A program made the position numbers and the translations under genes. From Actinomadura sp. K4S16 (GTDB lineage: Bacteria; Actinomycetota; Actinomycetes; Streptosporangiales; Streptosporangiaceae): a stretch of DNA of 64,000 nucleotides. The stretch is taken from contig NZ_BDDE01000023.1 of the NCBI RefSeq assembly GCF_008327685.1, forward strand, positions 124,001 through 188,000, read 5' to 3'. Below the pieces are notes generated by a model. The model searched no databases. It was not told the DNA's origin and saw only the letters and a list, made by a program, of their open reading frames with translations. Within the stretch, counting starts at the first letter, position 1. Every line of letters starts with the position of its first letter. Positions 1 through 64,000 of the stretch are shown here, one piece after another.

Positions 1-1645
1 GAGTTCCGTTAGGGAGAACGATGCCGACTTTTCCACCCGGCCTCACCCACTCGACGGCGCGTTGAATAAAGAGATGCTCTGGCGGTACCGCCGTGACGTC
101 ATTCAGTCCTTCAATGAGCTCATTGGTCTCCCGATTGCGCGACCAGGAGCGGGCGATGCCATTACGGAACTGATCGAGGACGTCGCGGTCCTCCACCTTG
201 ATGTCTGTTCCGAACGGAGGGTTCGTCATCACGAAATCAACGCTGCCCGGCACGGGAATGCGTTCGGAAGCCTCTTTCACGCCTGGATAACCCCCATGCG
301 GGAAGAGCAGGGAGTCCATGTAATAGACGTTGCCGCTCTCGCCGGTGAAGGTCATGATGCTCATCTGGGTCGCCCGAACCAGGGATTCATCGAAGTCGGC
401 GCCGAACAACTTCTCCCTGGCGTAGTCGGCCAGTCGTTTCTGGTGTTCGAGAAGTTGCTCTTCAGTGTCGGGGAGGCCGAGAGTGTGCTCGTGATCGCGC
501 CACCGATTGAGTTGGTGGCGAAGCGTTTCCCGAAGGAAACCGCCGGTACCGCAGGACGGGTCCAGAACGCTTTTGTCGTCCGGCGGATCGAGGATTTTGA
601 CCATCAGTTCGACAGCGCCCTTGGGGGTGAAGTACTGCCCGCGGTCGCCGCGCAGGTTCGTCCCGACGAGTTCCTGATAGGCGATCCCTTTGACGTCCAT
701 GTCCGTCCCGGACAGGTCATAGGGGGCGAGTTCACCGACGATGAACGCCAAGGCGCGAGGCGACAGGCGGATCACGTCACTGTCGTCGAAATGCGGATAG
801 CGCTCCTTCACTTCCTCGAACAAACGGAGGATCCGACCGCGGATGGTCTTGCGGCCTTCTTCGTCGAAAGGTTCGTCTGGAAGAACGAAGAACAGGGATT
901 GACGCCCCTCCTGGCGGCAGACCCGCTCGTCGTACATCTTCGTGAAGAGCAGGTAGAGAAACTGCCAGAACGCACGGTCCTTGGGCATTCCTTCGTTGCC
1001 GTGAATGTAATTGTGGCAGCGGCGGAAGGCCGTCTTGAGCATCGAGGCCTCGCCCCGGCGCAGCCGGGCCACCGAGGCCACGGTCCCGCTGTTGATGCTC
1101 TCTTCGCTCGGGGGCCAGTTCGTCCGCTTCTCGAACTTGGCGCCGAACCGTCCCGACTCCTTGTAGAGGAAGAAGAAGTCGAGCCCGTTCGTCCACATGC
1201 CGTACTGGGCCTCGGGCGTGGCGTCTGTGCCGAGCAGCGTCTCGAGCTCCAGAAGGTCCGTGGAGGCCTGCTCGTAGGTGCGGATCTTGGTGACGGTCTT
1301 GCCGGCCTTCGGTTCCGGCTTGCAGATCACCACCCTGCGCAGATTCTCAAGGGCGTGCTCTGATCCAGGCGCGAAGATGGCGATGTCCGCCTTCTTCGTC
1401 TTCCGGCGACTACCGTCCGACTGGACCGGGATAGGGAAGCCCGCCTCCATGTCATCGACCGAGATGCCGTACTCGTGGAAGAGGGCTCGCGCGATGCGCT
1501 GCCGCACCGGCTCGTTGCCCTTGAGCTTGACGGGCCGGCCAGTGATGTAGTCGATGGTCTCATCGTCGGCGAGCGAGTTCAGCGCATCACCCGGCTCGCC
1601 TGAGCCCGGCTCGGGCTCCTCGAACGGCAACCTGGCCTGCTGCAT
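1..1645 (-). CDS. HsdM-like N-6 adenine DNA methylase, C terminus cut by window edge
   Basis: A 548-codon fragment of a class I DNA methyltransferase that should transfer a methyl group from SAM to adenine in a type I-like restriction-modification system. The SAM-binding motif DPSCGTGGF lies near residues 362-370 and the catalytic NPPF near 475-478, preceded by the GQYFTPKGAVELM segment typical of N6_Mtase proteins. Residues about 45-160 resemble the HSDR_N-type nuclease fold, with ADIAIF then VVICKPEP, but the usual E-x-K is I-C-K, so this part is probably not catalytic. The ATG at 1645 has a GAGGAG ribosome site just upstream. No specificity or HsdR gene is visible here; they may lie beyond position 1. 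Base composition is less GC-rich than most of the window, as expected for an acquired gene. The methylase call is firm; the system type is inferred. Confidence 0.9.
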   Translation of the reverse strand, partial: MQQARLPFEEPEPGSGEPGDALNSLADDETIDYITGRPVKLKGNEPVRQRIARALFHEYGISVDDMEAGFPIPVQSDGSRRKTKKADIAIFAPGSEHALENLRRVVICKPEPKAGKTVTKIRTYEQASTDLLELETLLGTDATPEAQYGMWTNGLDFFFLYKESGRFGAKFEKRTNWPPSEESINSGTVASVARLRRGEASMLKTAFRRCHNYIHGNEGMPKDRAFWQFLYLLFTKMYDERVCRQEGRQSLFFVLPDEPFDEEGRKTIRGRILRLFEEVKERYPHFDDSDVIRLSPRALAFIVGELAPYDLSGTDMDVKGIAYQELVGTNLRGDRGQYFTPKGAVELMVKILDPPDDKSVLDPSCGTGGFLRETLRHQLNRWRDHEHTLGLPDTEEQLLEHQKRLADYAREKLFGADFDESLVRATQMSIMTFTGESGNVYYMDSLLFPHGGYPGVKEASERIPVPGSVDFVMTNPPFGTDIKVEDRDVLDQFRNGIARSWSRNRETNELIEGLNDVTAVPPEHLFIQRAVEWVRPGGKVGIVLPNGT

Positions 1646-1671
1646 GCTGAACTCCTCGCTCCGCCCACGAC

Positions 1672-1701
1672 CCGTACGCTGCGGCACACCGCAGCGTACG
1701 G
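1672..1701. promoter_or_regulatory. Perfect 13-bp inverted repeat upstream of the methylase
   Basis: Two 13-nt arms (CCGTACGCTGCGG and its exact complement) flank a CACA centre, ending 27 bp before the methylase ATG. The position fits an operator for autoregulation, as C-protein boxes do in some restriction-modification loci, or an RNA hairpin in the methylase leader. No U-run follows, so a simple terminator for the upstream DUF397 gene is less likely. Confidence 0.6.
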
Positions 1702-1810
1702 ATCCTATGGCTCCTCGTCAGCCGCCACTGCCGGAAGCCTGGATGATGGTCCGGCCTTGACGGTAGTCGTGATCACTGACACTCGGCGGGGCCCGCAGAG
1801 AGGGGGACGG

Positions 1811-2125
1811 TCAGCGGGGGAGGTCGAGGCGGCCGCTCTTCACGGTGGCGAGGAAGGCTTCCCAAGCGCCGGCGCCGAACCCGAGCACCGGCCCGTCCGG
1901 GTCCTTGGAGTCCCGCGTCAGCATCAACTCACCCGCTGCTACCTCGACGCATTCTCCGCCGTTGCCCATGCTCTGGCTGCTCGTCCTCCAAGCACTGCTG
2001 ACCTCAACGCAGTCGTCTGGCTCACCACTGCGGGAACTGTCTTTGCGCCAGGCTCCAATCTCTACGCATTCTCCCTCTTCAGCGCTGTAACTGCTCTTGC
2101 GCCATTGCACGCGAGAGTGCCCCAT
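1811..2125 (-). CDS. DUF397 protein with triplicated WRxSS...CVEV unit
   Basis: A 104-aa member of the DUF397 family (BldB/AbaA-orfD type developmental regulators of actinomycetes). The family signature is clear: WRKSSYS, GECVEV, then RDSKDPDGPVL and a final W-x2-F. Ordinary members carry one WRKSS...CVEV unit in about 60-70 residues; here there are three in tandem (WRKSSYS...ECVEI, WRKDSS...DCVEV, WRTSSQS...ECVEV) before the single RDSKDPDG block. ATG 2125 is preferred over GTG 2137 because a GGAG lies upstream at usable spacing. It follows the XRE gene by 28 bp and is probably co-transcribed with it. Such pairs are often described as toxin/antitoxin-like (Scr1-type) or as developmental regulators; the exact role here is unknown. 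Confidence 0.85.
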   Translation of the reverse strand: MGHSRVQWRKSSYSAEEGECVEIGAWRKDSSRSGEPDDCVEVSSAWRTSSQSMGNGGECVEVAAGELMLTRDSKDPDGPVLGFGAGAWEAFLATVKSGRLDLPR

Positions 2126-2153
2126 GATGGCTCGCACTCCAATCCAGTTCTGG

Positions 2154-3011
2154 CTAGGAAATGTCCTCGGCCAGCCTAGCGATCAGATCAACAGACTCGT
2201 CGGGGCCGAGTGCTCGTGAGCGCAGGTGATCGAAGAGGTCGACATACATGTCGACATCGGAGGGGTCTTCCAGGTAGATGCTTCCCCGGCGGTACTGGAT
2301 GTACACGACGTCAGGATCGGCCACCTCTGGGAAGCGGAGGACCGTGCACGAGCCGTCCATGGACGGGTGGGCGCCCACGGAGAAGGGCAGCACCACGATG
2401 TTCACATGATTGAGCTGCGCAATCTCGGTGAGACGATTGAGTTGACTTCGCAGGGTCTCTTGCCCGCCGACCTGCCTGCGGATGACGGCCTCATTGAGGA
2501 CGGCCCAGATCTTGGGGGCATCATCCCCGGTCAGGCGCTCCTGCCTCTTGAGACGCAACGCCACTCGGCGGTCGATCTCCTCTTCTGACCAGGTTCGGAG
2601 GCTCGCGTGGAACAGGGCCCTGATATATCCCTCTTCTTGGAAGAGACCTGGCACGAGCTCGGATGCATAGCTGAGAATCTCGTGAGCCTCTTCTTCGAGA
2701 CCGACGTAGACCTCGAACCACTCGGGGATGGTGCCGCTGTACTGGTGCCACCAGCCGCGCTGGCGGCTCTGGCGGGCCAGCGTGACGAGGACCTCGGTGC
2801 GGTGGTCGTCCAGGCCGTAGAACTTGCAGAGCGCCATGATGTCGGCGACCTTCGGGGCGTGCACAGCGGCCTCGATGCGGCTGACTGTGGCGGGCGCGAT
2901 GTCAGCGAACTTGGCCGCCTCCTCTCGGGTCTTTCCTGACTCTCTGCGCAATCGCCGCATTTCCGATGCAAGGCGCCGCCTGCGGACCGTGGGGCTCGTC
3001 CGACTTGTCAT
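2154..3011 (-). CDS. XRE-family regulator with Scr1-type (DUF5753) C-terminal domain
   Basis: A 285-aa DNA-binding protein. Residues about 12-70 form an XRE helix-turn-helix (LRRESGKTREEAAKFADIA, then PATVSRIEA). The remainder matches the DUF5753 domain of WhiJ-like and Scr1-like regulators, with landmark strings such as LVPGLFQEEGYIRALF, AVIRRQVGG and VVYIQYRRGSIYLED. ATG 3011 has an AGAAGG ribosome site about 9 nt upstream. It is transcribed ahead of the DUF397 gene and divergently from a small-protein/HATPase pair. That four-gene arrangement recurs in actinomycetes (abaA/whiJ-type loci). It probably represses one or both transcription units, with DUF397 as partner; this is inferred from family behaviour. 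Confidence 0.9.
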   Translation of the reverse strand: MTSRTSPTVRRRRLASEMRRLRRESGKTREEAAKFADIAPATVSRIEAAVHAPKVADIMALCKFYGLDDHRTEVLVTLARQSRQRGWWHQYSGTIPEWFEVYVGLEEEAHEILSYASELVPGLFQEEGYIRALFHASLRTWSEEEIDRRVALRLKRQERLTGDDAPKIWAVLNEAVIRRQVGGQETLRSQLNRLTEIAQLNHVNIVVLPFSVGAHPSMDGSCTVLRFPEVADPDVVYIQYRRGSIYLEDPSDVDMYVDLFDHLRSRALGPDESVDLIARLAEDIS

Positions 3012-3209
3012 GTTCGTACCTTCTCTTGGTATATGCCCATTCGATGGACCGTGATTATTTGAGCGAGTTCACTTCTTGGGGTTTACAAACTCAAGGTGTC
3101 CGCTTCATGCTCTGACCGTAGCGAAAGTCACGCACGGTAGATGAGCGATCACCTGAGGAAGTCGGGTGGATTGTGGTCGTTCGCGTGCCCGGAGAAGGGG
3201 CGTCCGACG

Positions 3210-3491
3210 ATGTCAGCGGATCAGCGGCCGCACGAGGTGCGGTTCAGCCTCCTGGCTGATCTCTGTTACAAGCTGGGGCAGCGCCAGCAGTGCACGTCCA
3301 TGCTCGTCCATCCGCGGGAAGGTGAGTCGGTCCTGTGGGTGCCGCAGCGCGGGTGGCCCCGGCAGTGGCTCGGGGTGGCGGCGGTCGACCATCGGGGCCG
3401 GTGGCTCTACACCTTCGGGAACCAGTGGAGCCGGGCCGGGGACGTGGCGGAGACCGCCGCGCGGGTGGCGTGGGCGGTGGGCGTCCGATGA
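3210..3491 (+). CDS. Small hypothetical protein of a whiJ/abaA-type locus
   Basis: A 93-aa protein that I cannot assign to a named family. It is mostly soluble and aromatic-rich (VLWVPQRGWPRQWLGV, then WLYTFGNQW), ending in a hydrophobic helix. An in-frame ATG at 3141 exists, but ATG 3210 follows a GGAGAAGGGG stretch and gives the better-supported start. Its stop overlaps the ATG of the next gene by 4 nt (ATGA), so the two are translationally coupled. The divergent XRE gene starts about 200 bp away. Co-occurrence with the HATPase suggests a shared pathway, but nothing in the sequence shows a function. Confidence 0.65.
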   Translation: MSADQRPHEVRFSLLADLCYKLGQRQQCTSMLVHPREGESVLWVPQRGWPRQWLGVAAVDHRGRWLYTFGNQWSRAGDVAETAARVAWAVGVR

Positions 3492-3970
3492 AGCACCTGG
3501 GGAACTGCGTCATCCCGGCCGCGCCGCAGAACGTGGCGAACGGTCGACGGTGGCTGCTGGGCCGCCTCGAACCACTCCTCGGTGCGAAGCACAGCGCCTG
3601 CGAGGACAGCGTCCTCCTGCTCTCCGAGACGCTCACCAATGCGATCGTCCACGGTGAGGGTGACCTCGTGGAGGTGGACGCTTACGTGGGCACGGCCGGC
3701 ATCCGCATCGAGGTCACCGACGAGGGCGGCAGTTCCGTCCCGCACCATGTCGACGACCCGCACGGCGAGCACGGGCGCGGCCTGCCCATCCTCGGAATGC
3801 TCGCCTCCTCTTGGGGCTTCGAGCATCTCGACGACGGCCGGTTGCGGGTCTGGTTCGAGGTAGGGCACACCGGCAGATCCGTTCCGGCCCCGGCCCCGCG
3901 TCGGGACGACGGGAGCCGAGGCGAGTCCCTCGGCCCGTCTCCCGACGCGGCGCACGTCGCCGATCACTGA
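3488..3970 (+). CDS. HATPase_c_2 ATP-binding protein, RsbW/SpoIIAB-like
   Basis: A 160-aa anti-sigma-type histidine-kinase-like ATPase. The N-box is SETLTNAIVHG (about residues 46-56), the G1 box VTDEGG (about 77-82), and the later GRGLPILGMLA matches the G2 region. These proteins bind ATP and, in the SpoIIAB/RsbW family, phosphorylate an anti-sigma-factor antagonist or hold a sigma factor. The C-terminal 35 residues after the GHERGI core are Pro/Arg-rich and probably disordered. It is coupled by a 4-nt overlap to the preceding small gene. Neighbouring XRE/DUF397 genes make it part of a WhiJ-like regulatory cluster; its partner is unknown. Confidence 0.88.
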   Translation: MKHLGNCVIPAAPQNVANGRRWLLGRLEPLLGAKHSACEDSVLLLSETLTNAIVHGEGDLVEVDAYVGTAGIRIEVTDEGGSSVPHHVDDPHGEHGRGLPILGMLASSWGFEHLDDGRLRVWFEVGHTGRSVPAPAPRRDDGSRGESLGPSPDAAHVADH

Positions 3971-4079
3971 CGATGTCCGGCGGCGCGGCCGGTCCTTCCG
4001 TTGCGCGCCGCCTCTCCAGCATGAACTCAACTCGACCCACCGGCGAGACCTCTCGCGGGCGCGATGTCGCGGAAGCCGG

Positions 4080-6194
4080 TCATTCGTCCTGCGGAGCGTG
4101 GACCGCGTTGTTCCTGATCTCTCGGGCGATGTCCACCAGCGATCCCTTCCCGGGCACGTGCCAGTGCAGCGTTCCCTGTACCTGCTGGTCGTTTCCCATG
4201 GCCTCGCGGCGCATGGCCCGAACCAGCGACGAGGGGGCGTACGCCTTGCCGTCGGCCTCCCACACGAGCGGCTTGCTCTTGTTGTTGCGCCATCGTGCCT
4301 TGGCGCGGTGCGGGTCCTCCGCCAACCACTGGGGGAACTGGCGGCGTTCCGGGGTGAACACCGGACGGAACTCCAGGACCTCGCCGTCCGGGATCGAACC
4401 CGCGTCGACGATCGCCCAGACCGCGCGTGTCTGCTGGCCGCCCTTACCGCTCGGACTCCCCGTCTGAGACTCGGCGTCGGCGGGGGGCTCAGCCCCGCCG
4501 AGCACATAGTCCCGAAGCCGCTTCGCGACGAGTTCGGCGCGGTCCGCGGTGCGCACCGTCGTGCTGATCTGGCTCTTGCCGCCGAAGGCACCGTCGATCA
4601 CCGGCACCAGCCAGCCGAGCGCCTTGCGCACGCGCTCCCGCACCTCGGCGAACCGCTGCTCCCAGACAGCCGCCGCCTCCTCGCCCTCGGCGTCGATGTC
4701 GCCCGTCTCCATGGCGTGAAAGAGCACGTGCGTGAGGAGCAGGTCGCCGTGGGCGGCGGCGCTGGCGGGGCGGCCCACCAGGCTCTCCTTCTGCTCGTCG
4801 AGCGCTTCGCGCACGGCGCGCAGCAGCCGGACGCACCGCCACACCCGGTGGGCACTCGGCGGGCCGCCGAAGAGGGTGCGGTAGTACCGGTCCTCCCAGA
4901 GTGACGAGGCGTCGCCCTTCGCTCGCGCGGCGAACTCGGCGGAGGGCTGGGCGGCGGCGAGCGCGAGGGCGGCCTCGGTCATGGTGCAGCCCTTCGCCCT
5001 GGGCGGGTCGGGCTCGCCGCGCTTGATGACGTAGTCGAGGCCCAGCGACAGCGCGAAGTCATGCCGGAGGTCCGATTGCTCGGGCCTGCGGGAGCGGAAG
5101 TCCCGCGCCTCGGTCGGGTTCTGTGTGTTCGCCGCGACCGTGATGCGGTCCCCGAAGTCGTCCGGAGCCTCTTCCAGGGAGATGATCCGCACCATGACCC
5201 GGCCGGCCGCCGCCTTGCCCGGCTTCTGCTGCATCGCCCGGCCGATGGCGCTCACGGTCTGCGCGCCGTTGATGACGTTCGCGCCCTCCAGGCGGAGCTT
5301 CGCGTTCCCGCCGCTGCCCGGAGCGCCCATGCCGTGCTTACGGATCCGGTCGCAGATCAGCGTGATCCCGTTGCTGAGGTACCAGAAGAGCTCCGGCTCC
5401 TTGACGAGCGTGGCGCGGATCTTCTCGTTGACATCGCTGATGTCCAGCGCGTCCCGGATGTTGCGGGCGGTGAGGTGGCGGCCGTGCCTGCCGTACCAGC
5501 CGGCGACCTCTTCGGCCGACACGGTTCCGTAGTAGGCGAGGAACGGGTCCGTGAACCGGCCCATGCTCTGGATCTCGACATCGAGGTCGACCTTGCGCTC
5601 GGCATGCTCACCGAGGATCTCGCGATACAGGTCCCGCAAGTTGATGATCTCGTAGCTCACCAGATCGTCATCGAGGTTGTGCTTATCGATCTGCTCTTCC
5701 AGGAGCGCCCGGGTGTTGGGGTGCAGATCGGTCGCGGTCACCAGGGCCAGTACGAGGACGACCTTGGGGGACGGGCTGTTCAGCGCGGCCTCCAGCGCCG
5801 CCGCATGGCGGTCGATCTTGCTGCCGAAACGGTGGAACTCCAGGTCCAGGAGGTAGTCGAGGCCGCGGATGACCGCCGATACGTCCCCTTCGCCGAACCC
5901 CGCCTCGCCCTTGCCGCTCCACTTCGCCTGGACGAGGGTGACATGCTGTCGCTCTCCGCGCTGCTCGACCGCCACCGCGTCGATACCGCGGTCGGTGTCG
6001 CAGTCGATCACCGAGCGGGCCGCCTCCTCGTCCGAGCAGGCGGTCTCCATCTTGATCGCCAGCGCGGCCACGGCTCGGCTGAGGAACGCCTGCTCCTCGT
6101 CCGGCCGTCCTGCCCAGTCGGTCATGTCGATCAGCGGCCGGAACCGCTCGCCGAACTGCCGCTTGAGGTTTCGCACCTGAACCGGGTATGCCAC
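4080..6194 (-). CDS. AIPR family protein (abortive-infection type) with PD-(D/E)XK-like signature
   Basis: A 704-aa protein matching the AIPR family, which is common in phage-defence islands. The N-terminal region carries RGIDAV (about residues 69-74) followed by TLVQAKW (86-92), the D...QxK pattern of PD-(D/E)XK nucleases; I infer a nuclease role. The central AIPR core is recognisable from ELFWYLSNGITLIC, ANVINGAQTV and AANTQNPTEARDF. The open frame continues upstream to 6566, but that extension is low-complexity. GTG 6194 is chosen because a GGAGA lies 6 nt upstream and the family usually begins with a short KRQF-type segment just before LIDM. It is divergent from the methylase-specificity fusion across 356 bp, suggesting a joint defence module. 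Confidence 0.87.
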   Translation of the reverse strand: MAYPVQVRNLKRQFGERFRPLIDMTDWAGRPDEEQAFLSRAVAALAIKMETACSDEEAARSVIDCDTDRGIDAVAVEQRGERQHVTLVQAKWSGKGEAGFGEGDVSAVIRGLDYLLDLEFHRFGSKIDRHAAALEAALNSPSPKVVLVLALVTATDLHPNTRALLEEQIDKHNLDDDLVSYEIINLRDLYREILGEHAERKVDLDVEIQSMGRFTDPFLAYYGTVSAEEVAGWYGRHGRHLTARNIRDALDISDVNEKIRATLVKEPELFWYLSNGITLICDRIRKHGMGAPGSGGNAKLRLEGANVINGAQTVSAIGRAMQQKPGKAAAGRVMVRIISLEEAPDDFGDRITVAANTQNPTEARDFRSRRPEQSDLRHDFALSLGLDYVIKRGEPDPPRAKGCTMTEAALALAAAQPSAEFAARAKGDASSLWEDRYYRTLFGGPPSAHRVWRCVRLLRAVREALDEQKESLVGRPASAAAHGDLLLTHVLFHAMETGDIDAEGEEAAAVWEQRFAEVRERVRKALGWLVPVIDGAFGGKSQISTTVRTADRAELVAKRLRDYVLGGAEPPADAESQTGSPSGKGGQQTRAVWAIVDAGSIPDGEVLEFRPVFTPERRQFPQWLAEDPHRAKARWRNNKSKPLVWEADGKAYAPSSLVRAMRREAMGNDQQVQGTLHWHVPGKGSLVDIAREIRNNAVHAPQDE

Positions 6195-6550
6195 CCGCCG
6201 TCTCCATCCGACTCGTCCACCCCCGCCGCCGGGTCGCGGCCAGGAAAACGGTAGGCGCCCATCCGGCGCCGAGTAGGGAGATTGCGGAGATTTGTGGTGG
6301 CGCAGGCGGGGCAGGCGAGAGCTGTCACGGTCCTTGACATGAGGGTTATCACTAAGAGAGAACCTTCGGTGCAATGACTTCATGCCTTTGACCTCTACGA
6401 TCAGTGGTGACCTGGAGATAGTCCGTGAGCGCGAGGCCGCACTGCGACTGTGCTGGCGGTCGCGTAGCTCAGTGCGCACTTGCCCCGTTGGGGGTGCTCC
6501 GCCTACCGTCCCGGGAGTGCTCGGCACTGACGGAGGAAGAAGGAGCGGCC
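6195..6550. other. Divergent intergenic region between AIPR and methylase-specificity genes
   Basis: A 356-bp non-coding interval separating the two divergent defence genes. It is AT-richer around 6330-6420, where a TTGACA hexamer (6334-6339) and a TTATCAC stretch occur, making this the likely promoter zone for one or both genes. I found no long palindrome or conserved small frame. An open frame runs through on the plus strand from 6425, but it lacks domain similarity before ATG 6551. Confidence 0.5.
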
Positions 6551-8863
6551 ATGGACGAGGGCTCATACCGGTTCGAGATGCAGGTCTCGCGCAGGGAACT
6601 GGCCGAACTGGCGGGGGTCAGGCGGGAGACGATCACCACGTGGGCGGGTCGCCACTCCGACTTCCCGAGGCCCCGGGCGTTCGGCGCGCAGGAGTACCTT
6701 TACCTGCCGAGCGTCCTCGCCTGGCTGGAGCGGCGGCCGATCCCGCTCAAGAGCCTCCGGGACGGCGAGGTCGAAGGAGCGACGTACGCGGAGCGGATCC
6801 GCCGGGCCCTGCGCCGGCGGCCCCCGGCCACCGGGCGCACCGAGCCTGGACGCACCGAGCCTGGGGACGACGGCCAGACCGGGAGGACGCTCACCGAACT
6901 CTACGGGCCGCTTGCCGACCGGGTGCGCGGTGCCGGCTCCCGTAGCGCTTACCTCTACCTCCTGCTGTCCCTCGTCTCCGTTCGAGGGGCTGATCGCAGG
7001 GCCTGGGGCCGGATACGCGATCTGGTCGTGGATGCTGACCGCCAGCAGCAAGACCCGAGAGCAGCGCTCAGAAGCCTGGGCGTCCTCATCGACGACGTCC
7101 TTCGCGGGCAGGGGCAGATACCAGGCGCGGTCGCGCTGTTCGACACCCTCCGGCCCGAAGCTTCCGACGACCTCGCTTACGTGGTGCGCCTGTGCGACGG
7201 GCTCGGCCGAGAGGCGTTCCAACTCCTGCTCGATCGGTTCGAGGAACTCACGAATCCGGGCAGCACCGAGTTCTTCACGCCGCGCGGCCTGACGCGTCTC
7301 ATGGCGGAGATGCTGTGTGCGGACTACGACGGTCGACCACGGTGCTACGACCCCTATGTGCGCGGGGGAGAGGGGCTTTCCGCGATGGTCGAGCGGCTTG
7401 GCGACGCACCGGTTCTCGGTGAGAGCCCTCATCTCACCGCGCTGCGCCTCGCCGGGATGAACCTGGCCTTCCACGGAGTCCGACCGGTGCTCAAGGAGAG
7501 CACGGCCACTCCTTGGGACCGCCCCGAGCGGCCCGGCCCGGTATTCGACCGCGTCATCACCAACCCGCCCTTCAACCAGAAGGTGCCCGTGCCGCGCGAT
7601 CGAAGCCGTCAGAGGTGGCCGTTCGGCCCACCGCCCGAGAGGAGTGACACCTACGCCTGGCTCCAGTACGCCTACGCGTCTCTCGCGCCGGGAGGCCGGG
7701 CCGCGGTCGTCATGCCCAACAGGGCCGCCGTCACCGACGACGCCAGGGAACGCGCGATCCGAGGACAGATGATCGAGAAGGGTGCCGTGAAGTGCGTCGT
7801 CTGGCTTCCACGCGGGTTGTTCCCCGGAACCCCCATCGCGGTCACGGTCTGGGTCCTCGCGGCCTCGGACGCGGTCGGCGACCAGGTGCTTCTCATCGAC
7901 GCGCGCATGCTGGGCAGGAAGGAGGGGAAGCGGCACAGCCTCTCGCAAGCGGAGTGGAACGCGATCGCCGCATGCTACGAGCGCTGGGTGAGAGGGGAAG
8001 GGGCGTTCGCGGAACCGCTGGAAGGCGCGGGTGGCGCCGCCGTCTCCGTCCCAGCGGAGACGATTCGCGGTCGTGAGGATTCGCTCGACCCCTCCGAGTA
8101 CGCCGAGGTGCCGGCCGAGCGGAACGGGCCGGAAACGTCCGTCCCCTGGCCGGACGTGGTACTGGACGACGTGCGACGGCGGACGGCCTCAGCCGACTCG
8201 GTCGTTGGAACGCTTCGTGTCCGTGAGAGGGACGCCCAGGCCGGCGGTCTGCCCGGCGGATGGCGCAAGGTGCCGCTGGCCGAGCTATGCGACATCCAGA
8301 CCGGCCCTACCCACAGCCGTCTGAAGGCCGCTCCTCGCTCCCCCGGGGGAGTGCCCGTCATCGTCCGCGGGCATCTGCGGGACCGGCGCCTCGTGGTGGC
8401 CGACGCGGATCGGCTGGCTCCTCAGGCGGCCCGGCGATTGGGCAGGTTCGCGCTGGAACCGGACGACCTCCTCTGCGTACGGACCGGGTCGACCGGGCCG
8501 CTGGCGCTCGTCGGCGCGGAGTGGACGGGCTGTGTCTTCGGCAGCGGCCTGACACGGATCCGCTGTTCACCACCCGCCGAACTCGACCCGGGCTACCTGC
8601 TCGCCTTCTTGTCGCTCCCGGCGTCCCAGAACTGGATCGGCAACCGGGCGGCCACCGCCACAGCCATCGACTCGATCGGGGGGAAGAGGCTCGGCCACCT
8701 TCTCGTGACGCTGCCCCCGCTCGGTGAACAGCGGCGCATCGGTGCCGTCCTGCGCGCCATGGACGACCAGATCGCCGCCCACCGCGACTTCGCGGAAGCG
8801 GCCGAGCGGACCCGCTCCGCTCTCGCCACCGACTTGATCAGCGGACCGCTGGCCCTCGACTGA
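6551..8863 (+). CDS. HTH-methylase-specificity (M-S) fusion of a type I-like system
   Basis: A 770-aa single chain joining three parts. Residues about 10-65 form a helix-turn-helix (SRRELAELAGVRRETITTW). Residues about 115-520 form an N6 adenine methylase with TEFFTPRGLTRLMAEML (239-255), a diverged SAM loop DPYVRGGEGL (267-276, in place of DPxxGTGG) and catalytic NPPF (338-341). From about residue 560 to the end is an HsdS-like half-subunit with one target-recognition domain (WRKVPLAELCDIQTG) closing in LPPLGEQRRIGAVL and a coiled-coil-like helix. AAGGAG precedes ATG 6551. Fused M and S with a single recognition domain suggests dimerisation to read a bipartite or palindromic site. No HsdR is encoded nearby; the divergent AIPR nuclease is the obvious candidate effector, but this pairing is inferred. 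Confidence 0.88.
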   Translation: MDEGSYRFEMQVSRRELAELAGVRRETITTWAGRHSDFPRPRAFGAQEYLYLPSVLAWLERRPIPLKSLRDGEVEGATYAERIRRALRRRPPATGRTEPGRTEPGDDGQTGRTLTELYGPLADRVRGAGSRSAYLYLLLSLVSVRGADRRAWGRIRDLVVDADRQQQDPRAALRSLGVLIDDVLRGQGQIPGAVALFDTLRPEASDDLAYVVRLCDGLGREAFQLLLDRFEELTNPGSTEFFTPRGLTRLMAEMLCADYDGRPRCYDPYVRGGEGLSAMVERLGDAPVLGESPHLTALRLAGMNLAFHGVRPVLKESTATPWDRPERPGPVFDRVITNPPFNQKVPVPRDRSRQRWPFGPPPERSDTYAWLQYAYASLAPGGRAAVVMPNRAAVTDDARERAIRGQMIEKGAVKCVVWLPRGLFPGTPIAVTVWVLAASDAVGDQVLLIDARMLGRKEGKRHSLSQAEWNAIAACYERWVRGEGAFAEPLEGAGGAAVSVPAETIRGREDSLDPSEYAEVPAERNGPETSVPWPDVVLDDVRRRTASADSVVGTLRVRERDAQAGGLPGGWRKVPLAELCDIQTGPTHSRLKAAPRSPGGVPVIVRGHLRDRRLVVADADRLAPQAARRLGRFALEPDDLLCVRTGSTGPLALVGAEWTGCVFGSGLTRIRCSPPAELDPGYLLAFLSLPASQNWIGNRAATATAIDSIGGKRLGHLLVTLPPLGEQRRIGAVLRAMDDQIAAHRDFAEAAERTRSALATDLISGPLALD

Positions 8864-8878
8864 GCTTCGGAGAGCAAG

Positions 8879-9094
8879 ATGCAACCCTCGGCGAACACCG
8901 TGAAAGCCCTGTTCATCGTCGTCGCGTTCCTGGCCGGTGGCAATGTCGGACTGCTCACCGGGATCCTGTGCGGGATGGACGGAGACTCGGTCCTGGACGC
9001 CATCAGGTACGGGGGTGCTGCCTTCGCCGGCACCGTCGTCTTCGTGTTTGGACTGTTCGGCTTCTGGTACGGCTTCCAGAACGGAGGGAAGTGA
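8879..9094 (+). CDS. Small two-helix membrane protein downstream of M-S fusion
   Basis: A 71-aa hydrophobic protein with two predicted transmembrane segments (about residues 8-31 and 42-66) separated by a short polar loop CGMDGDSVLD. It starts 15 bp after the methylase-specificity stop with GGAGAG upstream of the ATG, so it is probably in the same operon, and a hairpin follows its stop. I do not recognise the family. Small membrane proteins in defence operons are sometimes membrane-disrupting effectors; here that is only a possibility. Confidence 0.7.
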   Translation: MQPSANTVKALFIVVAFLAGGNVGLLTGILCGMDGDSVLDAIRYGGAAFAGTVVFVFGLFGFWYGFQNGGK

Positions 9095-9123
9095 CCGCGA
9101 CGAGACCGCATGTGCGACTGCCG

Positions 9124-9160
9124 GGGGCAGGAGCGGCGCGTCCCTGGCCGCCCCTGCCCC
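9124..9160. terminator. GC-rich hairpin after the defence operon
   Basis: An 11-bp stem with one mismatch (GGGGCAGGAGC pairing with GCCCCTGCCCC) around a 15-nt loop. It lies 30 bp after the small membrane gene and just before the convergent gene ending at 9194, so it can serve both strands. Confidence 0.55.
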
Positions 9161-9193
9161 GCGACACCCTCGGCTTCCCGATGAACTACCTGT

Positions 9194-9490
9194 TCACAGC
9201 GAGTCGTCCCGCATGACGTCCAGGTTCAGGAAGCGCGGGCCGTCGCTGCACAGCTCCTCCATCCGCCCGGCGAGGCGCCGGGTCTCGGGCAGGTCGCTGT
9301 TGCGCATCGCCTCCTCGTAGGACGGGAACTCGACGATGTCGACGAAGTGCGACGGGTCCTCGCGATCGTGGGTGTGCAGCTCGTGCGTCGCGGTGCGCTT
9401 GCCCTCGCTGATGCTCGCCCACTCGTCGAACAGCCCGTCCATCTCGTCCTGGCGTTCGGTGCGGTAGTCGATGATCTGTACGAAGCTCAT
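9194..9490 (-). CDS. Small dimeric alpha/beta-barrel-like protein (hypothetical)
   Basis: A 98-aa protein beginning MSFVQIIDYRTERQDEM, with HFVDIVEFPSYEEAMRNS in the middle and RFLNLDVMRDD at the end. The alternation of strands and helices and the length resemble dimeric alpha/beta-barrel proteins such as antibiotic-biosynthesis-monooxygenase-like or stress-responsive folds. I see no catalytic residues. It sits 5 bp downstream of the DUF1059 gene on the same strand, so the two form an operon. The start at ATG 9490 is the first in-frame start after the upstream stop. Confidence 0.7.
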   Translation of the reverse strand: MSFVQIIDYRTERQDEMDGLFDEWASISEGKRTATHELHTHDREDPSHFVDIVEFPSYEEAMRNSDLPETRRLAGRMEELCSDGPRFLNLDVMRDDSL

Positions 9491-9495
9491 AGGGC

Positions 9496-9690
9496 TCAAC
9501 CCCCCACCGTCGCGCGCTCGTTCTTGAGGTGGGTGCGGATCTCCTCGCGGAGCTCCGGGGTGTCGTCGTGCCCGTGGACCGAGGCGGCGTGCTCGGCGGC
9601 GGCGCGGACGACCTCGTCCTCCTCGCCGCTGATGGTGAGCGTGCAGCCCATCTCGCTCGGCATGTCCCTGCAGTCGGCCACCTTGCGCAT
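9496..9690 (-). CDS. DUF1059 small protein
   Basis: A 64-aa protein beginning MRKVADCRDMPSE, with the DUF1059 features: an early Cys (CRDMPSE...CTLTI), then AAEHAASVHG and an acidic helix ending REEIRTHLKNE. Function of the family is unknown. ATG 9690 has AGGGGGA upstream and matches the usual length; a longer start at 9738 would add an arginine-rich stretch. First gene of a two-gene operon with the following 98-aa protein. Confidence 0.85.
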   Translation of the reverse strand: MRKVADCRDMPSEMGCTLTISGEEDEVVRAAAEHAASVHGHDDTPELREEIRTHLKNERATVGG

Positions 9691-9884
9691 GCTTCCCCCT
9701 CGCCGGCCGGGCGCCCGCGCGCGAGGGGAGTCGTGCATGGCGGCGGCGCCCCGTCCGGCCGTCGTTCCCGCCGTATCGCCACATCTTCACAATCCACCTT
9801 AATCGTCGCATTTGGCCACGTCACGGGGGAGGATGTCCGACACGCGGTGTACGTTGACGCCTCCGGCGACGAGAGGGTGTGCCT

Positions 9885-10379
9885 ATGGACTGGGTCGAGT
9901 CCGGCGGGGGACCGCTGCTGGCCGCGCCCGCGTCGCAGCTCGCCCGCTGGGAGGGCTCCACCGACGACGAGGGCCCCGTCGAGACCTGGGGCGACTACGG
10001 TCGCGCCTGCGCGGTCGAGGGCTACATCGGGCTGGTCGGCGTCGGAGCCGGGCAGGGCCTCGTCCTCGGCGACGAGCCCGCCACCACGACGTACCTGCCC
10101 GACGAGCGCCTCTTCGTGCGCTGGGCGGCGGCCGACTCCGAGTCCGAGCTCGTCGACGCGGCCAGGCAGGCCGTCCACGACGTCGAGTGGGAGGAGGAGC
10201 TCGGCTGGGACGTCGACGGCCCCGTCGTCCTGTTCGACTCCGCCTGGCCGGGCGCGACCCCCGAGCCCGGCAACCACCTCAAGATCGACCTTGCCCCGGG
10301 CCCCTACCGCGTGCGCGCCGCCTACACGAAGGACGAGCGCACCTGGATGATCCTCGTCCACCTCCAGCCGGCGTCCTAA
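9885..10379 (+). CDS. Imm21-like immunity protein, orphan
   Basis: A 164-aa acidic protein resembling the Imm21 family of polymorphic-toxin immunity proteins. Landmarks are WVESGGGPLL at the N terminus, DYGRACAVEGYIGL (about 39-52), LVLGDEPATTTYLP and FVRW. Family members protect against a cognate secreted nuclease-type toxin; no toxin gene lies beside it. ATG 9885 has GAGAGGG 7 nt upstream and is preferred over GTG 9879. The stop codon overlaps the stop of the convergent WYL regulator by 2 nt. Orphan immunity genes are common in actinomycetes and may guard against neighbours; this is inference. Confidence 0.75.
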   Translation: MDWVESGGGPLLAAPASQLARWEGSTDDEGPVETWGDYGRACAVEGYIGLVGVGAGQGLVLGDEPATTTYLPDERLFVRWAAADSESELVDAARQAVHDVEWEEELGWDVDGPVVLFDSAWPGATPEPGNHLKIDLAPGPYRVRAAYTKDERTWMILVHLQPAS

Positions 10380-11329
10380 CGGGCCATCGCCGCCAGGCGC
10401 CGGGCGAGCCGCGCGGCGGCCTCCCGCAGCTCCGCGGGCTCCAGCACCTCCACTCCGAAGCCCAGCCTGGCCACGTGCAGGGCGAGGGAGTCGAGGTCCG
10501 CCGCGCCGACGATGAGGACGCACCAGCCTTCGCGATCGTCCTCGACCCGTCCCACCTGGGGAGGGACCAGCTCCCGGACCCGGTCGGGAGGGGCGTGCAC
10601 CCGGATCCGCGCGAGATGCCGGTACGGGGCCTCGGTCACGGCCCGCTGCACGTAGGCGACCGGGTCGGGATGCTCCCTCGGCCGGAACCGCCAGGTCGTC
10701 GCCGCGGCCTCGCGCATCCGGTCCAGCCGGAAGGTGCGCCAGCCGTCGCGGTCGACGTCCCACGCCATCAGGTACCAGCGGCGTCCGGTGGCGACCATCC
10801 GCACCGGCTCCACCGTGCGCTCGCTCTCCCCGCCGCCGCGCCGGGGGTAGCGGAACCGCACCCGGACCTCGTCGCGGCACGCCCGCGCGAGCGTCACCAG
10901 CAGCTCCGCGTCGATCTCGACGCCCGGCCCGACGAGGGTCTCGGTGGCGCCGTGCACCGCCCGCACCTCGGCGCGCAGCCGGGGCGGCATCACCTGGTCG
11001 AGCTTCGCCAGCGCCCGCAGCGCCGCCTCGCCCGCCCCGGCGACCGTGCCTCCCGACGCCATCCGCAGGGACACCGCCGTCGCGATCGCCTCCTCGTCGT
11101 CGAGGAGCAGCGGCGGCAGCCGGGTGCCCGCGCCCAGCCGGTACCCGCCGCCCACGCCCGCCGTCGCGTGCACCGGGTACCCGAGCGCGCGCAGCCGCTC
11201 CACGTCGCGCCGCACCGAACGGTCGGTGACGCCCAACTCGGCGGCGAGAGCGTCGGCGGTCCAGGACGCCCGCCGCTGGAGCAGCGCCAGCAGCCGCAGG
11301 ACCCGCTCAGTCGTCCCCTCCACGCTCAC
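10376..11329 (-). CDS. YafY/DeoR-type HTH regulator with WYL domain
   Basis: A 317-aa transcriptional regulator. Residues 5-65 form the winged helix (ERVLRLLALLQRR, then LGVTDRSVRRDVERLRALG), followed by a GGYRLG strand. The WYL domain is seen around residues 140-210 with RRWYLMAWDVDRDGWRTFRLDRM, and a C-terminal WCX-like extension completes the family length. WYL domains bind nucleic acids or nucleotides. GTG 11329 is taken as start; GTG 11323 is an alternative. It is divergent from the DinB gene with only 61 bp between, so it likely controls the DinB-VOC operon and itself. Confidence 0.9.
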   Translation of the reverse strand: MSVEGTTERVLRLLALLQRRASWTADALAAELGVTDRSVRRDVERLRALGYPVHATAGVGGGYRLGAGTRLPPLLLDDEEAIATAVSLRMASGGTVAGAGEAALRALAKLDQVMPPRLRAEVRAVHGATETLVGPGVEIDAELLVTLARACRDEVRVRFRYPRRGGGESERTVEPVRMVATGRRWYLMAWDVDRDGWRTFRLDRMREAAATTWRFRPREHPDPVAYVQRAVTEAPYRHLARIRVHAPPDRVRELVPPQVGRVEDDREGWCVLIVGAADLDSLALHVARLGFGVEVLEPAELREAAARLARRLAAMAR

Positions 11330-11390
11330 GCGTGCATCGTCCCACGAATCGCGGACCGTAGCTGTCCGCGATCGCCGCCACACTGGCCCC

Positions 11391-11960
11391 ATGACCGACA
11401 CCTGGAATCCGCTGCTCCGGGAGCAGATCACCTGGCACTGGGACAACCAGCTGCGTCCTCGGATCAGCGGCCTCACCGACGACGAGTACTTCTGGGAGCC
11501 CGCGCCCGGCTGCTGGAGCCTGCGCCCGCGTGGCACCGGCACCGCGCCCGTGCAGGTCGGTGCCGGTGCGATGACCATCGACTTCGCGATGACGCGGCCC
11601 GACCCGGCACCGCTCACCACGATCGCCTGGCGGCTCGCACACGTGATCGTCGGTGTGCTGGCGGTGCGCAGTGCCGCCCACCTCGGGCGCGCGCCCACCG
11701 ACTACCAGGCGTTCGAGTACGCCGCGACGGCGGACGAGGCGCTGGCCCAGCTCGACGCGGAGTACGCGACATGGCTGGCCGGGGTCGAATCCCTGGGCGA
11801 GACCGGCCTGGCCCGCCCGTGCGGCGAGGCCGAGGGGCCGTACGCCGAACGTCCCCTGGCGGCGCTGGTCCTGCACATCCACCGGGAGCTGATCCACCAC
11901 CTCTCCGAGGTGTGCCTGCTCCGCGACCTCTACCTGCACACTCACAAGGAGGCGAGCTGA
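11391..11960 (+). CDS. DinB superfamily protein
   Basis: A 189-aa four-helix-bundle protein of the DinB/mycothiol-dependent-enzyme type. It begins MTDTWNPLLREQITWHWDNQLRPRI, written here as two parts: MTDTWNPLLREQ and ITWHWDNQLRP. It has GCWSLRPR, the mid-helix TIAWRLAHVIVGV and the C-terminal LHIHRELIHHLSEV. The conserved His residues in the last two motifs fit the metal triad of DinB proteins. Substrate is unknown. It is followed after 1 bp by a VOC gene and is divergent from a WYL regulator. Confidence 0.88.
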   Translation: MTDTWNPLLREQITWHWDNQLRPRISGLTDDEYFWEPAPGCWSLRPRGTGTAPVQVGAGAMTIDFAMTRPDPAPLTTIAWRLAHVIVGVLAVRSAAHLGRAPTDYQAFEYAATADEALAQLDAEYATWLAGVESLGETGLARPCGEAEGPYAERPLAALVLHIHRELIHHLSEVCLLRDLYLHTHKEAS

Positions 11961-11961
11961 C

Positions 11962-12399
11962 ATGGCCCGCGACGTCCAGATCACCTTCGACTGCGCCGAC
12001 CCGGCCGCCCTGGCGGCCTTCTGGGCCGAGGCCCTCGGCTACCGGCTGCAGGACCCGCCTGGCGGTTTCGCCTCGTGGGACGACGCCCTGGAGGCGATGG
12101 GCGTCCCGCCCGAGAACCGCAACGACGCCTCGGCGGTGGTCGACCCCGAGGGCGCCGGGCCCCGGCTGTTCTTCCAGCGCGTCCCGGAGGGCAAGCAGGC
12201 CAAGAACCGCGTGCACCTCGACGTGCGAGCCGCGCCCGGCCTCGACGGCGACGCGAGGATGGCGGCCCTGGAGGCCGAGGCCGAGCGCCTCGTCGCCCGC
12301 GGCGCCACCCGCCTCCAGCGCCACGACCCGGAGCCCCCGCTGGGGGCCGGCCACATCGTGATGACCGACCCCGAAGGCAACGAGTTCTGCCTCGACTGA
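11962..12399 (+). CDS. VOC family protein (glyoxalase-like)
   Basis: A 145-aa vicinal-oxygen-chelate fold protein. It starts with ITFDCADPAALAAFWAEALGY, shown in part as DCADPAALAAFWAEALGY, has RLFFQRVPEGK and KNRVHLDV (about 73-80) in the middle, and ends in DPEGNEFCLD. The His of RVHLDV and the Glu of GNEFC are the usual metal ligands. The ATG follows the DinB stop by one base, so the two are co-translated. The enzyme activity cannot be assigned; such proteins are often annotated as glyoxalase/bleomycin-resistance-like. Confidence 0.88.
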   Translation: MARDVQITFDCADPAALAAFWAEALGYRLQDPPGGFASWDDALEAMGVPPENRNDASAVVDPEGAGPRLFFQRVPEGKQAKNRVHLDVRAAPGLDGDARMAALEAEAERLVARGATRLQRHDPEPPLGAGHIVMTDPEGNEFCLD

Positions 12400-12585
12400 C
12401 GCCCCGATGGCGGGCTCGACCTCGTCTGAGAGACCCGGAGCCGCCGCGCCCGTCCGCCCGCTTTCGCGGTATGCGGTACATCATCGCGCAGTTCCCGGAC
12501 AGGTTCCGCGGCTCCGCCGAAGGAGGCCGGGCCGGGTAGCCGACGTGCCGGGGCGTCCCGCATCGCCATGGCGCATCATGGTGCG

Positions 12586-14178
12586 ATGCGGTCTTGGTGG
12601 GGTTGGGGAAATCTGCGGGACGCGGTCGCGGGCGCGGAGCGGGCGGCGCTGGTCGAGCGGGTGGCGGCGCTGCTCCCCGGCGCCGAACTGCTCGACCACG
12701 AGCCCCCGGCGATCGGCGACCTGGACCTGCGCCCCCCGCGGATCGCCGCGCCCCCGTCGCTGGCCGCCCTCTGTTCGGACGACCCGTCCGACCGGCTCGG
12801 CCACGCGCGCGGCAAGGCGTTCCGGGACGTCGTCCGCAACCTGCTGGGCGACGTGGGCGAGGTCCCCGATCTGGTGTTGAGGCCACGCACCGAACGCGAC
12901 GTGGTCGACGTCCTGGACTGGTGCACCGGCGCGGGGATCGCCGTCATCCCCTACGGCGGCGGCAGTTCGGTCGTCGGGGGCGTCGAGCCGCGCTTCGCCG
13001 GGCCCGCGATCAGCCTCGACCTGGGCCGCCTCGCCGACGTCCTCGACATCGACGCCACCGCCAGGGCGGCCCGGATCCAGGCGGGCGTCTACGGCCCGGC
13101 GCTGGAGGACCGGCTGCGGCCGCACGGACTGACCCTGCGGCATTTCCCCCAATCCTTCGAGTTCTCCACGCTCGGCGGCTGGCTCGCCACCCGCGCGGGC
13201 GGCCACTACGCCACCGTGCTCACCCACATCGACGACCTGGTCGAATCCCTGCGGGTGGTGACCCCCGTGGGAGTGAGCGAGTCGCTGCGGCTGCCCGGCT
13301 CGGGCGCGGGCCCGTCCCACGACCGGCTGTTCCTGGGCTCCGAGGGGACCCTGGGCGTCATCACCGAAGCGTGGATGCGCCTGCAGGAACGGCCCCGCTG
13401 GCGCGCGGGAGCGTCCGTCCTCTTCGACGACTACGACGACGCCGTGGCCGCGACCCGGGCCTTGGCGCAGTCCGGCCTGAACCCGGCGAACTGCCGCCTG
13501 CTCGATCCCATGGAGGCCCTGCTGAACGCAGGCACCGACGCACCGGGCGGGGTGCTCGTGCTGGGCTTCGAATCAGCCGACCACCCGGTCGACGCGTCAC
13601 TGGAACGGGCACTGGAGTTGTGCCGCGACCACGGCGGCGACCCGCAGCCCCGCTCGAAGCGCGACGCGTCCGACACCTGGCGCACCGCGTTCCTGCGCAT
13701 GCCCTACCAGCGCGACGCCCTCGCCGCCCACGGCATGATCGTCGAGACCTTCGAGACGGCCTGCACCTGGAGCGCCTTCCCCGCCCTGCGCGCGGCGGTC
13801 CTTTCGACAGCGCAGCAGGCCATGCGCGCGGTCGGCGCCGAAGGCGTGGTGACCTGCCGCTTCACCCACGTCTACCCGGACGGCCCGGCCCCCTACTTCG
13901 GTGTCTACGCGTCCGGCCGCTGGGGCTCCACGGTGACCCAGTGGGACGAGATCAAAACCGCGGTATCCGACGTCCTCTCCGCCCACAACGCCACCATCAC
14001 CCACCACCACGCCGTCGGCCGAGACCACCGCCCCTGGTACGACCGCCAGCGCCCGGCCCCCTTCGCCGCCGCCCTCCACGCCGTCAAATCCACCCTCGAC
14101 CCGTCCGCAATCCTCAACCCCGGCGTCCTGCTGGCTCCCGACGCCGCACCGCCCACGGGGACGAACGGGGGACTGTAA
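12586..14178 (+). CDS. FAD-binding oxidase, alkyl-DHAP synthase-like
   Basis: A 530-aa flavoenzyme of the VAO/PCMH type. The N-terminal WWGWG signature, the PP-loop IPYGGGSSVVGGVEP (about 121-135), DLGRL and the substrate-domain strings LRHFPQSFEFSTLGGW and GSEGTLGVITEAW match the alkyldihydroxyacetonephosphate synthase branch. The C terminus has THHHAVGRDH and LDPSAILNPGVL, standard for the family. True AGPS makes ether lipids; in actinomycetes the substrate is not established, so glycolate/lactate-type oxidation is also possible. The start is the ATG next to WWGWG. The Ser/Thr kinase follows after 9 bp. Confidence 0.88.
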   Translation: MRSWWGWGNLRDAVAGAERAALVERVAALLPGAELLDHEPPAIGDLDLRPPRIAAPPSLAALCSDDPSDRLGHARGKAFRDVVRNLLGDVGEVPDLVLRPRTERDVVDVLDWCTGAGIAVIPYGGGSSVVGGVEPRFAGPAISLDLGRLADVLDIDATARAARIQAGVYGPALEDRLRPHGLTLRHFPQSFEFSTLGGWLATRAGGHYATVLTHIDDLVESLRVVTPVGVSESLRLPGSGAGPSHDRLFLGSEGTLGVITEAWMRLQERPRWRAGASVLFDDYDDAVAATRALAQSGLNPANCRLLDPMEALLNAGTDAPGGVLVLGFESADHPVDASLERALELCRDHGGDPQPRSKRDASDTWRTAFLRMPYQRDALAAHGMIVETFETACTWSAFPALRAAVLSTAQQAMRAVGAEGVVTCRFTHVYPDGPAPYFGVYASGRWGSTVTQWDEIKTAVSDVLSAHNATITHHHAVGRDHRPWYDRQRPAPFAAALHAVKSTLDPSAILNPGVLLAPDAAPPTGTNGGL

Positions 14179-14187
14179 AGTCCGATC

Positions 14188-15735
14188 ATGGGCTGGGACG
14201 GCGATGGCGTGCTGGCGGGCCGGTACCAGAACCTGGGGCTCATCGGGCAGGGCGGGATGGGATCGGTGTGGCGGGCCTACGACCCCGAGCTGGGCCGAGA
14301 GGTCGCCATCAAGGAACTGCGAATCGCCGAGCAGGTCACCGAGCAGGAACGCTCCGTCTGGTACGCGCGGACGGAACGGGAGGCCCGGGCCGCCGCCCGG
14401 CTGAGGCATCCCGGCATCGTCACGGTCTACGACCGGGTGATGGGCGAGGACGGCCGCCCGTGGATAGTGATGGAACTGATCCGGGGGCGGTCGCTGGGGG
14501 CCCTGCTGGCGGAGCAGGGCAGGCTCCCCGCGCGCCAGGCCGCCGCGATCGGGCTGGCGGTGCTGGACGCGCTGTCGGCCGCGCACGCACAGGGCATCGT
14601 CCACCGCGACGTCAAACCGGCCAACGTGCTGCTGGAAGGCGACCGGGTCGTCCTCACCGACTTCGGCATCGCGGCGGTGGAAGGCGACGCGACCCTCATA
14701 CGCTCGGGCGCGGTACTGGGCACACCCGCCTACATGTCCCCGGAACAGGTGCACGGCGAGCCCGCCACCCCCGCCTCGGACCTGTGGGCGCTCGGCGCCA
14801 CCCTCTACGCGGCTGTGGAGGGACGCCCACCGTTCACCGCCCCCACCCACGGCGCTCTGTTCATCGCCATCGCCACCCAGGAACCCGACCCGCCCCAGTG
14901 CGGTGGACCGCTCGCACAGCTCCTGAACGGCCTGCTCCGCAAGAACCCCGCCGACCGGCCGTCTCCCGCGCAGGCCCGCGAACTGCTCAATGCCGTCGCT
15001 GACGAGGGCGCACGACCTCCCGCCCTGGATCGGCCGTCCGCCCCAGGGCCCGAGACCCGCATCGACACCGCACCGGGCGGTGCTCGTGACCATCCGGTCG
15101 CGGTTCGGGGCGCTCTCACCGCCGCCTGGGTGGCCGTCGCCGCCGTCGTGCTGCTGCCACGCGACTTCGCCGACCCCATCGGCCTGATGATCCTCCTGGA
15201 CGAAGGCCCGCATTGGCTGGGAGGAGTCCTGGCGTTGGCGGTCCTCCTCTCTTTCGGACTGTGGAACCTCACGCACAGGCCGGGGCTCACCCTCGCGGCC
15301 GTCGCCGTGCTCGACCTGCTGCTCTCCTTGGCCGCCCCGAGTTCCTACGACGCGGTCGTGATCAGTGAACTGGGCGAGGGGGACGCCCCCGACATCGGGG
15401 TGGGAACGATCTTGGCCTGGCTCGCGGGCGCGGTCGCGCTCATGTTCGCGTTCGCGGGGGTGAACAAGCCGCTGATCGAGCGGCCGGCCCGCGCCGGACA
15501 CCGTCACGCATTGCTCAGGACCGTCGTCATCATCGAAGGCGCCGCGGCAGTGATGTGGCTGCCGTTCGCCTTCTTGGCCTGGGGAATGGAAATGGACGCG
15601 GACATGAGCAGGCACGTCGGCTCCGACGCCCGTGCCTGGGCCCTCGTAGGCTCTCTCGGCTTCGTGCTCGTCGCGTGGATCACCACTCAGACCGTTCTTC
15701 GGCAGAGCCACCGCAGGACCGATCCCGTCCGGTGA
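14188..15735 (+). CDS. Ser/Thr protein kinase with multi-spanning C-terminal membrane domain
   Basis: A 515-aa PknB-type kinase. The glycine loop GQGGMGSV is at 20-27, the ATP-anchoring lysine is K42 (VAIKEL), the catalytic loop HRDVKPAN is at 139-146 and the magnesium DFG at 158-160, followed by GTPAYMSPEQ. The kinase fold ends near residue 270. A short linker leads to about six hydrophobic segments (roughly residues 295-500), instead of the usual single helix plus extracellular PASTA or sensor domain. It probably senses something within or across the membrane. It starts 9 bp after the flavoenzyme gene with no clear promoter between, so co-transcription is likely. Confidence 0.92.
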   Translation: MGWDGDGVLAGRYQNLGLIGQGGMGSVWRAYDPELGREVAIKELRIAEQVTEQERSVWYARTEREARAAARLRHPGIVTVYDRVMGEDGRPWIVMELIRGRSLGALLAEQGRLPARQAAAIGLAVLDALSAAHAQGIVHRDVKPANVLLEGDRVVLTDFGIAAVEGDATLIRSGAVLGTPAYMSPEQVHGEPATPASDLWALGATLYAAVEGRPPFTAPTHGALFIAIATQEPDPPQCGGPLAQLLNGLLRKNPADRPSPAQARELLNAVADEGARPPALDRPSAPGPETRIDTAPGGARDHPVAVRGALTAAWVAVAAVVLLPRDFADPIGLMILLDEGPHWLGGVLALAVLLSFGLWNLTHRPGLTLAAVAVLDLLLSLAAPSSYDAVVISELGEGDAPDIGVGTILAWLAGAVALMFAFAGVNKPLIERPARAGHRHALLRTVVIIEGAAAVMWLPFAFLAWGMEMDADMSRHVGSDARAWALVGSLGFVLVAWITTQTVLRQSHRRTDPVR

Positions 15736-15912
15736 CCTGGACGCTCCAGATGCCCTGGAGGCTCGTCCGACATGCCCGCGAAGGAGACTTGACGGTCTAA
15801 GTCGGATTGGTCCAGTCTCTCGGAGGTAAGTCGGCGCCAGCACCCCGCAGGCATCTGGACACCGTTCGGCACCGGCGTCGCATTCGTCCGGCAGTCGAAA
15901 GGGCTGACACGC

Positions 15913-17307
15913 GTGGGTGTCGACCGCACCGGCAACACCTCTGACAGCGGTACCGAGAACGTCGAGAAGCCGCCCGCCCAGGACAGGGTATGGCGCCGCC
16001 CTGTCGATCAACCGGGCTCACCCGGACAGCCGTCCCGCCTCGCAAGCCTGGCAGCCGCCCGCGAAGCCCAAATCCAGCGGCGTGACGAGAAGCTCAGAGC
16101 AGAAGCGGAGAAGGAAACCTCGAAAGATGGCGAGCCTCAGGCCGCCGCGCCGGGGAAGGACGCAGAACAGAAGACGGACGAGTCTTCGGTCGAGACCGAC
16201 GACGCCGTCACAAGTGAAGAGCGCGGGGGTACGGAGCGGCCTGAGGAAATCGCGGACGAGGACGCCGAGGACGAGCCCGACGATGCTCGCGATAAGGATG
16301 CCCCGCCGGAGCCCGAAGACGAGCCGAAGAACTCCTCGGGGAGTGACCGCTGGGAGGAGCTCGAAGACCGCGGGGCATCCGGCGAGGCGGCAAGCCGGCC
16401 CACCGAGACCGGTTCGACGGAGCCGCAGGATGAATCGGCTGGTCGGGACGAACTCTCCTCTGAGGGACAGAAGGACGCGGCCGACGCCGAGACCACCGAT
16501 GCCGAGTCGGCAGAGAGCGGTGACGCGTGGCGCGAACATGTCGACGATATGAGAGCCAAGTGGGCCGACCTCGAAGCGGAACGGACTCCTGACAGACCGC
16601 CGGAAAAGAACGACGAAGGTGAGGACCTCCAGGGGGAAGGCACGAGCGAGGAGAGCGGAGAAGATCCCGGGGACGAACCCGGCTCTTGGCGCGGGGACGA
16701 CGATCAGTATCTGAACTATGAAGAGAACTACGCGGCGGGTCGCGCCTTCGAGCGTGTGCGAGACCAGGAAGTCGACGTCACCGATAAAATTAAGATCGGC
16801 GAGACGGAGGTGGCTGACGCCGAACTGGTCGGGCTTGAGTACCGGATCAAGGGTGAGGACAGGTTCAAGGAGAAGGTCGCAGAAACCCTTGCGGCAGAGT
16901 TGCGGGAAGATCCGACGCGCGCCGCCGAGTCGATCCCTGACGCTCTGCGATACACGTACCAACTACCCGCTGATAAATACGTACAAGGTTATCGTGAGAT
17001 CACTGAAAAGCTTGAGGGTGACGGCTATCAGATGGTCTTCAGTCGAAATTCGTGGGATACTCCGGTGTACAAGGGGGTCAATACCCGCTGGAAGACCTCA
17101 GGTGGGCAGCTCTTTGAAGTGCAGTTCCATACTCCGGAGAGCTTTGAGGCCAAGCAGTTGACGCATGCGGCTTATGAGCGTAGGAGAAGCCCGGGGGTCG
17201 GTGTGCTCGAAGCGGAGAAGCTCGACGATTTTCAGCGTGAGGTCTCCGCGGGAATACCGATACCGAAGAACATTTCGGACATAGTGAGCTTTCGCAGAGA
17301 GGAATGA
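15913..17307 (+). CDS. Candidate polymorphic toxin: acidic linker plus RelA/SpoT-like C-terminal domain
   Basis: A 464-aa protein. Residues 1-270 are a low-complexity acidic region (Glu, Asp, Pro, Ser) with no signal peptide or membrane segment. The folded C-terminal domain has DALRYTYQL (343-351), YKGVN (386-390), LFEVQFHT (400-407) and THAAYERRR (418-426). This order resembles the (p)ppGpp synthetase fold, where the matching pieces are DIxGIRI, YRSLH and EVQIRT. I infer a nucleotide pyrophosphokinase-type toxin, comparable with toxic small alarmone synthetases, but the assignment is from motif spacing only. The C-terminal part is visibly AT-richer than its surroundings, a sign of transfer. 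An immunity-like gene follows after 9 bp. Start GTG 15913 has only a weak ribosome site. Confidence 0.7.
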   Translation: MGVDRTGNTSDSGTENVEKPPAQDRVWRRPVDQPGSPGQPSRLASLAAAREAQIQRRDEKLRAEAEKETSKDGEPQAAAPGKDAEQKTDESSVETDDAVTSEERGGTERPEEIADEDAEDEPDDARDKDAPPEPEDEPKNSSGSDRWEELEDRGASGEAASRPTETGSTEPQDESAGRDELSSEGQKDAADAETTDAESAESGDAWREHVDDMRAKWADLEAERTPDRPPEKNDEGEDLQGEGTSEESGEDPGDEPGSWRGDDDQYLNYEENYAAGRAFERVRDQEVDVTDKIKIGETEVADAELVGLEYRIKGEDRFKEKVAETLAAELREDPTRAAESIPDALRYTYQLPADKYVQGYREITEKLEGDGYQMVFSRNSWDTPVYKGVNTRWKTSGGQLFEVQFHTPESFEAKQLTHAAYERRRSPGVGVLEAEKLDDFQREVSAGIPIPKNISDIVSFRREE

Positions 17308-17316
17308 CGCGACGAG

Positions 17317-17574
17317 ATGGCCGATGAGAAGATAGTCTATTATGCAATTGTTGGAAGGGGTAGGACGGTCGATGACCCGCATGGGATCGTGCGGCGACGC
17401 AGACCTGCGGGCGGCGGTATTGCCGACGAAGCGCTTCACCGGGATCTGGAATGGCATCGGACCGGCATCATCGTCGAGTGGGAGCACTCCAGCTTTGCTG
17501 ACGAGTTGGAAGAGGTCAGCGAAGAGAAGGCGATGCAGATCGTTGAAGCCTTCCGTGCGGGCGGCCCCTACTGA
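17317..17574 (+). CDS. Immunity-like partner of the RelA/SpoT-type toxin
   Basis: An 85-aa acidic protein beginning MADEKIVYYAIVGRG, with GIVRRRRP in the middle and a C-terminal LEEVSEEKAMQIVEAFRAGG helix. Similar short YYAIV...EVSEEEA proteins accompany toxin-like genes in actinomycetes (from memory, no search). It begins 9 bp after the toxin stop and shares its lower GC content, so it most likely neutralises the upstream toxin. GACGAG lies just before the ATG. Confidence 0.65.
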   Translation: MADEKIVYYAIVGRGRTVDDPHGIVRRRRPAGGGIADEALHRDLEWHRTGIIVEWEHSSFADELEEVSEEKAMQIVEAFRAGGPY

Positions 17575-17684
17575 GTCACCGGGTTCGGGCCGCCCGGCCC
17601 GTCCTGAGTTCTCCCCTCGGTGCAGTTGCCCTCCTCGGTGTCCGGCGTCACGGCCTCGCCGGGGTCTGCGGGGGGCGTGGCGAG

Positions 17685-18350
17685 TCAGAGGGACGTCAAG
17701 CAGTACAGCCGCTCGTCGTTTTCGCGGGCTTCTCTGGCGAACCGTCTCAGCCGCTCGACTAGGTTCAGCAGGACATCCGCCTGCGCCTCGTACTTGCGTA
17801 CCGCCTCGGAGCGCCCCCATCGCGCGGCTACCTCCGGTATCTCCGTGTCGTGAACACCCGCCAGCGTGTCCCGGACGCCGACGTCGAACTCCCACACCCA
17901 TGGGCCCCCTGCCCAAGCATCGTCGTCGGCAGGGCCATCGGGACCGGGAGCCGGCGATATCGGCCACACCAAGGTCTGCTTGACCAGCCTTCGGCTCGTC
18001 GGGGCCCGCCTGATGACCGCGATGAGCTCAGGCAACAGGCTGTCGTCGTCCATTCCGGTGGCGTCGACTCTTCCGAGAGCGGAGAGACCTGCGCCGAACG
18101 GCGGGTCGCCGAACTCGTCGTCGGTCGGCTCGGTGTCCAGCAGACCCATCTCGAACATGTTCCGCTTCGCTTCCTCCTCCATCGCCCGCACGACGACCTC
18201 AGCGCTGCGCGCGCGGAGATAGTCGGTCAAAACACCCAAGACAGCCTCCAAGTGATCGGTTCGATCGGCTGACACCAGATCACGAAGCGCCGACAGTCGC
18301 CGAAACGCCCGTGGGCACCGCCGAGGGGCGGCGCCGGCGTCCCGCACCAC
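17685..18350 (-). CDS. Hypothetical soluble protein downstream of TetR
   Basis: A 221-aa protein of unknown function. The body (DHLEAVLGVLTDYLRAR, RAMEEEAKRNMFEMGLL) is helical and acidic with no membrane segment. The Pro/Trp-rich centre (LVWPISPAPG, WVWEFDVGVRDTLAGVHD) is followed by a C-terminal helix LLNLVERLRRFAREARE. GTG 18350 lies 4 bp after the TetR stop and would give coupled translation. The first 25 residues are Arg/Pro-rich, so GTG 18275 (196 aa) is a credible alternative start. Nothing indicates a role. Confidence 0.6.
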   Translation of the reverse strand: MVRDAGAAPRRCPRAFRRLSALRDLVSADRTDHLEAVLGVLTDYLRARSAEVVVRAMEEEAKRNMFEMGLLDTEPTDDEFGDPPFGAGLSALGRVDATGMDDDSLLPELIAVIRRAPTSRRLVKQTLVWPISPAPGPDGPADDDAWAGGPWVWEFDVGVRDTLAGVHDTEIPEVAARWGRSEAVRKYEAQADVLLNLVERLRRFAREARENDERLYCLTSL

Positions 18351-18353
18351 ATG

Positions 18354-18917
18354 TCAGGGCGCTGTCACGGCCCTGAGGTGGTCGAGTGATCGCCGGATGC
18401 TCTCGGCCAGTTCCTCCTCGGCGGGTTCGTTGAGCCAGCGGTCGAAGGCGACCTTGAAGACGGCGATTCCGGTTTCGGCGGTCAGGGGGGCGGTCGGGTC
18501 GGGGACGCCCCGGCGGCGGAGGGCGTCGGCCAGGGTGGAGGCCAGGGTCGCCAGCTTGATCAGTTCGCGTTCGCGGAGTTCGGTGTTCGCGTTGATGACG
18601 GCCTGGCGGCGGCGGGCGTGGGCGCGGCGGCCCGCGAAGATCGCGCTGACGGCGTCCAGGGCGGCGGCCGTCGCGTCGAGCGGTGACGCGCCGTCGGGGG
18701 CGTCGGCCACGGCCTTCGTGAGGACGTCCTGGAGCAGGGACGAGCCGGCGAACAGGACCTCGCGCTTGTCGGCGTAGTGGCGGAAGAAGGTCCGCTCGGT
18801 GAGGCCTGCGCGGGCGGCGATCTCCGCGACCGTCGTCTTCTCGTAACCGCGTTCGCCGTAGAGGTCCAGCGCCGCTTCTTCGAGCCGGCCCCGCGCGTTC
18901 GGCTCCCATCGCCCCAT
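18354..18917 (-). CDS. TetR family repressor controlling the divergent SDR gene
   Basis: A 187-aa TetR regulator. The DNA-binding domain at residues 8-55 reads ALDLYGERGYEKTTVAEIAA, RAGLTERTFFRHYADK. The C-terminal ligand-binding part is short, with a typical alpha-helical end (AESIRRSLDHLRAV). It is divergent from the SDR gene, and the 103 bp between them hold two matching palindromes, so it likely represses both. ATG 18917 is the natural start. Ligand unknown. Confidence 0.92.
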   Translation of the reverse strand: MGRWEPNARGRLEEAALDLYGERGYEKTTVAEIAARAGLTERTFFRHYADKREVLFAGSSLLQDVLTKAVADAPDGASPLDATAAALDAVSAIFAGRRAHARRRQAVINANTELRERELIKLATLASTLADALRRRGVPDPTAPLTAETGIAVFKVAFDRWLNEPAEEELAESIRRSLDHLRAVTAP

Positions 18918-18935
18918 GGCCTCGATCCTAGCTCG

Positions 18936-18952
18936 ATGACAGTCACTGTCAT
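18936..18952. promoter_or_regulatory. TetR operator site 1 (perfect palindrome)
   Basis: The 17-bp ATGACAGTCACTGTCAT is a perfect palindrome around a central C, 18 bp upstream of the TetR ATG. Spacing and symmetry fit a TetR dimer site. Confidence 0.82.
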
Positions 18953-18967
18953 AGGCGAGCTATGGTG

Positions 18968-18984
18968 ATGACAGTGACTGTCGT
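18968..18984. promoter_or_regulatory. TetR operator site 2
   Basis: ATGACAGTGACTGTCGT repeats the first operator with one arm mismatch, 32 bp centre to centre (three helical turns), and lies 37 bp before the SDR ATG. Two sites in phase suggest co-operative binding. Confidence 0.78.
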
Positions 18985-19020
18985 CGCTTGGACGATGGAT
19001 CGGGTCGTTGGAGGTTTCTC

Positions 19021-19935
19021 ATGCGCGTTTTCGTCACCGGGGCGTCCGGCTGGATCGGCTCGGCGCTCCTCCCGGAACTCATCGGCGCGGGGCATCAGGT
19101 CATCGGGCTCGCGCGGTCGGACTCCTCGGCCGCCAAGCTGGCGGCGGCCGGGGTCGAGGTGCGGCGCGGCACGCTCGACGATCTCGATGCCCTGCGGGAG
19201 GGGGCCGAAGCGGCGGACGGTGTGGTCCATCTCGCGTTCAAGCACGACCTCGCGTTCACGGGCGGGTTCCAGGAGGCCGCCGAGGCCGACCGCCGGGCCG
19301 TCGAGGCGTTCGGTGGTGCGCTCGCCGGGACGGACAAGCCCTTCGTGCTCGCCTCCGGCCTGCTCGGGCTCGCGCCCGGGCGGGTGGCGACCGAGGAGGA
19401 CGGGCGTGAGCCCGTCGAAGGGGAGGGGGTGCAGGCTCGGCAGGCCACCGCGCAGCTCGCGCTCTCGTTCGCGGCGCGCGGTGTCCGCTCGTCCATCGTC
19501 CGGCTTCCACCGACGGTGCACGGCGACGGCGACCCGGGCTTCGTGGCCGTGCTGGTCGGCATCGCACGCGAGAAGGGCGTCTCCGGACACATCGGGGACG
19601 GAGCCAACCGATGGCCCGCGGGGCATGTGTCGGACGCCGCGCGGCTGTTCCGGCTGGCGCTGGAGAAGGCCCCGGCGGGGTCGGCGCTGCACGCGAACGA
19701 CGATGAGGGCGTGTCGCTGCGGGACGTGTCCGAAGTGATCGGACGCCGTCTCGGCCTGCCCGTGGCGTCCATCGCCCCTGAGGACGCCGCCGGGCACTTC
19801 GGGTGGCTCGCCGGAGCCGTGGGCATGGACGCTCCGGCGTCGAGCGCGCTGACCCGCGAGCTGCTGGGGTGGAGCCCGACCGGCCCGAGCCTCGTCGACG
19901 ATCTGGAGAAGGGGCACTACTTCCAGGCCCCGTGA
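19021..19935 (+). CDS. NAD(P)-binding SDR, epimerase-like
   Basis: A 304-aa extended short-chain dehydrogenase/reductase. The Rossmann motif FVTGASGWIGSALLPEL starts at residue 4; ARSDSS follows as the cofactor-specificity strand, and HLAFKHD and LPPTVHGDGDPGF match the extended family. In place of the classical YxxxK there is only the AxxARQAT segment around 145-150, so catalytic residues cannot be confirmed. GGAGG precedes ATG 19021. The gene is controlled by the divergent TetR through twin palindromes. Substrate unknown; an inducible detoxification role is plausible. Confidence 0.88.
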   Translation: MRVFVTGASGWIGSALLPELIGAGHQVIGLARSDSSAAKLAAAGVEVRRGTLDDLDALREGAEAADGVVHLAFKHDLAFTGGFQEAAEADRRAVEAFGGALAGTDKPFVLASGLLGLAPGRVATEEDGREPVEGEGVQARQATAQLALSFAARGVRSSIVRLPPTVHGDGDPGFVAVLVGIAREKGVSGHIGDGANRWPAGHVSDAARLFRLALEKAPAGSALHANDDEGVSLRDVSEVIGRRLGLPVASIAPEDAAGHFGWLAGAVGMDAPASSALTRELLGWSPTGPSLVDDLEKGHYFQAP

Positions 19936-19942
19936 ACGGCGG

Positions 19943-19973
19943 CACGGCCCGCCGGGGTCGCCGGCGGGCCGTG
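19943..19973. terminator. Bidirectional terminator hairpin
   Basis: A perfect 13-bp stem (CACGGCCCGCCGG with its complement) around a GGTCG loop, between the convergent SDR and phosphoesterase genes. Confidence 0.75.
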
Positions 19974-19985
19974 GGGTCGCGGAGA

Positions 19986-22754
19986 TCAGCCGTCGGTCTC
20001 CGGGGACGGCAGGTAGCGGCCGGGGACCTCGTCCGGGGTGAGGACCTTCTTCTCACCCGGGTAGGGCGTGGCCCAGTCGTGCGACTGGTACCAGGTGAAG
20101 TGGTCCATCATCACGGGGTTGGCGCGGTCCGGCATCGTGGTCGACCCGTTCTGGGCCTGCTTGCGCTGCCAGGCCGTCCACGCGTCGGCGATGCGCTGCT
20201 GGTCGGCGCTCAGTGCGGCCGGCTTGGCCGACGCCGCTCCGGTCGGGGTGTCGTTGCCGCAGGCCGGCGGGGTGGCCAGGCCGTCGGTGAGCGGCACCTG
20301 GTTGGGCTTGGCGGTGAACGGCGTGAAGTCGGGCTTGGTGGTGAAGGCCCGGCTCATCGGGGTCGCGGCGCTGTCCTTCTGGTTCATCGGCTGGATCCCG
20401 AGGATCTGCTCGATGGTGCGGATCATGGTGATCTGCGTGTAGTAGCGGCTGTCCACCGTGCCGTGGTTCGCCCACGGGCTGATGATCTGGACGGGGCCGC
20501 GCGCGCCGTCGACGTGGTCGACGCCGTTCTGGGTGTCGTCCTGGATCACGAAGATCGCGGAGTCCTTCCACCACTTGCTGTGCGAGATCGTCTCGACGAT
20601 CCTGCCCACGGCCAGGTCGTTGTCGGCGACCTGGGCGACCGAGTTCGGCGCGCCGCCGGTGTGGTCGCTGGAGAGCCAGAACATGTTGAGGTTGGCCGGG
20701 CCGTTGGCCGCGAAGTGCCGCTTCCACATCTCGTACCGGTAGATGTCCGGGATGTTGGTGTCGTACTTCGGGTAGTCGTGCACCGTGATCTTGTTGAGCG
20801 ACGGGATCGGCGACTGGGTGTCGGTCTTGAGGGCGGTGTTCTGACCGGTGTCCGCCATGGTGCGGGCGTCGCAGTAGAACTTCTGCCACGTCGCGCCCGC
20901 GGGCTTGGTCAGGAACTGGGTGAACTCGCCGAAGTTGAGGGCGCTCTTGCCGGCGGCCGCGGCGCCGGTCCACAGGAAGCCGGTGCGCTGGTGGCCCAGC
21001 GCGTCGTCCTCGGTGTCGTAGCTGCGCTCGTACAGGCCGGCGCTGGACTCGGTGTACTCCGGGTTGTCGGCCTGCACCAGCCAGTTGTGGCCCTCGGCGG
21101 AGTTGGTGCCGATGGAGTAGGTGTTGTCGTAGAGGCCGAACTGGCGCGCCAGGGCGTGCTGGTTCGGGGTCACCTTCTCGCCGAACTGCGCCATCGACGG
21201 GTCGCCGTTGCCGCGCGGGTCGTCGCCGAAGAGCTGGTCGTAGGTGCGGTTCTCCTTGACGACCAGGAAGACGTGCTTGATGGTCGACGGGTCGCCGAGG
21301 CGCCGCGGGACGGGCACGGCGCGCTGCGGCCTGCCCTTGGCGGGCTTGACGTCGTTCCTGCCCCAGCCGTTCTGCGCGAAGACCGTCGCCGTGGACTTGG
21401 CGATCACCTTGTCGGACGGCAGCCGGAACCGGAGCAGCGAGCCGGTCGAGTCGTGGGTGTTGTGGCCGGTCGCCGGCTTCGTCCCGGCGCCCTTGTCGAT
21501 GGTGCGCGTCGGGCCGCGCTCACCGATGCCCCGCATGTTGGTGACGACCACGTTCTCGCCGACGGTGGTCACCTCCGCCGGGTAGTAGTCCGTCGGGAGG
21601 AGGCCGACGTAGCGGACCGGCGCCTGCGGCGAGGTGTAGCGGTAGACGGCGACCGCGTTGGCGCGGCCGAGCGTGACCAGCAGGCGGCCGTCCCTGGTGA
21701 GGGTCACGCCGTTCGGGGCGTACCCGACGTCGGACTGCGGCCAGGGCCGGGTCGCGATCGTCTGGACGACCTTGTCCTTGGAGGTGTCGATGACCGAGAC
21801 CTGGTCGTCGAAGGTGTCGGTGACGAAGAGTGCGCCGCGGGCCGCGTGCAGCGCGGTCGGGTGCAGGCCGACGTCGATGGAGCGGACCTCGGCGTCCGGC
21901 TCGGCGACGTTGATCACGCTCACGGTGCCGGTGGTCGCCGCCCCCGTGTCCGGGTTCGCCGGAACGTCGGTGCCGTAGGAGTTCATCGTCGTCTCGCCGG
22001 GCTTGGCCGGACGGCCGCCCTCGTTGCTGACGTAGAGCTTGCCCCCGACGAGCGCCAGGCCGCGCGGTGCGGTGCCCACGGTCCAGCTCCGCCGGATCGC
22101 GCCGGTCGCGGGGTCCATCGCCACGACGCGGTTCTGGCCGTTGACGGCTGCGTACACGGTCGCGCCGTCGGCGGCGAAGACGGCCTGGGCGGGAATGGCC
22201 TTCTTCTGGCCCTGAGCGGCGATGGTGATGAACGTGGGGGCGCCGAGGGTGCCGTCGTCCTTCACCGGGAAGCGGTTGAAGCCGGTGGCCTGCGGCAGCC
22301 ACAGCGTCTTGCCGTCCGGCGAGTAGGCCGGCCCCTCCTGCCCGACGTTGTTGCTGCTGATGCGCACGCCGGCGGACTTGTCGGTCCCCGCCTGCTGAAG
22401 GATCTTGTAGGTCTTCAGGTCGACGATGGTGAGGGCGATTCCCCGGTCGTTGGTGAGCGCCGCCAGGTGGCGGCCGTCCGGGCTGACCGTCGAGGCGAGC
22501 AGCTTGCCGTTGTCGACGAGCAGGCGGTCGCCGATCGGCTTGATGATCTGGTCGCTGGCGAGTTGCAGGCCGCCGTCCTCGGTGGTGGAGCCGACCTGGT
22601 TGGAGCCGAACACCTCGGTGGAGGCGAGGGCGACTCCGCCGCCGCCCAGGGTGAGGGCCGCGGTGCCGGCCGCCACGAGGCGGGTCCGGCGGCCGGTCCG
22701 CGAACCGAAGAGCCCGGTCCGGGCCTTCGGGACGCGTTGGCGCGTGACGTGCAT
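19986..22754 (-). CDS. Secreted beta-propeller phosphoesterase
   Basis: A 922-aa exported protein. The N terminus has a twin-arginine-rich leader (RTGRRTRLVAAGTAALTLG) ending in a hydrophobic stretch and ALA cleavage-like site. Residues about 70-430 form a YVTN-type seven-bladed beta-propeller (VSPDGRHLAAL, GPAYSPDGKTLWLPQ, RDGRLLVTLGRANAV). Residues about 495-830 form a phosphoesterase/alkaline-phosphatase-like domain with HVFLVVKENRTYDQLFGD and IFVIQDDTQNGVDHVDG, the metal-binding strings of the acid phosphatase/PLC family. ATG 22754 has GGAGGAG upstream. It begins 3 bp after the permease stop and is the last gene of an ABC transporter operon. A phosphate or phospholipid scavenging role is plausible; the substrate is not evident. 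Confidence 0.88.
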   Translation of the reverse strand: MHVTRQRVPKARTGLFGSRTGRRTRLVAAGTAALTLGGGGVALASTEVFGSNQVGSTTEDGGLQLASDQIIKPIGDRLLVDNGKLLASTVSPDGRHLAALTNDRGIALTIVDLKTYKILQQAGTDKSAGVRISSNNVGQEGPAYSPDGKTLWLPQATGFNRFPVKDDGTLGAPTFITIAAQGQKKAIPAQAVFAADGATVYAAVNGQNRVVAMDPATGAIRRSWTVGTAPRGLALVGGKLYVSNEGGRPAKPGETTMNSYGTDVPANPDTGAATTGTVSVINVAEPDAEVRSIDVGLHPTALHAARGALFVTDTFDDQVSVIDTSKDKVVQTIATRPWPQSDVGYAPNGVTLTRDGRLLVTLGRANAVAVYRYTSPQAPVRYVGLLPTDYYPAEVTTVGENVVVTNMRGIGERGPTRTIDKGAGTKPATGHNTHDSTGSLLRFRLPSDKVIAKSTATVFAQNGWGRNDVKPAKGRPQRAVPVPRRLGDPSTIKHVFLVVKENRTYDQLFGDDPRGNGDPSMAQFGEKVTPNQHALARQFGLYDNTYSIGTNSAEGHNWLVQADNPEYTESSAGLYERSYDTEDDALGHQRTGFLWTGAAAAGKSALNFGEFTQFLTKPAGATWQKFYCDARTMADTGQNTALKTDTQSPIPSLNKITVHDYPKYDTNIPDIYRYEMWKRHFAANGPANLNMFWLSSDHTGGAPNSVAQVADNDLAVGRIVETISHSKWWKDSAIFVIQDDTQNGVDHVDGARGPVQIISPWANHGTVDSRYYTQITMIRTIEQILGIQPMNQKDSAATPMSRAFTTKPDFTPFTAKPNQVPLTDGLATPPACGNDTPTGAASAKPAALSADQQRIADAWTAWQRKQAQNGSTTMPDRANPVMMDHFTWYQSHDWATPYPGEKKVLTPDEVPGRYLPSPETDG

Positions 22755-22757
22755 CTG

Positions 22758-24107
22758 TTACTCCTCCGGAGCACTTGCGAGCAGGTCGACGTGCCCGTCG
22801 AACTGCCACAGGGGGTTGGGTGCGTCCCCGGTCGGGGTGCGGATCTGGAAGTAGCCGTTGACCTCCTTGGGGCCGTCGCCGTCGGCGACGTACCGCCCGT
22901 TCGCGGTGACGTCGAGCTGGTAGATGGCGCTGCCCACGGCGGTCGCCCCGGGCAGGTGCCAGGACACGACGCACCGCCAGTCGTTGCCCGGCCCCTCGTC
23001 GGCGACGCGGGATCCGCCCTTGTCGCAGGACGCGGTGACCCGCAGCTCCGCCTCGGTGACGCCAGGACGGTGGAGCTGCCGCGTCTGCAACCGGTAGAGG
23101 TGGCCGTACACCGTGGCGAGGGAGTTCTGGACCTTCGTCCGCTCGATCCCGGAGCCCTCGGCCGGGGTCGTGGCGCTGACCAACGCGAAGGTGAGGACGA
23201 CCAGGCCCGTCAGCGGAAGCGCTCCCGCGACGAGGACGCGCCGTCCCGACCCCTCGTAGGACGGGTCGGTGAAGTCGCGGCGCAGGAACAGGCGGTAGGC
23301 CAGCGCGGTGGCGACGACCGCCCACGCCAGGCTCACCGCGAGGCCGATGACGAGGGGGCGGGCCTGGACGGGGCTGGTGAACAGGCCGCGCCAGGCGAGG
23401 AAGCCGTGGCTCGGCAGGGCCGTCCGAACGGCCACCGGCAGCGGGAGCAGCTGCGCGAGCTGCAACGCGAAGGCGAGCAGCGCCGGCATCAGCAGCCCCA
23501 TGGGGGAGCGGCCCAGGGCGACCGATCCGAGGAGGCCGACGGCCGCGAACGCCAGCGTCGGCGCCAGCACGCACGCCCACGCGAGCAGCACGGTGCCGGC
23601 CGCGTCCCCCGGGGAGAGGAGGTGGCCGTCCAGCCCGACGAGCGGATGGCCGCCGACCGCCGCCAGGCCCCCGGCGATGCCCGACCCGGCCAGCCCCGCC
23701 ACCAGCAGGAGGAGCACGGTGACGCTGGCGAGGCCCTTCGCCACGAAGATCCGCCGCGGCGAGCGGACCGCCATGAGGAGATGGCGCCATGTGCCCAGCC
23801 GGTCCTCGGCGGCGAACACGTCGCCGGCCACCAGCGCCGTCAGCAGCGGCAGCGCCCAGCTGCACGAGAAGTCGAGGACGACCAGCGGCCCCGCCCAGCC
23901 GGTCGCGTGCATCCAGCGGCCGAAGACCGTGTCGGTGGGCAGCATGCTCTGCAGGCTCACCACCGCCACGTAGCCGGCTGGACCGATCCAACAGACGAGC
24001 AGCATCAGCCGTGTCCGCCACTGCGAGAGCAGCTTGACCAGCTCGAACCGGTAGCCGCGCACCAGCGGCGCGGGCTTCGCCTCGATCCGGGTGGGTGCGA
24101 TGGTCAC
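22758..24107 (-). CDS. ABC transporter permease with extracytoplasmic C-terminal domain
   Basis: A 449-aa ABC-2-like membrane protein with about six to seven hydrophobic segments, including LMLLVCWIGPAGYVAVVSL, VTVLLLLVAGLAG and WAVVATALAYRLFL. After the last helix (VLTFALVSATTPAE) there is a soluble C-terminal domain of about 120 residues with two cysteines (ASCDKGG, WRCVVSW) that probably form a disulphide outside the cell. GTG 24107 overlaps the ATPase stop (GTGA), showing coupled translation. The operon order is ATPase, permease, phosphoesterase. Transported substrate unknown. Confidence 0.88.
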   Translation of the reverse strand: MTIAPTRIEAKPAPLVRGYRFELVKLLSQWRTRLMLLVCWIGPAGYVAVVSLQSMLPTDTVFGRWMHATGWAGPLVVLDFSCSWALPLLTALVAGDVFAAEDRLGTWRHLLMAVRSPRRIFVAKGLASVTVLLLLVAGLAGSGIAGGLAAVGGHPLVGLDGHLLSPGDAAGTVLLAWACVLAPTLAFAAVGLLGSVALGRSPMGLLMPALLAFALQLAQLLPLPVAVRTALPSHGFLAWRGLFTSPVQARPLVIGLAVSLAWAVVATALAYRLFLRRDFTDPSYEGSGRRVLVAGALPLTGLVVLTFALVSATTPAEGSGIERTKVQNSLATVYGHLYRLQTRQLHRPGVTEAELRVTASCDKGGSRVADEGPGNDWRCVVSWHLPGATAVGSAIYQLDVTANGRYVADGDGPKEVNGYFQIRTPTGDAPNPLWQFDGHVDLLASAPEE

Positions 24108-25081
24108 GCCGCGTCCTCCTCGTCGGCCGCGTCGGTGGCGGCGGTCCGTCCGGTTCCGGTCAGGGCCAGGAACGCGGCTTCCAGCGGCGGCACCACGGGC
24201 GCCAGTTCCCGCAGCGCGACGCCGGCCTCCACCAGCCGCACCACCAGGTCCTCGATGACCGGCACGGCCCCGCGGACCACGAGCGCGTCGGCGTCCTGCC
24301 GGCCGGCGCCGTCGCGGCGGGACGGGACGGCGAGCCCCGGCAGGTCCGCCGCCACCCGGCGGGCCGCGTCCGGATCGGAGGTGAGCAGCCGGTAGTCCAG
24401 TTCGCCGCTCTCGGCGGCGAGCTTGCCCACAGTCCCGGAGAAGACGACCCGCCCGGTGGCGAGGACGGTGACCTCGGAGCACAGCGCGGCGAGGTCGTCC
24501 ATCCGGTGGCTGGACAGGACCACCGCGGTCCCGTCCGCGGCGAGCCGGGTGATGACGCGGTGGACGTGGCGCTTCCCGGCCGGGTCGAGGCCGTTGGCCG
24601 GCTCGTCGAGGACGAGCAGCCGCGGTTCGGTCAGCAGCGCGGCGGCCAGCCCCAGCCGTTGGCGCATGCCCAGCGAGAAGCCCCGGATGCGGTCATCGGC
24701 GACGTCCGTCAGCCCGACCTGCTCCAGCGCGTCGTCCACACCGGCGTCGCGGGAGCCGTGCCCGCGCAGCGAGGCCAGAGCCGCGAGGTTCTGCCGCGCG
24801 GTGAGCGACGGGTAGAGCCCGGGGCCGTCCACGAAGCCCGCGACGCCGCCGGGGACGGCGAGCGTCCGTCCCACCGGCGCGCCCAGGATCTCCAGGCTTC
24901 CGCCGTCGGCGACGGCCAGGCCCAGCAGCAGGCCCAGCAGCGTCGTCTTGCCCGCGCCGTTGGGGCCGACCAGGCCGTGGACCTGCCCCTCGGCCACGTC
25001 GAGGTCGACGCCGTCGAGCGCGACCACGTCCCCGAAGGTCTTCCTGATCCCGCGACCCCGGACTGCGGGGCTGTGCTCCAT
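24104..25081 (-). CDS. ABC transporter ATP-binding protein
   Basis: A 325-aa ATPase of the DrrA/CcmA type. Walker A is GPNGAGKTTLL (about 39-49), the signature is SLGMRQRLGLA, Walker B is LLVLDEPANGLDP and the H-loop VLSSHRMDDLAAL. The C-terminal 100 residues form the usual regulatory extension of exporter ATPases. It is the first gene of the three-gene operon, coupled to the permease by a 4-nt overlap. Confidence 0.95.
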   Translation of the reverse strand: MEHSPAVRGRGIRKTFGDVVALDGVDLDVAEGQVHGLVGPNGAGKTTLLGLLLGLAVADGGSLEILGAPVGRTLAVPGGVAGFVDGPGLYPSLTARQNLAALASLRGHGSRDAGVDDALEQVGLTDVADDRIRGFSLGMRQRLGLAAALLTEPRLLVLDEPANGLDPAGKRHVHRVITRLAADGTAVVLSSHRMDDLAALCSEVTVLATGRVVFSGTVGKLAAESGELDYRLLTSDPDAARRVAADLPGLAVPSRRDGAGRQDADALVVRGAVPVIEDLVVRLVEAGVALRELAPVVPPLEAAFLALTGTGRTAATDAADEEDAA

Positions 25082-25310
25082 GGCGCTCTCCCTTGCTCGC
25101 CCTCCGGCAAGAGGAAGCTAAGGAGCGCGGTTGGCCTTCGGAGATCGCGTAGGCGAACGTTGGGCGAATGGGGCTCATCCGGGGCGCCATGAAGCGGCGA
25201 ATCGGCTAGGGAGCCGCGCAGTGGTCCTTCCGGAGCTCCCGGGGGCCGGCCGGGGAGAGGGCCAGCCCTCCACGCGCCGGTCGTGGCGGACCCCGCGGGC
25301 GGGAATCCCG

Positions 25311-25673
25311 TCAGCGGAAGTCGGAGGCGTGGTCTTCCGCCCACTGGCCGAAGGACGCGGCGGGCTCGCCGTCCGCGAGATCGGCCACGTCCGTGGAGAG
25401 GTAGACGACGTGCCGGGCGCTGCGTGCGATCGCGTCGACGGCGCGCGAGTCCACCGGAAGGCCGGGCCACATCAGGTAGACGGCGTCCACGCCCCGGGCG
25501 GCGCGCTCCAGCGTCTCAGGGGAGCTGAGGTCTCCCTTGACGGCGTCGATCCCGGCGGGCGCGCCCGCGGTGTCGCGGACCAGCGCGCGGACGGCATGGC
25601 CCGCTTCGGCCAAGGACGCGGCGACGTGCCGCCCCACCCGCCCCGTCGCCCCGGTCACCAGGTAACTGCTCAC
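25311..25673 (-). pseudogene. Truncated NmrA-like NAD(P)-binding protein
   Basis: A 120-residue frame that begins like an NmrA/SDR-a5 protein: SSYLVTGATGRVGRHVAASL, GDLSSPETLERAARGVDAVY and VVYLSTDVAD. It then ends at DHASDFR, where family members normally continue for about 150 more residues. I found no continuation in the other frames downstream. Either the gene lost its C-terminal half or it survives as a minimal Rossmann domain. GTG 25673 sits about 2 nt from the transcription start predicted from the MerR-type promoter, so translation would be leaderless. Confidence 0.6.
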
Positions 25674-25681
25674 GGCCCCCG

Positions 25682-25712
25682 ACCGTAGAACCTCAACCTC
25701 ACTTGAGGTCAA
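25682..25712 (-). promoter_or_regulatory. SoxR/MerR-type promoter with 19-bp spacer
   Basis: On the minus strand TTGACC (25712-25707) and TACGGT (25687-25682) are 19 bp apart, the over-long spacer typical of MerR-family activation. The spacer carries the dyad CCTCAAGTGAGGTTGAGG (25708-25691), which keeps the outer arms of the SoxR box (CCTCAA...TTGAGG). The predicted start is 2 nt before the truncated NmrA GTG. The site could also influence the divergent aldo/keto reductase. Confidence 0.7.
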
Positions 25713-25747
25713 GAAGGCGCGATCTCCGTGCTGGGCGTCTATCGTCA

Positions 25748-26611
25748 ATGATCATGACTGCTGGAAGCTGGACGCTGGGCGGAGATCTGAAGGTCGCGCG
25801 GATCGGTTACGGCGCGATGAAGCTGACCGGATGGCCGAAGGGAGACCCGCCCGGCAGGGAGACCGCGCTGGGCATCCTGCGCCGGGCCGTGGAGCTCGGG
25901 GTGAACCACATCGACACCTCGCACTACTACTCGCGCGGCGGAGTGGCGGCGAACGAGCTGATCCGGGAGGCCCTGCACCCCTATCCGGACGACCTTGTGA
26001 TCGTCACCAAGGTGGGCGCGCTGGTCGAGGGTTCTGATCTCGCCCTTCCCGCGGAGCGGAAGAAGGGCCTCGCCCCGGACGGCCTGCGCCGCGGCGTGGA
26101 GGCGAACCTGCGCTCGCTGGGAGTCGACCGCCTGGACGTGGTGAACCTGCGGATGGGCGACCTCGACCGGAGCGAGACGCCCTTGGCCGGACCCCTGGAA
26201 ACGCTGCTCGCGCTTCGGGAGGAGGGCCTCATCCGCCACCTCGGAGTCTCCAACGTCACTCCGGCCGAGTTCGCCGAGGCCCGCCGGATCGCGCCGATCG
26301 CGTGCGTCCAGAACCTCTACAACGTGTCCCAGCGGGACGACGACCCGCTCGTGGACGCCTGCGCGGAGGCGGGGATCGCCTACGTCCCCTTCTTCCCCGT
26401 CGGCGGGTTCACCCCGGTCACTGCGGAGCACCTGGAGGCCGTCGCCGCCCGGCACGGCGCGACCGTCCCGCAGGTGGCCCTGGCATGGCTCCTCGCCCGC
26501 TCCCCGAACATCCTCCTGATCCCCGGCACGGGCTCACCGGCCCACCTGGAGGAGAACATCGCGGCCGGCGCCCTCACCCTGACCGAGCAGGACCTCGCCG
26601 AACTCGGATGA
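25748..26611 (+). CDS. Aldo/keto reductase
   Basis: A 287-aa (beta/alpha)8-barrel NADPH-dependent oxidoreductase. The family signature is GINHIDTSxYY-like: GVNHIDTSHYYSRGGVAANE (about 55-74) gives catalytic Asp and Tyr, and VIVTKVG supplies the Lys. The usual catalytic His position reads DVVNLRMGD, so it is replaced by Arg, a known variant in this subfamily. The C-terminal NADPH site is PGTGSPAHLEENIAAG. ATG 25748 and ATG 25754 are both possible starts; neither has a strong ribosome site. It is divergent from the NmrA remnant across a MerR/SoxR-type promoter, suggesting redox-stress regulation. Confidence 0.92.
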   Translation: MIMTAGSWTLGGDLKVARIGYGAMKLTGWPKGDPPGRETALGILRRAVELGVNHIDTSHYYSRGGVAANELIREALHPYPDDLVIVTKVGALVEGSDLALPAERKKGLAPDGLRRGVEANLRSLGVDRLDVVNLRMGDLDRSETPLAGPLETLLALREEGLIRHLGVSNVTPAEFAEARRIAPIACVQNLYNVSQRDDDPLVDACAEAGIAYVPFFPVGGFTPVTAEHLEAVAARHGATVPQVALAWLLARSPNILLIPGTGSPAHLEENIAAGALTLTEQDLAELG

Positions 26612-26634
26612 CGGAGCGGCCCGTCCGGGCGCGG

Positions 26635-27510
26635 CTACTTGAGGGCGCGCTCGGTGTCGGCCCAGTGGGACAGGAGGGCGGCGGCGGTGGTTTCGGGGGC
26701 GTCCCAGGCGGGGGAGTGGGCGGCGCCGGGGATGACGACCTTGGAGGCGTTGAGCCTTTCGGCCATCGCGGCCTGCTCGCGGGGGTCCCAGGCGTCGTCG
26801 TCCTCGCCGTAGAGGACGAGGGTGCGCAGGCCCGTGTCGGCGCAGTGCTTGGCCAGCTCGTCGACGCGGTCGGGGGCGGTGAGGATCTCGTCGGCCATGC
26901 GGGTCAGGCCCTTCTCGGAGTTGCCGAGGGTGCGGGCCTTGAGGAAGGCGACGATCTCGCGCTGGACGCCGCGGCCGAGGTAGTCGGGTTCGAGGCTGAG
27001 CTCCCAGATCTGCTCCATGCCGAGCTCGGGGATGGCGTCGCGCAGGGCGCGGGCCCTGGCGGCGGCCTGGCCGCCGACGGCGGCGGGCCCCGAGCTCATC
27101 ACGGTGAAGGACGCGGGGCGGGCCCCGGAGAGCACGGCCTCGCGGCACACCAGGCCGCCGAAGGAGTGGCCGACCAGGTGCACGGGGTCCGGGCCGAGGG
27201 CCGTCAGGAGGGCCGCGACGTCGGCGCCGAGGGCCGCGCGGGTGTAGGCGCTCTCGTCGTCGGGGCCGAGCGTCTCGTACTGCCCGCGCATGTCGATCGC
27301 GACGACGCGGCGGCCGGACGCTGCGAGGGTCTCCAGGACGGCGAGGAAGTCCTCCTTGCTCCCGGTGAGGCCGGGCACGAGGAGGGCGGGGCAGCGGTCG
27401 GGCGCGCCCGATCCCGGGAGGGCCTCCAGCGCGGCGAACGGGCCGCGGGAGGTCTCGACGGTCGTCCGGCGAACACCGGGGGGCAGACTCACGAACCGGG
27501 GCGTACTCAC
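26635..27510 (-). CDS. Alpha/beta hydrolase
   Basis: A 291-aa hydrolase. Early strands carry LLVPGLTGSKEDFLAV (oxyanion region) and VVAIDMRGQYET; the nucleophile elbow is GHSFGG (about 116-121, Ser catalytic); the acid is in LVLYGEDDDAW; the His is in PGAAHSPAWDAPE. These form a complete triad. The frame extends to a TTG at 27528, but GTG 27510 is preferred as giving a conventional N terminus. Substrate unknown; esterase, lipase or haloperoxidase-like activity are all possible. It converges on the aldo/keto reductase gene with 23 bp between. Confidence 0.9.
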   Translation of the reverse strand: MSTPRFVSLPPGVRRTTVETSRGPFAALEALPGSGAPDRCPALLVPGLTGSKEDFLAVLETLAASGRRVVAIDMRGQYETLGPDDESAYTRAALGADVAALLTALGPDPVHLVGHSFGGLVCREAVLSGARPASFTVMSSGPAAVGGQAAARARALRDAIPELGMEQIWELSLEPDYLGRGVQREIVAFLKARTLGNSEKGLTRMADEILTAPDRVDELAKHCADTGLRTLVLYGEDDDAWDPREQAAMAERLNASKVVIPGAAHSPAWDAPETTAAALLSHWADTERALK

Positions 27511-27578
27511 GGTGGAAACCTTAGTCAATGGGTGGCTACGTGCTTCGGTAAGAAATCTTCGGTGGTAGCGTCACCAGC

Positions 27579-28295
27579 GTGGTCGCCATGCCTGCCATCT
27601 CCGCGCACCGCCGTGACGAGGCGGGCCTGACGGGTCTCGGTGAGGCCGCCGCGTCCGGCGCCGAGTACGTGGAGATCGACATCAGGCGGACCGGGGACGG
27701 CCGCCTCGTCGTCCACCACGACCCCGAGATCGGCGGGCTCCGGCTGAACCGGCTCAGCTACGCGCGGATCCAGGAGCTCGCGGTGCGCCCCGTGCCGCTG
27801 GTCGCCGACGCCATGAAGATCATCGCTGGCCGGGCCCAGGGGCACCTGGACCTCAAGGAGCGCGGCTGCGAGCACGAGACCGTGGCGCTCGCCGTGGAGG
27901 CGTTCGGCACCGAGAACTTCGTGGTGACGACCCGCGAGATCACGTCCCTCATGGAGATCAAGAAGAGCTTCCCCGGGGTGCGCACGGCCCTGTCGGTCGG
28001 GCGCAACCTGTGGGAGCGGGGCGCCGCGCACGACTTCGCGCCGCTGCGGCTGATCCGGCGGGCGGGGGCCGACATGGTCGCCCTCAACCACCGGCTCGCC
28101 CGCGTCGGCGTGCTGCGCCAGTGCGGGCGCGCCGGGATCCCCGCCATGATCTGGACGGTCAACGCCGAGCCCGTCATGCGCCGGTTCCTCGGCGATCCGC
28201 GGGTCGCCGTCCTCGTCACCGACCATCCGGGCCTCGCCCTCAGGATGCGCGAGGGGGGAGACCCGGGGAGAACGCGAGCCGCGAGACCTGGCTGA
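27579..28295 (+). CDS. Glycerophosphodiester phosphodiesterase
   Basis: A 238-aa GDPD-type enzyme that hydrolyses glycerophosphodiesters to glycerol-3-phosphate and an alcohol. The N-terminal HR (SAHRRDEAG), the metal ligands in YVEIDIRRTGDGRLVVHHDP (about 30-49), and GHLDLKERG match the family. The C-terminal IWTVNAEPVMRRFL is also typical. GTG 27579 is used; ATG 27588 is possible. Little leader is available because the divergent hydrolase starts 68 bp away, so leaderless translation is likely. The stop codon lies in the loop of the following hairpin. Confidence 0.9.
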   Translation: MVAMPAISAHRRDEAGLTGLGEAAASGAEYVEIDIRRTGDGRLVVHHDPEIGGLRLNRLSYARIQELAVRPVPLVADAMKIIAGRAQGHLDLKERGCEHETVALAVEAFGTENFVVTTREITSLMEIKKSFPGVRTALSVGRNLWERGAAHDFAPLRLIRRAGADMVALNHRLARVGVLRQCGRAGIPAMIWTVNAEPVMRRFLGDPRVAVLVTDHPGLALRMREGGDPGRTRAARPG

Positions 28296-28305
28296 GTCTC
28301 GCGGC
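28278..28305. terminator. Bidirectional terminator overlapping the GDPD stop
   Basis: A 10-bp perfect stem (GCCGCGAGAC with GTCTCGCGGC) and an 8-nt loop that contains the GDPD stop codon, just before the convergent helicase end. Confidence 0.75.
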
Positions 28306-28323
28306 CGTGTGCTCCGCCGCCGG

Positions 28324-29841
28324 TCAGGCGGTCTGGGACGTCTCGGCGGTGCCGCTCCCGGTCGCGGCCGGCTTGCCGGCGCGGGTGCGGCGGCGGGTCC
28401 GGCTGCGCTTGCGCTCGGTGGCGACCGCGTCGACCACGTTGTCGGTGGCGGCGGCGGTCTCGGTCTCCCGCGCGGTCGCCTCGACCGGCTGGCCCGCCCG
28501 CGTCCGGGTGCGGTTGCGCTTGCGCCGGCGCGGCCGGGGACGCTCGTGCTCGTGGTCCCGGTCACGGTCGCGGCCGCGGTCGTGGCTGCGGACCTTGCCC
28601 GTCTCGCCGATGTCCTCCAGCTCCTCGGCGTCCAGCCCCGCGCGGCCGTTGCGCTTGTCGGCGGGCAGCGTCCCCTTCGTGCCCTCGGGGATGCCGAGCA
28701 CCTCGAAGAAGTGCGGGGACGTCGAGTAGGTCTCCTCCGGCGCCGCGAACGGCAGGTCGAGCGTGCTGTTGATCAGCTTCCACCGGACGAGGTCGGACCA
28801 GTCGACGAGCGTGACGGCGACGCCCTCCTTGCCCGCGCGGCCGGTCCGGCCGATGCGGTGCACGTAGGTGTCGGCGCTGTCGGGGCACTCGTAGTTCACG
28901 ACGTGGGTGACGTCGTCGACGTCGAGGCCGCGGGCCGCCACGTCGGTGGCCACCAGCACACCGATCTTGCCGTTGCGGAACGCGCGCAGGGCCCGCTCGC
29001 GCTGGCTCTGCCCGAGGTCGCCGTGCACGGCGGCGGCGTCGAAGCCGCGCTGCGCGAGGTCGGCGGCCACCCGGTCGCAGGCCCGCTTGGTCTGGCAGAA
29101 GACCATGGTGAGCCCGCGGCCCTCGGCCTGCAGCAGGCGGGCCAGCATCTCCGGCTTGTCCATCTGGTGGGCCTGGAAGACGTGCTGGACGACCTGCGGC
29201 GTCGCGTCGGACTCGGTGTGCGACTCGGCGCGGACGTTGGTCGGACGGGTCAGGTACCGGCGCGACAGCGCGGCGATCTCGCCCGGCATCGTCGCCGAGA
29301 ACAGCATGGTCTGGCGCTGCGCCGGGATCCGGTCGATGATCCGCTCGATGTCGGGCAGGAAGCCGAGGTCGAGCATGCGGTCGGCCTCGTCCAGCACCAG
29401 GACGCCGACCTTGGACAGGTCGAGGTGCTTCTGCTTGACGAGGTCGAGGAGCCGTCCCGGGGTGCCGACGACGACGTCGACGCCCTCGCGCAGCGCCTCG
29501 ATCTGCGGCTCGTAGGCGCGCCCGCCGTACACCGACAGGACGCGCGTGCCGAGCTTGCCGCCGGCGACGAGCAGGTCGTCGGTGACCTGGAGGGCCAGCT
29601 CGCGGGTCGGCGCGACGACGAGCGCGCGCGGCTCGCGGCCGCCGTGCTCGATGCGCTGCAGCAGCGCGGCGCCGAACGCGAGGGTCTTGCCGGTGCCCGT
29701 GCGGGCCTGGCCGATGATGTCGTGCCCGCCCAGTGCGATGGGCAGGGCGAGTTCCTGGATGGGGAACGCCTCCACGATGCCTTCGGCTTCGAGGGCGTCT
29801 GCTATCTCGGGTACGACCCCGAGTTCACGAAAGGTAGTCAG
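28324..29841 (-). CDS. DEAD-box RNA helicase, RhlE-like, probable CTG start
   Basis: A 505-aa ATP-dependent RNA helicase. Motif I is ARTGTGKT, motif Ia PTRELALQ, motif II DEAD (VLVLDEADRMLDLGF), motif III SATMP, motif VI HRIGRTGRAG. The tail from about residue 400 is highly basic and disordered (RRRKRNRTRTRAG, RKRSRTRRRTRAG), as expected for RNA binding. The first ATG (29775) would remove the Q-motif region; extending upstream in frame gives LTTFRELGVVPEIADALEAE, typical of the family, starting at CTG 29841 with GGAGG 9 nt upstream. I therefore place the start at CTG. It resembles Rv3211 of M. tuberculosis. A long leader and the -10 TACACT at 30051-30056 lie upstream. Confidence 0.9.
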   Translation of the reverse strand: MTTFRELGVVPEIADALEAEGIVEAFPIQELALPIALGGHDIIGQARTGTGKTLAFGAALLQRIEHGGREPRALVVAPTRELALQVTDDLLVAGGKLGTRVLSVYGGRAYEPQIEALREGVDVVVGTPGRLLDLVKQKHLDLSKVGVLVLDEADRMLDLGFLPDIERIIDRIPAQRQTMLFSATMPGEIAALSRRYLTRPTNVRAESHTESDATPQVVQHVFQAHQMDKPEMLARLLQAEGRGLTMVFCQTKRACDRVAADLAQRGFDAAAVHGDLGQSQRERALRAFRNGKIGVLVATDVAARGLDVDDVTHVVNYECPDSADTYVHRIGRTGRAGKEGVAVTLVDWSDLVRWKLINSTLDLPFAAPEETYSTSPHFFEVLGIPEGTKGTLPADKRNGRAGLDAEELEDIGETGKVRSHDRGRDRDRDHEHERPRPRRRKRNRTRTRAGQPVEATARETETAAATDNVVDAVATERKRSRTRRRTRAGKPAATGSGTAETSQTA

Positions 29842-30050
29842 GGCTTTCAGCCTCCAATATGCGGGGTCTCCGCTCCCGGGTGCGGCGCGGCTCGCCGGCG
29901 TGACGCCGCCCAGTCGGCGTTGTCCGCCGTTCCTGTGGCCGCGCGCTCGCGCGGGAGGGACCAGCCGTTGATCAAAATCCTTCGGCGACCGCAGTCAGGG
30001 GTTGAAAGCAGTCACTCGCTGTGGCTGCGTGCGGTCACACTCCGCGACGC
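29842..30050 (-). promoter_or_regulatory. Long 5-prime leader of the RNA helicase gene
   Basis: About 200 nt between the predicted transcription start (about 30044) and the CTG start codon. It contains the GGAGG ribosome site (29855-29851) and no open frame of note. Long leaders on cold-shock RNA helicase genes are often regulatory; no fold was computed here. Confidence 0.45.
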
Positions 30051-30080
30051 AGTGTACCGACCGTTAGTCGCTTACACCAA
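30051..30080 (-). promoter_or_regulatory. Predicted vegetative promoter of the helicase
   Basis: On the minus strand TTGGTG (30080-30075) and TACACT (30056-30051) are separated by 18 bp, a reasonable housekeeping sigma-factor match. Confidence 0.55.
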
Positions 30081-30223
30081 TAGCCGGTCACCGTGCCCAA
30101 CGTTTCCATGGTTTCATCTATTCCGTCCCGGGCCCGCCAGGCATTACAGGCCCGGCGGGACGGGGGTTCCGGACCGGCCGGGGGGCGGCGCGGCGACGGC
30201 CACATCCGGACATCCGGAATGAC

Positions 30224-30251
30224 GGAAGCCCCCGCCGGGGCGAGGGCTTCC
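30224..30251 (-). terminator. Hairpin after the GlsB-like gene
   Basis: An 8-bp stem (GGAAGCCC with GGGCTTCC) around a 12-nt GC-rich loop, 17 bp after the stop of the membrane protein gene. Confidence 0.6.
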
Positions 30252-30268
30252 ACCGGGGTGGCGCGGGG

Positions 30269-30556
30269 TCAGAACGTCCGGTGCTTGGTCCGCCACCCGC
30301 GGCCGCGGCCGTGGCCTCGGGTGTTCATCGCGGTCAGCGCCGCCACGCCGAGCGCGGCGATCACCACCGCGAACACGAGCGCGACGATGGTGCCCGCTCC
30401 GAGGGCGTCCGCGACGACGCCGCCGAGGATGGCGCCGGCGACACCGATGAGGATCGTCAGCAGGATGCCGATCGGGTTGCGGCCGGGGACGAGAAGCCGC
30501 GCGACGGCTCCGATGACGGCACCGACCACGATGAACCAAAGGATCGTCGTGAGCAT
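30269..30556 (-). CDS. GlsB/YeaQ/YmgE family membrane protein
   Basis: A 95-aa protein with three hydrophobic helices: LTTILWFIVVGAVIGAVARL, ILLTILIGVAGAILGGVVAD and IVALVFAVVIAALGVAAL. The glycine-rich pattern is that of the transglycosylase-associated (YeaQ/GlsB) family linked to envelope and general stress. The C terminus is basic (HGRGRGWRTKHR). ATG 30556 is used; an in-frame TTG at 30565 next to AAGGAA is an alternative. It is a single gene flanked by hairpins. Confidence 0.88.
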   Translation of the reverse strand: MLTTILWFIVVGAVIGAVARLLVPGRNPIGILLTILIGVAGAILGGVVADALGAGTIVALVFAVVIAALGVAALTAMNTRGHGRGRGWRTKHRTF

Positions 30557-30682
30557 ATCGATCAACCATTCCTTTCCGTGGGCCGGTGGCCCGGGTCGGT
30601 GGTCGATATGCCCCTCCTGCCAGGTTGAAACAAAACCCAGGTCAAGGAGAGTGCGAAGGGGGTAAAACCCGGGTCCGGCGGC

Positions 30683-30916
30683 TCAGGCGTACTGCGTGCC
30701 GAAGCCCACGCTGCGCTGCTCGTCCTCGGAGATCTCCAGGTAGCCGACGCGGGCCCCGGGGATGACGACCCGGCCGGCGCGGCGGTCCTTCAGCACCAGC
30801 ACGCCTTGCGCGTCGGCGAGCGCCGCCTTGAGCGCGTCCTGCACCTCGTCGGCCGTCTGGTCGGTGTCGACCACGAGCTCCTTGGCCACGTTCTGGACCC
30901 CGATGCGAACCTGCAC
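30683..30916 (-). CDS. DUF3107 protein (TB9.4-like)
   Basis: A 77-aa protein starting VQVRIGVQNVAKELV, with QTADEVQDALKAAL and ending GYLEISEDEQRSVGFG, which is the DUF3107 pattern. GTG 30916 has GGGAGG upstream and gives the family length; a frame open to 30982 is not homologous before this point. In mycobacteria the equivalent gene (Rv3208A) follows a TetR gene, as here (133 bp gap). Function unknown. Confidence 0.9.
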   Translation of the reverse strand: MQVRIGVQNVAKELVVDTDQTADEVQDALKAALADAQGVLVLKDRRAGRVVIPGARVGYLEISEDEQRSVGFGTQYA

Positions 30917-31049
30917 GCGCTGCCTCCCGTCGTCCGGCGCGTCCCGCCGACCGCCGGCGGGCTCGCCTTCCGATGGTCGCACGGAGATCGCCGGACGTGC
31001 CGACGCCCGGTTGTGCCGAGGGTGAACTTTCCCTCACCCCCGGCGGCGG

Positions 31050-31682
31050 TCAGCCCTGGTCGGTGGTGCGGGGGAAGCCGGAGATGCCGCGCCAGGCCAG
31101 CCGGGCGATGATCTTCTCGGCGGTGTCCTTGGGGATCGCGCGGTGCTGGGAGAGCCAGAAGCGGGCGCTGACCTCGGCCATGCCGACCAGGCCCATGCCG
31201 AGCAGGTGCGCCTCCTCGGCCGGGGCGTTGGTGTCCTCGGCGATGACCTGCGCGATCATCTCGGCGCACTGCTGGTTGGCGCGGTCGACGCGGGCCCGGA
31301 CGGGCGCGACGTTGCGCAGGTCGGACTCGAAGACCAGCCGGTACGCCTCGCCGTCGCCCGCCACGAAGTCGTAGAAGGCCTGCATGCTCGCCTGCACGCG
31401 CAGCTTGTTGTCCGTGGTGGACTCCAGCGCCTCGCGGACGATCTTCACCAGGGCCTCGGCGTGCTCGTCCAGCAGCGCCAGGTACAGCTCCAGCTTGCCC
31501 GGGAAGTGCTGGTAGAGCACCGGCTTGCTGACGCCCGCACGCTCGGCGATCTCGTCCATCGCCGCCGCGTGGTACCCCTGCGCGACGAACACCTCCTGGG
31601 CCGCGCCGAGCAGCTGCTTGCGGCGTGCCAGTCGCGGCAGTCTCGTGCCACGGGGGCGGGCGTCCGGGGTCGCGGTCACCAC
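31050..31682 (-). CDS. TetR family regulator (Rv3208-like)
   Basis: A 210-aa TetR regulator. The HTH occupies residues about 20-65 (LLGAAQEVFVAQGYHAAAMD, ERAGVSKPVLYQHFPGK). The C-terminal domain (MQAFYDFVAGDGEAYRLVFE, GMAEVSARFWL) matches the conserved actinobacterial group next to DUF3107. GTG 31682 is the start. It probably regulates itself and the following DUF3107 gene; the ligand is not known. Confidence 0.92.
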   Translation of the reverse strand: MVTATPDARPRGTRLPRLARRKQLLGAAQEVFVAQGYHAAAMDEIAERAGVSKPVLYQHFPGKLELYLALLDEHAEALVKIVREALESTTDNKLRVQASMQAFYDFVAGDGEAYRLVFESDLRNVAPVRARVDRANQQCAEMIAQVIAEDTNAPAEEAHLLGMGLVGMAEVSARFWLSQHRAIPKDTAEKIIARLAWRGISGFPRTTDQG

Positions 31683-31891
31683 ACTCTCCGATCACCGAAT
31701 CTTGGGACGGATGGGGGTCGTCCGTCGCCGGGAAACAATCTCATCATCCTACGCGCGAGTAACTCCGTTGGTCACGGGCCGCGCCCGCCGGCGTTCCTTC
31801 GCGCAGGTCAGTGTATTCCCGGCGGAGCGCGGCGCGGTCGTGCACCGAGTCTTCTGTCAGCCTTCCTTCCTGTGCCGGACGCCAACGCGGG

Positions 31892-32080
31892 TCAGCGGTA
31901 GTCGTCCTCGTCGAGCCGGACCTCGAGCCGCTGCTCGGCGGCGTCGGCCTCGTTCGCGTCGTCCGGTATCGGGCCCCGCTCGACTCCGCCCTCCTCGTCG
32001 AGGACGGCGCGCTGCTCGGCGGCGTCGGCCTCGTTGGCCTCGTCGGGGGCGGGCTGCTCCAGGTCGTCGGTCTCGCTCAT
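31892..32080 (-). CDS. Small acidic protein with duplicated NEADAAEQR unit
   Basis: A 62-aa, strongly acidic, probably disordered protein. The unit DEANEADAAEQRAVLDEE occurs twice with small changes (second copy DDANEADAAEQRLEVRLDED). Strong ribosome site GGAGGAGG precedes ATG 32080. I recognise similar short proteins from other actinomycetes but know no function. It is followed by the FAD-dependent oxidoreductase on the other side of its start, 55 bp away. Confidence 0.75.
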   Translation of the reverse strand: MSETDDLEQPAPDEANEADAAEQRAVLDEEGGVERGPIPDDANEADAAEQRLEVRLDEDDYR

Positions 32081-32135
32081 CAGGGGTCCTCCTCCAGGGT
32101 CCGCGGTCGTCTCGGGTGGACGGCCGGCTCGCGGT

Positions 32136-33461
32136 TCACAGCCGTCCGGCCAGTTCCCGCAGCGGCGCCTCGACGGACTCGCCGTGCGTCGGGAACGCGT
32201 GGACGACGTCGGCGAGCAGGCTCAGCGGCGTCTCGGCTCGGATGGCCAGCGCGATCTCGCTCATCCACTCCTCGGCGTTGAGTCCTGCGGCGGCGGCGCC
32301 GACCAGCAGTCCGCGGGCGCGGTCGGCGTACAGCTCCACCCGGCCGCGCTCGTCGGCCTCGACCGCCGCCCGGGCCGTCGAGGCGAGGTCGTACCCGGCG
32401 GTGAGGAGGTCTATGCCGAGTTCCTCCACCTGCCTGGGGGAGATCCCGACCGAGTAGACGGAGGGCATCGTGTAGACGACGCGGGGGATGGCGCGGTAGT
32501 CGGCCTCGCGCCGGTTCCCGAGGAGGTTCGACAGCGCCACCTGCGCCTGGTAGCGGGCGGCGTGCGTGGTCCGCGCGATGCCGGTGACGTCGCCGGCCGC
32601 CCACACGCTGCCCCCGCCGGACGGGACGCGGCACGTCGCGTCGACGGGGATCCCGCGGCCGGGGACCACGTCGACGCCGAGGTTCTCCAGCCCGAGGCCC
32701 TCCACGCGGGGACGGCGCCCGGCGGCGACGAGGACGCGGTCGGCGTCGAGGGTGCCGCCGTCCGACAGCCGCAGCCGCGCCCCGACGTCCTTGCGCTCCA
32801 CGTCGGCGACGTCGGCGCCCAGCCGCAGGTCGACGCCCATCCGGCGCAGCGCGTCCGCCAGCACGTCCCCCGCGAACGGCGCCTCCGCGGTCAGCAGCCG
32901 CCCGGACGCCTCGACGACCGCGACCTGCGACCCGAACGCCGCGTAGACCTGCGCCAGCTCGCAGCCCACCGGGCCGCCGCCGAGGATCACCAGCCGGCGC
33001 GGCAGGTCGGGGACCGACAGGGCCTCGGCGCTCGTCCACAGCGGGACGTCGGCCAGGCCCTCGACGGGCGGGATGACCGGTTCGCTGCCGGTGCACACGA
33101 CGAGGTCGCCGAAGCCGTGCACGGCGCCGTCGACCTCGATGCGGCCGGGTTCGAGGATCCGGCCCCGGCCGCGCAGCACGGTCACGCCCTCCTCGGCCAT
33201 CCGCGCGACGGCGGGGTCGTCGCCCCGGTGCCCGGCCAGGGCGTCCCGGCGGGCGACGGCCGCCTCCCAGGTCTCGCCGCGGCGCGCCGACAGCAGCAGC
33301 GACTTGGACGGGACGCACGCGAAGTACGGCGACTCGCCGCCGACGAGGCGGCTCTCGACGAGCGCGACGTCCCTCCCGGCGCGGGCGAGGCCGGTCGCTA
33401 CCAGCTCGCCCGCGGTCCCCCCGCCCAGCACTACGGCGTCGTAGTGGTGGTTGTGCGACAA
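32136..33461 (-). CDS. Lpd/mercuric-reductase-like FAD oxidoreductase lacking one redox cysteine
   Basis: A 441-aa class I pyridine nucleotide-disulphide oxidoreductase. The FAD Rossmann motif is VVLGGGTAGELVATGLARAG (about 10-29), the NAD(P) motif LVILGGGPVGCELAQVYAAFG, and the dimerisation domain ends in MSEIALAIRAETPLSLLADV. The active-site loop reads GGESPYFACVPSK, where relatives have GGECxYxACxPSK, so the first cysteine of the redox disulphide is Ser. It may use flavin chemistry without a disulphide relay. TTG 33461 with AAGGA upstream is preferred to the long open frame beginning at 33548. Substrate unknown. Confidence 0.88.
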   Translation of the reverse strand: MSHNHHYDAVVLGGGTAGELVATGLARAGRDVALVESRLVGGESPYFACVPSKSLLLSARRGETWEAAVARRDALAGHRGDDPAVARMAEEGVTVLRGRGRILEPGRIEVDGAVHGFGDLVVCTGSEPVIPPVEGLADVPLWTSAEALSVPDLPRRLVILGGGPVGCELAQVYAAFGSQVAVVEASGRLLTAEAPFAGDVLADALRRMGVDLRLGADVADVERKDVGARLRLSDGGTLDADRVLVAAGRRPRVEGLGLENLGVDVVPGRGIPVDATCRVPSGGGSVWAAGDVTGIARTTHAARYQAQVALSNLLGNRREADYRAIPRVVYTMPSVYSVGISPRQVEELGIDLLTAGYDLASTARAAVEADERGRVELYADRARGLLVGAAAAGLNAEEWMSEIALAIRAETPLSLLADVVHAFPTHGESVEAPLRELAGRL

Positions 33462-33566
33462 CGGTCCTTCCTTCCACCGGTGGTGTCCCCGCGCACCATG
33501 GTGACGGACCGCGGTCCCGGAGCGTGCCGATTCGAACACATAGGGCACGCGGATCGCGGAAGTCGC

Positions 33567-34475
33567 TCAGGGCAGCGGCCGGTGGTCCTTCAGAAGGGGT
33601 TCCAGGAGGTCGCCGTGCTTGTCCACTCGGGTGAGGACGTCGTCCGGGCCGAAGACGAGCTCGGCGGCGTCCCCGCACGACTCCAGCTCGTCCCAGGTGA
33701 TGGGGGTCGACACCGACGGGCGGCTTCCGGCGCGCAGCGAGTAGGGCGCCACGGTCGTCTTGGCCGGGTTGTTCTGGCTCCAGTCGACGAAGATCTTCCC
33801 CTTGCGCAGCCGCTTCTCCATCTTCGCCACGACCAGCCGGGGGTTCTCCTCGGCCAGGCGCTGCGCGGCGGCCTTGGCGTACTCGGACGTCCGCTCCGCG
33901 TCCCCGGGCTCCTCGATCGGGACGTAGAGGTGCAGGCCCTTCTTGCCGCTCGTCTTCGGGTAGGAGTCGAGGCCGTCCTCGGCGAGCACGTCGCGCAGCA
34001 GGGCGGCCACCTCGCACGCCTCCACGATCGTGGCGGGCGGGCCGGGGTCGAGGTCGAAGACCACGAGGTCGGGGGTGTGCACCTTGCCGCGCGGCCCCAC
34101 CTTCCACTGCGGGACGTGCAGCTCCAGCGCGGCGAGGTTCGCGCACCACACGAGCGTGGCGAGGTCGTCGACAACGACGAAGTCGAGGGTGTCGCGGCCC
34201 TTCGAGCTGCCGGGGGTGGGGACCGTCGCGGTCCGGACCCAGTCGGGGGTGTGGGAGGGGGCGTTCTTCTCGAAGAACTTGCCGCCGTCGACGCCGTCCG
34301 GCCAGCGGATGCGGGTCGCGGGGCGGTCCTTCAGGTGGGGGAGCATGACCGGGGCGATGCGGGCGTAGTAGTCGATGACCTCGCCCTTGGTGAACTCCGG
34401 GTACAGGTTCTTGTCGAGGTTGGAGAGGGAGAGCTGACGGCCGTCCACGTCGACGGCGGTCCTCTTACTGCTCAC
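33567..34475 (-). CDS. LigD-type primase-polymerase of non-homologous end joining
   Basis: A 302-aa archaeo-eukaryotic primase-like polymerase, as in the polymerase domain of LigD, which fills gaps at broken ends. SNLDKNLYPEFTKGEVIDYY (about 18-37) is the N-terminal signature, the catalytic aspartates are in VVFDLDPG (D141 and D143), and GKKGLHLYVPI and IFVDWSQNNPAKTTVAPYSL follow. GTG 34475 is used. Its start overlaps the end of the ligase gene by 11 nt, so both are translated together. No phosphoesterase domain is attached. The Ku gene is divergent just beyond the ligase. Confidence 0.93.
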   Translation of the reverse strand: MSSKRTAVDVDGRQLSLSNLDKNLYPEFTKGEVIDYYARIAPVMLPHLKDRPATRIRWPDGVDGGKFFEKNAPSHTPDWVRTATVPTPGSSKGRDTLDFVVVDDLATLVWCANLAALELHVPQWKVGPRGKVHTPDLVVFDLDPGPPATIVEACEVAALLRDVLAEDGLDSYPKTSGKKGLHLYVPIEEPGDAERTSEYAKAAAQRLAEENPRLVVAKMEKRLRKGKIFVDWSQNNPAKTTVAPYSLRAGSRPSVSTPITWDELESCGDAAELVFGPDDVLTRVDKHGDLLEPLLKDHRPLP

Positions 34476-35439
34476 TCGTGACCTCCAGGGGGTCCTTGTC
34501 GTCACGCAGGCCCCGCCAGGACGGGAAGCGGAGGCGGCCGTCCCTGGTCCGGGCGCTGTACGCGACCTCCCCGACGAGCCGGGGCTCAACCCATTGGGCG
34601 TCGCGGGCGAACTCGCGCGGAACGGGCTCGTCGTAGGGGCTGGTCGGGCGGCGCAGCGGCCACAGCGTCTCGTACAGGTCGTCCAGCGCGCGGTCGCTGA
34701 AGCCCGTGCCGACGTGCCCGACGAAGCCCAGCAGCCCCTTCAGGTCGTACTCGCCCAGCAGCAGCGAGCCCACGCCGCCCTCGCGGCGGCCCTTCCCGGG
34801 CTTCCACCCGCAGATGACGACCTCGCGCGTCAGGAAGTTCTTCACCTTGCGCCAGAAGTCGACGCGGCGCCCCGGACGGTACGGAGAGTCGAGGCGCTTG
34901 GCGAGCAGGCCCTCCATCTGCTGCTCGCGGGTGAAGGCGAGCAGTTCCTCCACCTGCGCCTGGTCGCCGCCGTGCAGGTACGGGGGCACCTCCACGGGAC
35001 CGGTGCCGGCGAGGTCCAGCTCCGACAGCACGGAGCGGCGGTCGGCGTACGGCATGTCGTACAGGAGGTGCCCGTCCAGGAAGAGGACGTCGAAGACCAC
35101 GTAGCGGACGGGCACCTCGCGGATGAGTCGCGGATCGGGGCGTTCGACGTGCATGCGGCGCTGGAGGCGTTCGAAGCTGGGCCGCCCCTCCCGGAAGGCG
35201 ACGACCTCGCCGTCCAGGACGACGTCGTGGTCGGGCAGCAGGTCGGCGAGGGCGGACAGCTCGGGGTAGCGGCTCGTCACCTCGCCGCCGCGCCGCCCGA
35301 CGGCCCGGACGCCGTCGGCGGACACGTGCGACAGGACGCGCACCCCGTCCCATTTCAGCTCCAGGCCCCACTTCCCGCCGTCGGAGGGGAGGTCCCCGGT
35401 GGAGGCCATCATCGGCTCGACGGGCCACGGCATGGTCAT
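34465..35439 (-). CDS. ATP-dependent DNA ligase of the LigD/LigC type
   Basis: A 324-aa ligase that seals double-strand breaks with Ku. The adenylated lysine is in LELKWDGVRV (K29), followed by LDGEVVAF, FDVLFLDG, EGLLAKR and WRKVKNF, the nucleotidyltransferase motifs; the OB-fold lies in the last 100 residues. ATG 35439 is taken. It leads a two-gene unit with the polymerase and is divergent from ku by 113 bp. In many bacteria the polymerase and ligase are one LigD chain; here they are separate. Confidence 0.93.
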   Translation of the reverse strand: MTMPWPVEPMMASTGDLPSDGGKWGLELKWDGVRVLSHVSADGVRAVGRRGGEVTSRYPELSALADLLPDHDVVLDGEVVAFREGRPSFERLQRRMHVERPDPRLIREVPVRYVVFDVLFLDGHLLYDMPYADRRSVLSELDLAGTGPVEVPPYLHGGDQAQVEELLAFTREQQMEGLLAKRLDSPYRPGRRVDFWRKVKNFLTREVVICGWKPGKGRREGGVGSLLLGEYDLKGLLGFVGHVGTGFSDRALDDLYETLWPLRRPTSPYDEPVPREFARDAQWVEPRLVGEVAYSARTRDGRLRFPSWRGLRDDKDPLEVTSEQ

Positions 35440-35552
35440 ACCGCCGTCTTACCCCGTCCCGCCGCACGGGGAAAGGATCACGACGCCCTTGTGGCGCAAA
35501 TCGAACGGCGTTGCGACGCTAGGGGCAGGAACGTGCTGGGTAAGGACGGATC

Positions 35553-36458
35553 ATGCGCAGTATCTGGAAGGGCGCGATCTCCTTCGGTCTGGTGACCATA
35601 CCGGTGAAGCTCTACTCGGCGACCGAGCAGCGGGACGTCGCCTTCCACCAGGTGCACCGGGAGGACGGGGGGCGCATCAAGTACAAGCGGGTGTGCACGG
35701 TCGACGGCGAGGAGGTGCCGTACTCCGACATCGCCAAGGGGTACGAGCTGCCGAGCGGCGAGATGGTCATCCTCACCGACGAGGACTTCGCCGACCTGCC
35801 GCTGTCGTCCAGCCGCCGGATCGACGTCCTGCAGTTCGTGGAGCGCGAGGAGGTCGACCCGATCTACTTCGCGAAGTCCTACTACCTGGAGCCCGACGCG
35901 CAGGGCGCCAAGCCGTACGTGCTGCTGCGCGACGCGCTGGAGAGCTCCGGGCAGGTCGCGATCGTGAAGGTGGCGCTGCGGCAGCGCGAGTCGCTCGCGA
36001 CGCTCCGGGTCCGCGAGGGCGTGTTCGTCCTGGAGACCATGCTGTGGCCGGACGAGGTCCGCGCGCCCGAGTTCCCCTTCCTGGAGGAGGACATCGAGGT
36101 CCGCAAGCAGGAGCTGTCGATGGCGACCTCGCTGATCGAGTCGATGGAGGGGGAGTTCGACCCGGGCGAGTACAAGGACGCCTACCGCGAGGCCCTCCAG
36201 GCGGTGATCGACGCCAAGGTCGAGGGCCGGGAGGTGGCGCGCCCGGCCGAGGAGGGCCCGGAGGAGCCCGCCGCGGACCTGCTCAGCGCGCTGCGCGCGA
36301 GCGTGGAGGCGGCCAAGAAGAGCCGCGGCGAGAAGGGCGCGAAGGCGGCGTCCGGCAAGGAGGCGGCGGAGAAGAAGCCCGCCGCGCGCAAGACGTCGCC
36401 GGCGAAGAGCGGCGCGAAGAAGGAGCCGGCGAAGAGCCGCGGCCGAAAGTCGGCCTGA
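35553..36458 (+). CDS. ku: Ku protein of bacterial NHEJ
   Basis: A 301-aa DNA-end-binding protein that forms a ring dimer and recruits ligase. It begins MRSIWKGAISFGLVTIPVKL and has VHREDGGRIKYKRVC, LEFVEREEVDPIYFAKSYYL-like LQFVEREEVDPIYFAKSYY, and ALRQRESLATLR, all diagnostic. The last 60 residues are Lys/Ala-rich (KKPAARKTSPAKSGAKKE), a DNA-binding tail as in other actinomycete Ku proteins. AAGGA precedes ATG 35553. Divergent from the ligase-polymerase operon. Confidence 0.97.
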   Translation: MRSIWKGAISFGLVTIPVKLYSATEQRDVAFHQVHREDGGRIKYKRVCTVDGEEVPYSDIAKGYELPSGEMVILTDEDFADLPLSSSRRIDVLQFVEREEVDPIYFAKSYYLEPDAQGAKPYVLLRDALESSGQVAIVKVALRQRESLATLRVREGVFVLETMLWPDEVRAPEFPFLEEDIEVRKQELSMATSLIESMEGEFDPGEYKDAYREALQAVIDAKVEGREVARPAEEGPEEPAADLLSALRASVEAAKKSRGEKGAKAASGKEAAEKKPAARKTSPAKSGAKKEPAKSRGRKSA

Positions 36459-36488
36459 ACCCCTCGCCGGGTGCGTGCGCCGGGCGGG

Positions 36489-36788
36489 TCAGTTGTCGCG
36501 GCGGGCGGCGAGCACCCGGCCGACGGCGGCGGCCGCGCCGGACGGGTCGTCGCAGGACGCGATGCGCTCGCCCCAGCCGTAGCAGTAGGACCAGCCGTCG
36601 CCGGACCGCTCCCGCACGGCGATGACGCTCTCGTTCACCCGCGGCAGCCGCGGGTCGGCGATGAGCGCGGACGGGCGCCGGTCGGCGGGCGCGGCGACCT
36701 CGACCGCCCAGCCGGCGGAGCGCAGGACGTCGGTGAGCCGCTCCAGGTGCGCGAGCGCCGTGTCGTCGGTGATCAGCAGCGCGGACAT
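36489..36788 (-). CDS. Small hypothetical protein
   Basis: A 99-aa protein starting MSALLITDDTALAHLERLTD, with GWAVEVAAPADRRPSAL, IAVRERSGDGWSYCYGWGER and a C-terminal Ala-rich helix ending RRDN. ATG 36788 has GGAGG upstream. I do not recognise a family; the YCYGWG string suggests a compact beta-rich part. It converges on ku. Confidence 0.7.
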   Translation of the reverse strand: MSALLITDDTALAHLERLTDVLRSAGWAVEVAAPADRRPSALIADPRLPRVNESVIAVRERSGDGWSYCYGWGERIASCDDPSGAAAAVGRVLAARRDN

Positions 36789-36941
36789 GGTGCCTCCAAA
36801 GGAACATCCCGGCACGGGACAGGGGTTCGGGGATCCGCCGGGCAGGGGCCGTCGCGGCGCGCGTCACGCGAGGGTGGAGCCGGTGGAATGACGTTCAGTC
36901 TTCCGCCGGGCGAGGGAGTCCACAAGCGGTTCGGGTGGATT

Positions 36942-36972
36942 GGTGGCCGGCACTTTCGCGGTGCCGGCCACC
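36942..36972 (-). terminator. Hairpin after the MMPL transporter gene
   Basis: An 11-bp perfect stem (GGTGGCCGGCA with TGCCGGCCACC) and a 9-nt loop, 10 bp beyond the MMPL stop. Confidence 0.7.
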
Positions 36973-36982
36973 GGTGCGGGGG

Positions 36983-39136
36983 TCAGCCCACGGGCTCCAG
37001 CCGCGACGGGGCCGGGGCGTCGCCCTCCCGGATCCCGTACCGGCCGTAGAGCCGGGCGAGGGGGCCGGGCGCCCACCAGTTGGCGCGGCCGAGCAGCCGC
37101 ATCGTGGCGGGCACGAGCAGCGCCCGGACGACCGTCGCGTCCAGCAGGATCGCCACGGCCATCCCGACCCCGGTCATCTTGATGAACGTGATGCCGGACG
37201 TCGCGAACGCGCCGATCACCACGATGAACAGCAGCGCCGCGCTGGTGATGATGGCGCCGGTGCGCTGCACGCCGGAGGCGACGGCCGCGGTGTTGGAGCC
37301 GGTCAGGTCGTACTGCTCGCGGACCCGCGACAGCAGGAACACCTCGTAGTCCATCGAGATCCCGAACAGCATCGCCAGCATGAGGATCGGCATCGCGGGG
37401 GAGATCGCGCCGGTCGCGGTGAAGTCCAGCGGGCCGGACAGGTGGCCGTCCTGGAAGACCAGCACGACCGCGCCGAAGGTGGCCGACAGCGACAGCATGT
37501 TCATGACGATCGCCTTCAGCGGCAGCAGCACCGACCCGAACGCCAGGAACAGCAGGAGGAAGGTGGCGCCGCCGACGAGCACGGCCAGCCACGGCAGCGT
37601 CGCGCCGATGCTGGAGAGCTGGTCGACCACGTCGGCCGTCTGGCCGCCGACGTGGGCCCGCGCGCCGGGCGGCGGCGGGACGTCCCGCACCCGCTGGACG
37701 AGGTCGCGGGCGGCGCCGGAGTTCGGGTCGGCGTCGTAGCGCAGCGCGATGCGGGTCGTCGTCCCCTTGGCGCCGGTCACCGCCGCGTCCGTGACGCCGG
37801 GCAGCGCGTCCAGGCGGGCCCCGTACGCCTGGACCGCGGCCCGGTCGGACGTCCCGGTCACGACGGCCTCGATCGGGCTGGTGGCGTTGCGCGGGAACCG
37901 CGCCTCCAGCGTCTCGGCGACGACCCGCGCGTCCGCGCCGTCCGGCAGCACCTTCGCGTCCACGCCGCCCCAGTTGATGCGCAGGAAGGGAGCGCCGAGC
38001 GCGAGGAGCAGCGCCATGGTCGCGACCATGTAGACGACGGGGCGGCGCATCACGCTGCGCGCGACGCGTCCCCACCAGCCGTCGGTCCGGCCGGCGGCCG
38101 CCCGGCGCCGCCGGATCGGCAGCGCGTTCACCTTCGGGCCGAGGACGGCCATCAGCGCGGGCAGCACGGTCAGCGCCCCGGCCATGCAGACCAGCACGGT
38201 GGCGATGCCGCCGTAGCCCATGGAGACCAGGAAGTTCTGGTCGAACAGCAGCAGCCCGGACAGCGACACCGCGACCGTGACGCCGGAGACCGCGACGGTG
38301 CGCCCGGCCGTGGCCATCGTGGCGGCCAGCGCGTCCTCGGCGGTGGCGCCGTCCCGGCCGATCTCCTCGCGGAACCGGCTGACCATGAACAGCCCGTAGT
38401 CGATCGCGAGGCCGAGCCCGAGGAAGGTGGTGATGTTGACCGCGAAGATCGACACGTCGGTGACGTAGGTGAGCGCGTGCAGCGCGGTGAACGAGCCCAG
38501 GATGGCCAGTCCGCCGACCAGCAGCGGCAGGCTCGCCGAGACCAGCCCGCCGAAGATGAGCACCAGCAGCACCAGCAGGACCGGCATCGCCATGCCCTCG
38601 GCCCGGCCGATGTCGGACGAGACGCGCTCGTTGATCGCGACCCCGGTGCCGACCGCCCCGCCCACCTTCGCGGTGAGGCCGCCGCCGACCTCGGTCAGGT
38701 CGTCCCGGATCGCCTTGTAGGCGTCCTCGCGGGCGGCCTCGTCGGAGCCGGCCAGCTGCAGGACGGCGTAGGTCGCCTTGCGGTCCCGGCTCACGAACTG
38801 CGGCGCGTTGGTCGTCCAGAACGTGCTGGCCTTGGCGACCTTGTCCGACGGCAGCGCGGCCAGCGCGCCTTCCACCGACGTCCGGAAGGACGGGTCGTCC
38901 ACGGTCGTCCGGCCCTGGTAGAGGACCACGACGTCCGCCTGGTCCCGCCCGAGGTCGCGCTCGGCGATCCGCGCGGCCTCCGCGCTCTGGCTGCCCGGGG
39001 TGTCGAAGCCGCCGGAGGAGGTCAGCGCGCCGAACACGCCCGTACCCCACACCGCGGCGAACACCAGCGCGGCGCCGGCGACGGCGAGCACCCACCGCCG
39101 GCGCCGGTGCACCCACCTGCCCCATCGATCGAACAT
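36983..39136 (-). CDS. MMPL family RND-type transporter
   Basis: A 717-aa membrane protein with the MMPL layout: an N-terminal helix (WVLAVAGAALVFAAVWG), an extracellular loop, a five-helix block including LGLAIDYGLFMVSRFREE, a second helix and loop, then a second block including FGISMDYEVFLLSRVREQYD. The paired DYGLFMVSR and DYEVFLLSR segments are the proton-relay motifs. Such proteins export lipids, pigments or drugs. ATG 39136 is used. It is divergent from a TetR gene with repeated ACAGCGTTA elements between, so it is most likely repressed by that TetR. Confidence 0.93.
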   Translation of the reverse strand: MFDRWGRWVHRRRRWVLAVAGAALVFAAVWGTGVFGALTSSGGFDTPGSQSAEAARIAERDLGRDQADVVVLYQGRTTVDDPSFRTSVEGALAALPSDKVAKASTFWTTNAPQFVSRDRKATYAVLQLAGSDEAAREDAYKAIRDDLTEVGGGLTAKVGGAVGTGVAINERVSSDIGRAEGMAMPVLLVLLVLIFGGLVSASLPLLVGGLAILGSFTALHALTYVTDVSIFAVNITTFLGLGLAIDYGLFMVSRFREEIGRDGATAEDALAATMATAGRTVAVSGVTVAVSLSGLLLFDQNFLVSMGYGGIATVLVCMAGALTVLPALMAVLGPKVNALPIRRRRAAAGRTDGWWGRVARSVMRRPVVYMVATMALLLALGAPFLRINWGGVDAKVLPDGADARVVAETLEARFPRNATSPIEAVVTGTSDRAAVQAYGARLDALPGVTDAAVTGAKGTTTRIALRYDADPNSGAARDLVQRVRDVPPPPGARAHVGGQTADVVDQLSSIGATLPWLAVLVGGATFLLLFLAFGSVLLPLKAIVMNMLSLSATFGAVVLVFQDGHLSGPLDFTATGAISPAMPILMLAMLFGISMDYEVFLLSRVREQYDLTGSNTAAVASGVQRTGAIITSAALLFIVVIGAFATSGITFIKMTGVGMAVAILLDATVVRALLVPATMRLLGRANWWAPGPLARLYGRYGIREGDAPAPSRLEPVG

Positions 39137-39177
39137 GGCTCTTTCCCCCAGCCTTGTTACCTTGAGTAATTTCAGTG

Positions 39178-39226
39178 AACGCCGTAAACTGAGAACAGCG
39201 TTAACTTCGCATACAGCGTTAGCTGT
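39178..39226. promoter_or_regulatory. TetR operator cluster between MMPL and its regulator
   Basis: AACGCCGT (39178-39185) and ACAGCGTT (39195-39202) form an imperfect 25-bp dyad. A second element ACAGCGTTAGCTGT (39213-39226) is a perfect ACAGC/GCTGT dyad that repeats the ACAGCGTTA core. The cluster sits in the divergent promoter region, as expected for autoregulation. Confidence 0.6.
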
Positions 39227-39301
39227 CGTCAAGGGTGTTTTTGCGGAATCATGCGAGGGCGGCCGGACCCGGCCGGGCACCGGACGGTGAGAGGAGGCGT
39301 G

Positions 39302-40018
39302 GTGGAATCGCGTCGTGATCGCCTGCGTGCGGCGACGGTCCGGGAGATCTCCGAGACCGCCCGCCGGATCCTCGTCGAGGAGGGCCCCGACGCGGTGACG
39401 CTGCGCGCCATCGCCCGCGAGATGGGCATGACCGCCCCCGCGCTCTACCGCTACTTCGGCAGCCACGGCGAGCTGCTGCGGCACCTGGTCGGCGACCTGT
39501 TCACCGAGCTGACCACGGAGCTGCACGCCGCCATGAAGGACGTGCCGGCGGGCGACATGAGCGGCAAGTTCATGACGGTGGCCCGCCAGTTCCGGCTCTG
39601 GGCGCTGGCGCACCCCCGCGAGTACTCACTGCTCTTCGGCGCGCCCGTGCGCGGCGCCGCGCACCAGGAGGAGGTCGACTTCGCCGAGGAGTGCGCCCGC
39701 CGCTTCGGCTGGACGTTCCTGTCGCTCTTCCTGGAGCTCTGGAGGAAGAGCCCGTTCCCGGTCATGGCCGACGACGACATCGACCCCGGCCTGCGCGAGC
39801 AGCTGCGCCGCTACCGCGACGAGGTCCTCGGCGTCGAGCTCCCGCTCGGCGTGATCCAGCAGTTCCTCAAGTGCTGGACGAGGCTCCAGGGCGGGGTCAG
39901 CCTGGAGGTGTTCGGACACCTGGAGTTCGCCCTGTCCGACGCCGCCCCCATGTTCGAGCTGATGCTCGGCGAGGTGGCCTCGGAGCTGGGCCTGACCTAC
40001 GCCCCGCCCGGGAAGTGA
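39302..40018 (+). CDS. TetR family regulator of the MMPL exporter
   Basis: A 238-aa TetR protein. HTH residues are ATVREISETARRILVEEGPD, LRAIAREMGMTAPALYRYFG (about 10-55). The C-terminal domain has FRLWALAHPREYSLLFGAPV, a landmark of a TetR subgroup with a WHG-type C-terminal domain. GTG 39302 follows AGGAGG by 4 nt; the ATG at 39251 is not needed. Divergent from the MMPL gene and probably its repressor. A strong bidirectional terminator follows. Confidence 0.9.
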   Translation: MESRRDRLRAATVREISETARRILVEEGPDAVTLRAIAREMGMTAPALYRYFGSHGELLRHLVGDLFTELTTELHAAMKDVPAGDMSGKFMTVARQFRLWALAHPREYSLLFGAPVRGAAHQEEVDFAEECARRFGWTFLSLFLELWRKSPFPVMADDDIDPGLREQLRRYRDEVLGVELPLGVIQQFLKCWTRLQGGVSLEVFGHLEFALSDAAPMFELMLGEVASELGLTYAPPGK

Positions 40019-40072
40019 GCCGGGCGGCTTCCGGGCTTCGACGCCTGGGAGCGGCTCGTTTCCGCCCGGAGA

Positions 40073-40109
40073 CGCCGAAGGCCCCCGGAGGTTCCGGGGG
40101 CCTTCGGCG
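40073..40109. terminator. Strong bidirectional terminator
   Basis: A perfect 17-bp stem with a 3-nt loop (GGT) between the convergent TetR and moeZ genes; the strongest hairpin noticed in the window. Confidence 0.9.
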
Positions 40110-40116
40110 CGGACGG

Positions 40117-41298
40117 TCAGTAGGTGGGTTGGCTCGGGTCGATCTGGTTGACCCAGGCCAGGACGCCGCCGCCGACGTGGACGGCGTCGCCGAAGCCGGC
40201 GTTCTTCACGACGGCGAGGGCCTCGGCGGAGCGGACGCCCGACTTGCAGTGCAGGACGATCTTCTTGTCCTGCGGCAGCCGCTCCAGGGCGGAGCCGTTC
40301 AGGAACTCGCCCTTCGGGATGAGCGTGGCGCCCGGGATCGAGACGATCTCGTACTCGTTGGGCTCGCGGACGTCCACGAGGAAGACGTCCTCGCCGCGGT
40401 CCTGCATGGCCTTGAGGTCGTGCACGGAGATCGTGGAGTCCTTCACGGCCTCGGCGGCCTCGTCGGACACCGCGCCGCAGAAGGCCTCGTAGTCCTCCAG
40501 CAGCTCGGTCTGCGTCGGGTTCTTGCCGCACAGCGGGCACTCGGGGTCCTTGCGGACCTTGACCGAGCGGTAGGTCATCTCCAGGGCGTCGTAGACCATC
40601 AGCCGGCCGACGAGCGGCTCGCCGATGCCGGTCAGCAGCTTGATGGCCTCGTTCACCTGGATGGAGCCGATGGACGCGCACAGGACGCCGAGCACCCCGC
40701 CCTCCGCGCACGACGGCACCATGCCGGGCGGCGGCGGCTCGGGGTAGAGGCAGCGGTAGCAGGGGCCGTGCTCGGCCCAGAACACCGACGCCTGGCCGTC
40801 GAACCGGTAGATCGAGCCCCACACGTACGGCTTGCCGAGCAGGACGGCCGCGTCGTTCACCATGTAGCGGGTGGCGAAGTTGTCGGTGCCGTCCACGATC
40901 AGGTCGTAGCCGGAGAAGATGTCCATGATGTTGTCGCGGTCGAGCGCGGTGTCGTGCACCACCACGTCGATCAGCGGGTTGATGTCGCGGACCGTGTCCG
41001 CGGCCGACTCGACCTTCGGCCTGCCGAGGGACGACTGCCGGTGGATGATCTGCCGCTGCAGGTTGGACTCGTCCACGACGTCGAAGTCGATGACGCCGAG
41101 GGTGCCCACCCCGGCGGCGGCCAGGTAGAGCAGGGCGGGGGAACCGAGGCCGCCCGCGCCGACGACCAGGACCTTGGCGTTCTTGAGGCGCTTCTGCCCG
41201 GCCATGCCGACATCGGGAATGATCAGGTGCCGCGAGTAGCGGTTGACCTCGTCGCGGGTGAGCTCCGGGGCGGGCTCGACCAGAGGTGGCAAGGACAC
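40117..41298 (-). CDS. moeZ: MoeZ/MoeBR: adenylyltransferase-sulfurtransferase
   Basis: A 393-aa E1-like enzyme that adenylates the C-terminal Gly-Gly of small sulfur-carrier proteins and transfers sulfur, used in molybdopterin and thio-cofactor synthesis. The nucleotide-binding motif is VVGAGGLGSPALLYL (about 45-59), followed by DFDVVDESNLQRQ. Zinc cysteines are CYRC and CPLC. The C-terminal rhodanese domain (residues about 285-390) ends in HCKSGVRS with its active-site Cys. GTG 41298 is the start. The M. tuberculosis counterpart (Rv3206c) lies in a comparable neighbourhood. Confidence 0.95.
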   Translation of the reverse strand: MSLPPLVEPAPELTRDEVNRYSRHLIIPDVGMAGQKRLKNAKVLVVGAGGLGSPALLYLAAAGVGTLGVIDFDVVDESNLQRQIIHRQSSLGRPKVESAADTVRDINPLIDVVVHDTALDRDNIMDIFSGYDLIVDGTDNFATRYMVNDAAVLLGKPYVWGSIYRFDGQASVFWAEHGPCYRCLYPEPPPPGMVPSCAEGGVLGVLCASIGSIQVNEAIKLLTGIGEPLVGRLMVYDALEMTYRSVKVRKDPECPLCGKNPTQTELLEDYEAFCGAVSDEAAEAVKDSTISVHDLKAMQDRGEDVFLVDVREPNEYEIVSIPGATLIPKGEFLNGSALERLPQDKKIVLHCKSGVRSAEALAVVKNAGFGDAVHVGGGVLAWVNQIDPSQPTY

Positions 41299-41515
41299 GG
41301 TGGATGCTCCTGTGCTGACGCTCGACGTAAGGAGGGCGGGACGTCATCGTCCACTCACCGCACAACCTTGCCATGTCCTGCGGCATTCCCGGCAGCCGCC
41401 CGTGCGCCGGACGGCCCTGACCTCCCCGGTACCGGAATGGAACGCCATAAAAGGGGCACCGTACGGGCGCGAGGCCGGCGGACGGGACCGGCCGCGGGTG
41501 AGAGAGGTGACGGGC

Positions 41516-41707
41516 ATGGGGTTCCTGAAGAAGCTCACGGGGGAACGGGCCGGGCGGCGGACGGCCGGGAAGCGGCGCAAGCCGAGCCCCCGCGAGCTGC
41601 GGGCGCGGATGCGCACGGAGCAGGCCGAGGCGAAGCTCCTGGAGACCGAGGCCCTCATCCACGAGGAGGCGGAGCGGCTGCGGCGCGGGACCCGGACGTC
41701 TGCATGA
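41516..41707 (+). CDS. Small basic hypothetical protein
   Basis: A 63-aa protein: MGFLKKLTGERAGRRTAGKR then an amphipathic, charged helix (LRARMRTEQAEAKLLETEAL). GAGAGGTGA precedes ATG 41516. The helical part may form a coiled coil. Function unknown; it precedes the CsbD-like gene by 58 bp on the same strand. Confidence 0.6.
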   Translation: MGFLKKLTGERAGRRTAGKRRKPSPRELRARMRTEQAEAKLLETEALIHEEAERLRRGTRTSA

Positions 41708-41765
41708 TCCGTGGCCATCGAGGGCATGGCCGACTTGGACGACTCTTCGTACCAGAGGAGGAACC

Positions 41766-41957
41766 ATGAGTTTCCTCGACAAGCTGAAGAACAAGGCGCA
41801 GCAGGCCAAGGGCCGCGGCAAGGAGGAGGCCGGACGGCAGTCCGGCGACCCCGGCCTCGAGGCCGAGGGCAGGACCGACCGCGCCGCTGGCGGCGCCAAG
41901 CAGGTCGGCGAGAAGGTCAAGGACGCCGCCAAGGAGGCGAAGCGCGCCGCTGAGTGA
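41766..41957 (+). CDS. CsbD-like stress protein
   Basis: A 63-aa hydrophilic, helical protein (MSFLDKLKNKAQQAKGRGKE, GEKVKDAAKEAKRAAE) resembling CsbD/antitoxin-MT-type general-stress proteins with repeated KxKAxxAxG patterns. GAGGAGG precedes ATG 41766. Role unknown; relatives rise under sigma-B-type stress. A hairpin follows. Confidence 0.75.
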   Translation: MSFLDKLKNKAQQAKGRGKEEAGRQSGDPGLEAEGRTDRAAGGAKQVGEKVKDAAKEAKRAAE

Positions 41958-42030
41958 CGCGCCCGACCCGCCGGGTTGGGCGGCGGACCTCCGCCGCCCG
42001 GAGCGGAAGCGCGTGACGCGGAACACGGTG

Positions 42031-42058
42031 ACGGAGCCCCTGCGGAAAGGGGCTCCGT
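42031..42058. terminator. Hairpin after the CsbD-like gene
   Basis: An 11-bp perfect stem (ACGGAGCCCCT with AGGGGCTCCGT) and a 6-nt loop. Confidence 0.72.
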
Positions 42059-42138
42059 CCGTTTCCGGCCCCGGACGGAGCGCGGCCTTCGCCGGATGAC
42101 AGGCGGAATGTCGTGAAGCGCAGTTAATCTTGACTGTT

Positions 42139-43053
42139 GTGGCATTCCTGCCTCCCTCCCAGCAACCGCCCCCGCCGCGGTCCCCGCACCAGCCCGGCAT
42201 GCCCGGCGGCCTCCGCCGCCCCGGCCCGCCCGGCGCGCCCGCGACCCCCTACGCAGGGCCTTCGCGCCCGCCCGGCCCGCCGCTGCCGCCGGGGATGGGC
42301 GGCCCGCCCACGGTGCTGGGCCTGACCGGTCGGCAGTGGAGCCTCATGGCGCTGGTGGTCGGCTGCTGCTACCTCCTCACCACGGCGATCTCGTTCTTCG
42401 GCGCTTGGACGACCCTCAGGCGCGAGCCCACGAACGCCGAGCTGCAGATCGCCGCCAACAAGGAGGTCGCGCGCCGCTGGGAGGCGTGGCCCGCGCGGCG
42501 CGTCTTCCCCGACCGGATCAGCTACCGGCCGACGGGCAACCACACCGAGTACGCGTCGCGGACGGGGATCGTCCCGGACACCGGCTGCGTCGAGGGCGTG
42601 GACGAGGAGATCGCGACGACGATCGGCAGGCACGGCTGCCGGGCCGTCCTGCGCGCGACCTACGTCGACCAGCTGCAGGGCGTCGTCGTCACCGTCGGCG
42701 TGGTGGCGTTCCCCGACCCGTGGAAGGCCGACCGGGCCTACAAGGAGCTGCCCGGCTCGCAGGGCCCGGACGGCTCGGGCTCCGTGCGCCCCGCCCTGCG
42801 CGCCGCCGCGTTCCCCGGGACGGCGTCCGCCCGCTTCACCGACGACGCCCGGCAGGACCGGACGATCGACCGCGGCGGCCCGTACGTCGTGCTGACGACA
42901 TCCGGGCAGGCCGACGGCCGCCCCGCCTCCGTGATCAAGAAGGAGCGGCCGGGCGAGCCGTTCGCGCTCGCCCCGCAGATCGGACACGCGATCGCGCGGA
43001 CGCTGTCGGCCAAGGCGCTGCCCGACTGCGACCAGCCCGAGTGGCAATGCTGA
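42139..43053 (+). CDS. Single-pass membrane protein paired with mycosin (copy 1)
   Basis: A 304-aa protein with a Pro-rich cytoplasmic N terminus (about 1-65), one membrane helix (SLMALVVGCCYLLTTAISFF) and a 200-residue exterior domain containing SYRPTGNHTEYASR, CRAVLRATYVDQLQGVVVTV and a final CDQPEWQC. Three conserved cysteines suggest disulphides. A paralogue lies at 44434-45192. GTG 42139 sits about 10 nt after a TTAATC -10-like element, so it may be leaderless. Its stop overlaps the next gene's ATG by 7 nt, so a protease-partner or type VII-associated role is likely, but not demonstrated. Confidence 0.82.
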   Translation: MAFLPPSQQPPPPRSPHQPGMPGGLRRPGPPGAPATPYAGPSRPPGPPLPPGMGGPPTVLGLTGRQWSLMALVVGCCYLLTTAISFFGAWTTLRREPTNAELQIAANKEVARRWEAWPARRVFPDRISYRPTGNHTEYASRTGIVPDTGCVEGVDEEIATTIGRHGCRAVLRATYVDQLQGVVVTVGVVAFPDPWKADRAYKELPGSQGPDGSGSVRPALRAAAFPGTASARFTDDARQDRTIDRGGPYVVLTTSGQADGRPASVIKKERPGEPFALAPQIGHAIARTLSAKALPDCDQPEWQC

Positions 43054-44408
43054 CCCGGGCGCGGCGGCGCGGCACGGCCGCGGCCGCGGCCGCGGCGGCA
43101 CTGGCGGCGGGCTGGCTGATGCCCGTCCACGCGCACGCGGACGTGGTCCGCGACCGGCAGCGCCCGATCCTCGACCTCCTCGGCATGAAGGCCGCCTGGA
43201 AGGTCACCAAGGGCGCCGGGGTGACGGTCGGGGTCGTGGACTCCGGCGTCGACCCCGCCCAGCCGGACCTGCGCGGCAAGGTCACCGTCGGCCCCAACAT
43301 GCTCGCCCGGATCGACGCCGGGACGACGCCGGCGCGGCTGCACGGCACCGGCATGGCGTCGCTGATCGCCGGGCACGGGCACGGCCCCGGCGGCGGCTCC
43401 GGGGTCATCGGGATGGCCCCGCAGGCGCGCATCCTCGCCGTCCGGGCGATCGGCGAGCCGGAGGACGCCAGCTACGCCCGCTTCCGGACCTCGGGCAGTT
43501 CCGACGCGGCGGTCGCGCGCGGCATCCGCTACGCCGCCGACCACGGCGCCGACGTCATCAACCTGTCGCTCGGCAGCCGCGAGGAGCAGCCCGCCGAGCG
43601 CGAGGCGGTCGGCTACGCGGTCGGCAAGGGCGTCGTGGTGGTCTCGGCCGTCGGCAACGACGGCGACGAGGACCGGCTGCTGGACGGCGACGGGTTCGCG
43701 CCGTACTCCTACCCGGCGTCCTACCCCGGCGTGATCGCGGTCGCGGCGACGCAGCCCGGCCACGTCCGCGCGCCGTTCTCCAACCGCAACTACTCGGTGC
43801 TGCTGTCGGCGCCGGGCGCGGGCCTGCCCGTCGCGGGGCCGGGCGGCCGGTACTTCACCAGCGCCGGCACCAGCGACGCCAGCGCGGTCGTGTCCGGGAT
43901 CGCCGCGCTGATCCGCGCCAAGCATCCCCGGATGGCGCCCGCGCTGGTCTCGCAGGCGCTGATCCAGAGCACCCGGCACGGCCCGCCGGGCAAGTACGAC
44001 CCGGAGATCGGGTTCGGGGAGGTGCACGCCGCCCGCGCCCTGTCGGCGGCGGACTCGCTGGCCTCGGCGCAGCCGGGCCCGGCGCGGGCCAAGCCCGCCG
44101 GGCAGCGGTTCGGGGAGAAGGACCCCGGCCCGGTGGAGGTCATCGAACGGCCGTTCTGGGTCCGCCCGCTGATCATCGTGATCGTGCTGCTCGGGATCGG
44201 CGGGACGGCCGGGGCGGGCGCGCTCGCGATCACGTTCCGGCGGCGGCACCCCAGGCCGGCGGGCGGCCCCGCCCCCGACGGCCCCCACCGCGGCGGCCCC
44301 GCTCCTGGTGCGCCTCCCCGCAGCGCGGCCCCTCGCATGCCCCCTCCTCGCGGCGTGCCCCCTCAGGCCGGGCCGCCTTCGGGACGGCCTCCTGCCGCCC
44401 CGTCCTGA
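43047..44408 (+). CDS. Mycosin-like subtilase (S8), copy 1
   Basis: A 453-aa membrane-anchored subtilisin. A signal peptide covers about residues 8-32. The catalytic triad is complete: Asp65 in VVDSGVDP, His99 in RLHGTGMAS and Ser276 in SAGTSDASA. A C-terminal helix (PLIIVIVLLGIGGTAGAGAL) and a Pro-rich cytoplasmic tail follow, as in type VII secretion mycosins. ATG 43047 overlaps the preceding membrane-protein gene. No EccB-E, ESX or PE/PPE gene is visible in the window, so the link with type VII secretion rests on family only. Confidence 0.9.
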   Translation: MLTRARRRGTAAAAAAAALAAGWLMPVHAHADVVRDRQRPILDLLGMKAAWKVTKGAGVTVGVVDSGVDPAQPDLRGKVTVGPNMLARIDAGTTPARLHGTGMASLIAGHGHGPGGGSGVIGMAPQARILAVRAIGEPEDASYARFRTSGSSDAAVARGIRYAADHGADVINLSLGSREEQPAEREAVGYAVGKGVVVVSAVGNDGDEDRLLDGDGFAPYSYPASYPGVIAVAATQPGHVRAPFSNRNYSVLLSAPGAGLPVAGPGGRYFTSAGTSDASAVVSGIAALIRAKHPRMAPALVSQALIQSTRHGPPGKYDPEIGFGEVHAARALSAADSLASAQPGPARAKPAGQRFGEKDPGPVEVIERPFWVRPLIIVIVLLGIGGTAGAGALAITFRRRHPRPAGGPAPDGPHRGGPAPGAPPRSAAPRMPPPRGVPPQAGPPSGRPPAAPS

Positions 44409-44433
44409 CCCGGCTTCGGCTACGCTCCGCTGC

Positions 44434-45192
44434 GTGTGGCGCGCCCAGATCTCCGTCCCGGACAGCGATCCGGAACCGGAGCCGGGCGGCGGACGGCGGG
44501 TCTCCCGCCGGACGGCCGCCCTGGTGGCCGCGCCGGTCTGCGCGACCGTCCTCGCCGTCGCCGGCGTGCGGCTGGCCGCCGAGCTGACCCGCGCCCCGAC
44601 GCCGGCCGAGCGCGCGGCGGCCGCGGCGGCGGAGCTGTCCGGCCGCTACCGGGCCTGGCCCGCCGGGCGGATCTTCCCCGCGGGCCTTCGCTACCGGCTC
44701 GGCCAGGCCTCCACCGAGACGGCCCGCCGGGTGGGGATCGGTCCCGACACCCGCTGCGAGACGGCCGTGGACGACGCGTTCGCCAACAGCCTCACGTCGC
44801 GCGGCTGCCGCGCCGCGCTCCGCGCCACCTACCTCGACCAGGCGCAGGGACTCGCGGTCACGGTCGGCGTGGTCGTGTTCCCGGACGAGCGGACGGCGCG
44901 GGAGGCCGTCGCCTGGTTCCCGTCCCACGCCGCCGGCCCGGGGCTGCGCGCGCTGCCGTTCGCGGGCTCGGTGGCCGCCCGCTTCGGGGACTCCGCGCGG
45001 CAGGCGTCCACCGCCGCGCAGGCAGGCCCCTACGTGGTCGCGGCGACGGCGGGGTACGCCGACGGGCGCCCCGCGCTGCGCGGCTCCCTGGCCGACGCGG
45101 CCGAACTGGCGCCGCAGCTCGTCCAGGGCGTCCTTCGGCCGCTGACCGCGCCCGCGACGGTCCGCTGCGGCGGCCGGGAGTGGCGGTGCTGA
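44434..45192 (+). CDS. Single-pass membrane protein paired with mycosin (copy 2)
   Basis: A 252-aa paralogue of the 42139-43053 gene product, without its Pro-rich N terminus. It has a helix (AALVAAPVCATVLAVAGVRL), the exterior domain with CRAALRATYLDQAQGLAVTV and GPYVVAATAGYADGRPALRG, and a matching C-terminal CGGREWRC. GTG 44434 lies 8 nt after TACGCT, a -10-like element, so translation is probably leaderless. Its stop overlaps the next GTG by 7 nt, exactly as in copy 1. Confidence 0.8.
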   Translation: MWRAQISVPDSDPEPEPGGGRRVSRRTAALVAAPVCATVLAVAGVRLAAELTRAPTPAERAAAAAAELSGRYRAWPAGRIFPAGLRYRLGQASTETARRVGIGPDTRCETAVDDAFANSLTSRGCRAALRATYLDQAQGLAVTVGVVVFPDERTAREAVAWFPSHAAGPGLRALPFAGSVAARFGDSARQASTAAQAGPYVVAATAGYADGRPALRGSLADAAELAPQLVQGVLRPLTAPATVRCGGREWRC

Positions 45193-46448
45193 GCCGCGTC
45201 GCCGCCGGGACGGCCGCGCTGGCCCTCGTCCTCGCCCCCGCGGCGGCACCGGCCCGCGCCGCCGCGGCGCTCCCGCAGCGCGCCCTTCCCGCCGACGCGG
45301 TGCGGGACGCGGTCATGCCCGTCCTCGCATCGCTGAACGTGCCGCGCGCCTGGACGATGACGAAGGGCGGCGGCGTGACGGTCGCCGTCCTCGACTCGGG
45401 CGTGGACCCCGGCCAGGCCGACCTCGCCGGCTCCGTCACCGCCGGGCCCGACTACACGCGCGGCGCGAACCCGGACGGCGTCGCGCCGAAGCGGCTGCAC
45501 GGCACCAACATGGCGTCGATCATCGCCGGGCACGGGCACGGACCCGGCGGGTCGGAGGGGGTCGTCGGCGTCGCGCCCGAGGCGCGGCTGCTGTCCCTGC
45601 GGGTGATCCTGGAACGCGACGAGCCGGGCTTCGCGCGGTTCACCGGCGGGCAGCGCTACACGGGGACGATCGCCCAGGGCATCCGGTACGCGGTCGACCA
45701 CGGCGCCGACGTGATCAACCTGTCGCTCGGCCGCTCCTATCCCACGCCCCGCGAGCGCGACGCCGTCGCCTACGCGATCGGCCGGAACGTCGTGGTGGTC
45801 GCGGCGGCGGGCAACAGCGGAGCCGAGGGCGACCCGCGCGGAGTGGGAGACGGGTCCGCCCCGCCGCGCGGCGCCCGCGGACCCGGGGGATCCGCCAGGT
45901 ACTTCTACCCGGCGTCGTTCCCCGGCGTGATCTCCGTCGCAGCCGTGGACGCGCAGGGCCGGCACGCCGGGTTCTCCAACCGCAACTCCGGCGTCGTGGT
46001 GTCGGCGCCCGGCGTCCAGATCATCGGCGCGGGCCCGGACGGGCGGTACTGGGTCGGGGACGGCACGAGCCCGGCGACCGCGTTCGTCTCCGGCGTCGCC
46101 GCGCTCATCAGGTCCCGCCACCGCGGCCTCGCCCCCGCGCTGGTCACGCAGGCCATCGTGGCGGGCACCGGCGACCGCCCGGCACGCGGCTACGACCGGG
46201 GCGTCGGCTTCGGGCGGGTCGACGCCGCCGCCGCGCTCGCCGCGTCCGACACGCTGGCGGGCGCGCGGACGGGCGGCGCGGGCCTGCCGGCCGGGAAGCG
46301 GTTCGCGGCGGGGCCCGCCCGCCCCGTCCAGGTCGTGCACCGCTCGGGCGGGCTCGTCCTCACGTACCTGCTGATCTGCGCGCTGTCCCTGCTGGGCCTC
46401 GCGGGCGCCGCCGTCCTCCTGCGCGGCGAGCGGGACCCGTCGGATTGA
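45186..46448 (+). CDS. Mycosin-like subtilase (S8), copy 2
   Basis: A 420-aa paralogue of copy 1. Signal peptide about 4-26; catalytic residues Asp70 (AVLDSGVDP), His105 (RLHGTNMAS) and Ser295 (GDGTSPATA); C-terminal helix (LTYLLICALSLLGLAGAAVL) with a very short tail in place of the Pro-rich one. GTG 45186 is used. A Gly/Arg/Pro-rich insertion (about 217-236) before the ARYFYPASFPG segment is absent from copy 1. Probably exported, membrane bound and active. Confidence 0.9.
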   Translation: MLSRVAAGTAALALVLAPAAAPARAAAALPQRALPADAVRDAVMPVLASLNVPRAWTMTKGGGVTVAVLDSGVDPGQADLAGSVTAGPDYTRGANPDGVAPKRLHGTNMASIIAGHGHGPGGSEGVVGVAPEARLLSLRVILERDEPGFARFTGGQRYTGTIAQGIRYAVDHGADVINLSLGRSYPTPRERDAVAYAIGRNVVVVAAAGNSGAEGDPRGVGDGSAPPRGARGPGGSARYFYPASFPGVISVAAVDAQGRHAGFSNRNSGVVVSAPGVQIIGAGPDGRYWVGDGTSPATAFVSGVAALIRSRHRGLAPALVTQAIVAGTGDRPARGYDRGVGFGRVDAAAALAASDTLAGARTGGAGLPAGKRFAAGPARPVQVVHRSGGLVLTYLLICALSLLGLAGAAVLLRGERDPSD

Positions 46449-46463
46449 GCGGATAATGAGCGG

Positions 46464-46766
46464 GTGTGGTCCGAACCTGACGAGTACGCCGAGGCGGTGC
46501 TGGACGCGGTGGAACGGATCCCGCCGGGCCGCGTCCTGTCCTACGGCGACGTCGCCGAGCTGGTCGGACGCGGCGGGCCGCGCCAGGTCGGACGCGTGAT
46601 GTCGCTCTACGGCGGCGCCGTCCCCTGGTGGCGGGTCATCCGCGCCGACGGCAACCCGCCGAGCGGCCACGAGATCCAGGCCCACGAGAACTACCGCGCC
46701 GAAGGCACCCCCCTCCACCCGGACGGCCGCCGCGTAGACATGAAGCGAGCCCGGTGGACGGGTTAG
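46464..46766 (+). CDS. Alkyltransferase-like (ATL) DNA-repair protein
   Basis: A 100-aa MGMT-fold protein. It has the DNA-binding helix-turn-helix IPPGRVLSYGDVAELVG and PRQVGRVMS (the arginine finger), but the MGMT active site PCHRV reads PWWRV, with Trp for the catalytic Cys. It therefore cannot accept alkyl groups and instead probably flags alkylated guanine for nucleotide-excision repair, like other ATL proteins. GTG 46464 lies just after a GATAAT -10-like element, suggesting leaderless translation. Similar genes lie next to AdnAB in mycobacteria. Confidence 0.92.
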   Translation: MWSEPDEYAEAVLDAVERIPPGRVLSYGDVAELVGRGGPRQVGRVMSLYGGAVPWWRVIRADGNPPSGHEIQAHENYRAEGTPLHPDGRRVDMKRARWTG

Positions 46767-46843
46767 CTCTATTGCATTTATCTCCTGCGACATGCGTGCG
46801 TTGTGGTCAGAACCGTCCCGGTGATCTGTTCCAATGAACTGTT

Positions 46844-49800
46844 GTGCCGGCAGCTTCCTACCGTCTCGTGCGCCGCGCGGGTCCCGCGCGGAGCGTCCCG
46901 CCTGTGCTCGACGAGCAGCAGCGGCGGGTGGTCGAGCATGCCGGTGGGCCGATGCTGGTGCTGGCGGGGCCGGGTACCGGGAAGACCACCACGATCGTGG
47001 AAGCGGTCGTCGACCGCATCGAGAACCGGGGAGTCGACCCCGAGCGGGTGCTCGTCCTGACGTTCAGCCGCAAGGCGGCGGGGGAGTTGCGGGAGCGCAT
47101 CACCGGCCGCTTGCACCGGACGACGCGAACGCCCCTGGCGCTGACCTTCCACAGCTACGCGTACGCGCTGATCCGGCGGGACGCCGTCCTGAACGAGGAG
47201 CCGGCGCCCCGGCTGCTGTCCGGTCCCGAGCAGCTGCTCGAAGTGCGGCGGCTGCTGGAGGGCGAGCTCGCGGACGGCGCCCGCGACTGGCCGGAGCGGC
47301 TGCGGGCCGCGCTGGCGACGCGCGGGTTCGCCGAGGAGCTGCGTGACTTCGCCCTGCGCGCGGTCGAGCGGCAGTACGCCGCGGAGGACCTCGCCGCCCT
47401 CGGGCGCATGCGGGGCCGCGACGACTGGGCCGCCATCGGCGGGTTCATGGAGCGGTACGTCGACCGGTTCCTGCTCGATCCCGTCCCCACCTACGACTAC
47501 GGCGAGCTGATCCACCTGGCCGCGGGCATGCTCGCCGACGAGGAGGTGCGCATCCGGGAGCAGGACGCCTACGACGCCGTGTTCGTGGACGAGTACCAGG
47601 ACACCGACCCTGCGCAGGAGGCCCTCCTGCACCACCTCGCGGGCGACGGGCGCGACCTGGTCGTGGTGGGCGACCCCGACCAGTCCATCTACGGGTTCCG
47701 AGGCGCCGACGTGCGCGGCATCCAGGAGTTCCCGAACCGCTTCCTCACGCTGGACGGCGACCCGGCGCCCGTGGTGGCGCTGCGGACGTGCCGCCGGATG
47801 GGACCCGAGATCCTCGCCGCCTCGCGGCGCATCGCGCGGCGGCTGCCCGCCGGGTCGGCGGGCGCCGCCGAGCACCGCGCGCTCCGTCCCGTGGACGAGC
47901 TCGACGAGGGCGAGGTGCGCGCGGTCATCGCCGACTCCGAGAGCCAGGAGTCCGCGCTGGTCGCCGATGAGCTGCGGCGCGCCCACCTGCTCGACGGCGT
48001 GCCGTGGTCGCGTATGGCGGTCCTGGTGCGCAGCGCGGTGCGGCAGGTTCCCGTGCTGCGGCGGGCGCTCGCCCAGGCCGGCGTGCCGGTGGTCGTCGCC
48101 GGCGACGAAGTGCCGCTGGTGGGGGAGCCCGCCGTCCGGCCGTTCCTCGTCCTGCTGAGGGCGGCGCTCAAGAAGGGCTTCCTGGACGAGGTCGTGGCGG
48201 AGGACCTCCTGACCGGTCCGCTGGGCGCCGCCGACGCGCTCGCCATGCGCCGCCTCAAGCGCGCTCTGCGCGACCTGGAGGAGCTGTCGGGCGGGCAGCG
48301 TCCGCTGGGCGAGCTTCTGGTCGCGGCGGTGAACGACCCCCGCGAACTGGTCCTCGTCCATGAGCGGGTCCGCGCGCCCGCCGAGCGGATCGCGAACCTG
48401 ATCGAGACGGCGCGGCGCAGCGCGCACGACGGCGGCACCGCCGAGGACGTCCTGTGGGCGGTGTGGCAGGAGAGCGGCCAGGCCGACGTGCTGCTGGAGC
48501 AGAGCGTCAAGGGCGGGACGCGCGGGGCGGCGGCCGACCGCGACCTCGACGCCGTGGTGGCGCTGTTCGACCACGCCGCGCGGTTCGTCGACCGGCTTCC
48601 CCAGGCGGGGCCCGAGCTGTTCGTCGACAACATCGCGTCCCAGGAGATCGCCGGTGACACGCTCGCAGAGCAGGCGCCGGAGGGGGAGGCGGTCCGGATC
48701 CTCACCGCGCACCGCTCCAAGGGCCTGGAGTGGGACGTCGTCGTCGTCGCCGGCGTCCAGGAGGGCGTCTGGCCCGACGTGCGGCTGCGCGGGTCGCTGC
48801 TCGGCGTCGAGGAGCTGGTCGAGCACGCCGCGGGGGCCGAACCGGACGGCGAGGCCGCCGCCGGCGCCTCCATGGCCGCCAAGATGCTCGACGAGGAGCG
48901 GCGCCTGTTCTACGTGGCGGTCACGCGCGCTCGCAAGCGCCTCGTGGTCACGGCCGTCGGCGGCGACGACACCGAGGAGCGGCCGTCCCGCTTCCTGAAC
49001 GAGCTCCTCCCCGGCGCGATCGAGCAGTCGCAGCTGGACGAGAAGACCCGCTGGCTCTCGCTGTCGGCGCTCGTGGCCGACCTGCGGTCCGTCGTCGCCG
49101 ACCCGTCGCGTCCCGAACCGCTGCGGCGCGCCGCCGCCGGGCACCTGGCCCGCCTGGCGCGCGCGGGCGTGCGCGGCGCGAAACCGGAGAACTGGTACGC
49201 CATCACCGCGCTGTCGGACTCCGGCCCCGCGTTCGCCGAGGACGAGCCCATCACGATCTCGCCGTCCCAGGTCGAGGCGTTCACCACGTGCGGGCTGCGC
49301 TGGCTGCTCGCCTCCGCGGTCGGCGCCCAGGAGGGCGGGCCCAACGAGTACAGCACCATGGGCAAGGTCGTCCACGCCGTCGCCGAGATGGCGGGCGCGG
49401 ACGACGGCGTCGACGAGGTGCACGTCGCGCGGCGGCTCGACGAGGTCTGGAACGACCTGGAGTTCCGCAGCTCCTGGTACTCGGAGAAGCAGCGCGAGCA
49501 GGCCGCCCGGATGGTCGACAAGTTCCTCGCCTGGCACCGCGACAACCCCAACGAGGTCGTCGCGCTGGAGGAGTCGTTCAAGGTCGACCTCGGCCGCGTC
49601 GTCATCAAGGGCCGCATCGACCGCGCCGAGCGCGACGAGCAGGGCCGCGCCGTCATCATCGACATCAAGACCTCCTCCACCGCCGTCCCGAAGGACGAAC
49701 TGGCCCGGCACCCGCAGCTCGGCGTCTACCAGTACGCGGTGATGCTCGGCGCGTTCGAGCGGCACGGGCTGATCGAGCCGGGCGGGGCGAAGCTGATCCA

Positions 49801-50017
49801 GGTCGGCAAGGCCGCGTTCACGGCGAAGGCGCGCGAGCAGGAGCAGCCCCCGCCGGCCGAGGACGCCGACCCCGAGTGGCCGAAGAAGCTCGTCGAGATC
49901 GTCGCGACGGGGATGGCCGGCGACGTCTTCCAGGCCAGGGCGAACGACAAGTGTCGCACCTGTCCCGTACGCTCCTGCTGCCCCGTCCATGACGAGGGCG
50001 GGCAGGTGAGCGACTGA
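46844..50017 (+). CDS. adnA: AdnA-like helicase-nuclease subunit
   Basis: A 1057-aa UvrD-like motor with a C-terminal RecB-type nuclease; in mycobacteria AdnA/AdnB resect double-strand breaks. Walker A is LAGPGTGKTTTI, motif II DEYQDTDPAQ, motif III GDPDQSIYGFRGAD, and motif VI VAVTRARKRL. The nuclease motif is IIDIKTSS. Cysteines at TTCGLRW and in CRTCPVRSCC near the C terminus form the four-Cys iron-sulfur staple of AddB/Adn nucleases. GTG 46844 is the start. AdnB follows after 19 bp. Length (about 1050) and order fit AdnA first. Confidence 0.93.
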   Translation: MPAASYRLVRRAGPARSVPPVLDEQQRRVVEHAGGPMLVLAGPGTGKTTTIVEAVVDRIENRGVDPERVLVLTFSRKAAGELRERITGRLHRTTRTPLALTFHSYAYALIRRDAVLNEEPAPRLLSGPEQLLEVRRLLEGELADGARDWPERLRAALATRGFAEELRDFALRAVERQYAAEDLAALGRMRGRDDWAAIGGFMERYVDRFLLDPVPTYDYGELIHLAAGMLADEEVRIREQDAYDAVFVDEYQDTDPAQEALLHHLAGDGRDLVVVGDPDQSIYGFRGADVRGIQEFPNRFLTLDGDPAPVVALRTCRRMGPEILAASRRIARRLPAGSAGAAEHRALRPVDELDEGEVRAVIADSESQESALVADELRRAHLLDGVPWSRMAVLVRSAVRQVPVLRRALAQAGVPVVVAGDEVPLVGEPAVRPFLVLLRAALKKGFLDEVVAEDLLTGPLGAADALAMRRLKRALRDLEELSGGQRPLGELLVAAVNDPRELVLVHERVRAPAERIANLIETARRSAHDGGTAEDVLWAVWQESGQADVLLEQSVKGGTRGAAADRDLDAVVALFDHAARFVDRLPQAGPELFVDNIASQEIAGDTLAEQAPEGEAVRILTAHRSKGLEWDVVVVAGVQEGVWPDVRLRGSLLGVEELVEHAAGAEPDGEAAAGASMAAKMLDEERRLFYVAVTRARKRLVVTAVGGDDTEERPSRFLNELLPGAIEQSQLDEKTRWLSLSALVADLRSVVADPSRPEPLRRAAAGHLARLARAGVRGAKPENWYAITALSDSGPAFAEDEPITISPSQVEAFTTCGLRWLLASAVGAQEGGPNEYSTMGKVVHAVAEMAGADDGVDEVHVARRLDEVWNDLEFRSSWYSEKQREQAARMVDKFLAWHRDNPNEVVALEESFKVDLGRVVIKGRIDRAERDEQGRAVIIDIKTSSTAVPKDELARHPQLGVYQYAVMLGAFERHGLIEPGGAKLIQVGKAAFTAKAREQEQPPPAEDADPEWPKKLVEIVATGMAGDVFQARANDKCRTCPVRSCCPVHDEGGQVSD

Positions 50018-50036
50018 CTGGCTCGGGGGGAGCGAG

Positions 50037-53000
50037 GTGATCACGCCGGGAGAACTGGCCCGGCTGCTGGAGATCCCGGCGCCGACGGAGGAGCAGGCCC
50101 GGGTGATCGAGGCGCCGATGGCGCCGATGGCGGTGATCGCCGGCGCCGGGTCGGGCAAGAGCGAGACGATGGCCGCGCGCGTGGTGTGGCTGGTCGCGAA
50201 CGGCTTCGTCCGGCCGGAGCGCGTCCTCGGCCTCACCTTCACCCGCAAGGCCGCCGCCGAGCTCGGCGTGCGCGTGCGCAAGCGGCTCGACAGGCTCCGC
50301 GAGGTCCTGCCCGGCGACGAGCTGGAGCGGCTGGGCGGCGAGGCCCTGTTCGACGGCGAGCCGATGGTGTCCACGTACCACTCGTACGCGGCGCGCCTCT
50401 TCGGCGACCACGCCCTGCGCGAGGCGCTCGAACCCACGATGCGGCTGATCTCGCCTGCCGTCGCCTGGCAGATCTGCTCGCGGGTGGTCGACGCCTACCA
50501 CGGCCCCATGGACCGGATCGACTGGCAGCCCGACACCGTGACGAAGGCCGTCATGGAATTGTCCGGCGACCTGGCGGAGCACCTGCGCACGGCCGAGGAC
50601 GTCCGCAAGGTCGGCGCCTGGCTCGACGAGCGGCTCGCCGTGGTGAAGAAGCCGCTCAAGGCGCAGCGCGACGTCCTCGCCAAGCACGCCGTCCGCGAGC
50701 AGCTCATGCCGCTCATCGAGGCGTACGGGCGCGCCAAGGCCGACCGCGAGGTCATCGACCACGGCGACCAGATGGCCCTCGCCGCGCGCATCGCCTACAA
50801 GCACCCCGAGGTCGGGATGATCGAGCGGTCCCGGTTCTCGGTCGTTCTGCTCGACGAGTACCAGGACACCAGCCAGGCGCAGCTCGTCCTGCTGAAGTCG
50901 CTGTTCGCGGGCGGGCATCCGGTGACGGCCGTCGGCGACCCCTGCCAGTCCATCTACGGGTGGCGCGGCGCGAGCGCCGGGAACCTGCTGCGGTTCGCCT
51001 ACGACTTCCCCGCGCAGCCGGCGGCCGCCGCCGGCGGGCGCCCGGTGGCCGCGCCGGTCGTCCAGCTCAGCCGGTCGTTCCGCAACGGCGAGCAGATCCT
51101 GGAGGCGGCGGCCAAGGTACAGGAGGAGCTGCGCGCCGAGACGAAGGCCGTGCCCCGCCTCATCCCGGGCGCCGGGCGCGAAGGGCGCGGACGCGTCGAA
51201 TGCGCCCTGTTCCCCACCGTGGAGGACGAAGCCGACCGCATCGCCGACCGCATCGCCGGGGTCATGGCCGCCGACCCCGAGACCGCCCCCGACGGCGGCC
51301 CCCAGACCGAGCCGCTCCGGTACTCCGACATCGCCGTCCTGGCCCGGAAGCGGTCGCAGTTCCCGCTGATCAGGCGCGCCCTGGAGGCGCGCGGCATCCC
51401 GGTCGAGGTGGTCGGGCTCGGCGGGCTCCTCACCGTCCCCGAGGTGCAGGACGTCGTCGCCACGCTGCGCGTCATGCACGACCCGACCGCGGGCGCGTCC
51501 CTCGCCCGCCTCCTCACCGGCCCGCGCTGGCGCCTCGGCCCCCGCGACCTCGTCGCCCTGGGACGCCGTGCCCGCGCCCTGGCCCAGGAGGCGGCCCGCG
51601 ACATCACCCGCCCGGACGACCGCCCCGTCCCGGCGCACGACGAGCCGCCCCCCGCCGCACCCGCAGAGGGAGCCGGGGAGGGGCCCAATGAGGGGGCCGG
51701 GGAGGGGGCCGGGGAGGGGGCCGGGGAGGGGCCCGCGGGGGACGATCCGCTTCGGCAGCTCGTCAGCGAGTTGAACCAGGAGACCGGCAGCCTCGTCGAC
51801 GCGCTCGACGACCTCGGCCCGCCCGACGCGTACTCGCCCGAGGGGTACGGGCGGCTGCGGCGCCTCCGCGACGAGCTGCGCGGCCTGCGGAGCCAGGTCG
51901 GGCTGCCGCTGCCGGACCTGGTCAACGAGGTCGAGCGGGCGCTCGGCCTCGACATCGAGGTCGCCGCGCGGTCCGGGCTCGACCCGGTCACCGCCCGCGC
52001 CGACCTCGACGCCTTCATCGACGCCGCCGCCACGTTCGCCGGCGACGCCGAAGACCCGACGCTCGGCGCGTTCCTCGCCTACCTCAAGGCCGCCGAGACC
52101 GAGGAGTTCGGGCTGGAGGCCGGGCGGGTCGGGGAGACCGACAGCGTCAAGCTCCTCACCGTCCACGCCTCCAAGGGCCTCGAATGGCCGGTCGTGGTCG
52201 TCCCCGGCCTGGCGTACACGCCGCAGAAGAACGGCGGCCCCGCCAAGGGGTCGATCTTCCCGTCGCCGCCGCAGAACGCCACCCGCTGGACCGCGAACCC
52301 GCGCGTCCTGCCGTTCATGCTGCGCGGCGACCGCGCCGACCTGCCCGCGCTGACCGGGCTGGAGAAGGACGACCTCGCCGCGTTCGAGCAGGCGTGCTCC
52401 GAGCGCGACCTGCGCGAGGAGCGGCGGCTCGCCTACGTCGCGGTCACGCGCGCGTCCAGCCTGCTCATCACCACCGGCTACTGGTGGGGGTCCTCGGGGC
52501 GCCCGCTCGGACCGTCGCCGTTCCTGGAGGAGGTGCGGGCGGTCTGCCTCGCCGGGGCCGGGTCCGTCGCCGTTTGGGCCGACCCGCCGGAGGAGGGCGC
52601 CGCCAACCCGCTGCTCGCCGACCCCGACGAGGCGCAGTGGCCCATCGCGCCCGGCGAGCGCGGCCGGTCCGACCTGTCGGCGCGGGCGCGCTACGAGGCG
52701 GTCGTCGAGGGCGCCCGCATGGTCGAGGACGAGATGGCCGGGCGCACCCGCCACTGGGCCGGCGACGCCGGGCTGTCGGACGCCGACCGGGCCCGCATGA
52801 CGGCGTGGGCGCGCGACGTCGAGCTGCTGCTCGCCGAGCGCGACCGGGGGCGCGGCGGCGACGGCCTGCTCGTCGAGCTGCCCGCGCACCTGTCGGTGTC
52901 GTCGCTGGTGTCGCTGGCGCGCGACCCGGCGGCGCTCGCCCGGCAGATCCGCCGCCCCATGCCGCGCCCGCCCGCCCCCTACGCGCGGCGCGGCACCGCG

Positions 53001-53474
53001 TTCCACGCCTGGCTGGAGGGCCGCTGGGGGCAGCAGCGGCTCCTCGACCCCGACGAGCTGCCCGGTGCCGCCGACGAGGGCGCCGCCGACGACTCGCACC
53101 TGGCGATGCTGCGCGAGCGCTTCGAGGGGTCGCAGTGGGCGGCGCGCGAGCCGCTCGACATCGAGGTGCCGTTCGAGACCATCATCGGCGACCGGCTGGT
53201 CCGGGGCCGGATGGACGCCGTGTTCCGGACCCGGGACGGCGGATACGAGGTCGTCGACTGGAAGACCGGCTCCCCGCCGTCGGGGGAGGAGGCGCGGTTC
53301 GCCGCCGTGCAGCTCGCCGCGTACCGGCTGGCGTGGGCCGAGCTCGCCGGAGTGGACGTCGCGCAGGTCAGCGCGGCGTTCCACTACGTCGCCGCCGACG
53401 TGACCGTCCGTCCGGCCGACCTGCTCGACGCCGCGGGCCTCGCCGCGCTGCTGGAGGGCGTCCCGGCCGCCTGA
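50037..53474 (+). CDS. adnB: AdnB-like helicase-nuclease subunit
   Basis: A 1145-aa partner of AdnA. Walker A GAGSGKSETM, motif II DEYQDTSQAQ, motif III GDPCQSIYGWRGASAG, motif VI YVAVTRASSLL and the nuclease motif YEVVDWKTG are all intact, so both motor and nuclease should be active. A Glu/Gly/Ala-rich linker near residues 540-575 is built from a 12-nt repeat and interrupts the helicase; it is likely flexible. GTG 50037 is preceded by GGGGGGAG. Function: end resection after double-strand breaks, complementing the nearby Ku/ligase pathway. Confidence 0.93.
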   Translation: MITPGELARLLEIPAPTEEQARVIEAPMAPMAVIAGAGSGKSETMAARVVWLVANGFVRPERVLGLTFTRKAAAELGVRVRKRLDRLREVLPGDELERLGGEALFDGEPMVSTYHSYAARLFGDHALREALEPTMRLISPAVAWQICSRVVDAYHGPMDRIDWQPDTVTKAVMELSGDLAEHLRTAEDVRKVGAWLDERLAVVKKPLKAQRDVLAKHAVREQLMPLIEAYGRAKADREVIDHGDQMALAARIAYKHPEVGMIERSRFSVVLLDEYQDTSQAQLVLLKSLFAGGHPVTAVGDPCQSIYGWRGASAGNLLRFAYDFPAQPAAAAGGRPVAAPVVQLSRSFRNGEQILEAAAKVQEELRAETKAVPRLIPGAGREGRGRVECALFPTVEDEADRIADRIAGVMAADPETAPDGGPQTEPLRYSDIAVLARKRSQFPLIRRALEARGIPVEVVGLGGLLTVPEVQDVVATLRVMHDPTAGASLARLLTGPRWRLGPRDLVALGRRARALAQEAARDITRPDDRPVPAHDEPPPAAPAEGAGEGPNEGAGEGAGEGAGEGPAGDDPLRQLVSELNQETGSLVDALDDLGPPDAYSPEGYGRLRRLRDELRGLRSQVGLPLPDLVNEVERALGLDIEVAARSGLDPVTARADLDAFIDAAATFAGDAEDPTLGAFLAYLKAAETEEFGLEAGRVGETDSVKLLTVHASKGLEWPVVVVPGLAYTPQKNGGPAKGSIFPSPPQNATRWTANPRVLPFMLRGDRADLPALTGLEKDDLAAFEQACSERDLREERRLAYVAVTRASSLLITTGYWWGSSGRPLGPSPFLEEVRAVCLAGAGSVAVWADPPEEGAANPLLADPDEAQWPIAPGERGRSDLSARARYEAVVEGARMVEDEMAGRTRHWAGDAGLSDADRARMTAWARDVELLLAERDRGRGGDGLLVELPAHLSVSSLVSLARDPAALARQIRRPMPRPPAPYARRGTAFHAWLEGRWGQQRLLDPDELPGAADEGAADDSHLAMLRERFEGSQWAAREPLDIEVPFETIIGDRLVRGRMDAVFRTRDGGYEVVDWKTGSPPSGEEARFAAVQLAAYRLAWAELAGVDVAQVSAAFHYVAADVTVRPADLLDAAGLAALLEGVPAA
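51666..51736. repeat. 12-nt minisatellite inside adnB
   Basis: About four to five copies of a GGGGGCCGGGGA-type unit encode Glu-Gly-Ala-Gly repeats in the linker. Copy number may vary between strains without changing frame, since the unit is 12 nt. Confidence 0.8.
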
Positions 53475-53547
53475 GGGTTTCGTCACTCCCCTCTGTTCAC
53501 CGTGCGTGGTTTCGGGGATGATCCGGGCAACCAGTCGAGGAGGCGAC

Positions 53548-54327
53548 GTGACGGTGACCCATGACGAGAAGGTGGTACGGGAGTTCTCCAAGCAGGCGGC
53601 CGGTTTCGCCGACCCCAGGCTGAACACGGCGTTCACCCGCCATCTGGACCGGCTCGTCCGGTTCATGGACCCCGAGCTCGACCTTGAGGACGTCGTGCTG
53701 GAGGTCGCCGCAGGGACGGGCATCGTGTCCCGCGCGATCGCCCGCCGCGTCCGGCACGTGACGGCGCTCGACCTCACGCCCGCGATGCTCGCCGAAGGCA
53801 AGCGCGACGCCGACCACGCCGGCCTCACCAACGTCACCTTCGCGCACGGCGACGCCACCGCCCTGCCCTACCTCGACCGGTCGTTCACCCTCGTCGTCAC
53901 CCGCTTCTCGCTGCACCAGGTGGCCGACCCCGGGGCCGTGGTGAAGGAGATGGCCCGGGTCAGCCGCCCCGGCGCCGCGCTGATCATCGTCGACCTCGTC
54001 CGCCCCGAGGGCCTGGACGGCGACCCGGACCGCATCGAGCGCCTCCGCGACCCCTCGCACGGGGAGGCCCTGACCGAGGCGCGGATCGCGGACCTCGTCA
54101 CCTCGGCGGGCGCGCAGGTGAAGCGCGCCGACCAGTTCGACTACGTCCGTCCGCTGGACCCGTGGCTGGAGTTCTCGAAGACCCCCTCGGACGTCGCGGC
54201 GCAGATCAGGCGCGAGCTGGAGGACGAGCTGGCGGGCGGACCCGCCACCGGCATGCGCCCGAGCATGGTCGACGGCGCCCTGCACTTCACGCACTCCTAC
54301 CTCTTCCAGCAGGCCATCGTCGGGTAA
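53548..54327 (+). CDS. SAM-dependent methyltransferase
   Basis: A 259-aa class I methyltransferase. The SAM motif is LEVAAGTGIVSRAIAR (about 50-65), with LDLTPAMLAEG and AHGDATALPY following, as in UbiE/COQ5-like enzymes (Methyltransf_11). GTG 53548 has GAGGAGG 4 nt upstream and is preferred to an earlier in-frame ATG. Substrate not evident. It lies 73 bp after adnB and may be read from the same transcript. Confidence 0.9.
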   Translation: MTVTHDEKVVREFSKQAAGFADPRLNTAFTRHLDRLVRFMDPELDLEDVVLEVAAGTGIVSRAIARRVRHVTALDLTPAMLAEGKRDADHAGLTNVTFAHGDATALPYLDRSFTLVVTRFSLHQVADPGAVVKEMARVSRPGAALIIVDLVRPEGLDGDPDRIERLRDPSHGEALTEARIADLVTSAGAQVKRADQFDYVRPLDPWLEFSKTPSDVAAQIRRELEDELAGGPATGMRPSMVDGALHFTHSYLFQQAIVG

Positions 54328-54381
54328 CGTTTTCGAGCAAACGTTCGACGCGTGTGACGCGTGTGGTCTATGTTGTCGAAC

Positions 54382-54690
54382 ATGGGTTCTAGCACCGTGC
54401 GCTCCCTCGATCGCGAGCCTGCCGCGCTGGCGATGCGCATCGGCGTGGTCGCGGCCGAGGCCGCCCTCGCCACCTTCGCCCGCAACCTCGACCTCGACGA
54501 CCTCGAGGACGGCGTCGACTTCCAGGGCGCCATCGGGCCCGCCGAATGGCCGGTGTTCTCCCTGGTCATCGACACCCTCGCCGAGGCCGGGCCGGGCGAC
54601 CGCCGCACGCTGGACGAGCGCCGCGCCGACGCCCTCAACGACCTCGCCCGCATCTGCATGGCCGCCAAGGAGCGCGCCGGAGCCGCCTGA
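54382..54690 (+). CDS. Small helical hypothetical protein
   Basis: A 102-aa protein (MGSSTVRSLDREPAALAMRI, FARNLDLDDLEDGVDFQGAI, LNDLARICMAAKERAG). ATG 54382 is about 8 nt after TATGTT, a -10-like element, which suggests leaderless translation. Earlier in-frame starts (54361, 54370) are alternatives. No family recognised. A direct GACGCGTGT repeat occurs just upstream. Confidence 0.6.
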   Translation: MGSSTVRSLDREPAALAMRIGVVAAEAALATFARNLDLDDLEDGVDFQGAIGPAEWPVFSLVIDTLAEAGPGDRRTLDERRADALNDLARICMAAKERAGAA

Positions 54691-54705
54691 CCCCCGGGAC
54701 GGGGC

Positions 54706-54739
54706 ACGCCCGGGACCTCGCGGCCCTGGGCCCGGGCGT
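54706..54739. terminator. Bidirectional terminator
   Basis: A 9-bp stem (ACGCCCGGG with CCCGGGCGT) and a 16-nt loop between the convergent small gene and the acyl-CoA ligase. Confidence 0.6.
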
Positions 54740-54747
54740 ATCCCTCA

Positions 54748-56340
54748 TCAGCCGTCGGGCGCCGTCCGCTTCACCTTGCCGGTGCTGGTCCGGGGGAGTT
54801 CCCGGACGAACCGGATGTCCCGCGGCACCTTGTAACGGGCCAGGTGCGCCCGCACGTACTCCTTGAGGTCGTCCTCGGTGACCTCCGCCCCCTCGGCCCT
54901 GACGACGTGCGCGGCGAGCCGCTGCCCGAACCTCTCGTCGTCCACCCCGGCCACCGACACCTCCGCGACGTCCGGATGGCCGCCGAGCAGGTTCTCGACC
55001 TCGCCGGGGAACACGTTCTCCCCACCCGAGACGATCATGTCGTCCGCCCGCCCGTCGATGAACAGCCGTCCCGCCTCGTCGAAGTGCCCGAGGTCGCCGG
55101 TGCCGGTCAGGCCGTCCCGCACCTGCTTGCCGCCGCCCCCGGTGTAGCCGGCGAACCGCAGCCCGCCGCCGGTGTAGACCTCCCCCGTCTCGCCTGCGGG
55201 CAGCTCCCGCCCGTCCTCCCCGAGCACCTTGATCGTGAGCCGGAAGGACGGTCTGCCCACCGTGCCGGGCGCGGCCCGCAGATCCTCGGGCGTTGCGATC
55301 GTCGCCCACCCCGTCTCGGTCGCGCCGTACACGTTGACGAGGACGTCGCCGAACGCGTCCATGAACGCCTCGGACAGATGCGGATGCAGCGCCGCCCCGC
55401 CGCACACGACCGCCCGCAGCGTCGGCGCCGGCGGGCGGTCCGGCACGTCCAGGATCCGCTGGAGCATCACCGGAACCGCCACGAGCGCCTCCGCCCGGCA
55501 GTCCGCGATCGTCTCCAGCACCTGCCGCGGATCGAAGCGGCGCGACAGGATGAGCGGCATCCCCATCCCGAGCCCGACCGTCGTGTAGGCGAACCCGAGC
55601 AGGTGGAAGAGCGGCGGCGCGACGACCATCGGCGCACCCGACCGAACCGGCACCCGCATCAGATGACTCAGAGCCGCGGGCAGCAGCGAGGACGCGGACA
55701 GATCATGCCGCGCCCCCTTCGGCGTCCCGGTAGTGCCGGACGTCATCAGGATCACCCGGCTGGCCCGCTCAGGCTTGAAGGGCTCGGGCGAGGTCTCCGC
55801 GATCAGCGCGTCGACCGTGTCCCCCTCCTCGCCCCAAGCGACCACCCGCTCCCCGCCGAACCCCGACTTCTCAACGGCCGCCCCGAACTCCTCGTCATGG
55901 ACGAGCAGCTCGATCCCCTCCCGATCGACGACCTGCCCCAACTGCGTACCGGAGAAATCGGTGTTGAGCAGCACCACGTCATTCCCGAGCCGGGACGCCG
56001 CAAGAACCGTCTCCACAAACCCCCGGTGATTGCGGCAAAGAACCCCGACCTTCCCATCACCCACACGCCTGCTCAGCGCCGTGGCCAGCGAAGCAGCACG
56101 CCGTTCGAGCTCCGCATACGACAGCACCCCGCGTTCATCGATGAGGGCCGTCCGGTTTGGAAACCGCAGCGCCGCCACAGCTCCGAGCGTCGCGGGAACA
56201 GGGCCGAACCGCGCGTAGGGGAACAGCAGCCGCACCGCCCGATCAGGCCGGACGGGCCGCAACGCCCCGGAGTCCCGCACCGCCCGGGCAGCCCTCGCTC
56301 CAGCCTTCGCCGCACCCCGAACCCGCCCAAGCACCAGCAC
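54748..56340 (-). CDS. Acyl-CoA synthetase/AMP-dependent ligase
   Basis: A 530-aa adenylating enzyme that activates a carboxylic acid as acyl-AMP and then acyl-CoA. The phosphate loop is MTSGTTGTPKGARHD, with VNVYGATETGWATI (substrate pocket) and TGDLGHFDEAGRLFIDGR (hinge), and the C-terminal lysine motif TSTGKVKR. GTG 56340 with GGAAGG upstream is preferred over the open frame running to 56442, whose extension is not homologous. It is downstream of the NLR-like genes on the same strand (98 bp), perhaps by chance. Substrate unknown. Confidence 0.92.
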   Translation of the reverse strand: MLVLGRVRGAAKAGARAARAVRDSGALRPVRPDRAVRLLFPYARFGPVPATLGAVAALRFPNRTALIDERGVLSYAELERRAASLATALSRRVGDGKVGVLCRNHRGFVETVLAASRLGNDVVLLNTDFSGTQLGQVVDREGIELLVHDEEFGAAVEKSGFGGERVVAWGEEGDTVDALIAETSPEPFKPERASRVILMTSGTTGTPKGARHDLSASSLLPAALSHLMRVPVRSGAPMVVAPPLFHLLGFAYTTVGLGMGMPLILSRRFDPRQVLETIADCRAEALVAVPVMLQRILDVPDRPPAPTLRAVVCGGAALHPHLSEAFMDAFGDVLVNVYGATETGWATIATPEDLRAAPGTVGRPSFRLTIKVLGEDGRELPAGETGEVYTGGGLRFAGYTGGGGKQVRDGLTGTGDLGHFDEAGRLFIDGRADDMIVSGGENVFPGEVENLLGGHPDVAEVSVAGVDDERFGQRLAAHVVRAEGAEVTEDDLKEYVRAHLARYKVPRDIRFVRELPRTSTGKVKRTAPDG

Positions 56341-56438
56341 GCCACCTTCCGTGAACCGGCCTCCGCATCCCGCCGTCGGCCATACCCGGCTTTCGTCCGA
56401 GCAAAGGCACCGTCTTCCAGTGCTCGATGACAGGTCGA

Positions 56439-58661
56439 TCACTGCGATCTTGCGGCATGGAGGTTGCGGCGCACGATATCGGTGCTCGGGTGGTCAGGCC
56501 CCAGTACCCGTTCGAAGTCGGTGAGGGTTCGTTCGAGGATGGGGACCGCGCGTTCGAGGTCTCCCGCGTCCCGGTAGGCGCGGGCGAGGTTGTTGCGGGA
56601 GATCAGCGTGTTGGGGTGGTCAGCCCCCAGGACCCGTTCGCGATCGGTGAGGATCTGTTCGAACATGGGGATCGCCCGTTTGAGGTCCCCCGCGTCCCGG
56701 TAGGCGACGGCGAGGTTGTTGCGGGCCCGCAAGGTCTCAACGTGGTCGCTGCCGCGCGCCTGCTCGAAGTCGGTGAGGGTTCGTTCGAGCATGGGGGTGG
56801 CGCGTTCGAGGTCTCCCGCGTCCCGGTAGGTGCTGGCGAGGTTGTTTCGGGAGATGAGAGTCTCGACGTGGTCGCTGCCACGCACTTGCTCGGAGTCGGT
56901 GAGGGTTCGTTCGAGCATGGGGATGGCGCGTTCGAGGTCTCCCGCGTCCCGGTAGGCGATGGCGAGGTTGTTGCGGGAGGTCAGAGTCGCAGGGTGGTCG
57001 CTGCCCAATACCCGTTCGCGATCGGCGAGGATCCGTTCGAACATGGGGATCGCGCGTTCCAGGTCCCCTGCGTCCTGGTAGGCGCGGGCGAGGTTCCCGA
57101 GGGAGGTCAGGACGGCCGGGGAACGGTCGCCGTGAAGGCGCTGGTTGGTGGCCAGGGCGCGTTGGAAGTACTCGATGGCGCGGATCAGGGAGCCTTGCCG
57201 TTGCAGGAGGGTGGCGGTGCGGTCCAGCAGGTGCTGAGTGATGTCGGTGTCGGTGTCGGCCGGTGCGTGGTCGGCCAGGGCGTCGATGTGGGGGAGCAGA
57301 GCCCGCCACATCGGCCATCTGGCAGGGTCTTCGACGTCGGAAGGGCGGACCTCGTCCAGGACGCGGGCGGCGGTGTCGCGGGCGGTGGCGATGTCATCGT
57401 GCTGACGGTGTGGGTCGGCCGGGTCGGGGGCGCGCGCGACGGCCTGCACCAGCCGGTGCACGGTGACCGCGCCCCCCTCGTCCAAAGCGATCATGTTGTA
57501 GGCGGCCAGCGCACCCAGGGCGTGCCGGAGCGCCGTCAGGTCCACTCCAGGGGTGAGGCGGGGCGAGGAGCGCCGCCGCAGCCAGGCCGGCAGCCCTCGT
57601 CGCCGGCGCGATCCCGGCGGGCTGCCGTTCAAGGCGGCGGGAATGCCTTCGACAAGGGTGCGGGGAATGGCCTCGGGGGCGTACCAGGCCAGGACTCGAA
57701 GCATGTCCCCGGCCAGTGGGGTGTCGGTGAGCTGGTCGAGGGTGAGGCGCCAGATCCGGGCGATGGTGCGTGCGGCGTCGGCGCCCTGGGCGGTCTGGTC
57801 GTACATGACCGCAGGTGAGTCGGCCAGCAGGTTCAGGTAGGCGCGCGGGGAGAGCCGGTGCTGGTGCAGGTAGGCGGCGGCCTGCTCGATCGCCAGCGGC
57901 AGGTGACCCAGCTCTTCGGCCAGGTCGGCAGCGCCCTCCAGATCCGCGCCGGGCCGGTCGTGGGCGGCGATGCGAGTGAGCAGTTCCACCGCCTGCCCAC
58001 TGGTGAGCACGTCCAGCCGCAGCACTTGGGCGCCGAACCGGTGCCAGCTCTCGGCCAGCCGGCTGGTGACCAGGACCCGCCCGTTGCTCGTGCGGGCCAT
58101 CACCGGGGCGATGTGCTCGGGGTCGTTGACGTTGTCCAGCACGAGCAGCCAGCCGTCATGGCTGCTCAGCCAGGTCAGCGCCCACTCGGCCAGGGCCTCC
58201 AGGGGCAGTGCCTGCTTCAGTTCGGGCTGCAGTGCGACGGTGAGTGCGGCCAGTCCCGCCTGGACGGCCTCGCCGGTGTCGGCGGTGATCCACCACACCG
58301 GGGAGAACCGGTCGCGGCGGCGGGTGGCATAGCGAGCGGGCAGGGTGGACTTGCCCACCCCGCCCAGGCCGTGCACCGCGGCCACCAACACCTCACCCGA
58401 GTCGGTCAAGGCCGCGTCCAGCTTCTGCAGTTCGGTGCCGCGCCCGACGAACAAGTGCGCATGCGACGGAACGTTGGTCAGGCCCGGCGGGGCGGTCACG
58501 TCAGCGGGTCGTACCGAGTACGACAGCACGACCTGCCGCTCGATGCGCTGCTCGGTGAAGTTCTGGTCCCGACCGGCTTGGTTCACAACGCCGTGCCCCG
58601 ACGCGGTGCCTTCCATATGCGAGGAGGGTTGGTCAGGTTGGGGTTCGGCTCCGCCGGCCAT
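56439..58661 (-). CDS. NLR-like NB-ARC/TPR ATPase with N-terminal amyloid-type motif (copy 1)
   Basis: A 740-aa STAND ATPase. Residues 17-38 carry the putative signalling motif GTASGHGVVNQAGRDQNF. The NB-ARC domain has Walker A GLGGVGKST (98-106), Walker B WLLVLDNV (171-178) and the GHLPLA motif (252-257) of the winged-helix junction. Residues 516-725 are five 42-aa kinesin-light-chain-like TPRs, then a partial sixth. In this family the C-terminal repeats sense a ligand and NB-ARC oligomerises; the N-terminal motif probably recruits an effector. ATG 58661 follows the effector gene by 13 bp, so they are one operon. It is a diverged duplicate of the 59209-61698 gene. Confidence 0.9.
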   Translation of the reverse strand: MAGGAEPQPDQPSSHMEGTASGHGVVNQAGRDQNFTEQRIERQVVLSYSVRPADVTAPPGLTNVPSHAHLFVGRGTELQKLDAALTDSGEVLVAAVHGLGGVGKSTLPARYATRRRDRFSPVWWITADTGEAVQAGLAALTVALQPELKQALPLEALAEWALTWLSSHDGWLLVLDNVNDPEHIAPVMARTSNGRVLVTSRLAESWHRFGAQVLRLDVLTSGQAVELLTRIAAHDRPGADLEGAADLAEELGHLPLAIEQAAAYLHQHRLSPRAYLNLLADSPAVMYDQTAQGADAARTIARIWRLTLDQLTDTPLAGDMLRVLAWYAPEAIPRTLVEGIPAALNGSPPGSRRRRGLPAWLRRRSSPRLTPGVDLTALRHALGALAAYNMIALDEGGAVTVHRLVQAVARAPDPADPHRQHDDIATARDTAARVLDEVRPSDVEDPARWPMWRALLPHIDALADHAPADTDTDITQHLLDRTATLLQRQGSLIRAIEYFQRALATNQRLHGDRSPAVLTSLGNLARAYQDAGDLERAIPMFERILADRERVLGSDHPATLTSRNNLAIAYRDAGDLERAIPMLERTLTDSEQVRGSDHVETLISRNNLASTYRDAGDLERATPMLERTLTDFEQARGSDHVETLRARNNLAVAYRDAGDLKRAIPMFEQILTDRERVLGADHPNTLISRNNLARAYRDAGDLERAVPILERTLTDFERVLGPDHPSTDIVRRNLHAARSQ
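56487..57116. repeat. Five tandem 126-nt TPR repeats in NLR copy 1
   Basis: Each 126-nt unit encodes a 42-aa TPR with RNNLAxAYRDAGDLERAIPM. Units differ by only a few codons, which favours slippage or unequal recombination changing repeat number. Confidence 0.85.
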
Positions 58662-58674
58662 CGCTCTGAAGCCG

Positions 58675-59034
58675 TTACCGGTCGCGGTGGATGTGCTGGT
58701 CGCGTCCGGCCTGGTAGATGCGGCCGTGCCCGGAGGCGGTGCCCTTGATCTGGGTGTTGGTCGTGCCGTCTCCGGTGGAGACGATGCCGGTGTTGGTGGC
58801 GTTGTCGCCGAACTGGACCGACCGATCGCCTGCTGACCGGTCCCTCCCGGAAGTCCGGCGGGCTTGCACGGCCCCGGACACGGCCATGACCAGCCCGGCG
58901 ATGCCGACCACGGCGCCGATGACCCCGATGGTGTCGTCCCAGTGGAAGCCCTTCACCGCGAAGTACACGATCAACGCGGCCACCGATGCGGCCGCGATGA
59001 CGCCGCCGGCCCAGGCCAGTACGCGCCCTGTCAT
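58675..59034 (-). CDS. Two-helix membrane effector with C-terminal amyloid-type motif (copy 1)
   Basis: A 119-aa protein: helix about 6-27 (LAWAGGVIAAASVAALIVYF), loop KGFHWDDT, helix about 35-56 (TIGVIGAVVGIAGLVMAVSG), then a Gly/Asn/Thr-rich tail (GDNATNTGIVSTGDGTTNTQ) ending GTASGHGRIYQAGRDQHI, with IYQAG at 106-110. The same motif starts the next protein. I infer a membrane-acting effector, such as a pore, whose tail is templated into an amyloid by the NLR. ATG 59034 is chosen because the paralogue at 61695 shares this start while the upstream sequence, though nearly identical in DNA, is frame-shifted between copies and so not coding. Stop TAA lies 13 bp before the NLR ATG. Confidence 0.82.
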   Translation of the reverse strand: MTGRVLAWAGGVIAAASVAALIVYFAVKGFHWDDTIGVIGAVVGIAGLVMAVSGAVQARRTSGRDRSAGDRSVQFGDNATNTGIVSTGDGTTNTQIKGTASGHGRIYQAGRDQHIHRDR

Positions 59035-59044
59035 GCCCCCCATA

Positions 59045-59113
59045 ATCGACCCGTCCACCCGGCGACAACAGGTCATCCGCCACAAACGCCGGAACCGGAC
59101 GACCAACATGCAC
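59045..59113. repeat. Conserved 69-nt leader, copy 1
   Basis: Identical over 69 nt to 62073-62141, upstream of the two effector genes. It is not coding (reading frames differ between copies), so it is likely promoter or leader preserved by recent duplication or selection. The coding repeat continues at 58899-58967, which matches copy 2 over 69 nt. Confidence 0.8.
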
Positions 59114-59208
59114 GAATACGGACGACCACACTCGTTGACTATCCCCGCATAGCCAGTTCGGCCGCCCTTGCGAGCGTCGGAAACGAGTTCTGAACGGATT
59201 GACGCCCG

Positions 59209-61698
59209 TCACTGCCCACCTTGCTGTTGTGTCGCTGATTCGAGATTGGCGCGCACGATCTCGGTCATCGGGTGGTCTTTGCTCAGGACCCGCTCGCAGT
59301 CGGCCAGGGTCTGCTCGTACATCTGGATCGCGCGCTCTAGATCTCCTGCGTCCTGGTAGGCGCTGGCAAGGTTGTTGCGAACCGTCAGGGTGTCAGGGTG
59401 GTCGTGGCCTAGAACCCGCTCGCGATCGGCCAGGGTCTGCTCGTACAACGGGATCGCCCGACCCAGGTGACCCGCCTTCTGATAGGCGTTGGCGAGGTTA
59501 TTGCGGGAGCTCAGGGTGTAGGGGTGGTCGGTGCCCAGGACCCGCTCGCAGTCGGCCAGAGTCTGCTGGTACGGCGGGATCGCGCGTTCCAGGTCTCCTG
59601 CGTCCTGGTAGGCGTAGGCGAGGTTGTTGCGAGATGCCAGGGTGTCGGGGTGGTGGGCGCCCAGGATCCGCTCGCGGTCGGCGAGAGTCTCTACGTGCAG
59701 TTGGATCGCGCGCTCCAGGTCGCCCGCGTCCTGGTAGGCGCTGGCAAGGTTGTTGCGAGCGGTCAGGGTGTCAGGGTGGTCGTGGCCCAAGACCCGCTCG
59801 CGGTCGGCGAGGGTCTGTTCGTGCAGCGGGATCGCCCGGGTCAGGTCGCCCGCGTCCCGGTAGGCGTAGGCGAGGTTGTTGCGGGAGCTCAAGGAGTCAG
59901 GGTGGTCGTGGCCCAAGACCCGCTCGCGGTCGGCGAGGGTCTGCTCGTGCAGTTGGATCGCACGTTCCAGGTCGCCCATGTCCTGGTAGGCGTTGGCAAG
60001 GTTGTTGCGAGCGGTCAGGGTGTCAGGGTGGTCGTGGCCCAGAACCCGCTCGTAGTCGGTGAGGGTCTGTTCGTGCAGCGGGATCGCCCGGGTCAGGTCG
60101 CCCGCGTCCCGGTAGGCGTAGGCGAGGTTGTTGCGGGAGGCCAAGGTCTCGAAGTGGTCGTCGCCGCGCAGTCGGCGGTCTGTGGTCAGGGCGCGTTCGA
60201 AGTAGGCGATCGCGCGGGTGAGCACTCCTTGGTTCTGCAGGAAGGTGGCGGTCCGGTCCAGCAGCAGGCTGGTGCGGGTGGAGTCGGTGTCCAGAGGTGC
60301 GTGGTCGGCCAGGGCGTCGATGTGGGGGAGTAGCTGTCGCCAACGCGGCCAACCGCTCGGGTCTTCAACGTCGGCGGGGCGGGCCTGATCCAGCAATCGG
60401 GTGGCGGTGTGCAGAGCGGTGATGATCGCCTCTGGGCTGCGGTGGGGGTCCCGGTCGCCGGGGCGGTCGTCGGGGGTGCGGGCGAGAGCCTGGACCAGCC
60501 GGTGCACGGTGATGGTGCCGGGCGTGAGGGTGATCATGTTGTAGGCGGCGAGCTTGCCGAGTGCGGCCTGCAACAGCGGTGCCTCCACGATCTCCCCGGC
60601 CCCTGCGGTCGCGTCGGCGTTCTCGGCCTCATGCGGTCGGGTCAGGCCGTCGAGCAGACTGCGGGGGATGGCCTCGGGGGCGTACCAGGCCAGGACGCGC
60701 AGTAGGTCACCGGCCAGTGGCGTGTCGGCGGTGAGCCGGTCCACGGTGATCCGCCAGATCCGCGCGATCGTGCGGGTGTCGCCGCCTTCGGCGAGCAGGT
60801 CGTACATCATCGCCGGTGAGGCCGCCAACAGCTCCAGGTAGGCGCGCGGAGGCAACTGGTTCTGGTTGATGAACGCGCCGGCCTGTTCGATCGCCAGCGG
60901 GAGGAATCCCAGCTCGGCCACCAGCTCGTCCGCGCCGTCCGGATCGATCTCCCAGCCGTTGGTGGTGGCGATGCGGGTGAGCAGTTCCAGCGCCTGATCG
61001 GGGGTGAGCACATCCAGCCGCAGGACCCGGGCATTGTGACGGTGCCAGCCCTGGCCGAGCCGACTGGTGACCAGGAACCGTCCGGCCCTCGTGCGTTCCA
61101 GCAGCGGGACGATGTGTGCCGGATCGGTGACGTTGTCCAGGACCAGCAGCCAGCCGGAGTGGCAGCCCAGCCAGGTCAACGCCCACTCGGCCAGCGCCTC
61201 CAGCGGCAACGCCTCGGTGAGTTCGGGCTGCAGCGCGGTCGCCATACCGGCCAGCCCGGCCTGCACGGCCTCTTGGGTATCGGCGGTGATCCACCACACC
61301 GGGTGAAACTTGATCGCCCCGGGGGGTGCGCCCCTACCGACCTCGTCGCTGCTTTCGGGCCGGGCGTGGGTGAGGGCGTAGCGGGCGGCCAGCGTGGACT
61401 TGCCCACCCCGCCCAGCCCTGACACCGCGGCCACCACGACCTGCTCGGAGGCTCGCAGGGCGGCGTCCAGATCGGTCAGCTCGCTCTCCCGCCCGACGAA
61501 CAGGTCCGCGTGGGCGGGCAGGTTGAGCAGGCCTGGCGGAGCCGGCACCTCGGAGGCCGGACGCACCTGAATGGTCCGCTCATCGATGTACTGGTCCCGG
61601 GCCGCCTGGTACACCCTGCCGTCTCCGGAAGCGGTCGCCTCCATATGGATGTCAGCAGCCTTTCGGGCGTCGCCGGGATCGGTCCGCGGGCTACTCAC
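59209..61698 (-). CDS. NLR-like NB-ARC/TPR ATPase with N-terminal amyloid-type motif (copy 2)
   Basis: An 829-aa paralogue of the 56439-58661 gene. The N-terminal motif ATASGDGRVYQAARDQYI (21-38) differs from the others at one core position (QAA in place of QAG). Walker A GLGGVGKST is at 94-102 and GWLLVLDNV gives Walker B. Residues 517-810 hold seven 42-aa TPRs (ASRNNLAYAYRDAGDL type). GTG 61698 overlaps the effector stop as GTGA, so translation is coupled; ATG 61644 inside the motif region is a weaker alternative. It contains an extra acidic/Ala insertion (about residues 360-380) relative to copy 1. Likely the sensor of the second unit. Confidence 0.9.
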   Translation of the reverse strand: MSSPRTDPGDARKAADIHMEATASGDGRVYQAARDQYIDERTIQVRPASEVPAPPGLLNLPAHADLFVGRESELTDLDAALRASEQVVVAAVSGLGGVGKSTLAARYALTHARPESSDEVGRGAPPGAIKFHPVWWITADTQEAVQAGLAGMATALQPELTEALPLEALAEWALTWLGCHSGWLLVLDNVTDPAHIVPLLERTRAGRFLVTSRLGQGWHRHNARVLRLDVLTPDQALELLTRIATTNGWEIDPDGADELVAELGFLPLAIEQAGAFINQNQLPPRAYLELLAASPAMMYDLLAEGGDTRTIARIWRITVDRLTADTPLAGDLLRVLAWYAPEAIPRSLLDGLTRPHEAENADATAGAGEIVEAPLLQAALGKLAAYNMITLTPGTITVHRLVQALARTPDDRPGDRDPHRSPEAIITALHTATRLLDQARPADVEDPSGWPRWRQLLPHIDALADHAPLDTDSTRTSLLLDRTATFLQNQGVLTRAIAYFERALTTDRRLRGDDHFETLASRNNLAYAYRDAGDLTRAIPLHEQTLTDYERVLGHDHPDTLTARNNLANAYQDMGDLERAIQLHEQTLADRERVLGHDHPDSLSSRNNLAYAYRDAGDLTRAIPLHEQTLADRERVLGHDHPDTLTARNNLASAYQDAGDLERAIQLHVETLADRERILGAHHPDTLASRNNLAYAYQDAGDLERAIPPYQQTLADCERVLGTDHPYTLSSRNNLANAYQKAGHLGRAIPLYEQTLADRERVLGHDHPDTLTVRNNLASAYQDAGDLERAIQMYEQTLADCERVLSKDHPMTEIVRANLESATQQQGGQ
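59269..60150. repeat. Seven tandem 126-nt TPR repeats in NLR copy 2
   Basis: Seven units of 126 nt encoding 42-aa TPRs, several nearly identical to one another at the DNA level (for example the ones with GHDHPDTLTARNNLA). Repeat number differs from copy 1 (five). Confidence 0.85.
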
Positions 61699-62063
61699 TG
61701 GTCCTTGATGTACTGGTCTCGTCCGGCCTGATACACCCGGCCGTGCCCGGATGCCTCACCTCTGATCTGGGTGTTGGCCGCGCCGCCTCCGGTGGAGACG
61801 ATGCCGGTGTTGGTGCCGTCATCGCCGATCCGTACTGACCGTTCCCCGCCCGGCCCGTCCAGCTGCTGATCGGGGTCGGGGGTTCGGTGGCCCCGTACGG
61901 CTCCGTACACGGCCATTACCAGGCCGACGATGCCGACCACGGCGCCGATGACCCCGATGGTGTCGTCCCAGTGGAAGCCCTTCACCGCGAAGTACAAGAT
62001 CAACACCGCCACCGATGCGGCCGCGATGATGCCGCCGGCCCAGGCCAGTACGCGCCCCGTCAT
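61695..62063 (-). CDS. Two-helix membrane effector with C-terminal amyloid-type motif (copy 2)
   Basis: A 122-aa protein with the same layout as copy 1: helices about 6-27 and 35-56, then a Gly/Asn/Thr-rich tail ending GEASGHGRVYQAGRDQYI, core VYQAG at 110-114. The first 50 residues are almost identical to copy 1; the variable region between 57 and 80 differs most. ATG 62063 is chosen for the reason given for copy 1. Its stop overlaps the NLR start, giving coupled expression of effector and sensor. No ribosome site is obvious other than GCGGC-rich sequence. Confidence 0.82.
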   Translation of the reverse strand: MTGRVLAWAGGIIAAASVAVLILYFAVKGFHWDDTIGVIGAVVGIVGLVMAVYGAVRGHRTPDPDQQLDGPGGERSVRIGDDGTNTGIVSTGGGAANTQIRGEASGHGRVYQAGRDQYIKDQ

Positions 62064-62072
62064 GCCGCCATC

Positions 62073-62141
62073 ATCGACCCGTCCACCCGGCGACAACAGG
62101 TCATCCGCCACAAACGCCGGAACCGGACGACCAACATGCAC
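62073..62141. repeat. Conserved 69-nt leader, copy 2
   Basis: Matches 59045-59113 exactly over 69 nt. It is part of the 315-bp region 62064-62378 between the effector and the divergent gene at 62379, which otherwise holds no gene I can support and includes AT-richer stretches near 62205-62290 that could hold promoters for both strands. Confidence 0.8.
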
Positions 62142-62378
62142 CAATTCGGACGCCCCGCACTCCGCGGCTCTCCTGCCCGAACGGAAGGGGTGCGTCCGAC
62201 CTGAGGAAATGTCGTCTCAGGCAGAGCATTCGCAAACCTGCCCGGTGTAGGGGCAACTGTACGATCGGCGCGGGGAAGAACTGATCGGCCGCCCTCGATA
62301 TTCGACCATTCCCCAAGGTCTCGACGGCCCACGCAGGGATGGACCTGGCACACCACGGGGCCGGAGGGACGCGCGTGG

Positions 62379-62993
62379 ATGCTCGCCCACATCGAGCAGG
62401 CCGGACTGACTTGGACGCCGCCACCGGCACTGCCGGCTAATCGCAAGAGCCCGTCGCCGATGACGCTGCGGCAGCGGGCCGGCGTCCTGCTGGGGCGCTG
62501 GCCGGTCAGGGCTCCGGCCGGACGCGAGCCGCTGCCTGCCGAAGCGCACGTCCTCAAGGCCCTCGACACCGATGCGGTCTGCGCCGTGTTCGAGGAGGCC
62601 GGACGGCTCCGGCTCGGCCTCGGTGGCGGCGGACCATTGCTCCGAGCGCACCTGGACCCCGAAGGCGTCCACTATCTGGTGCCGGATCCGGCGAACTACT
62701 ACTGGCCCGGAAATTTCGACGGCCGAGACGGGGAGATCCGCTGGTGGCACTGCACCGCATTCGTGCGGATGCTCGATGGCGAACAAGTCACCAGCATGGT
62801 CGCCGTGCAACCCGAGACCTTCGCCGCCCTCCCGTCCACCCTTCCGAGGAGGAGGCAGCTCAGGCTGGTCCACCTCGCCCGAGCCTCCGAGCGCGACACC
62901 TACCTGTGGGGCCGCGACCACGAGGCCGAATGCAGTCCCGAGCGCTGTGGCTACACCCCGGACCCCGACGATGCGAAGGCCGTCGATGAGTAG
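62379..62993 (+). CDS. Hypothetical protein next to the NLR locus
   Basis: A 204-aa soluble protein of unknown function. Notable strings are HVLKALDTDAVCAVFEEAGR, VHYLVPDPANYYWPGNFDGR, EIRWWHCTAFVRMLDGEQV and DTYLWGRDHEAECSPERCGY. Cys/His near the C terminus might bind metal. It is divergent from the effector/NLR operon, so it may belong to the same system or be unrelated. It converges on the MerR gene with 10 bp between. Confidence 0.65.
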   Translation: MLAHIEQAGLTWTPPPALPANRKSPSPMTLRQRAGVLLGRWPVRAPAGREPLPAEAHVLKALDTDAVCAVFEEAGRLRLGLGGGGPLLRAHLDPEGVHYLVPDPANYYWPGNFDGRDGEIRWWHCTAFVRMLDGEQVTSMVAVQPETFAALPSTLPRRRQLRLVHLARASERDTYLWGRDHEAECSPERCGYTPDPDDAKAVDE

Positions 62994-63003
62994 GCGGCGG
63001 TGA

Positions 63004-63930
63004 TCAGGGGGTGGGGAGGGCGGTGAGGAACCAGTCGATCTCTTGGCGGGGGTGGTCGGGTGGGGCCCAGCCGTTGACGGTCGACAGGAGGGTCAGGTAG
63101 CGCTCGCGGCGGGGGTCGTTGGCGGCCGTGAGATAGGCGGCCAGGCGGGCGCGCAGGGCCGGGGTGTCGGGGAGGTTCTGGAATTCCGCGTAGGCGGCTA
63201 CGACTTCGTTGACGGCCTGGGCCGCCTCCGGGGAGTCCGGGGCCAATCCTGCGGCCAGCAAGGGGCGGACGGTCTCGGTGACGCGGGCGACGGCGTGCTT
63301 GCGTGGTGGGCCCTTGGGGCGGCCGGCGGCTGCGGCGCTGTGGTCGTTGAACAGGTCCCGCATGAGGGTGCGGAAATCGGGGTCGCGGCTGAGTTCGGCC
63401 AGTTCCACCCAGGCCGCCAGTTGCTCGGAGGTCGGGTCCTCGGGCAGTTCGGGGGCCAGCGACCGGTGCAGGACGCGGGGCATCGGGCCGGTCTCGGGCG
63501 CGCCGAACGAGCTGTTGAGGAAGTCGCCGACGAGGTCCTTGCGTTCGGCCGACGACAGTCGGGCCAACCGGTGCATCAGTTCCATCTCCTCGGGGTCGCT
63601 GCCGCGCCGGGCGGCGATGGTCAGGACCGCGTGCCGCAGCCGCAGCGTCCGCATCTGGACGGCGACGGCCTCGGCGTGGGCGGCGGCCGCCTCGGCGGCC
63701 GAAACCTCGCGGTCGACGATCTTCTGGACGGTGGCCAGGTCGATCCCCAGCTCGCGCAGCGTCCGCACCAGGCCCAGCCGGGCCACCGCGTCCGCCCCGT
63801 AGCGGCGGTGTCCCGACGCGGTCCTGCGCGCCGGGACGATCCCGCGTTCGGTGTAGAAGCGCACGGCCTTCACGGTGAGCCCGGTGGTCCGGGCGAGGTC
63901 ACCGATGGAGTAGGTCGCTTCGCCGTCCAT
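63004..63930 (-). CDS. MerR family regulator with helical C-terminal domain
   Basis: A 308-aa regulator. The MerR HTH (YSIGDLARTTGLTVKAVRFY, then ERGIVPARRTASGHRRYG) covers residues 6-50, followed by the dimerisation helix LATVQKIVDREVSAAEAAAA. The rest is a large helical sensor domain of the TipAS/ligand-binding kind, with no Cys pair for metals. ATG 63930 coincides with the predicted transcription start, so the mRNA is leaderless. Operator overlaps its own promoter, so it is autoregulated. Confidence 0.92.
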   Translation of the reverse strand: MDGEATYSIGDLARTTGLTVKAVRFYTERGIVPARRTASGHRRYGADAVARLGLVRTLRELGIDLATVQKIVDREVSAAEAAAAHAEAVAVQMRTLRLRHAVLTIAARRGSDPEEMELMHRLARLSSAERKDLVGDFLNSSFGAPETGPMPRVLHRSLAPELPEDPTSEQLAAWVELAELSRDPDFRTLMRDLFNDHSAAAAGRPKGPPRKHAVARVTETVRPLLAAGLAPDSPEAAQAVNEVVAAYAEFQNLPDTPALRARLAAYLTAANDPRRERYLTLLSTVNGWAPPDHPRQEIDWFLTALPTP

Positions 63931-63936
63931 GGCCTC

Positions 63937-63967
63937 ACCCTGGCATCTCCCCTCAGGGGAGATTCAA
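63937..63967 (-). promoter_or_regulatory. MerR autoregulatory promoter
   Basis: On the minus strand TTGAAT (63967-63962) and CAGGGT (63942-63937) flank a 19-bp spacer holding the dyad ATCTCCCCT-n-AGGGGAGAT (63945-63963). This is the MerR layout; the start falls at the MerR ATG. Confidence 0.75.
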
Positions 63968-64000
63968 GTGACGGGCGGGTTGAACCGGGACGGGACGGGG

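Follow-up and report, generated by a model that had tools for sequence, protein, structure and literature searches.

Two tandem NLR–effector pairs in Actinomadura sp. K4S16 with a shared terminal motif and a two-helix effector carrying a second tail motif

The window analysed here is a stretch of 64,000 nucleotides of the Actinomadura sp. K4S16 genome (contig NZ_BDDE01000023.1, here C23). Its minus strand carries the genes E2, N2, E1 and N1 in this order, two effector–NLR pairs in tandem, and the called genes bear out the effector-NLR-effector-NLR arrangement proposed in a first-pass annotation. E2 (61695..62063, 122 aa from an ATG) and E1 (58675..59034, 119 aa from an ATG) are two-helix effectors with a double tail. 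N2 (59209..61698, 829 aa, GTG start) and N1 (56439..58661, 740 aa) are NLRs made up of an N-terminal motif, an NB-ARC domain and regular 42-residue TPR units, of which a pattern count found seven in N2 and five in N1. Both receptors matched Pfam models above the cut-offs (NB-ARC, 1.4e-10, and TPR_12, 7.9e-76, for N1; NB-ARC, 4.7e-8, and TPR_10, 4.1e-102, for N2). The stop of E2 and the start of N2 overlap in GTGA, and 13 bases separate E1 from N1. Moreover, the non-coding stretches upstream of E1 (59035..59113) and E2 (62064..62141), both on the minus strand, are nearly identical in an alignment of seven effectors. The neighbours tested, namely two UvrD/PD-(D/E)XK helicase-nucleases, a methyltransferase, an AMP-binding enzyme, a MerR regulator and one family-less protein, give no clear defence island.

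A QA(G/A)RDQ motif, termed seg2, is present in all four proteins, C-terminal in the effectors and N-terminal in the NB-ARC/TPR proteins. It spans, on the minus strand, 58548..58619 in N1 (SGHGVVNQAGRDQNF, 55.8 bits), 58684..58755 in E1 (GTASGHGRIYQAGRDQHI, 56.8 bits), 61576..61650 in N2 (SGDGRVYQAARDQYI, 57.3 bits) and 61698..61772 in E2 (GEASGHGRVYQAGRDQYIKDQ, 58.5 bits), as scored with a profile that includes these sequences, and its R and D are invariant or nearly so. Local alignment of effector tail and NLR N terminus gave scores of 70–81, which 0/5000 shuffles reached in each of the four effector–receptor combinations, so that the earlier claim of one motif common to all four proteins was upheld. 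Genome-wide, seg2 written as an 18-base pattern matched 12 places versus 5 for the reversed control; three are the window copies, and the reading frames around the other nine, all inspected, look unrelated. With a looser pattern (22 places versus 17 for the control), one further real-looking motif came up, at C11:126702. A third effector–NLR copy, with effector E3, is located on contig C37.

The effectors E1 and E2 each possess two hydrophobic helices, at residues about 2–28 and 33–58, as indicated by hydropathy and, for E2, by AlphaFold2. The membrane effector of two helices suggested in the first-pass annotation is thus retained as a prediction. The predicted hairpin of E2 corresponds to 61890..62060 on the minus strand; the mean pLDDT of the model is 53.5, with block means of 63–82 in the hairpin part, while the tail is modelled as unstructured (pLDDT below 50), an outcome that is neutral as to assembly. 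The head, of about 60 residues, resembles little in the collections searched. Neither E1 nor E2 matched Pfam or NCBIfam above cut-off, the best Pfam match of 14 relatives was DUF7269, a family of unknown function (E 0.00035), and SLATT is absent among the 16 Pfam families touched by any of these relatives at E ≤ 0.1. PADLOC gave at best E 0.016 for N2 and 0.049 for E2, and no match for E1, and the nearest lytic family in PHROGs was a holin, weakly matched by E2 (E 0.0038). The 2TM (two-helix) family had a single match among solved structures, at E 0.51.

When the profiles of 2TM and Bell-like effectors, head classes assigned by hydropathy and home-made profiles, were compared, the alignment was confined to the last 28 columns (E 1.3e-15), indicating different heads on the same tail. 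The Bell-like label follows the published description (a helical bundle with a hydrophobic helix) and a six-helix model; no Bell model of Pfam or NCBIfam matched the Bell-like effectors scanned, and Foldseek with the Bell-like model returned 0 matches at E ≤ 0.001. New here is an effector head that is predicted to form a membrane hairpin of two helices in place of the Bell domain.

A second conserved tail segment, GDNxGIVSTGD (seg1), which the first-pass annotation did not contain, precedes seg2 in both effectors. It lies on the minus strand at 58741..58818 in E1 (VQFGDNATNTGIVSTGDGTTNTQIKG, 48.2 bits) and at 61758..61835 in E2 (VRIGDDGTNTGIVSTGGGAANTQIRG, 45 bits), again with a profile that includes these sequences. 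Among the family loci, seg1 is present on 36/38 seg2-bearing two-helix effectors versus 2/29 Bell-like ones, and the two-helix effectors lacking it include the other 2/38 and four further proteins (P0010, P0012–P0014). It should be noted that the two-helix heads comprise, by eye, at least three sequence types, two of which were recruited via the tail, so that their share of seg1 is biased; a search with the seg2 profile, which took in part of the matches listed, lessens this bias. In relatives, seg1 is also common to effectors and their neighbours without seg2. In the genome of K4S16, the seg1 profile gave three matches at E ≤ 0.01, all of them effectors, and no seg1-bearing receptor. Dual input is therefore a prediction, as this genome offers the second plug no evident partner.

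The double tail with two different motifs on one effector is also new here. We read the effector as a two-plug adaptor: seg2 would link it to the adjacent receptor, and seg1 would serve either as a second port open to other receptors or as a self-assembly segment. The prediction is that a single membrane effector could respond to receptors of two families.

We also monitored how effectors and partners are combined in relatives. Here, a partner is a motif-bearing gene within 700 nt, a neighbour with neither motif being scored as none, and the counts are of deduplicated sequences (repeats merged by the last 90 residues), not of independent events. For seg2-only effectors, 51/51 partners found carry seg2, with 24/75 effectors having no partner; for seg1-only effectors, 4/4 partners found carry seg1, with 10/14 having none. 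The partner of double-tailed effectors carries seg2 27 times and seg1 once, and 21/49 are without a partner. Three of the four seg1-only links join a 2TM effector to an NLR (L282, L283 and L284, the NLR match of L284 being weak at 12 bits). Overall, the motif identity between partners is 0.526, versus 0.492 for random partners, a difference reached in 0/5000 permutations over 71 pairs from the window and its relatives in a test that ignores shared ancestry; for Bell-like pairs alone the effect is weak (77/5000). Pairing is not universal: among the 27 double-tailed 2TM effectors flanked by at least 3 kb on each side, 13 lie in loci that lack a motif-bearing receptor. One of these 13 loci, L107, has a short receptor frame. 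Moreover, head, tail and NB-ARC are fused in one frame twice, in different genera: the fusion of L155 has 908 aa including repeats, and that of L147 has 596 aa and stops before the repeats.

The two units of the window were thought to differ in TPR number and in motif. The TPR number does differ, as counted above, but the motif does not separate them: seg2 identity is 0.54 within own pairs and 0.54 across pairs, and cross-talk between the two units is therefore expected. For E3 of contig C37, by contrast, own-pair identity (0.59 and 0.57) is higher than cross-pair identity (0.45 and 0.49), so that weaker cross-talk is predicted. N1 and N2 fall into different clades of the receptor tree, and dS between the units rises from 0.18 in the effector heads through 0.42 in the tails to 0.53 in the NB-ARC part; clades and dS together rule out a recent simple tandem duplication. 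From these sequences, the effector heads and the upstream DNA of both units look homogenised, and the receptors diverged. A mobile origin was likewise rejected, as phage sequences gave no match to the effector, and none of the 99 matching plasmid records has a single place covering 80% of the query; the plasmid matches listed (ten of the 99 records) lie on tetratricopeptide-type genes. We read the two units as two sensors feeding one output. Of the earlier alternatives, two specificities would fit the differing sensors, and a cross-talking pair would fit the motifs, which do not tell the units apart.

In the published bacterial systems, as described in parts of PMC7889193, amyloid signalling motifs are located at the NLR N terminus and at the C terminus of an adjacent effector, which is a Bell effector or, less often, carries another effector domain. 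The layout of our locus is the same, in agreement with the initial proposal that a terminal motif common to both links NLR and effector into a pair. As far as the parts considered of PMC7889193, PMC8086366 and PMC12261475 describe them, pairs of BASS-type NLR and Bell effector resemble our locus in gene adjacency, motif placement and actinomycete hosts. The likeness extends to the shared terminal motif, to NLRs having a nucleotide-binding domain and repeats (N1, N2), and to relatives in which seg2 ends Bell-like effectors adjoining NLRs. Unlike BASS-type pairs, the locus has a 2TM head in place of the Bell domain and an effector tail with two motifs, and it is known from its sequence, set beside one BASS3 peptide. 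Since seg2 thus also occurs in the published bacterial setting, amyloid-type signalling via seg2 is plausible.

The suggestion that the motif is RHIM-like did not survive the comparison with the single printed BASS3 peptide. Many shuffles did as well against this one peptide: of 2000, 194 (E1), 551 (E2), 1240 (E3) and 161 (family consensus) were as good for seg1, and 621 (E1) and 1096 (E2) for seg2. On this peptide, RHIM likeness of the tail is not supported. For BASS3 itself, GFP-tail focus and infection assays in Podospora anserina with Q-to-P controls have been published (PMC9815663). A VQxGD core, which we take to be RHIM-like, was found in alignment A1 only in E1 and its near-identical relative P0003.

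Among fungal signalosomes, HET-S/NWD2 and HELLP/PNT1 likewise place a STAND receptor with an N-terminal motif beside a membrane-acting effector with a C-terminal motif, PNT1 consisting of a PP motif, NB-ARC and TPR, and HET-s-type effector domains carry two pseudo-repeats (parts of PMC7889193). Our effector departs from HET-s in that its two segments belong to different motifs, each with partners of its own, and do not repeat a single motif. The receptor of a HET-s-type system carries one pseudo-repeat. This likeness is one of architecture; no sequence relation was found or sought. SLATT-type 2TM effectors, described in part of PMC7159879 as small two-helix membrane proteins of conflict systems and proposed pore formers, share the predicted build of our effector, of which the 14 relatives scanned touch no SLATT family in Pfam at E ≤ 0.1. 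The full-text literature held a sole match to the string QAGRD, in a paper whose abstract concerns another subject, and titles and abstracts (Bell domain with amyloid and NLR; two-transmembrane amyloid effectors) do not describe the variant; the 2020 BASS survey lies outside this scope, and absence from print is not claimed.

Taken together, the best reading is that two receptors with different sensors fire one kind of membrane effector. We lean towards a mechanism in which a trigger on the TPR sensor would cause the NB-ARC/TPR protein to oligomerise, a likely amyloid-type fold would pass from its N-terminal QAGRDQ to the corresponding tail of the neighbouring effector, and the two predicted membrane helices would cluster, leaving the cell permeabilised or arrested. 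Here we infer sensing, oligomerisation, templating and membrane damage, as well as an immune use of the locus.

The same motif could instead be an ordinary short binding segment that builds a finite effector–receptor complex and no templated polymer. We regard this as rather unlikely, because the segment is homotypic, N-terminal on the receptor and C-terminal on the effector, as in published amyloid pairs (parts of PMC7889193 and PMC12261475), even if the unstructured AlphaFold2 tail, the mismatch with the one BASS3 peptide compared and the conserved charged R and D, which we judge unusual for a plain steric zipper, would suit such docking. A comparably low probability is given to a membrane tether, by which the two-helix protein would anchor the activated receptor assembly and spare the membrane, with the output elsewhere. 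The fusions of hairpin, tail and NB-ARC (L155, L147) do resemble membrane-anchored receptors, and a head this short, with no good Pfam match and a weak holin match, fits this too; however, this tail is also found behind Bell-like and other heads, which would themselves act as effectors, and the receptor-less double-tailed 2TM genes are unexpected for a mere anchor. By the NCBI model name, N1 and N2 would be TPR proteins of the FxSxx-COOH peptide system, and the set of N1 and N2 scores 415 and 467 bits with NF040586 (curated cut-off 300), reflecting a shared NB-ARC/TPR architecture. This assignment is very improbable: the TPR model is not specific, with 47 matching stretches across the genome at E ≤ 0.001, and the genome's only above-cut-off FxsB is on contig C17, where a 661-bit FxSxx TPR gene lies about 5 kb away. 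Our locus, on C23, is without FxsB, which rules out the system by place, and has an N-terminal motif and a membrane effector partner.

Beyond the favoured mechanism of receptors relaying a fold through seg2, we tentatively consider the tail as an OR gate of prion-like segments, in which two serial amyloid-type motifs for separate receptor classes would wire the two-helix effector into a second, older network, so that either class could fire it, solo copies with no linked receptor being network-wide shared executioners. On this reading, seg1 hardly occurs outside this family and sits mainly on two-helix effectors, and seg2 is widespread and the usual end of Bell effectors.

Descriptions of bacterial amyloid signalling centre on Bell-type heads. 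If true, the separate use of two motifs in one tail would show rewiring and branching of such pathways, and the motif pair would allow sequence searches for hidden receptors and solo executioners. The double tail would let the templating of one effector by two unlike seeds be tested directly, and the two units in tandem, whose receptors have diverged while their effector heads are alike, offer a compact natural case for cross-talk.

On the minus strand, the four genes follow the order effector-NLR-effector-NLR reported in the first-pass annotation, namely the effector E2 (61695-62063), the receptor N2 (59209-61698), the effector E1 (58675-59034) and the receptor N1 (56439-58661). Both receptors contain NB-ARC and TPR domains above the Pfam cut-offs, and the proposed difference in TPR number was confirmed, with five regular 42-residue units in N1 versus seven in N2. 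The E2 and N2 genes share the overlap GTGA and the E1-N1 gap is 13 bases; therefore, each pair is probably translated together. Two adjoining genes, each encoding a UvrD helicase plus PD-(D/E)XK nuclease (46844-50017 and 50037-53474), lie 3 kb from the NLR locus.

A motif with the consensus xxMxAxASGHGRVYQAGRDQxIxEx (seg2) is located at the end of E1 and E2 and at the beginning of N1 and N2. It is indeed common to all four proteins: each effector was compared with each receptor, and in all four cases none of 5000 shuffles matched the score. Its suggested RHIM-like character did not hold in a likeness comparison with one peptide of BASS3, a published bacterial amyloid signalling motif family. 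According to a 25-position profile (E <= 0.01), 75 of the 338 genomes analysed from the host's taxonomic family contain seg2, representing 19 of 68 genera, and named relatives extend to Streptomyces, Kitasatospora and Actinophytocola. In the effectors, seg2 is preceded by a second motif, seg1 (RSxxxxGDNSGIVSTGDGATNxQMxA), which occurs in 56 of the 338 family genomes (E <= 0.01) and, class-wide, in only 2 of 394 sampled genomes (E <= 1e-4), both of this family and one being the K4S16 genome itself. At E <= 0.01, no seg1-bearing receptor was found in that genome. At three loci of relatives (L282, L283 and L284), a two-helix effector ending in seg1 is followed by an NLR beginning with seg1 (a match of 12 bits only for the L284 NLR), and seg2 exceeds 10 bits in neither protein. 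Moreover, at L114 an effector with both motifs (double-tailed) and a different head adjoins an NLR with seg1 only. Among 72 unique NLRs, 63 possess seg2 only, 7 both motifs and 2 seg1 only.

E1 and E2 gave no match above cut-off in Pfam or NCBIfam, and E2 matched weakly in PADLOC (E 0.049) and PHROGs (E 0.0038). Each has two hydrophobic stretches; the E2 structure model places helices at residues 2-28 and 33-58, with a tail from residue 59 onwards at pLDDT below 50. The charges are alike at the N terminus (+1) and in the short loop (-1), and past helix 2 they amount to +3 in E1 and 0 in E2. Because of this distribution, a location of both ends in the cytoplasm is favoured, though not proven.

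We then considered as partner any motif-bearing neighbour within 700 nt. Partners were present for 51 of 75 seg2-only effectors, all with seg2; for 4 of 14 seg1-only effectors, all with seg1 (three NLRs and the membrane protein of L281); and for 28 of 49 double-tailed effectors (27 seg2, 1 seg1). When at least 3 kb was available on each side, 13 of 27 double-tailed two-helix effectors had no motif receptor at the locus; such solo copies might encode shared executioners, or pairing could be looser than thought. Seven solo genes of this kind, whose fetched flanks are without a motif receptor, belong to the genus group g40, which includes Nonomuraea (L089, L090, L092, L094, L095, L103 and L112). 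With shared ancestry uncontrolled, identity at motif positions was 0.526 for own partners versus 0.492 for others over all 71 pairs (0/5000 permutations), 0.567 versus 0.517 for two-helix heads together (25 pairs; 1/5000) and 0.507 versus 0.496 for Bell-like heads alone (41 pairs; 77/5000). Swapping neighbouring units inside one locus, which controls for species, gave a mixed result in six two-unit loci: own exceeded cross in L110, L116 and L121, equalled it in L100 and in the window, and fell below it in L206.

Some partners are not NLRs. Those of L149 (8183-9565), L164 (8276-9481), L213 (7355-9334) and L281 (frame 3211-4606, minus strand) consist of the motif, a hydrophobic helix and a domain in which YKTQ(F/L)L(I/V)D stands close to the beginning, the first three being without a Pfam match; L281 also has a two-helix head and seg1 in a single frame with a similar domain. 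These proteins may be membrane sensors feeding the same motif network. Seven Bell-like effectors have a motif partner with a CPYP...FFGR stretch; the L181 partner is an nSTAND1 protein (Pfam nSTAND1 E 1.6e-118, plus WD40), and those of L175, L186, L189, L192, L195 and L205 are nSTAND1-type by likeness to L181 only.

Heads and tails were tallied over 138 unique effectors. Two-helix heads carry both motifs in 36 cases, seg1 alone in 11 and seg2 alone in 2; Bell-like heads carry seg2 alone in 68, both in 2 and seg1 alone in 1; soluble or other heads both in 10, seg1 in 2 and seg2 in 4; one-helix heads both in 1 and seg2 in 1. In a recount over the family loci (96 effectors), seg1 was present on 36 of the 38 two-helix effectors that bear seg2, against 2 of 29 with Bell-like heads (Fisher 4e-14, the rows not being independent). 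The presence of seg1 on seg2-bearing two-helix effectors is a strong tendency and not a rule, because four more two-helix-head proteins (P0010 and P0012-P0014) have seg2 without seg1. The profile alignment of the two-helix and Bell-like groups is confined to the last 28 columns, and the Bell-like head model (six helices, mean pLDDT 85.6, loose tail) fits Bell as described in PMC7889193. The simplest history would be that seg1 was the original two-helix password and that a Bell-type seg2 was later placed behind it. The order of gain may also have been the reverse, in line with the existence of two-helix effectors with seg2 alone. Other-head effectors at L114, L117, L120 and L127 have a third motif-like stretch, GAGSQVISxSxIxGxxxQIGxAxxxxI, ahead of seg1 and seg2, so that three-segment tails may exist. 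Hydrophobic-head proteins at L133, L143 and L216 end in two variant motif copies with Q(I/V)(G/A)G replacing QAGRD.

Concerning the two units, N1 has as its sister an NLR from Actinomadura sp. WMMA1423, with support 100/99, and N2 clusters with three other NLRs (94/94). Between the window units, dS is 0.18 for effector heads, 0.42 for tails and 0.53 for NB-ARC parts; between E1/N1 and the WMMA1423 unit, the values are 0.23, 0.20 and 0.37. The last 100 bases upstream of E1 and E2 are 91.9% identical. This pattern fits gene conversion of the upstream region and head between the units, with tails and receptors diverging; the stretches are short, and we consider this a lead. Purifying selection on the head may also account for the alikeness of the E1 and E2 heads. 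Seven effector genes within the genus share a conserved non-coding stretch immediately before the effector start (59035-59113 and 62064-62141 in the window; GACCTGT...CGGGTCGAT), which may act as a promoter or leader element. The motif, also proposed to differ between units, did not separate those of the window by identity (0.54 own, 0.54 cross), and it did set apart a third copy (own 0.59 and 0.57, cross 0.45 and 0.49). This copy (L049, about 2882-4628 of the 8119-base contig C37 of the K4S16 genome) has an open effector, E3, and a broken NLR frame, with the variant LNQAGRDL on the effector tail and also at the NLR start. Contig C11 of the same genome (L053, minus strand, around 126450-126722) has an 868-aa frame for a divergent FxsT-like NLR; ahead of it, in the same frame, lies a frame of 39 aa carrying GRVFQAGRDMVVYEAEDPYRLRW and a stop. 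In the relatives L139 and L201, a similar motif and the NLR are in one frame.

In the published model (PMC7889193, PMC12261475), repeats sense, NB-ARC domains oligomerise, the N-terminal motif seeds, and the effector tail is converted, clustering a membrane-acting head. Here, the NLR repeats would sense a trigger and the NB-ARC domains oligomerise; the N-terminal motifs brought together in this oligomer would form a seed, which would convert the effector tail and cluster the predicted membrane-acting head. Head, tail and NB-ARC are naturally fused in single frames in Actinomadura sp. BRA 177 (L147, whose frame stops ahead of the repeats) and Nonomuraea turkmeniaca (L155), supporting a joint action of effector and receptor. 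A tether role for the two-helix protein is allowed too, being compatible with the same fusions.

This class of mechanism is already known. In the portion of the literature covered by our search, with the founding BASS families outside the comparison, we found no description of a two-helix head with this motif, of a double tail with separately used halves or of alike heads in both units. With the motif proposed as amyloid-type, the two units would represent two receptors with one output.
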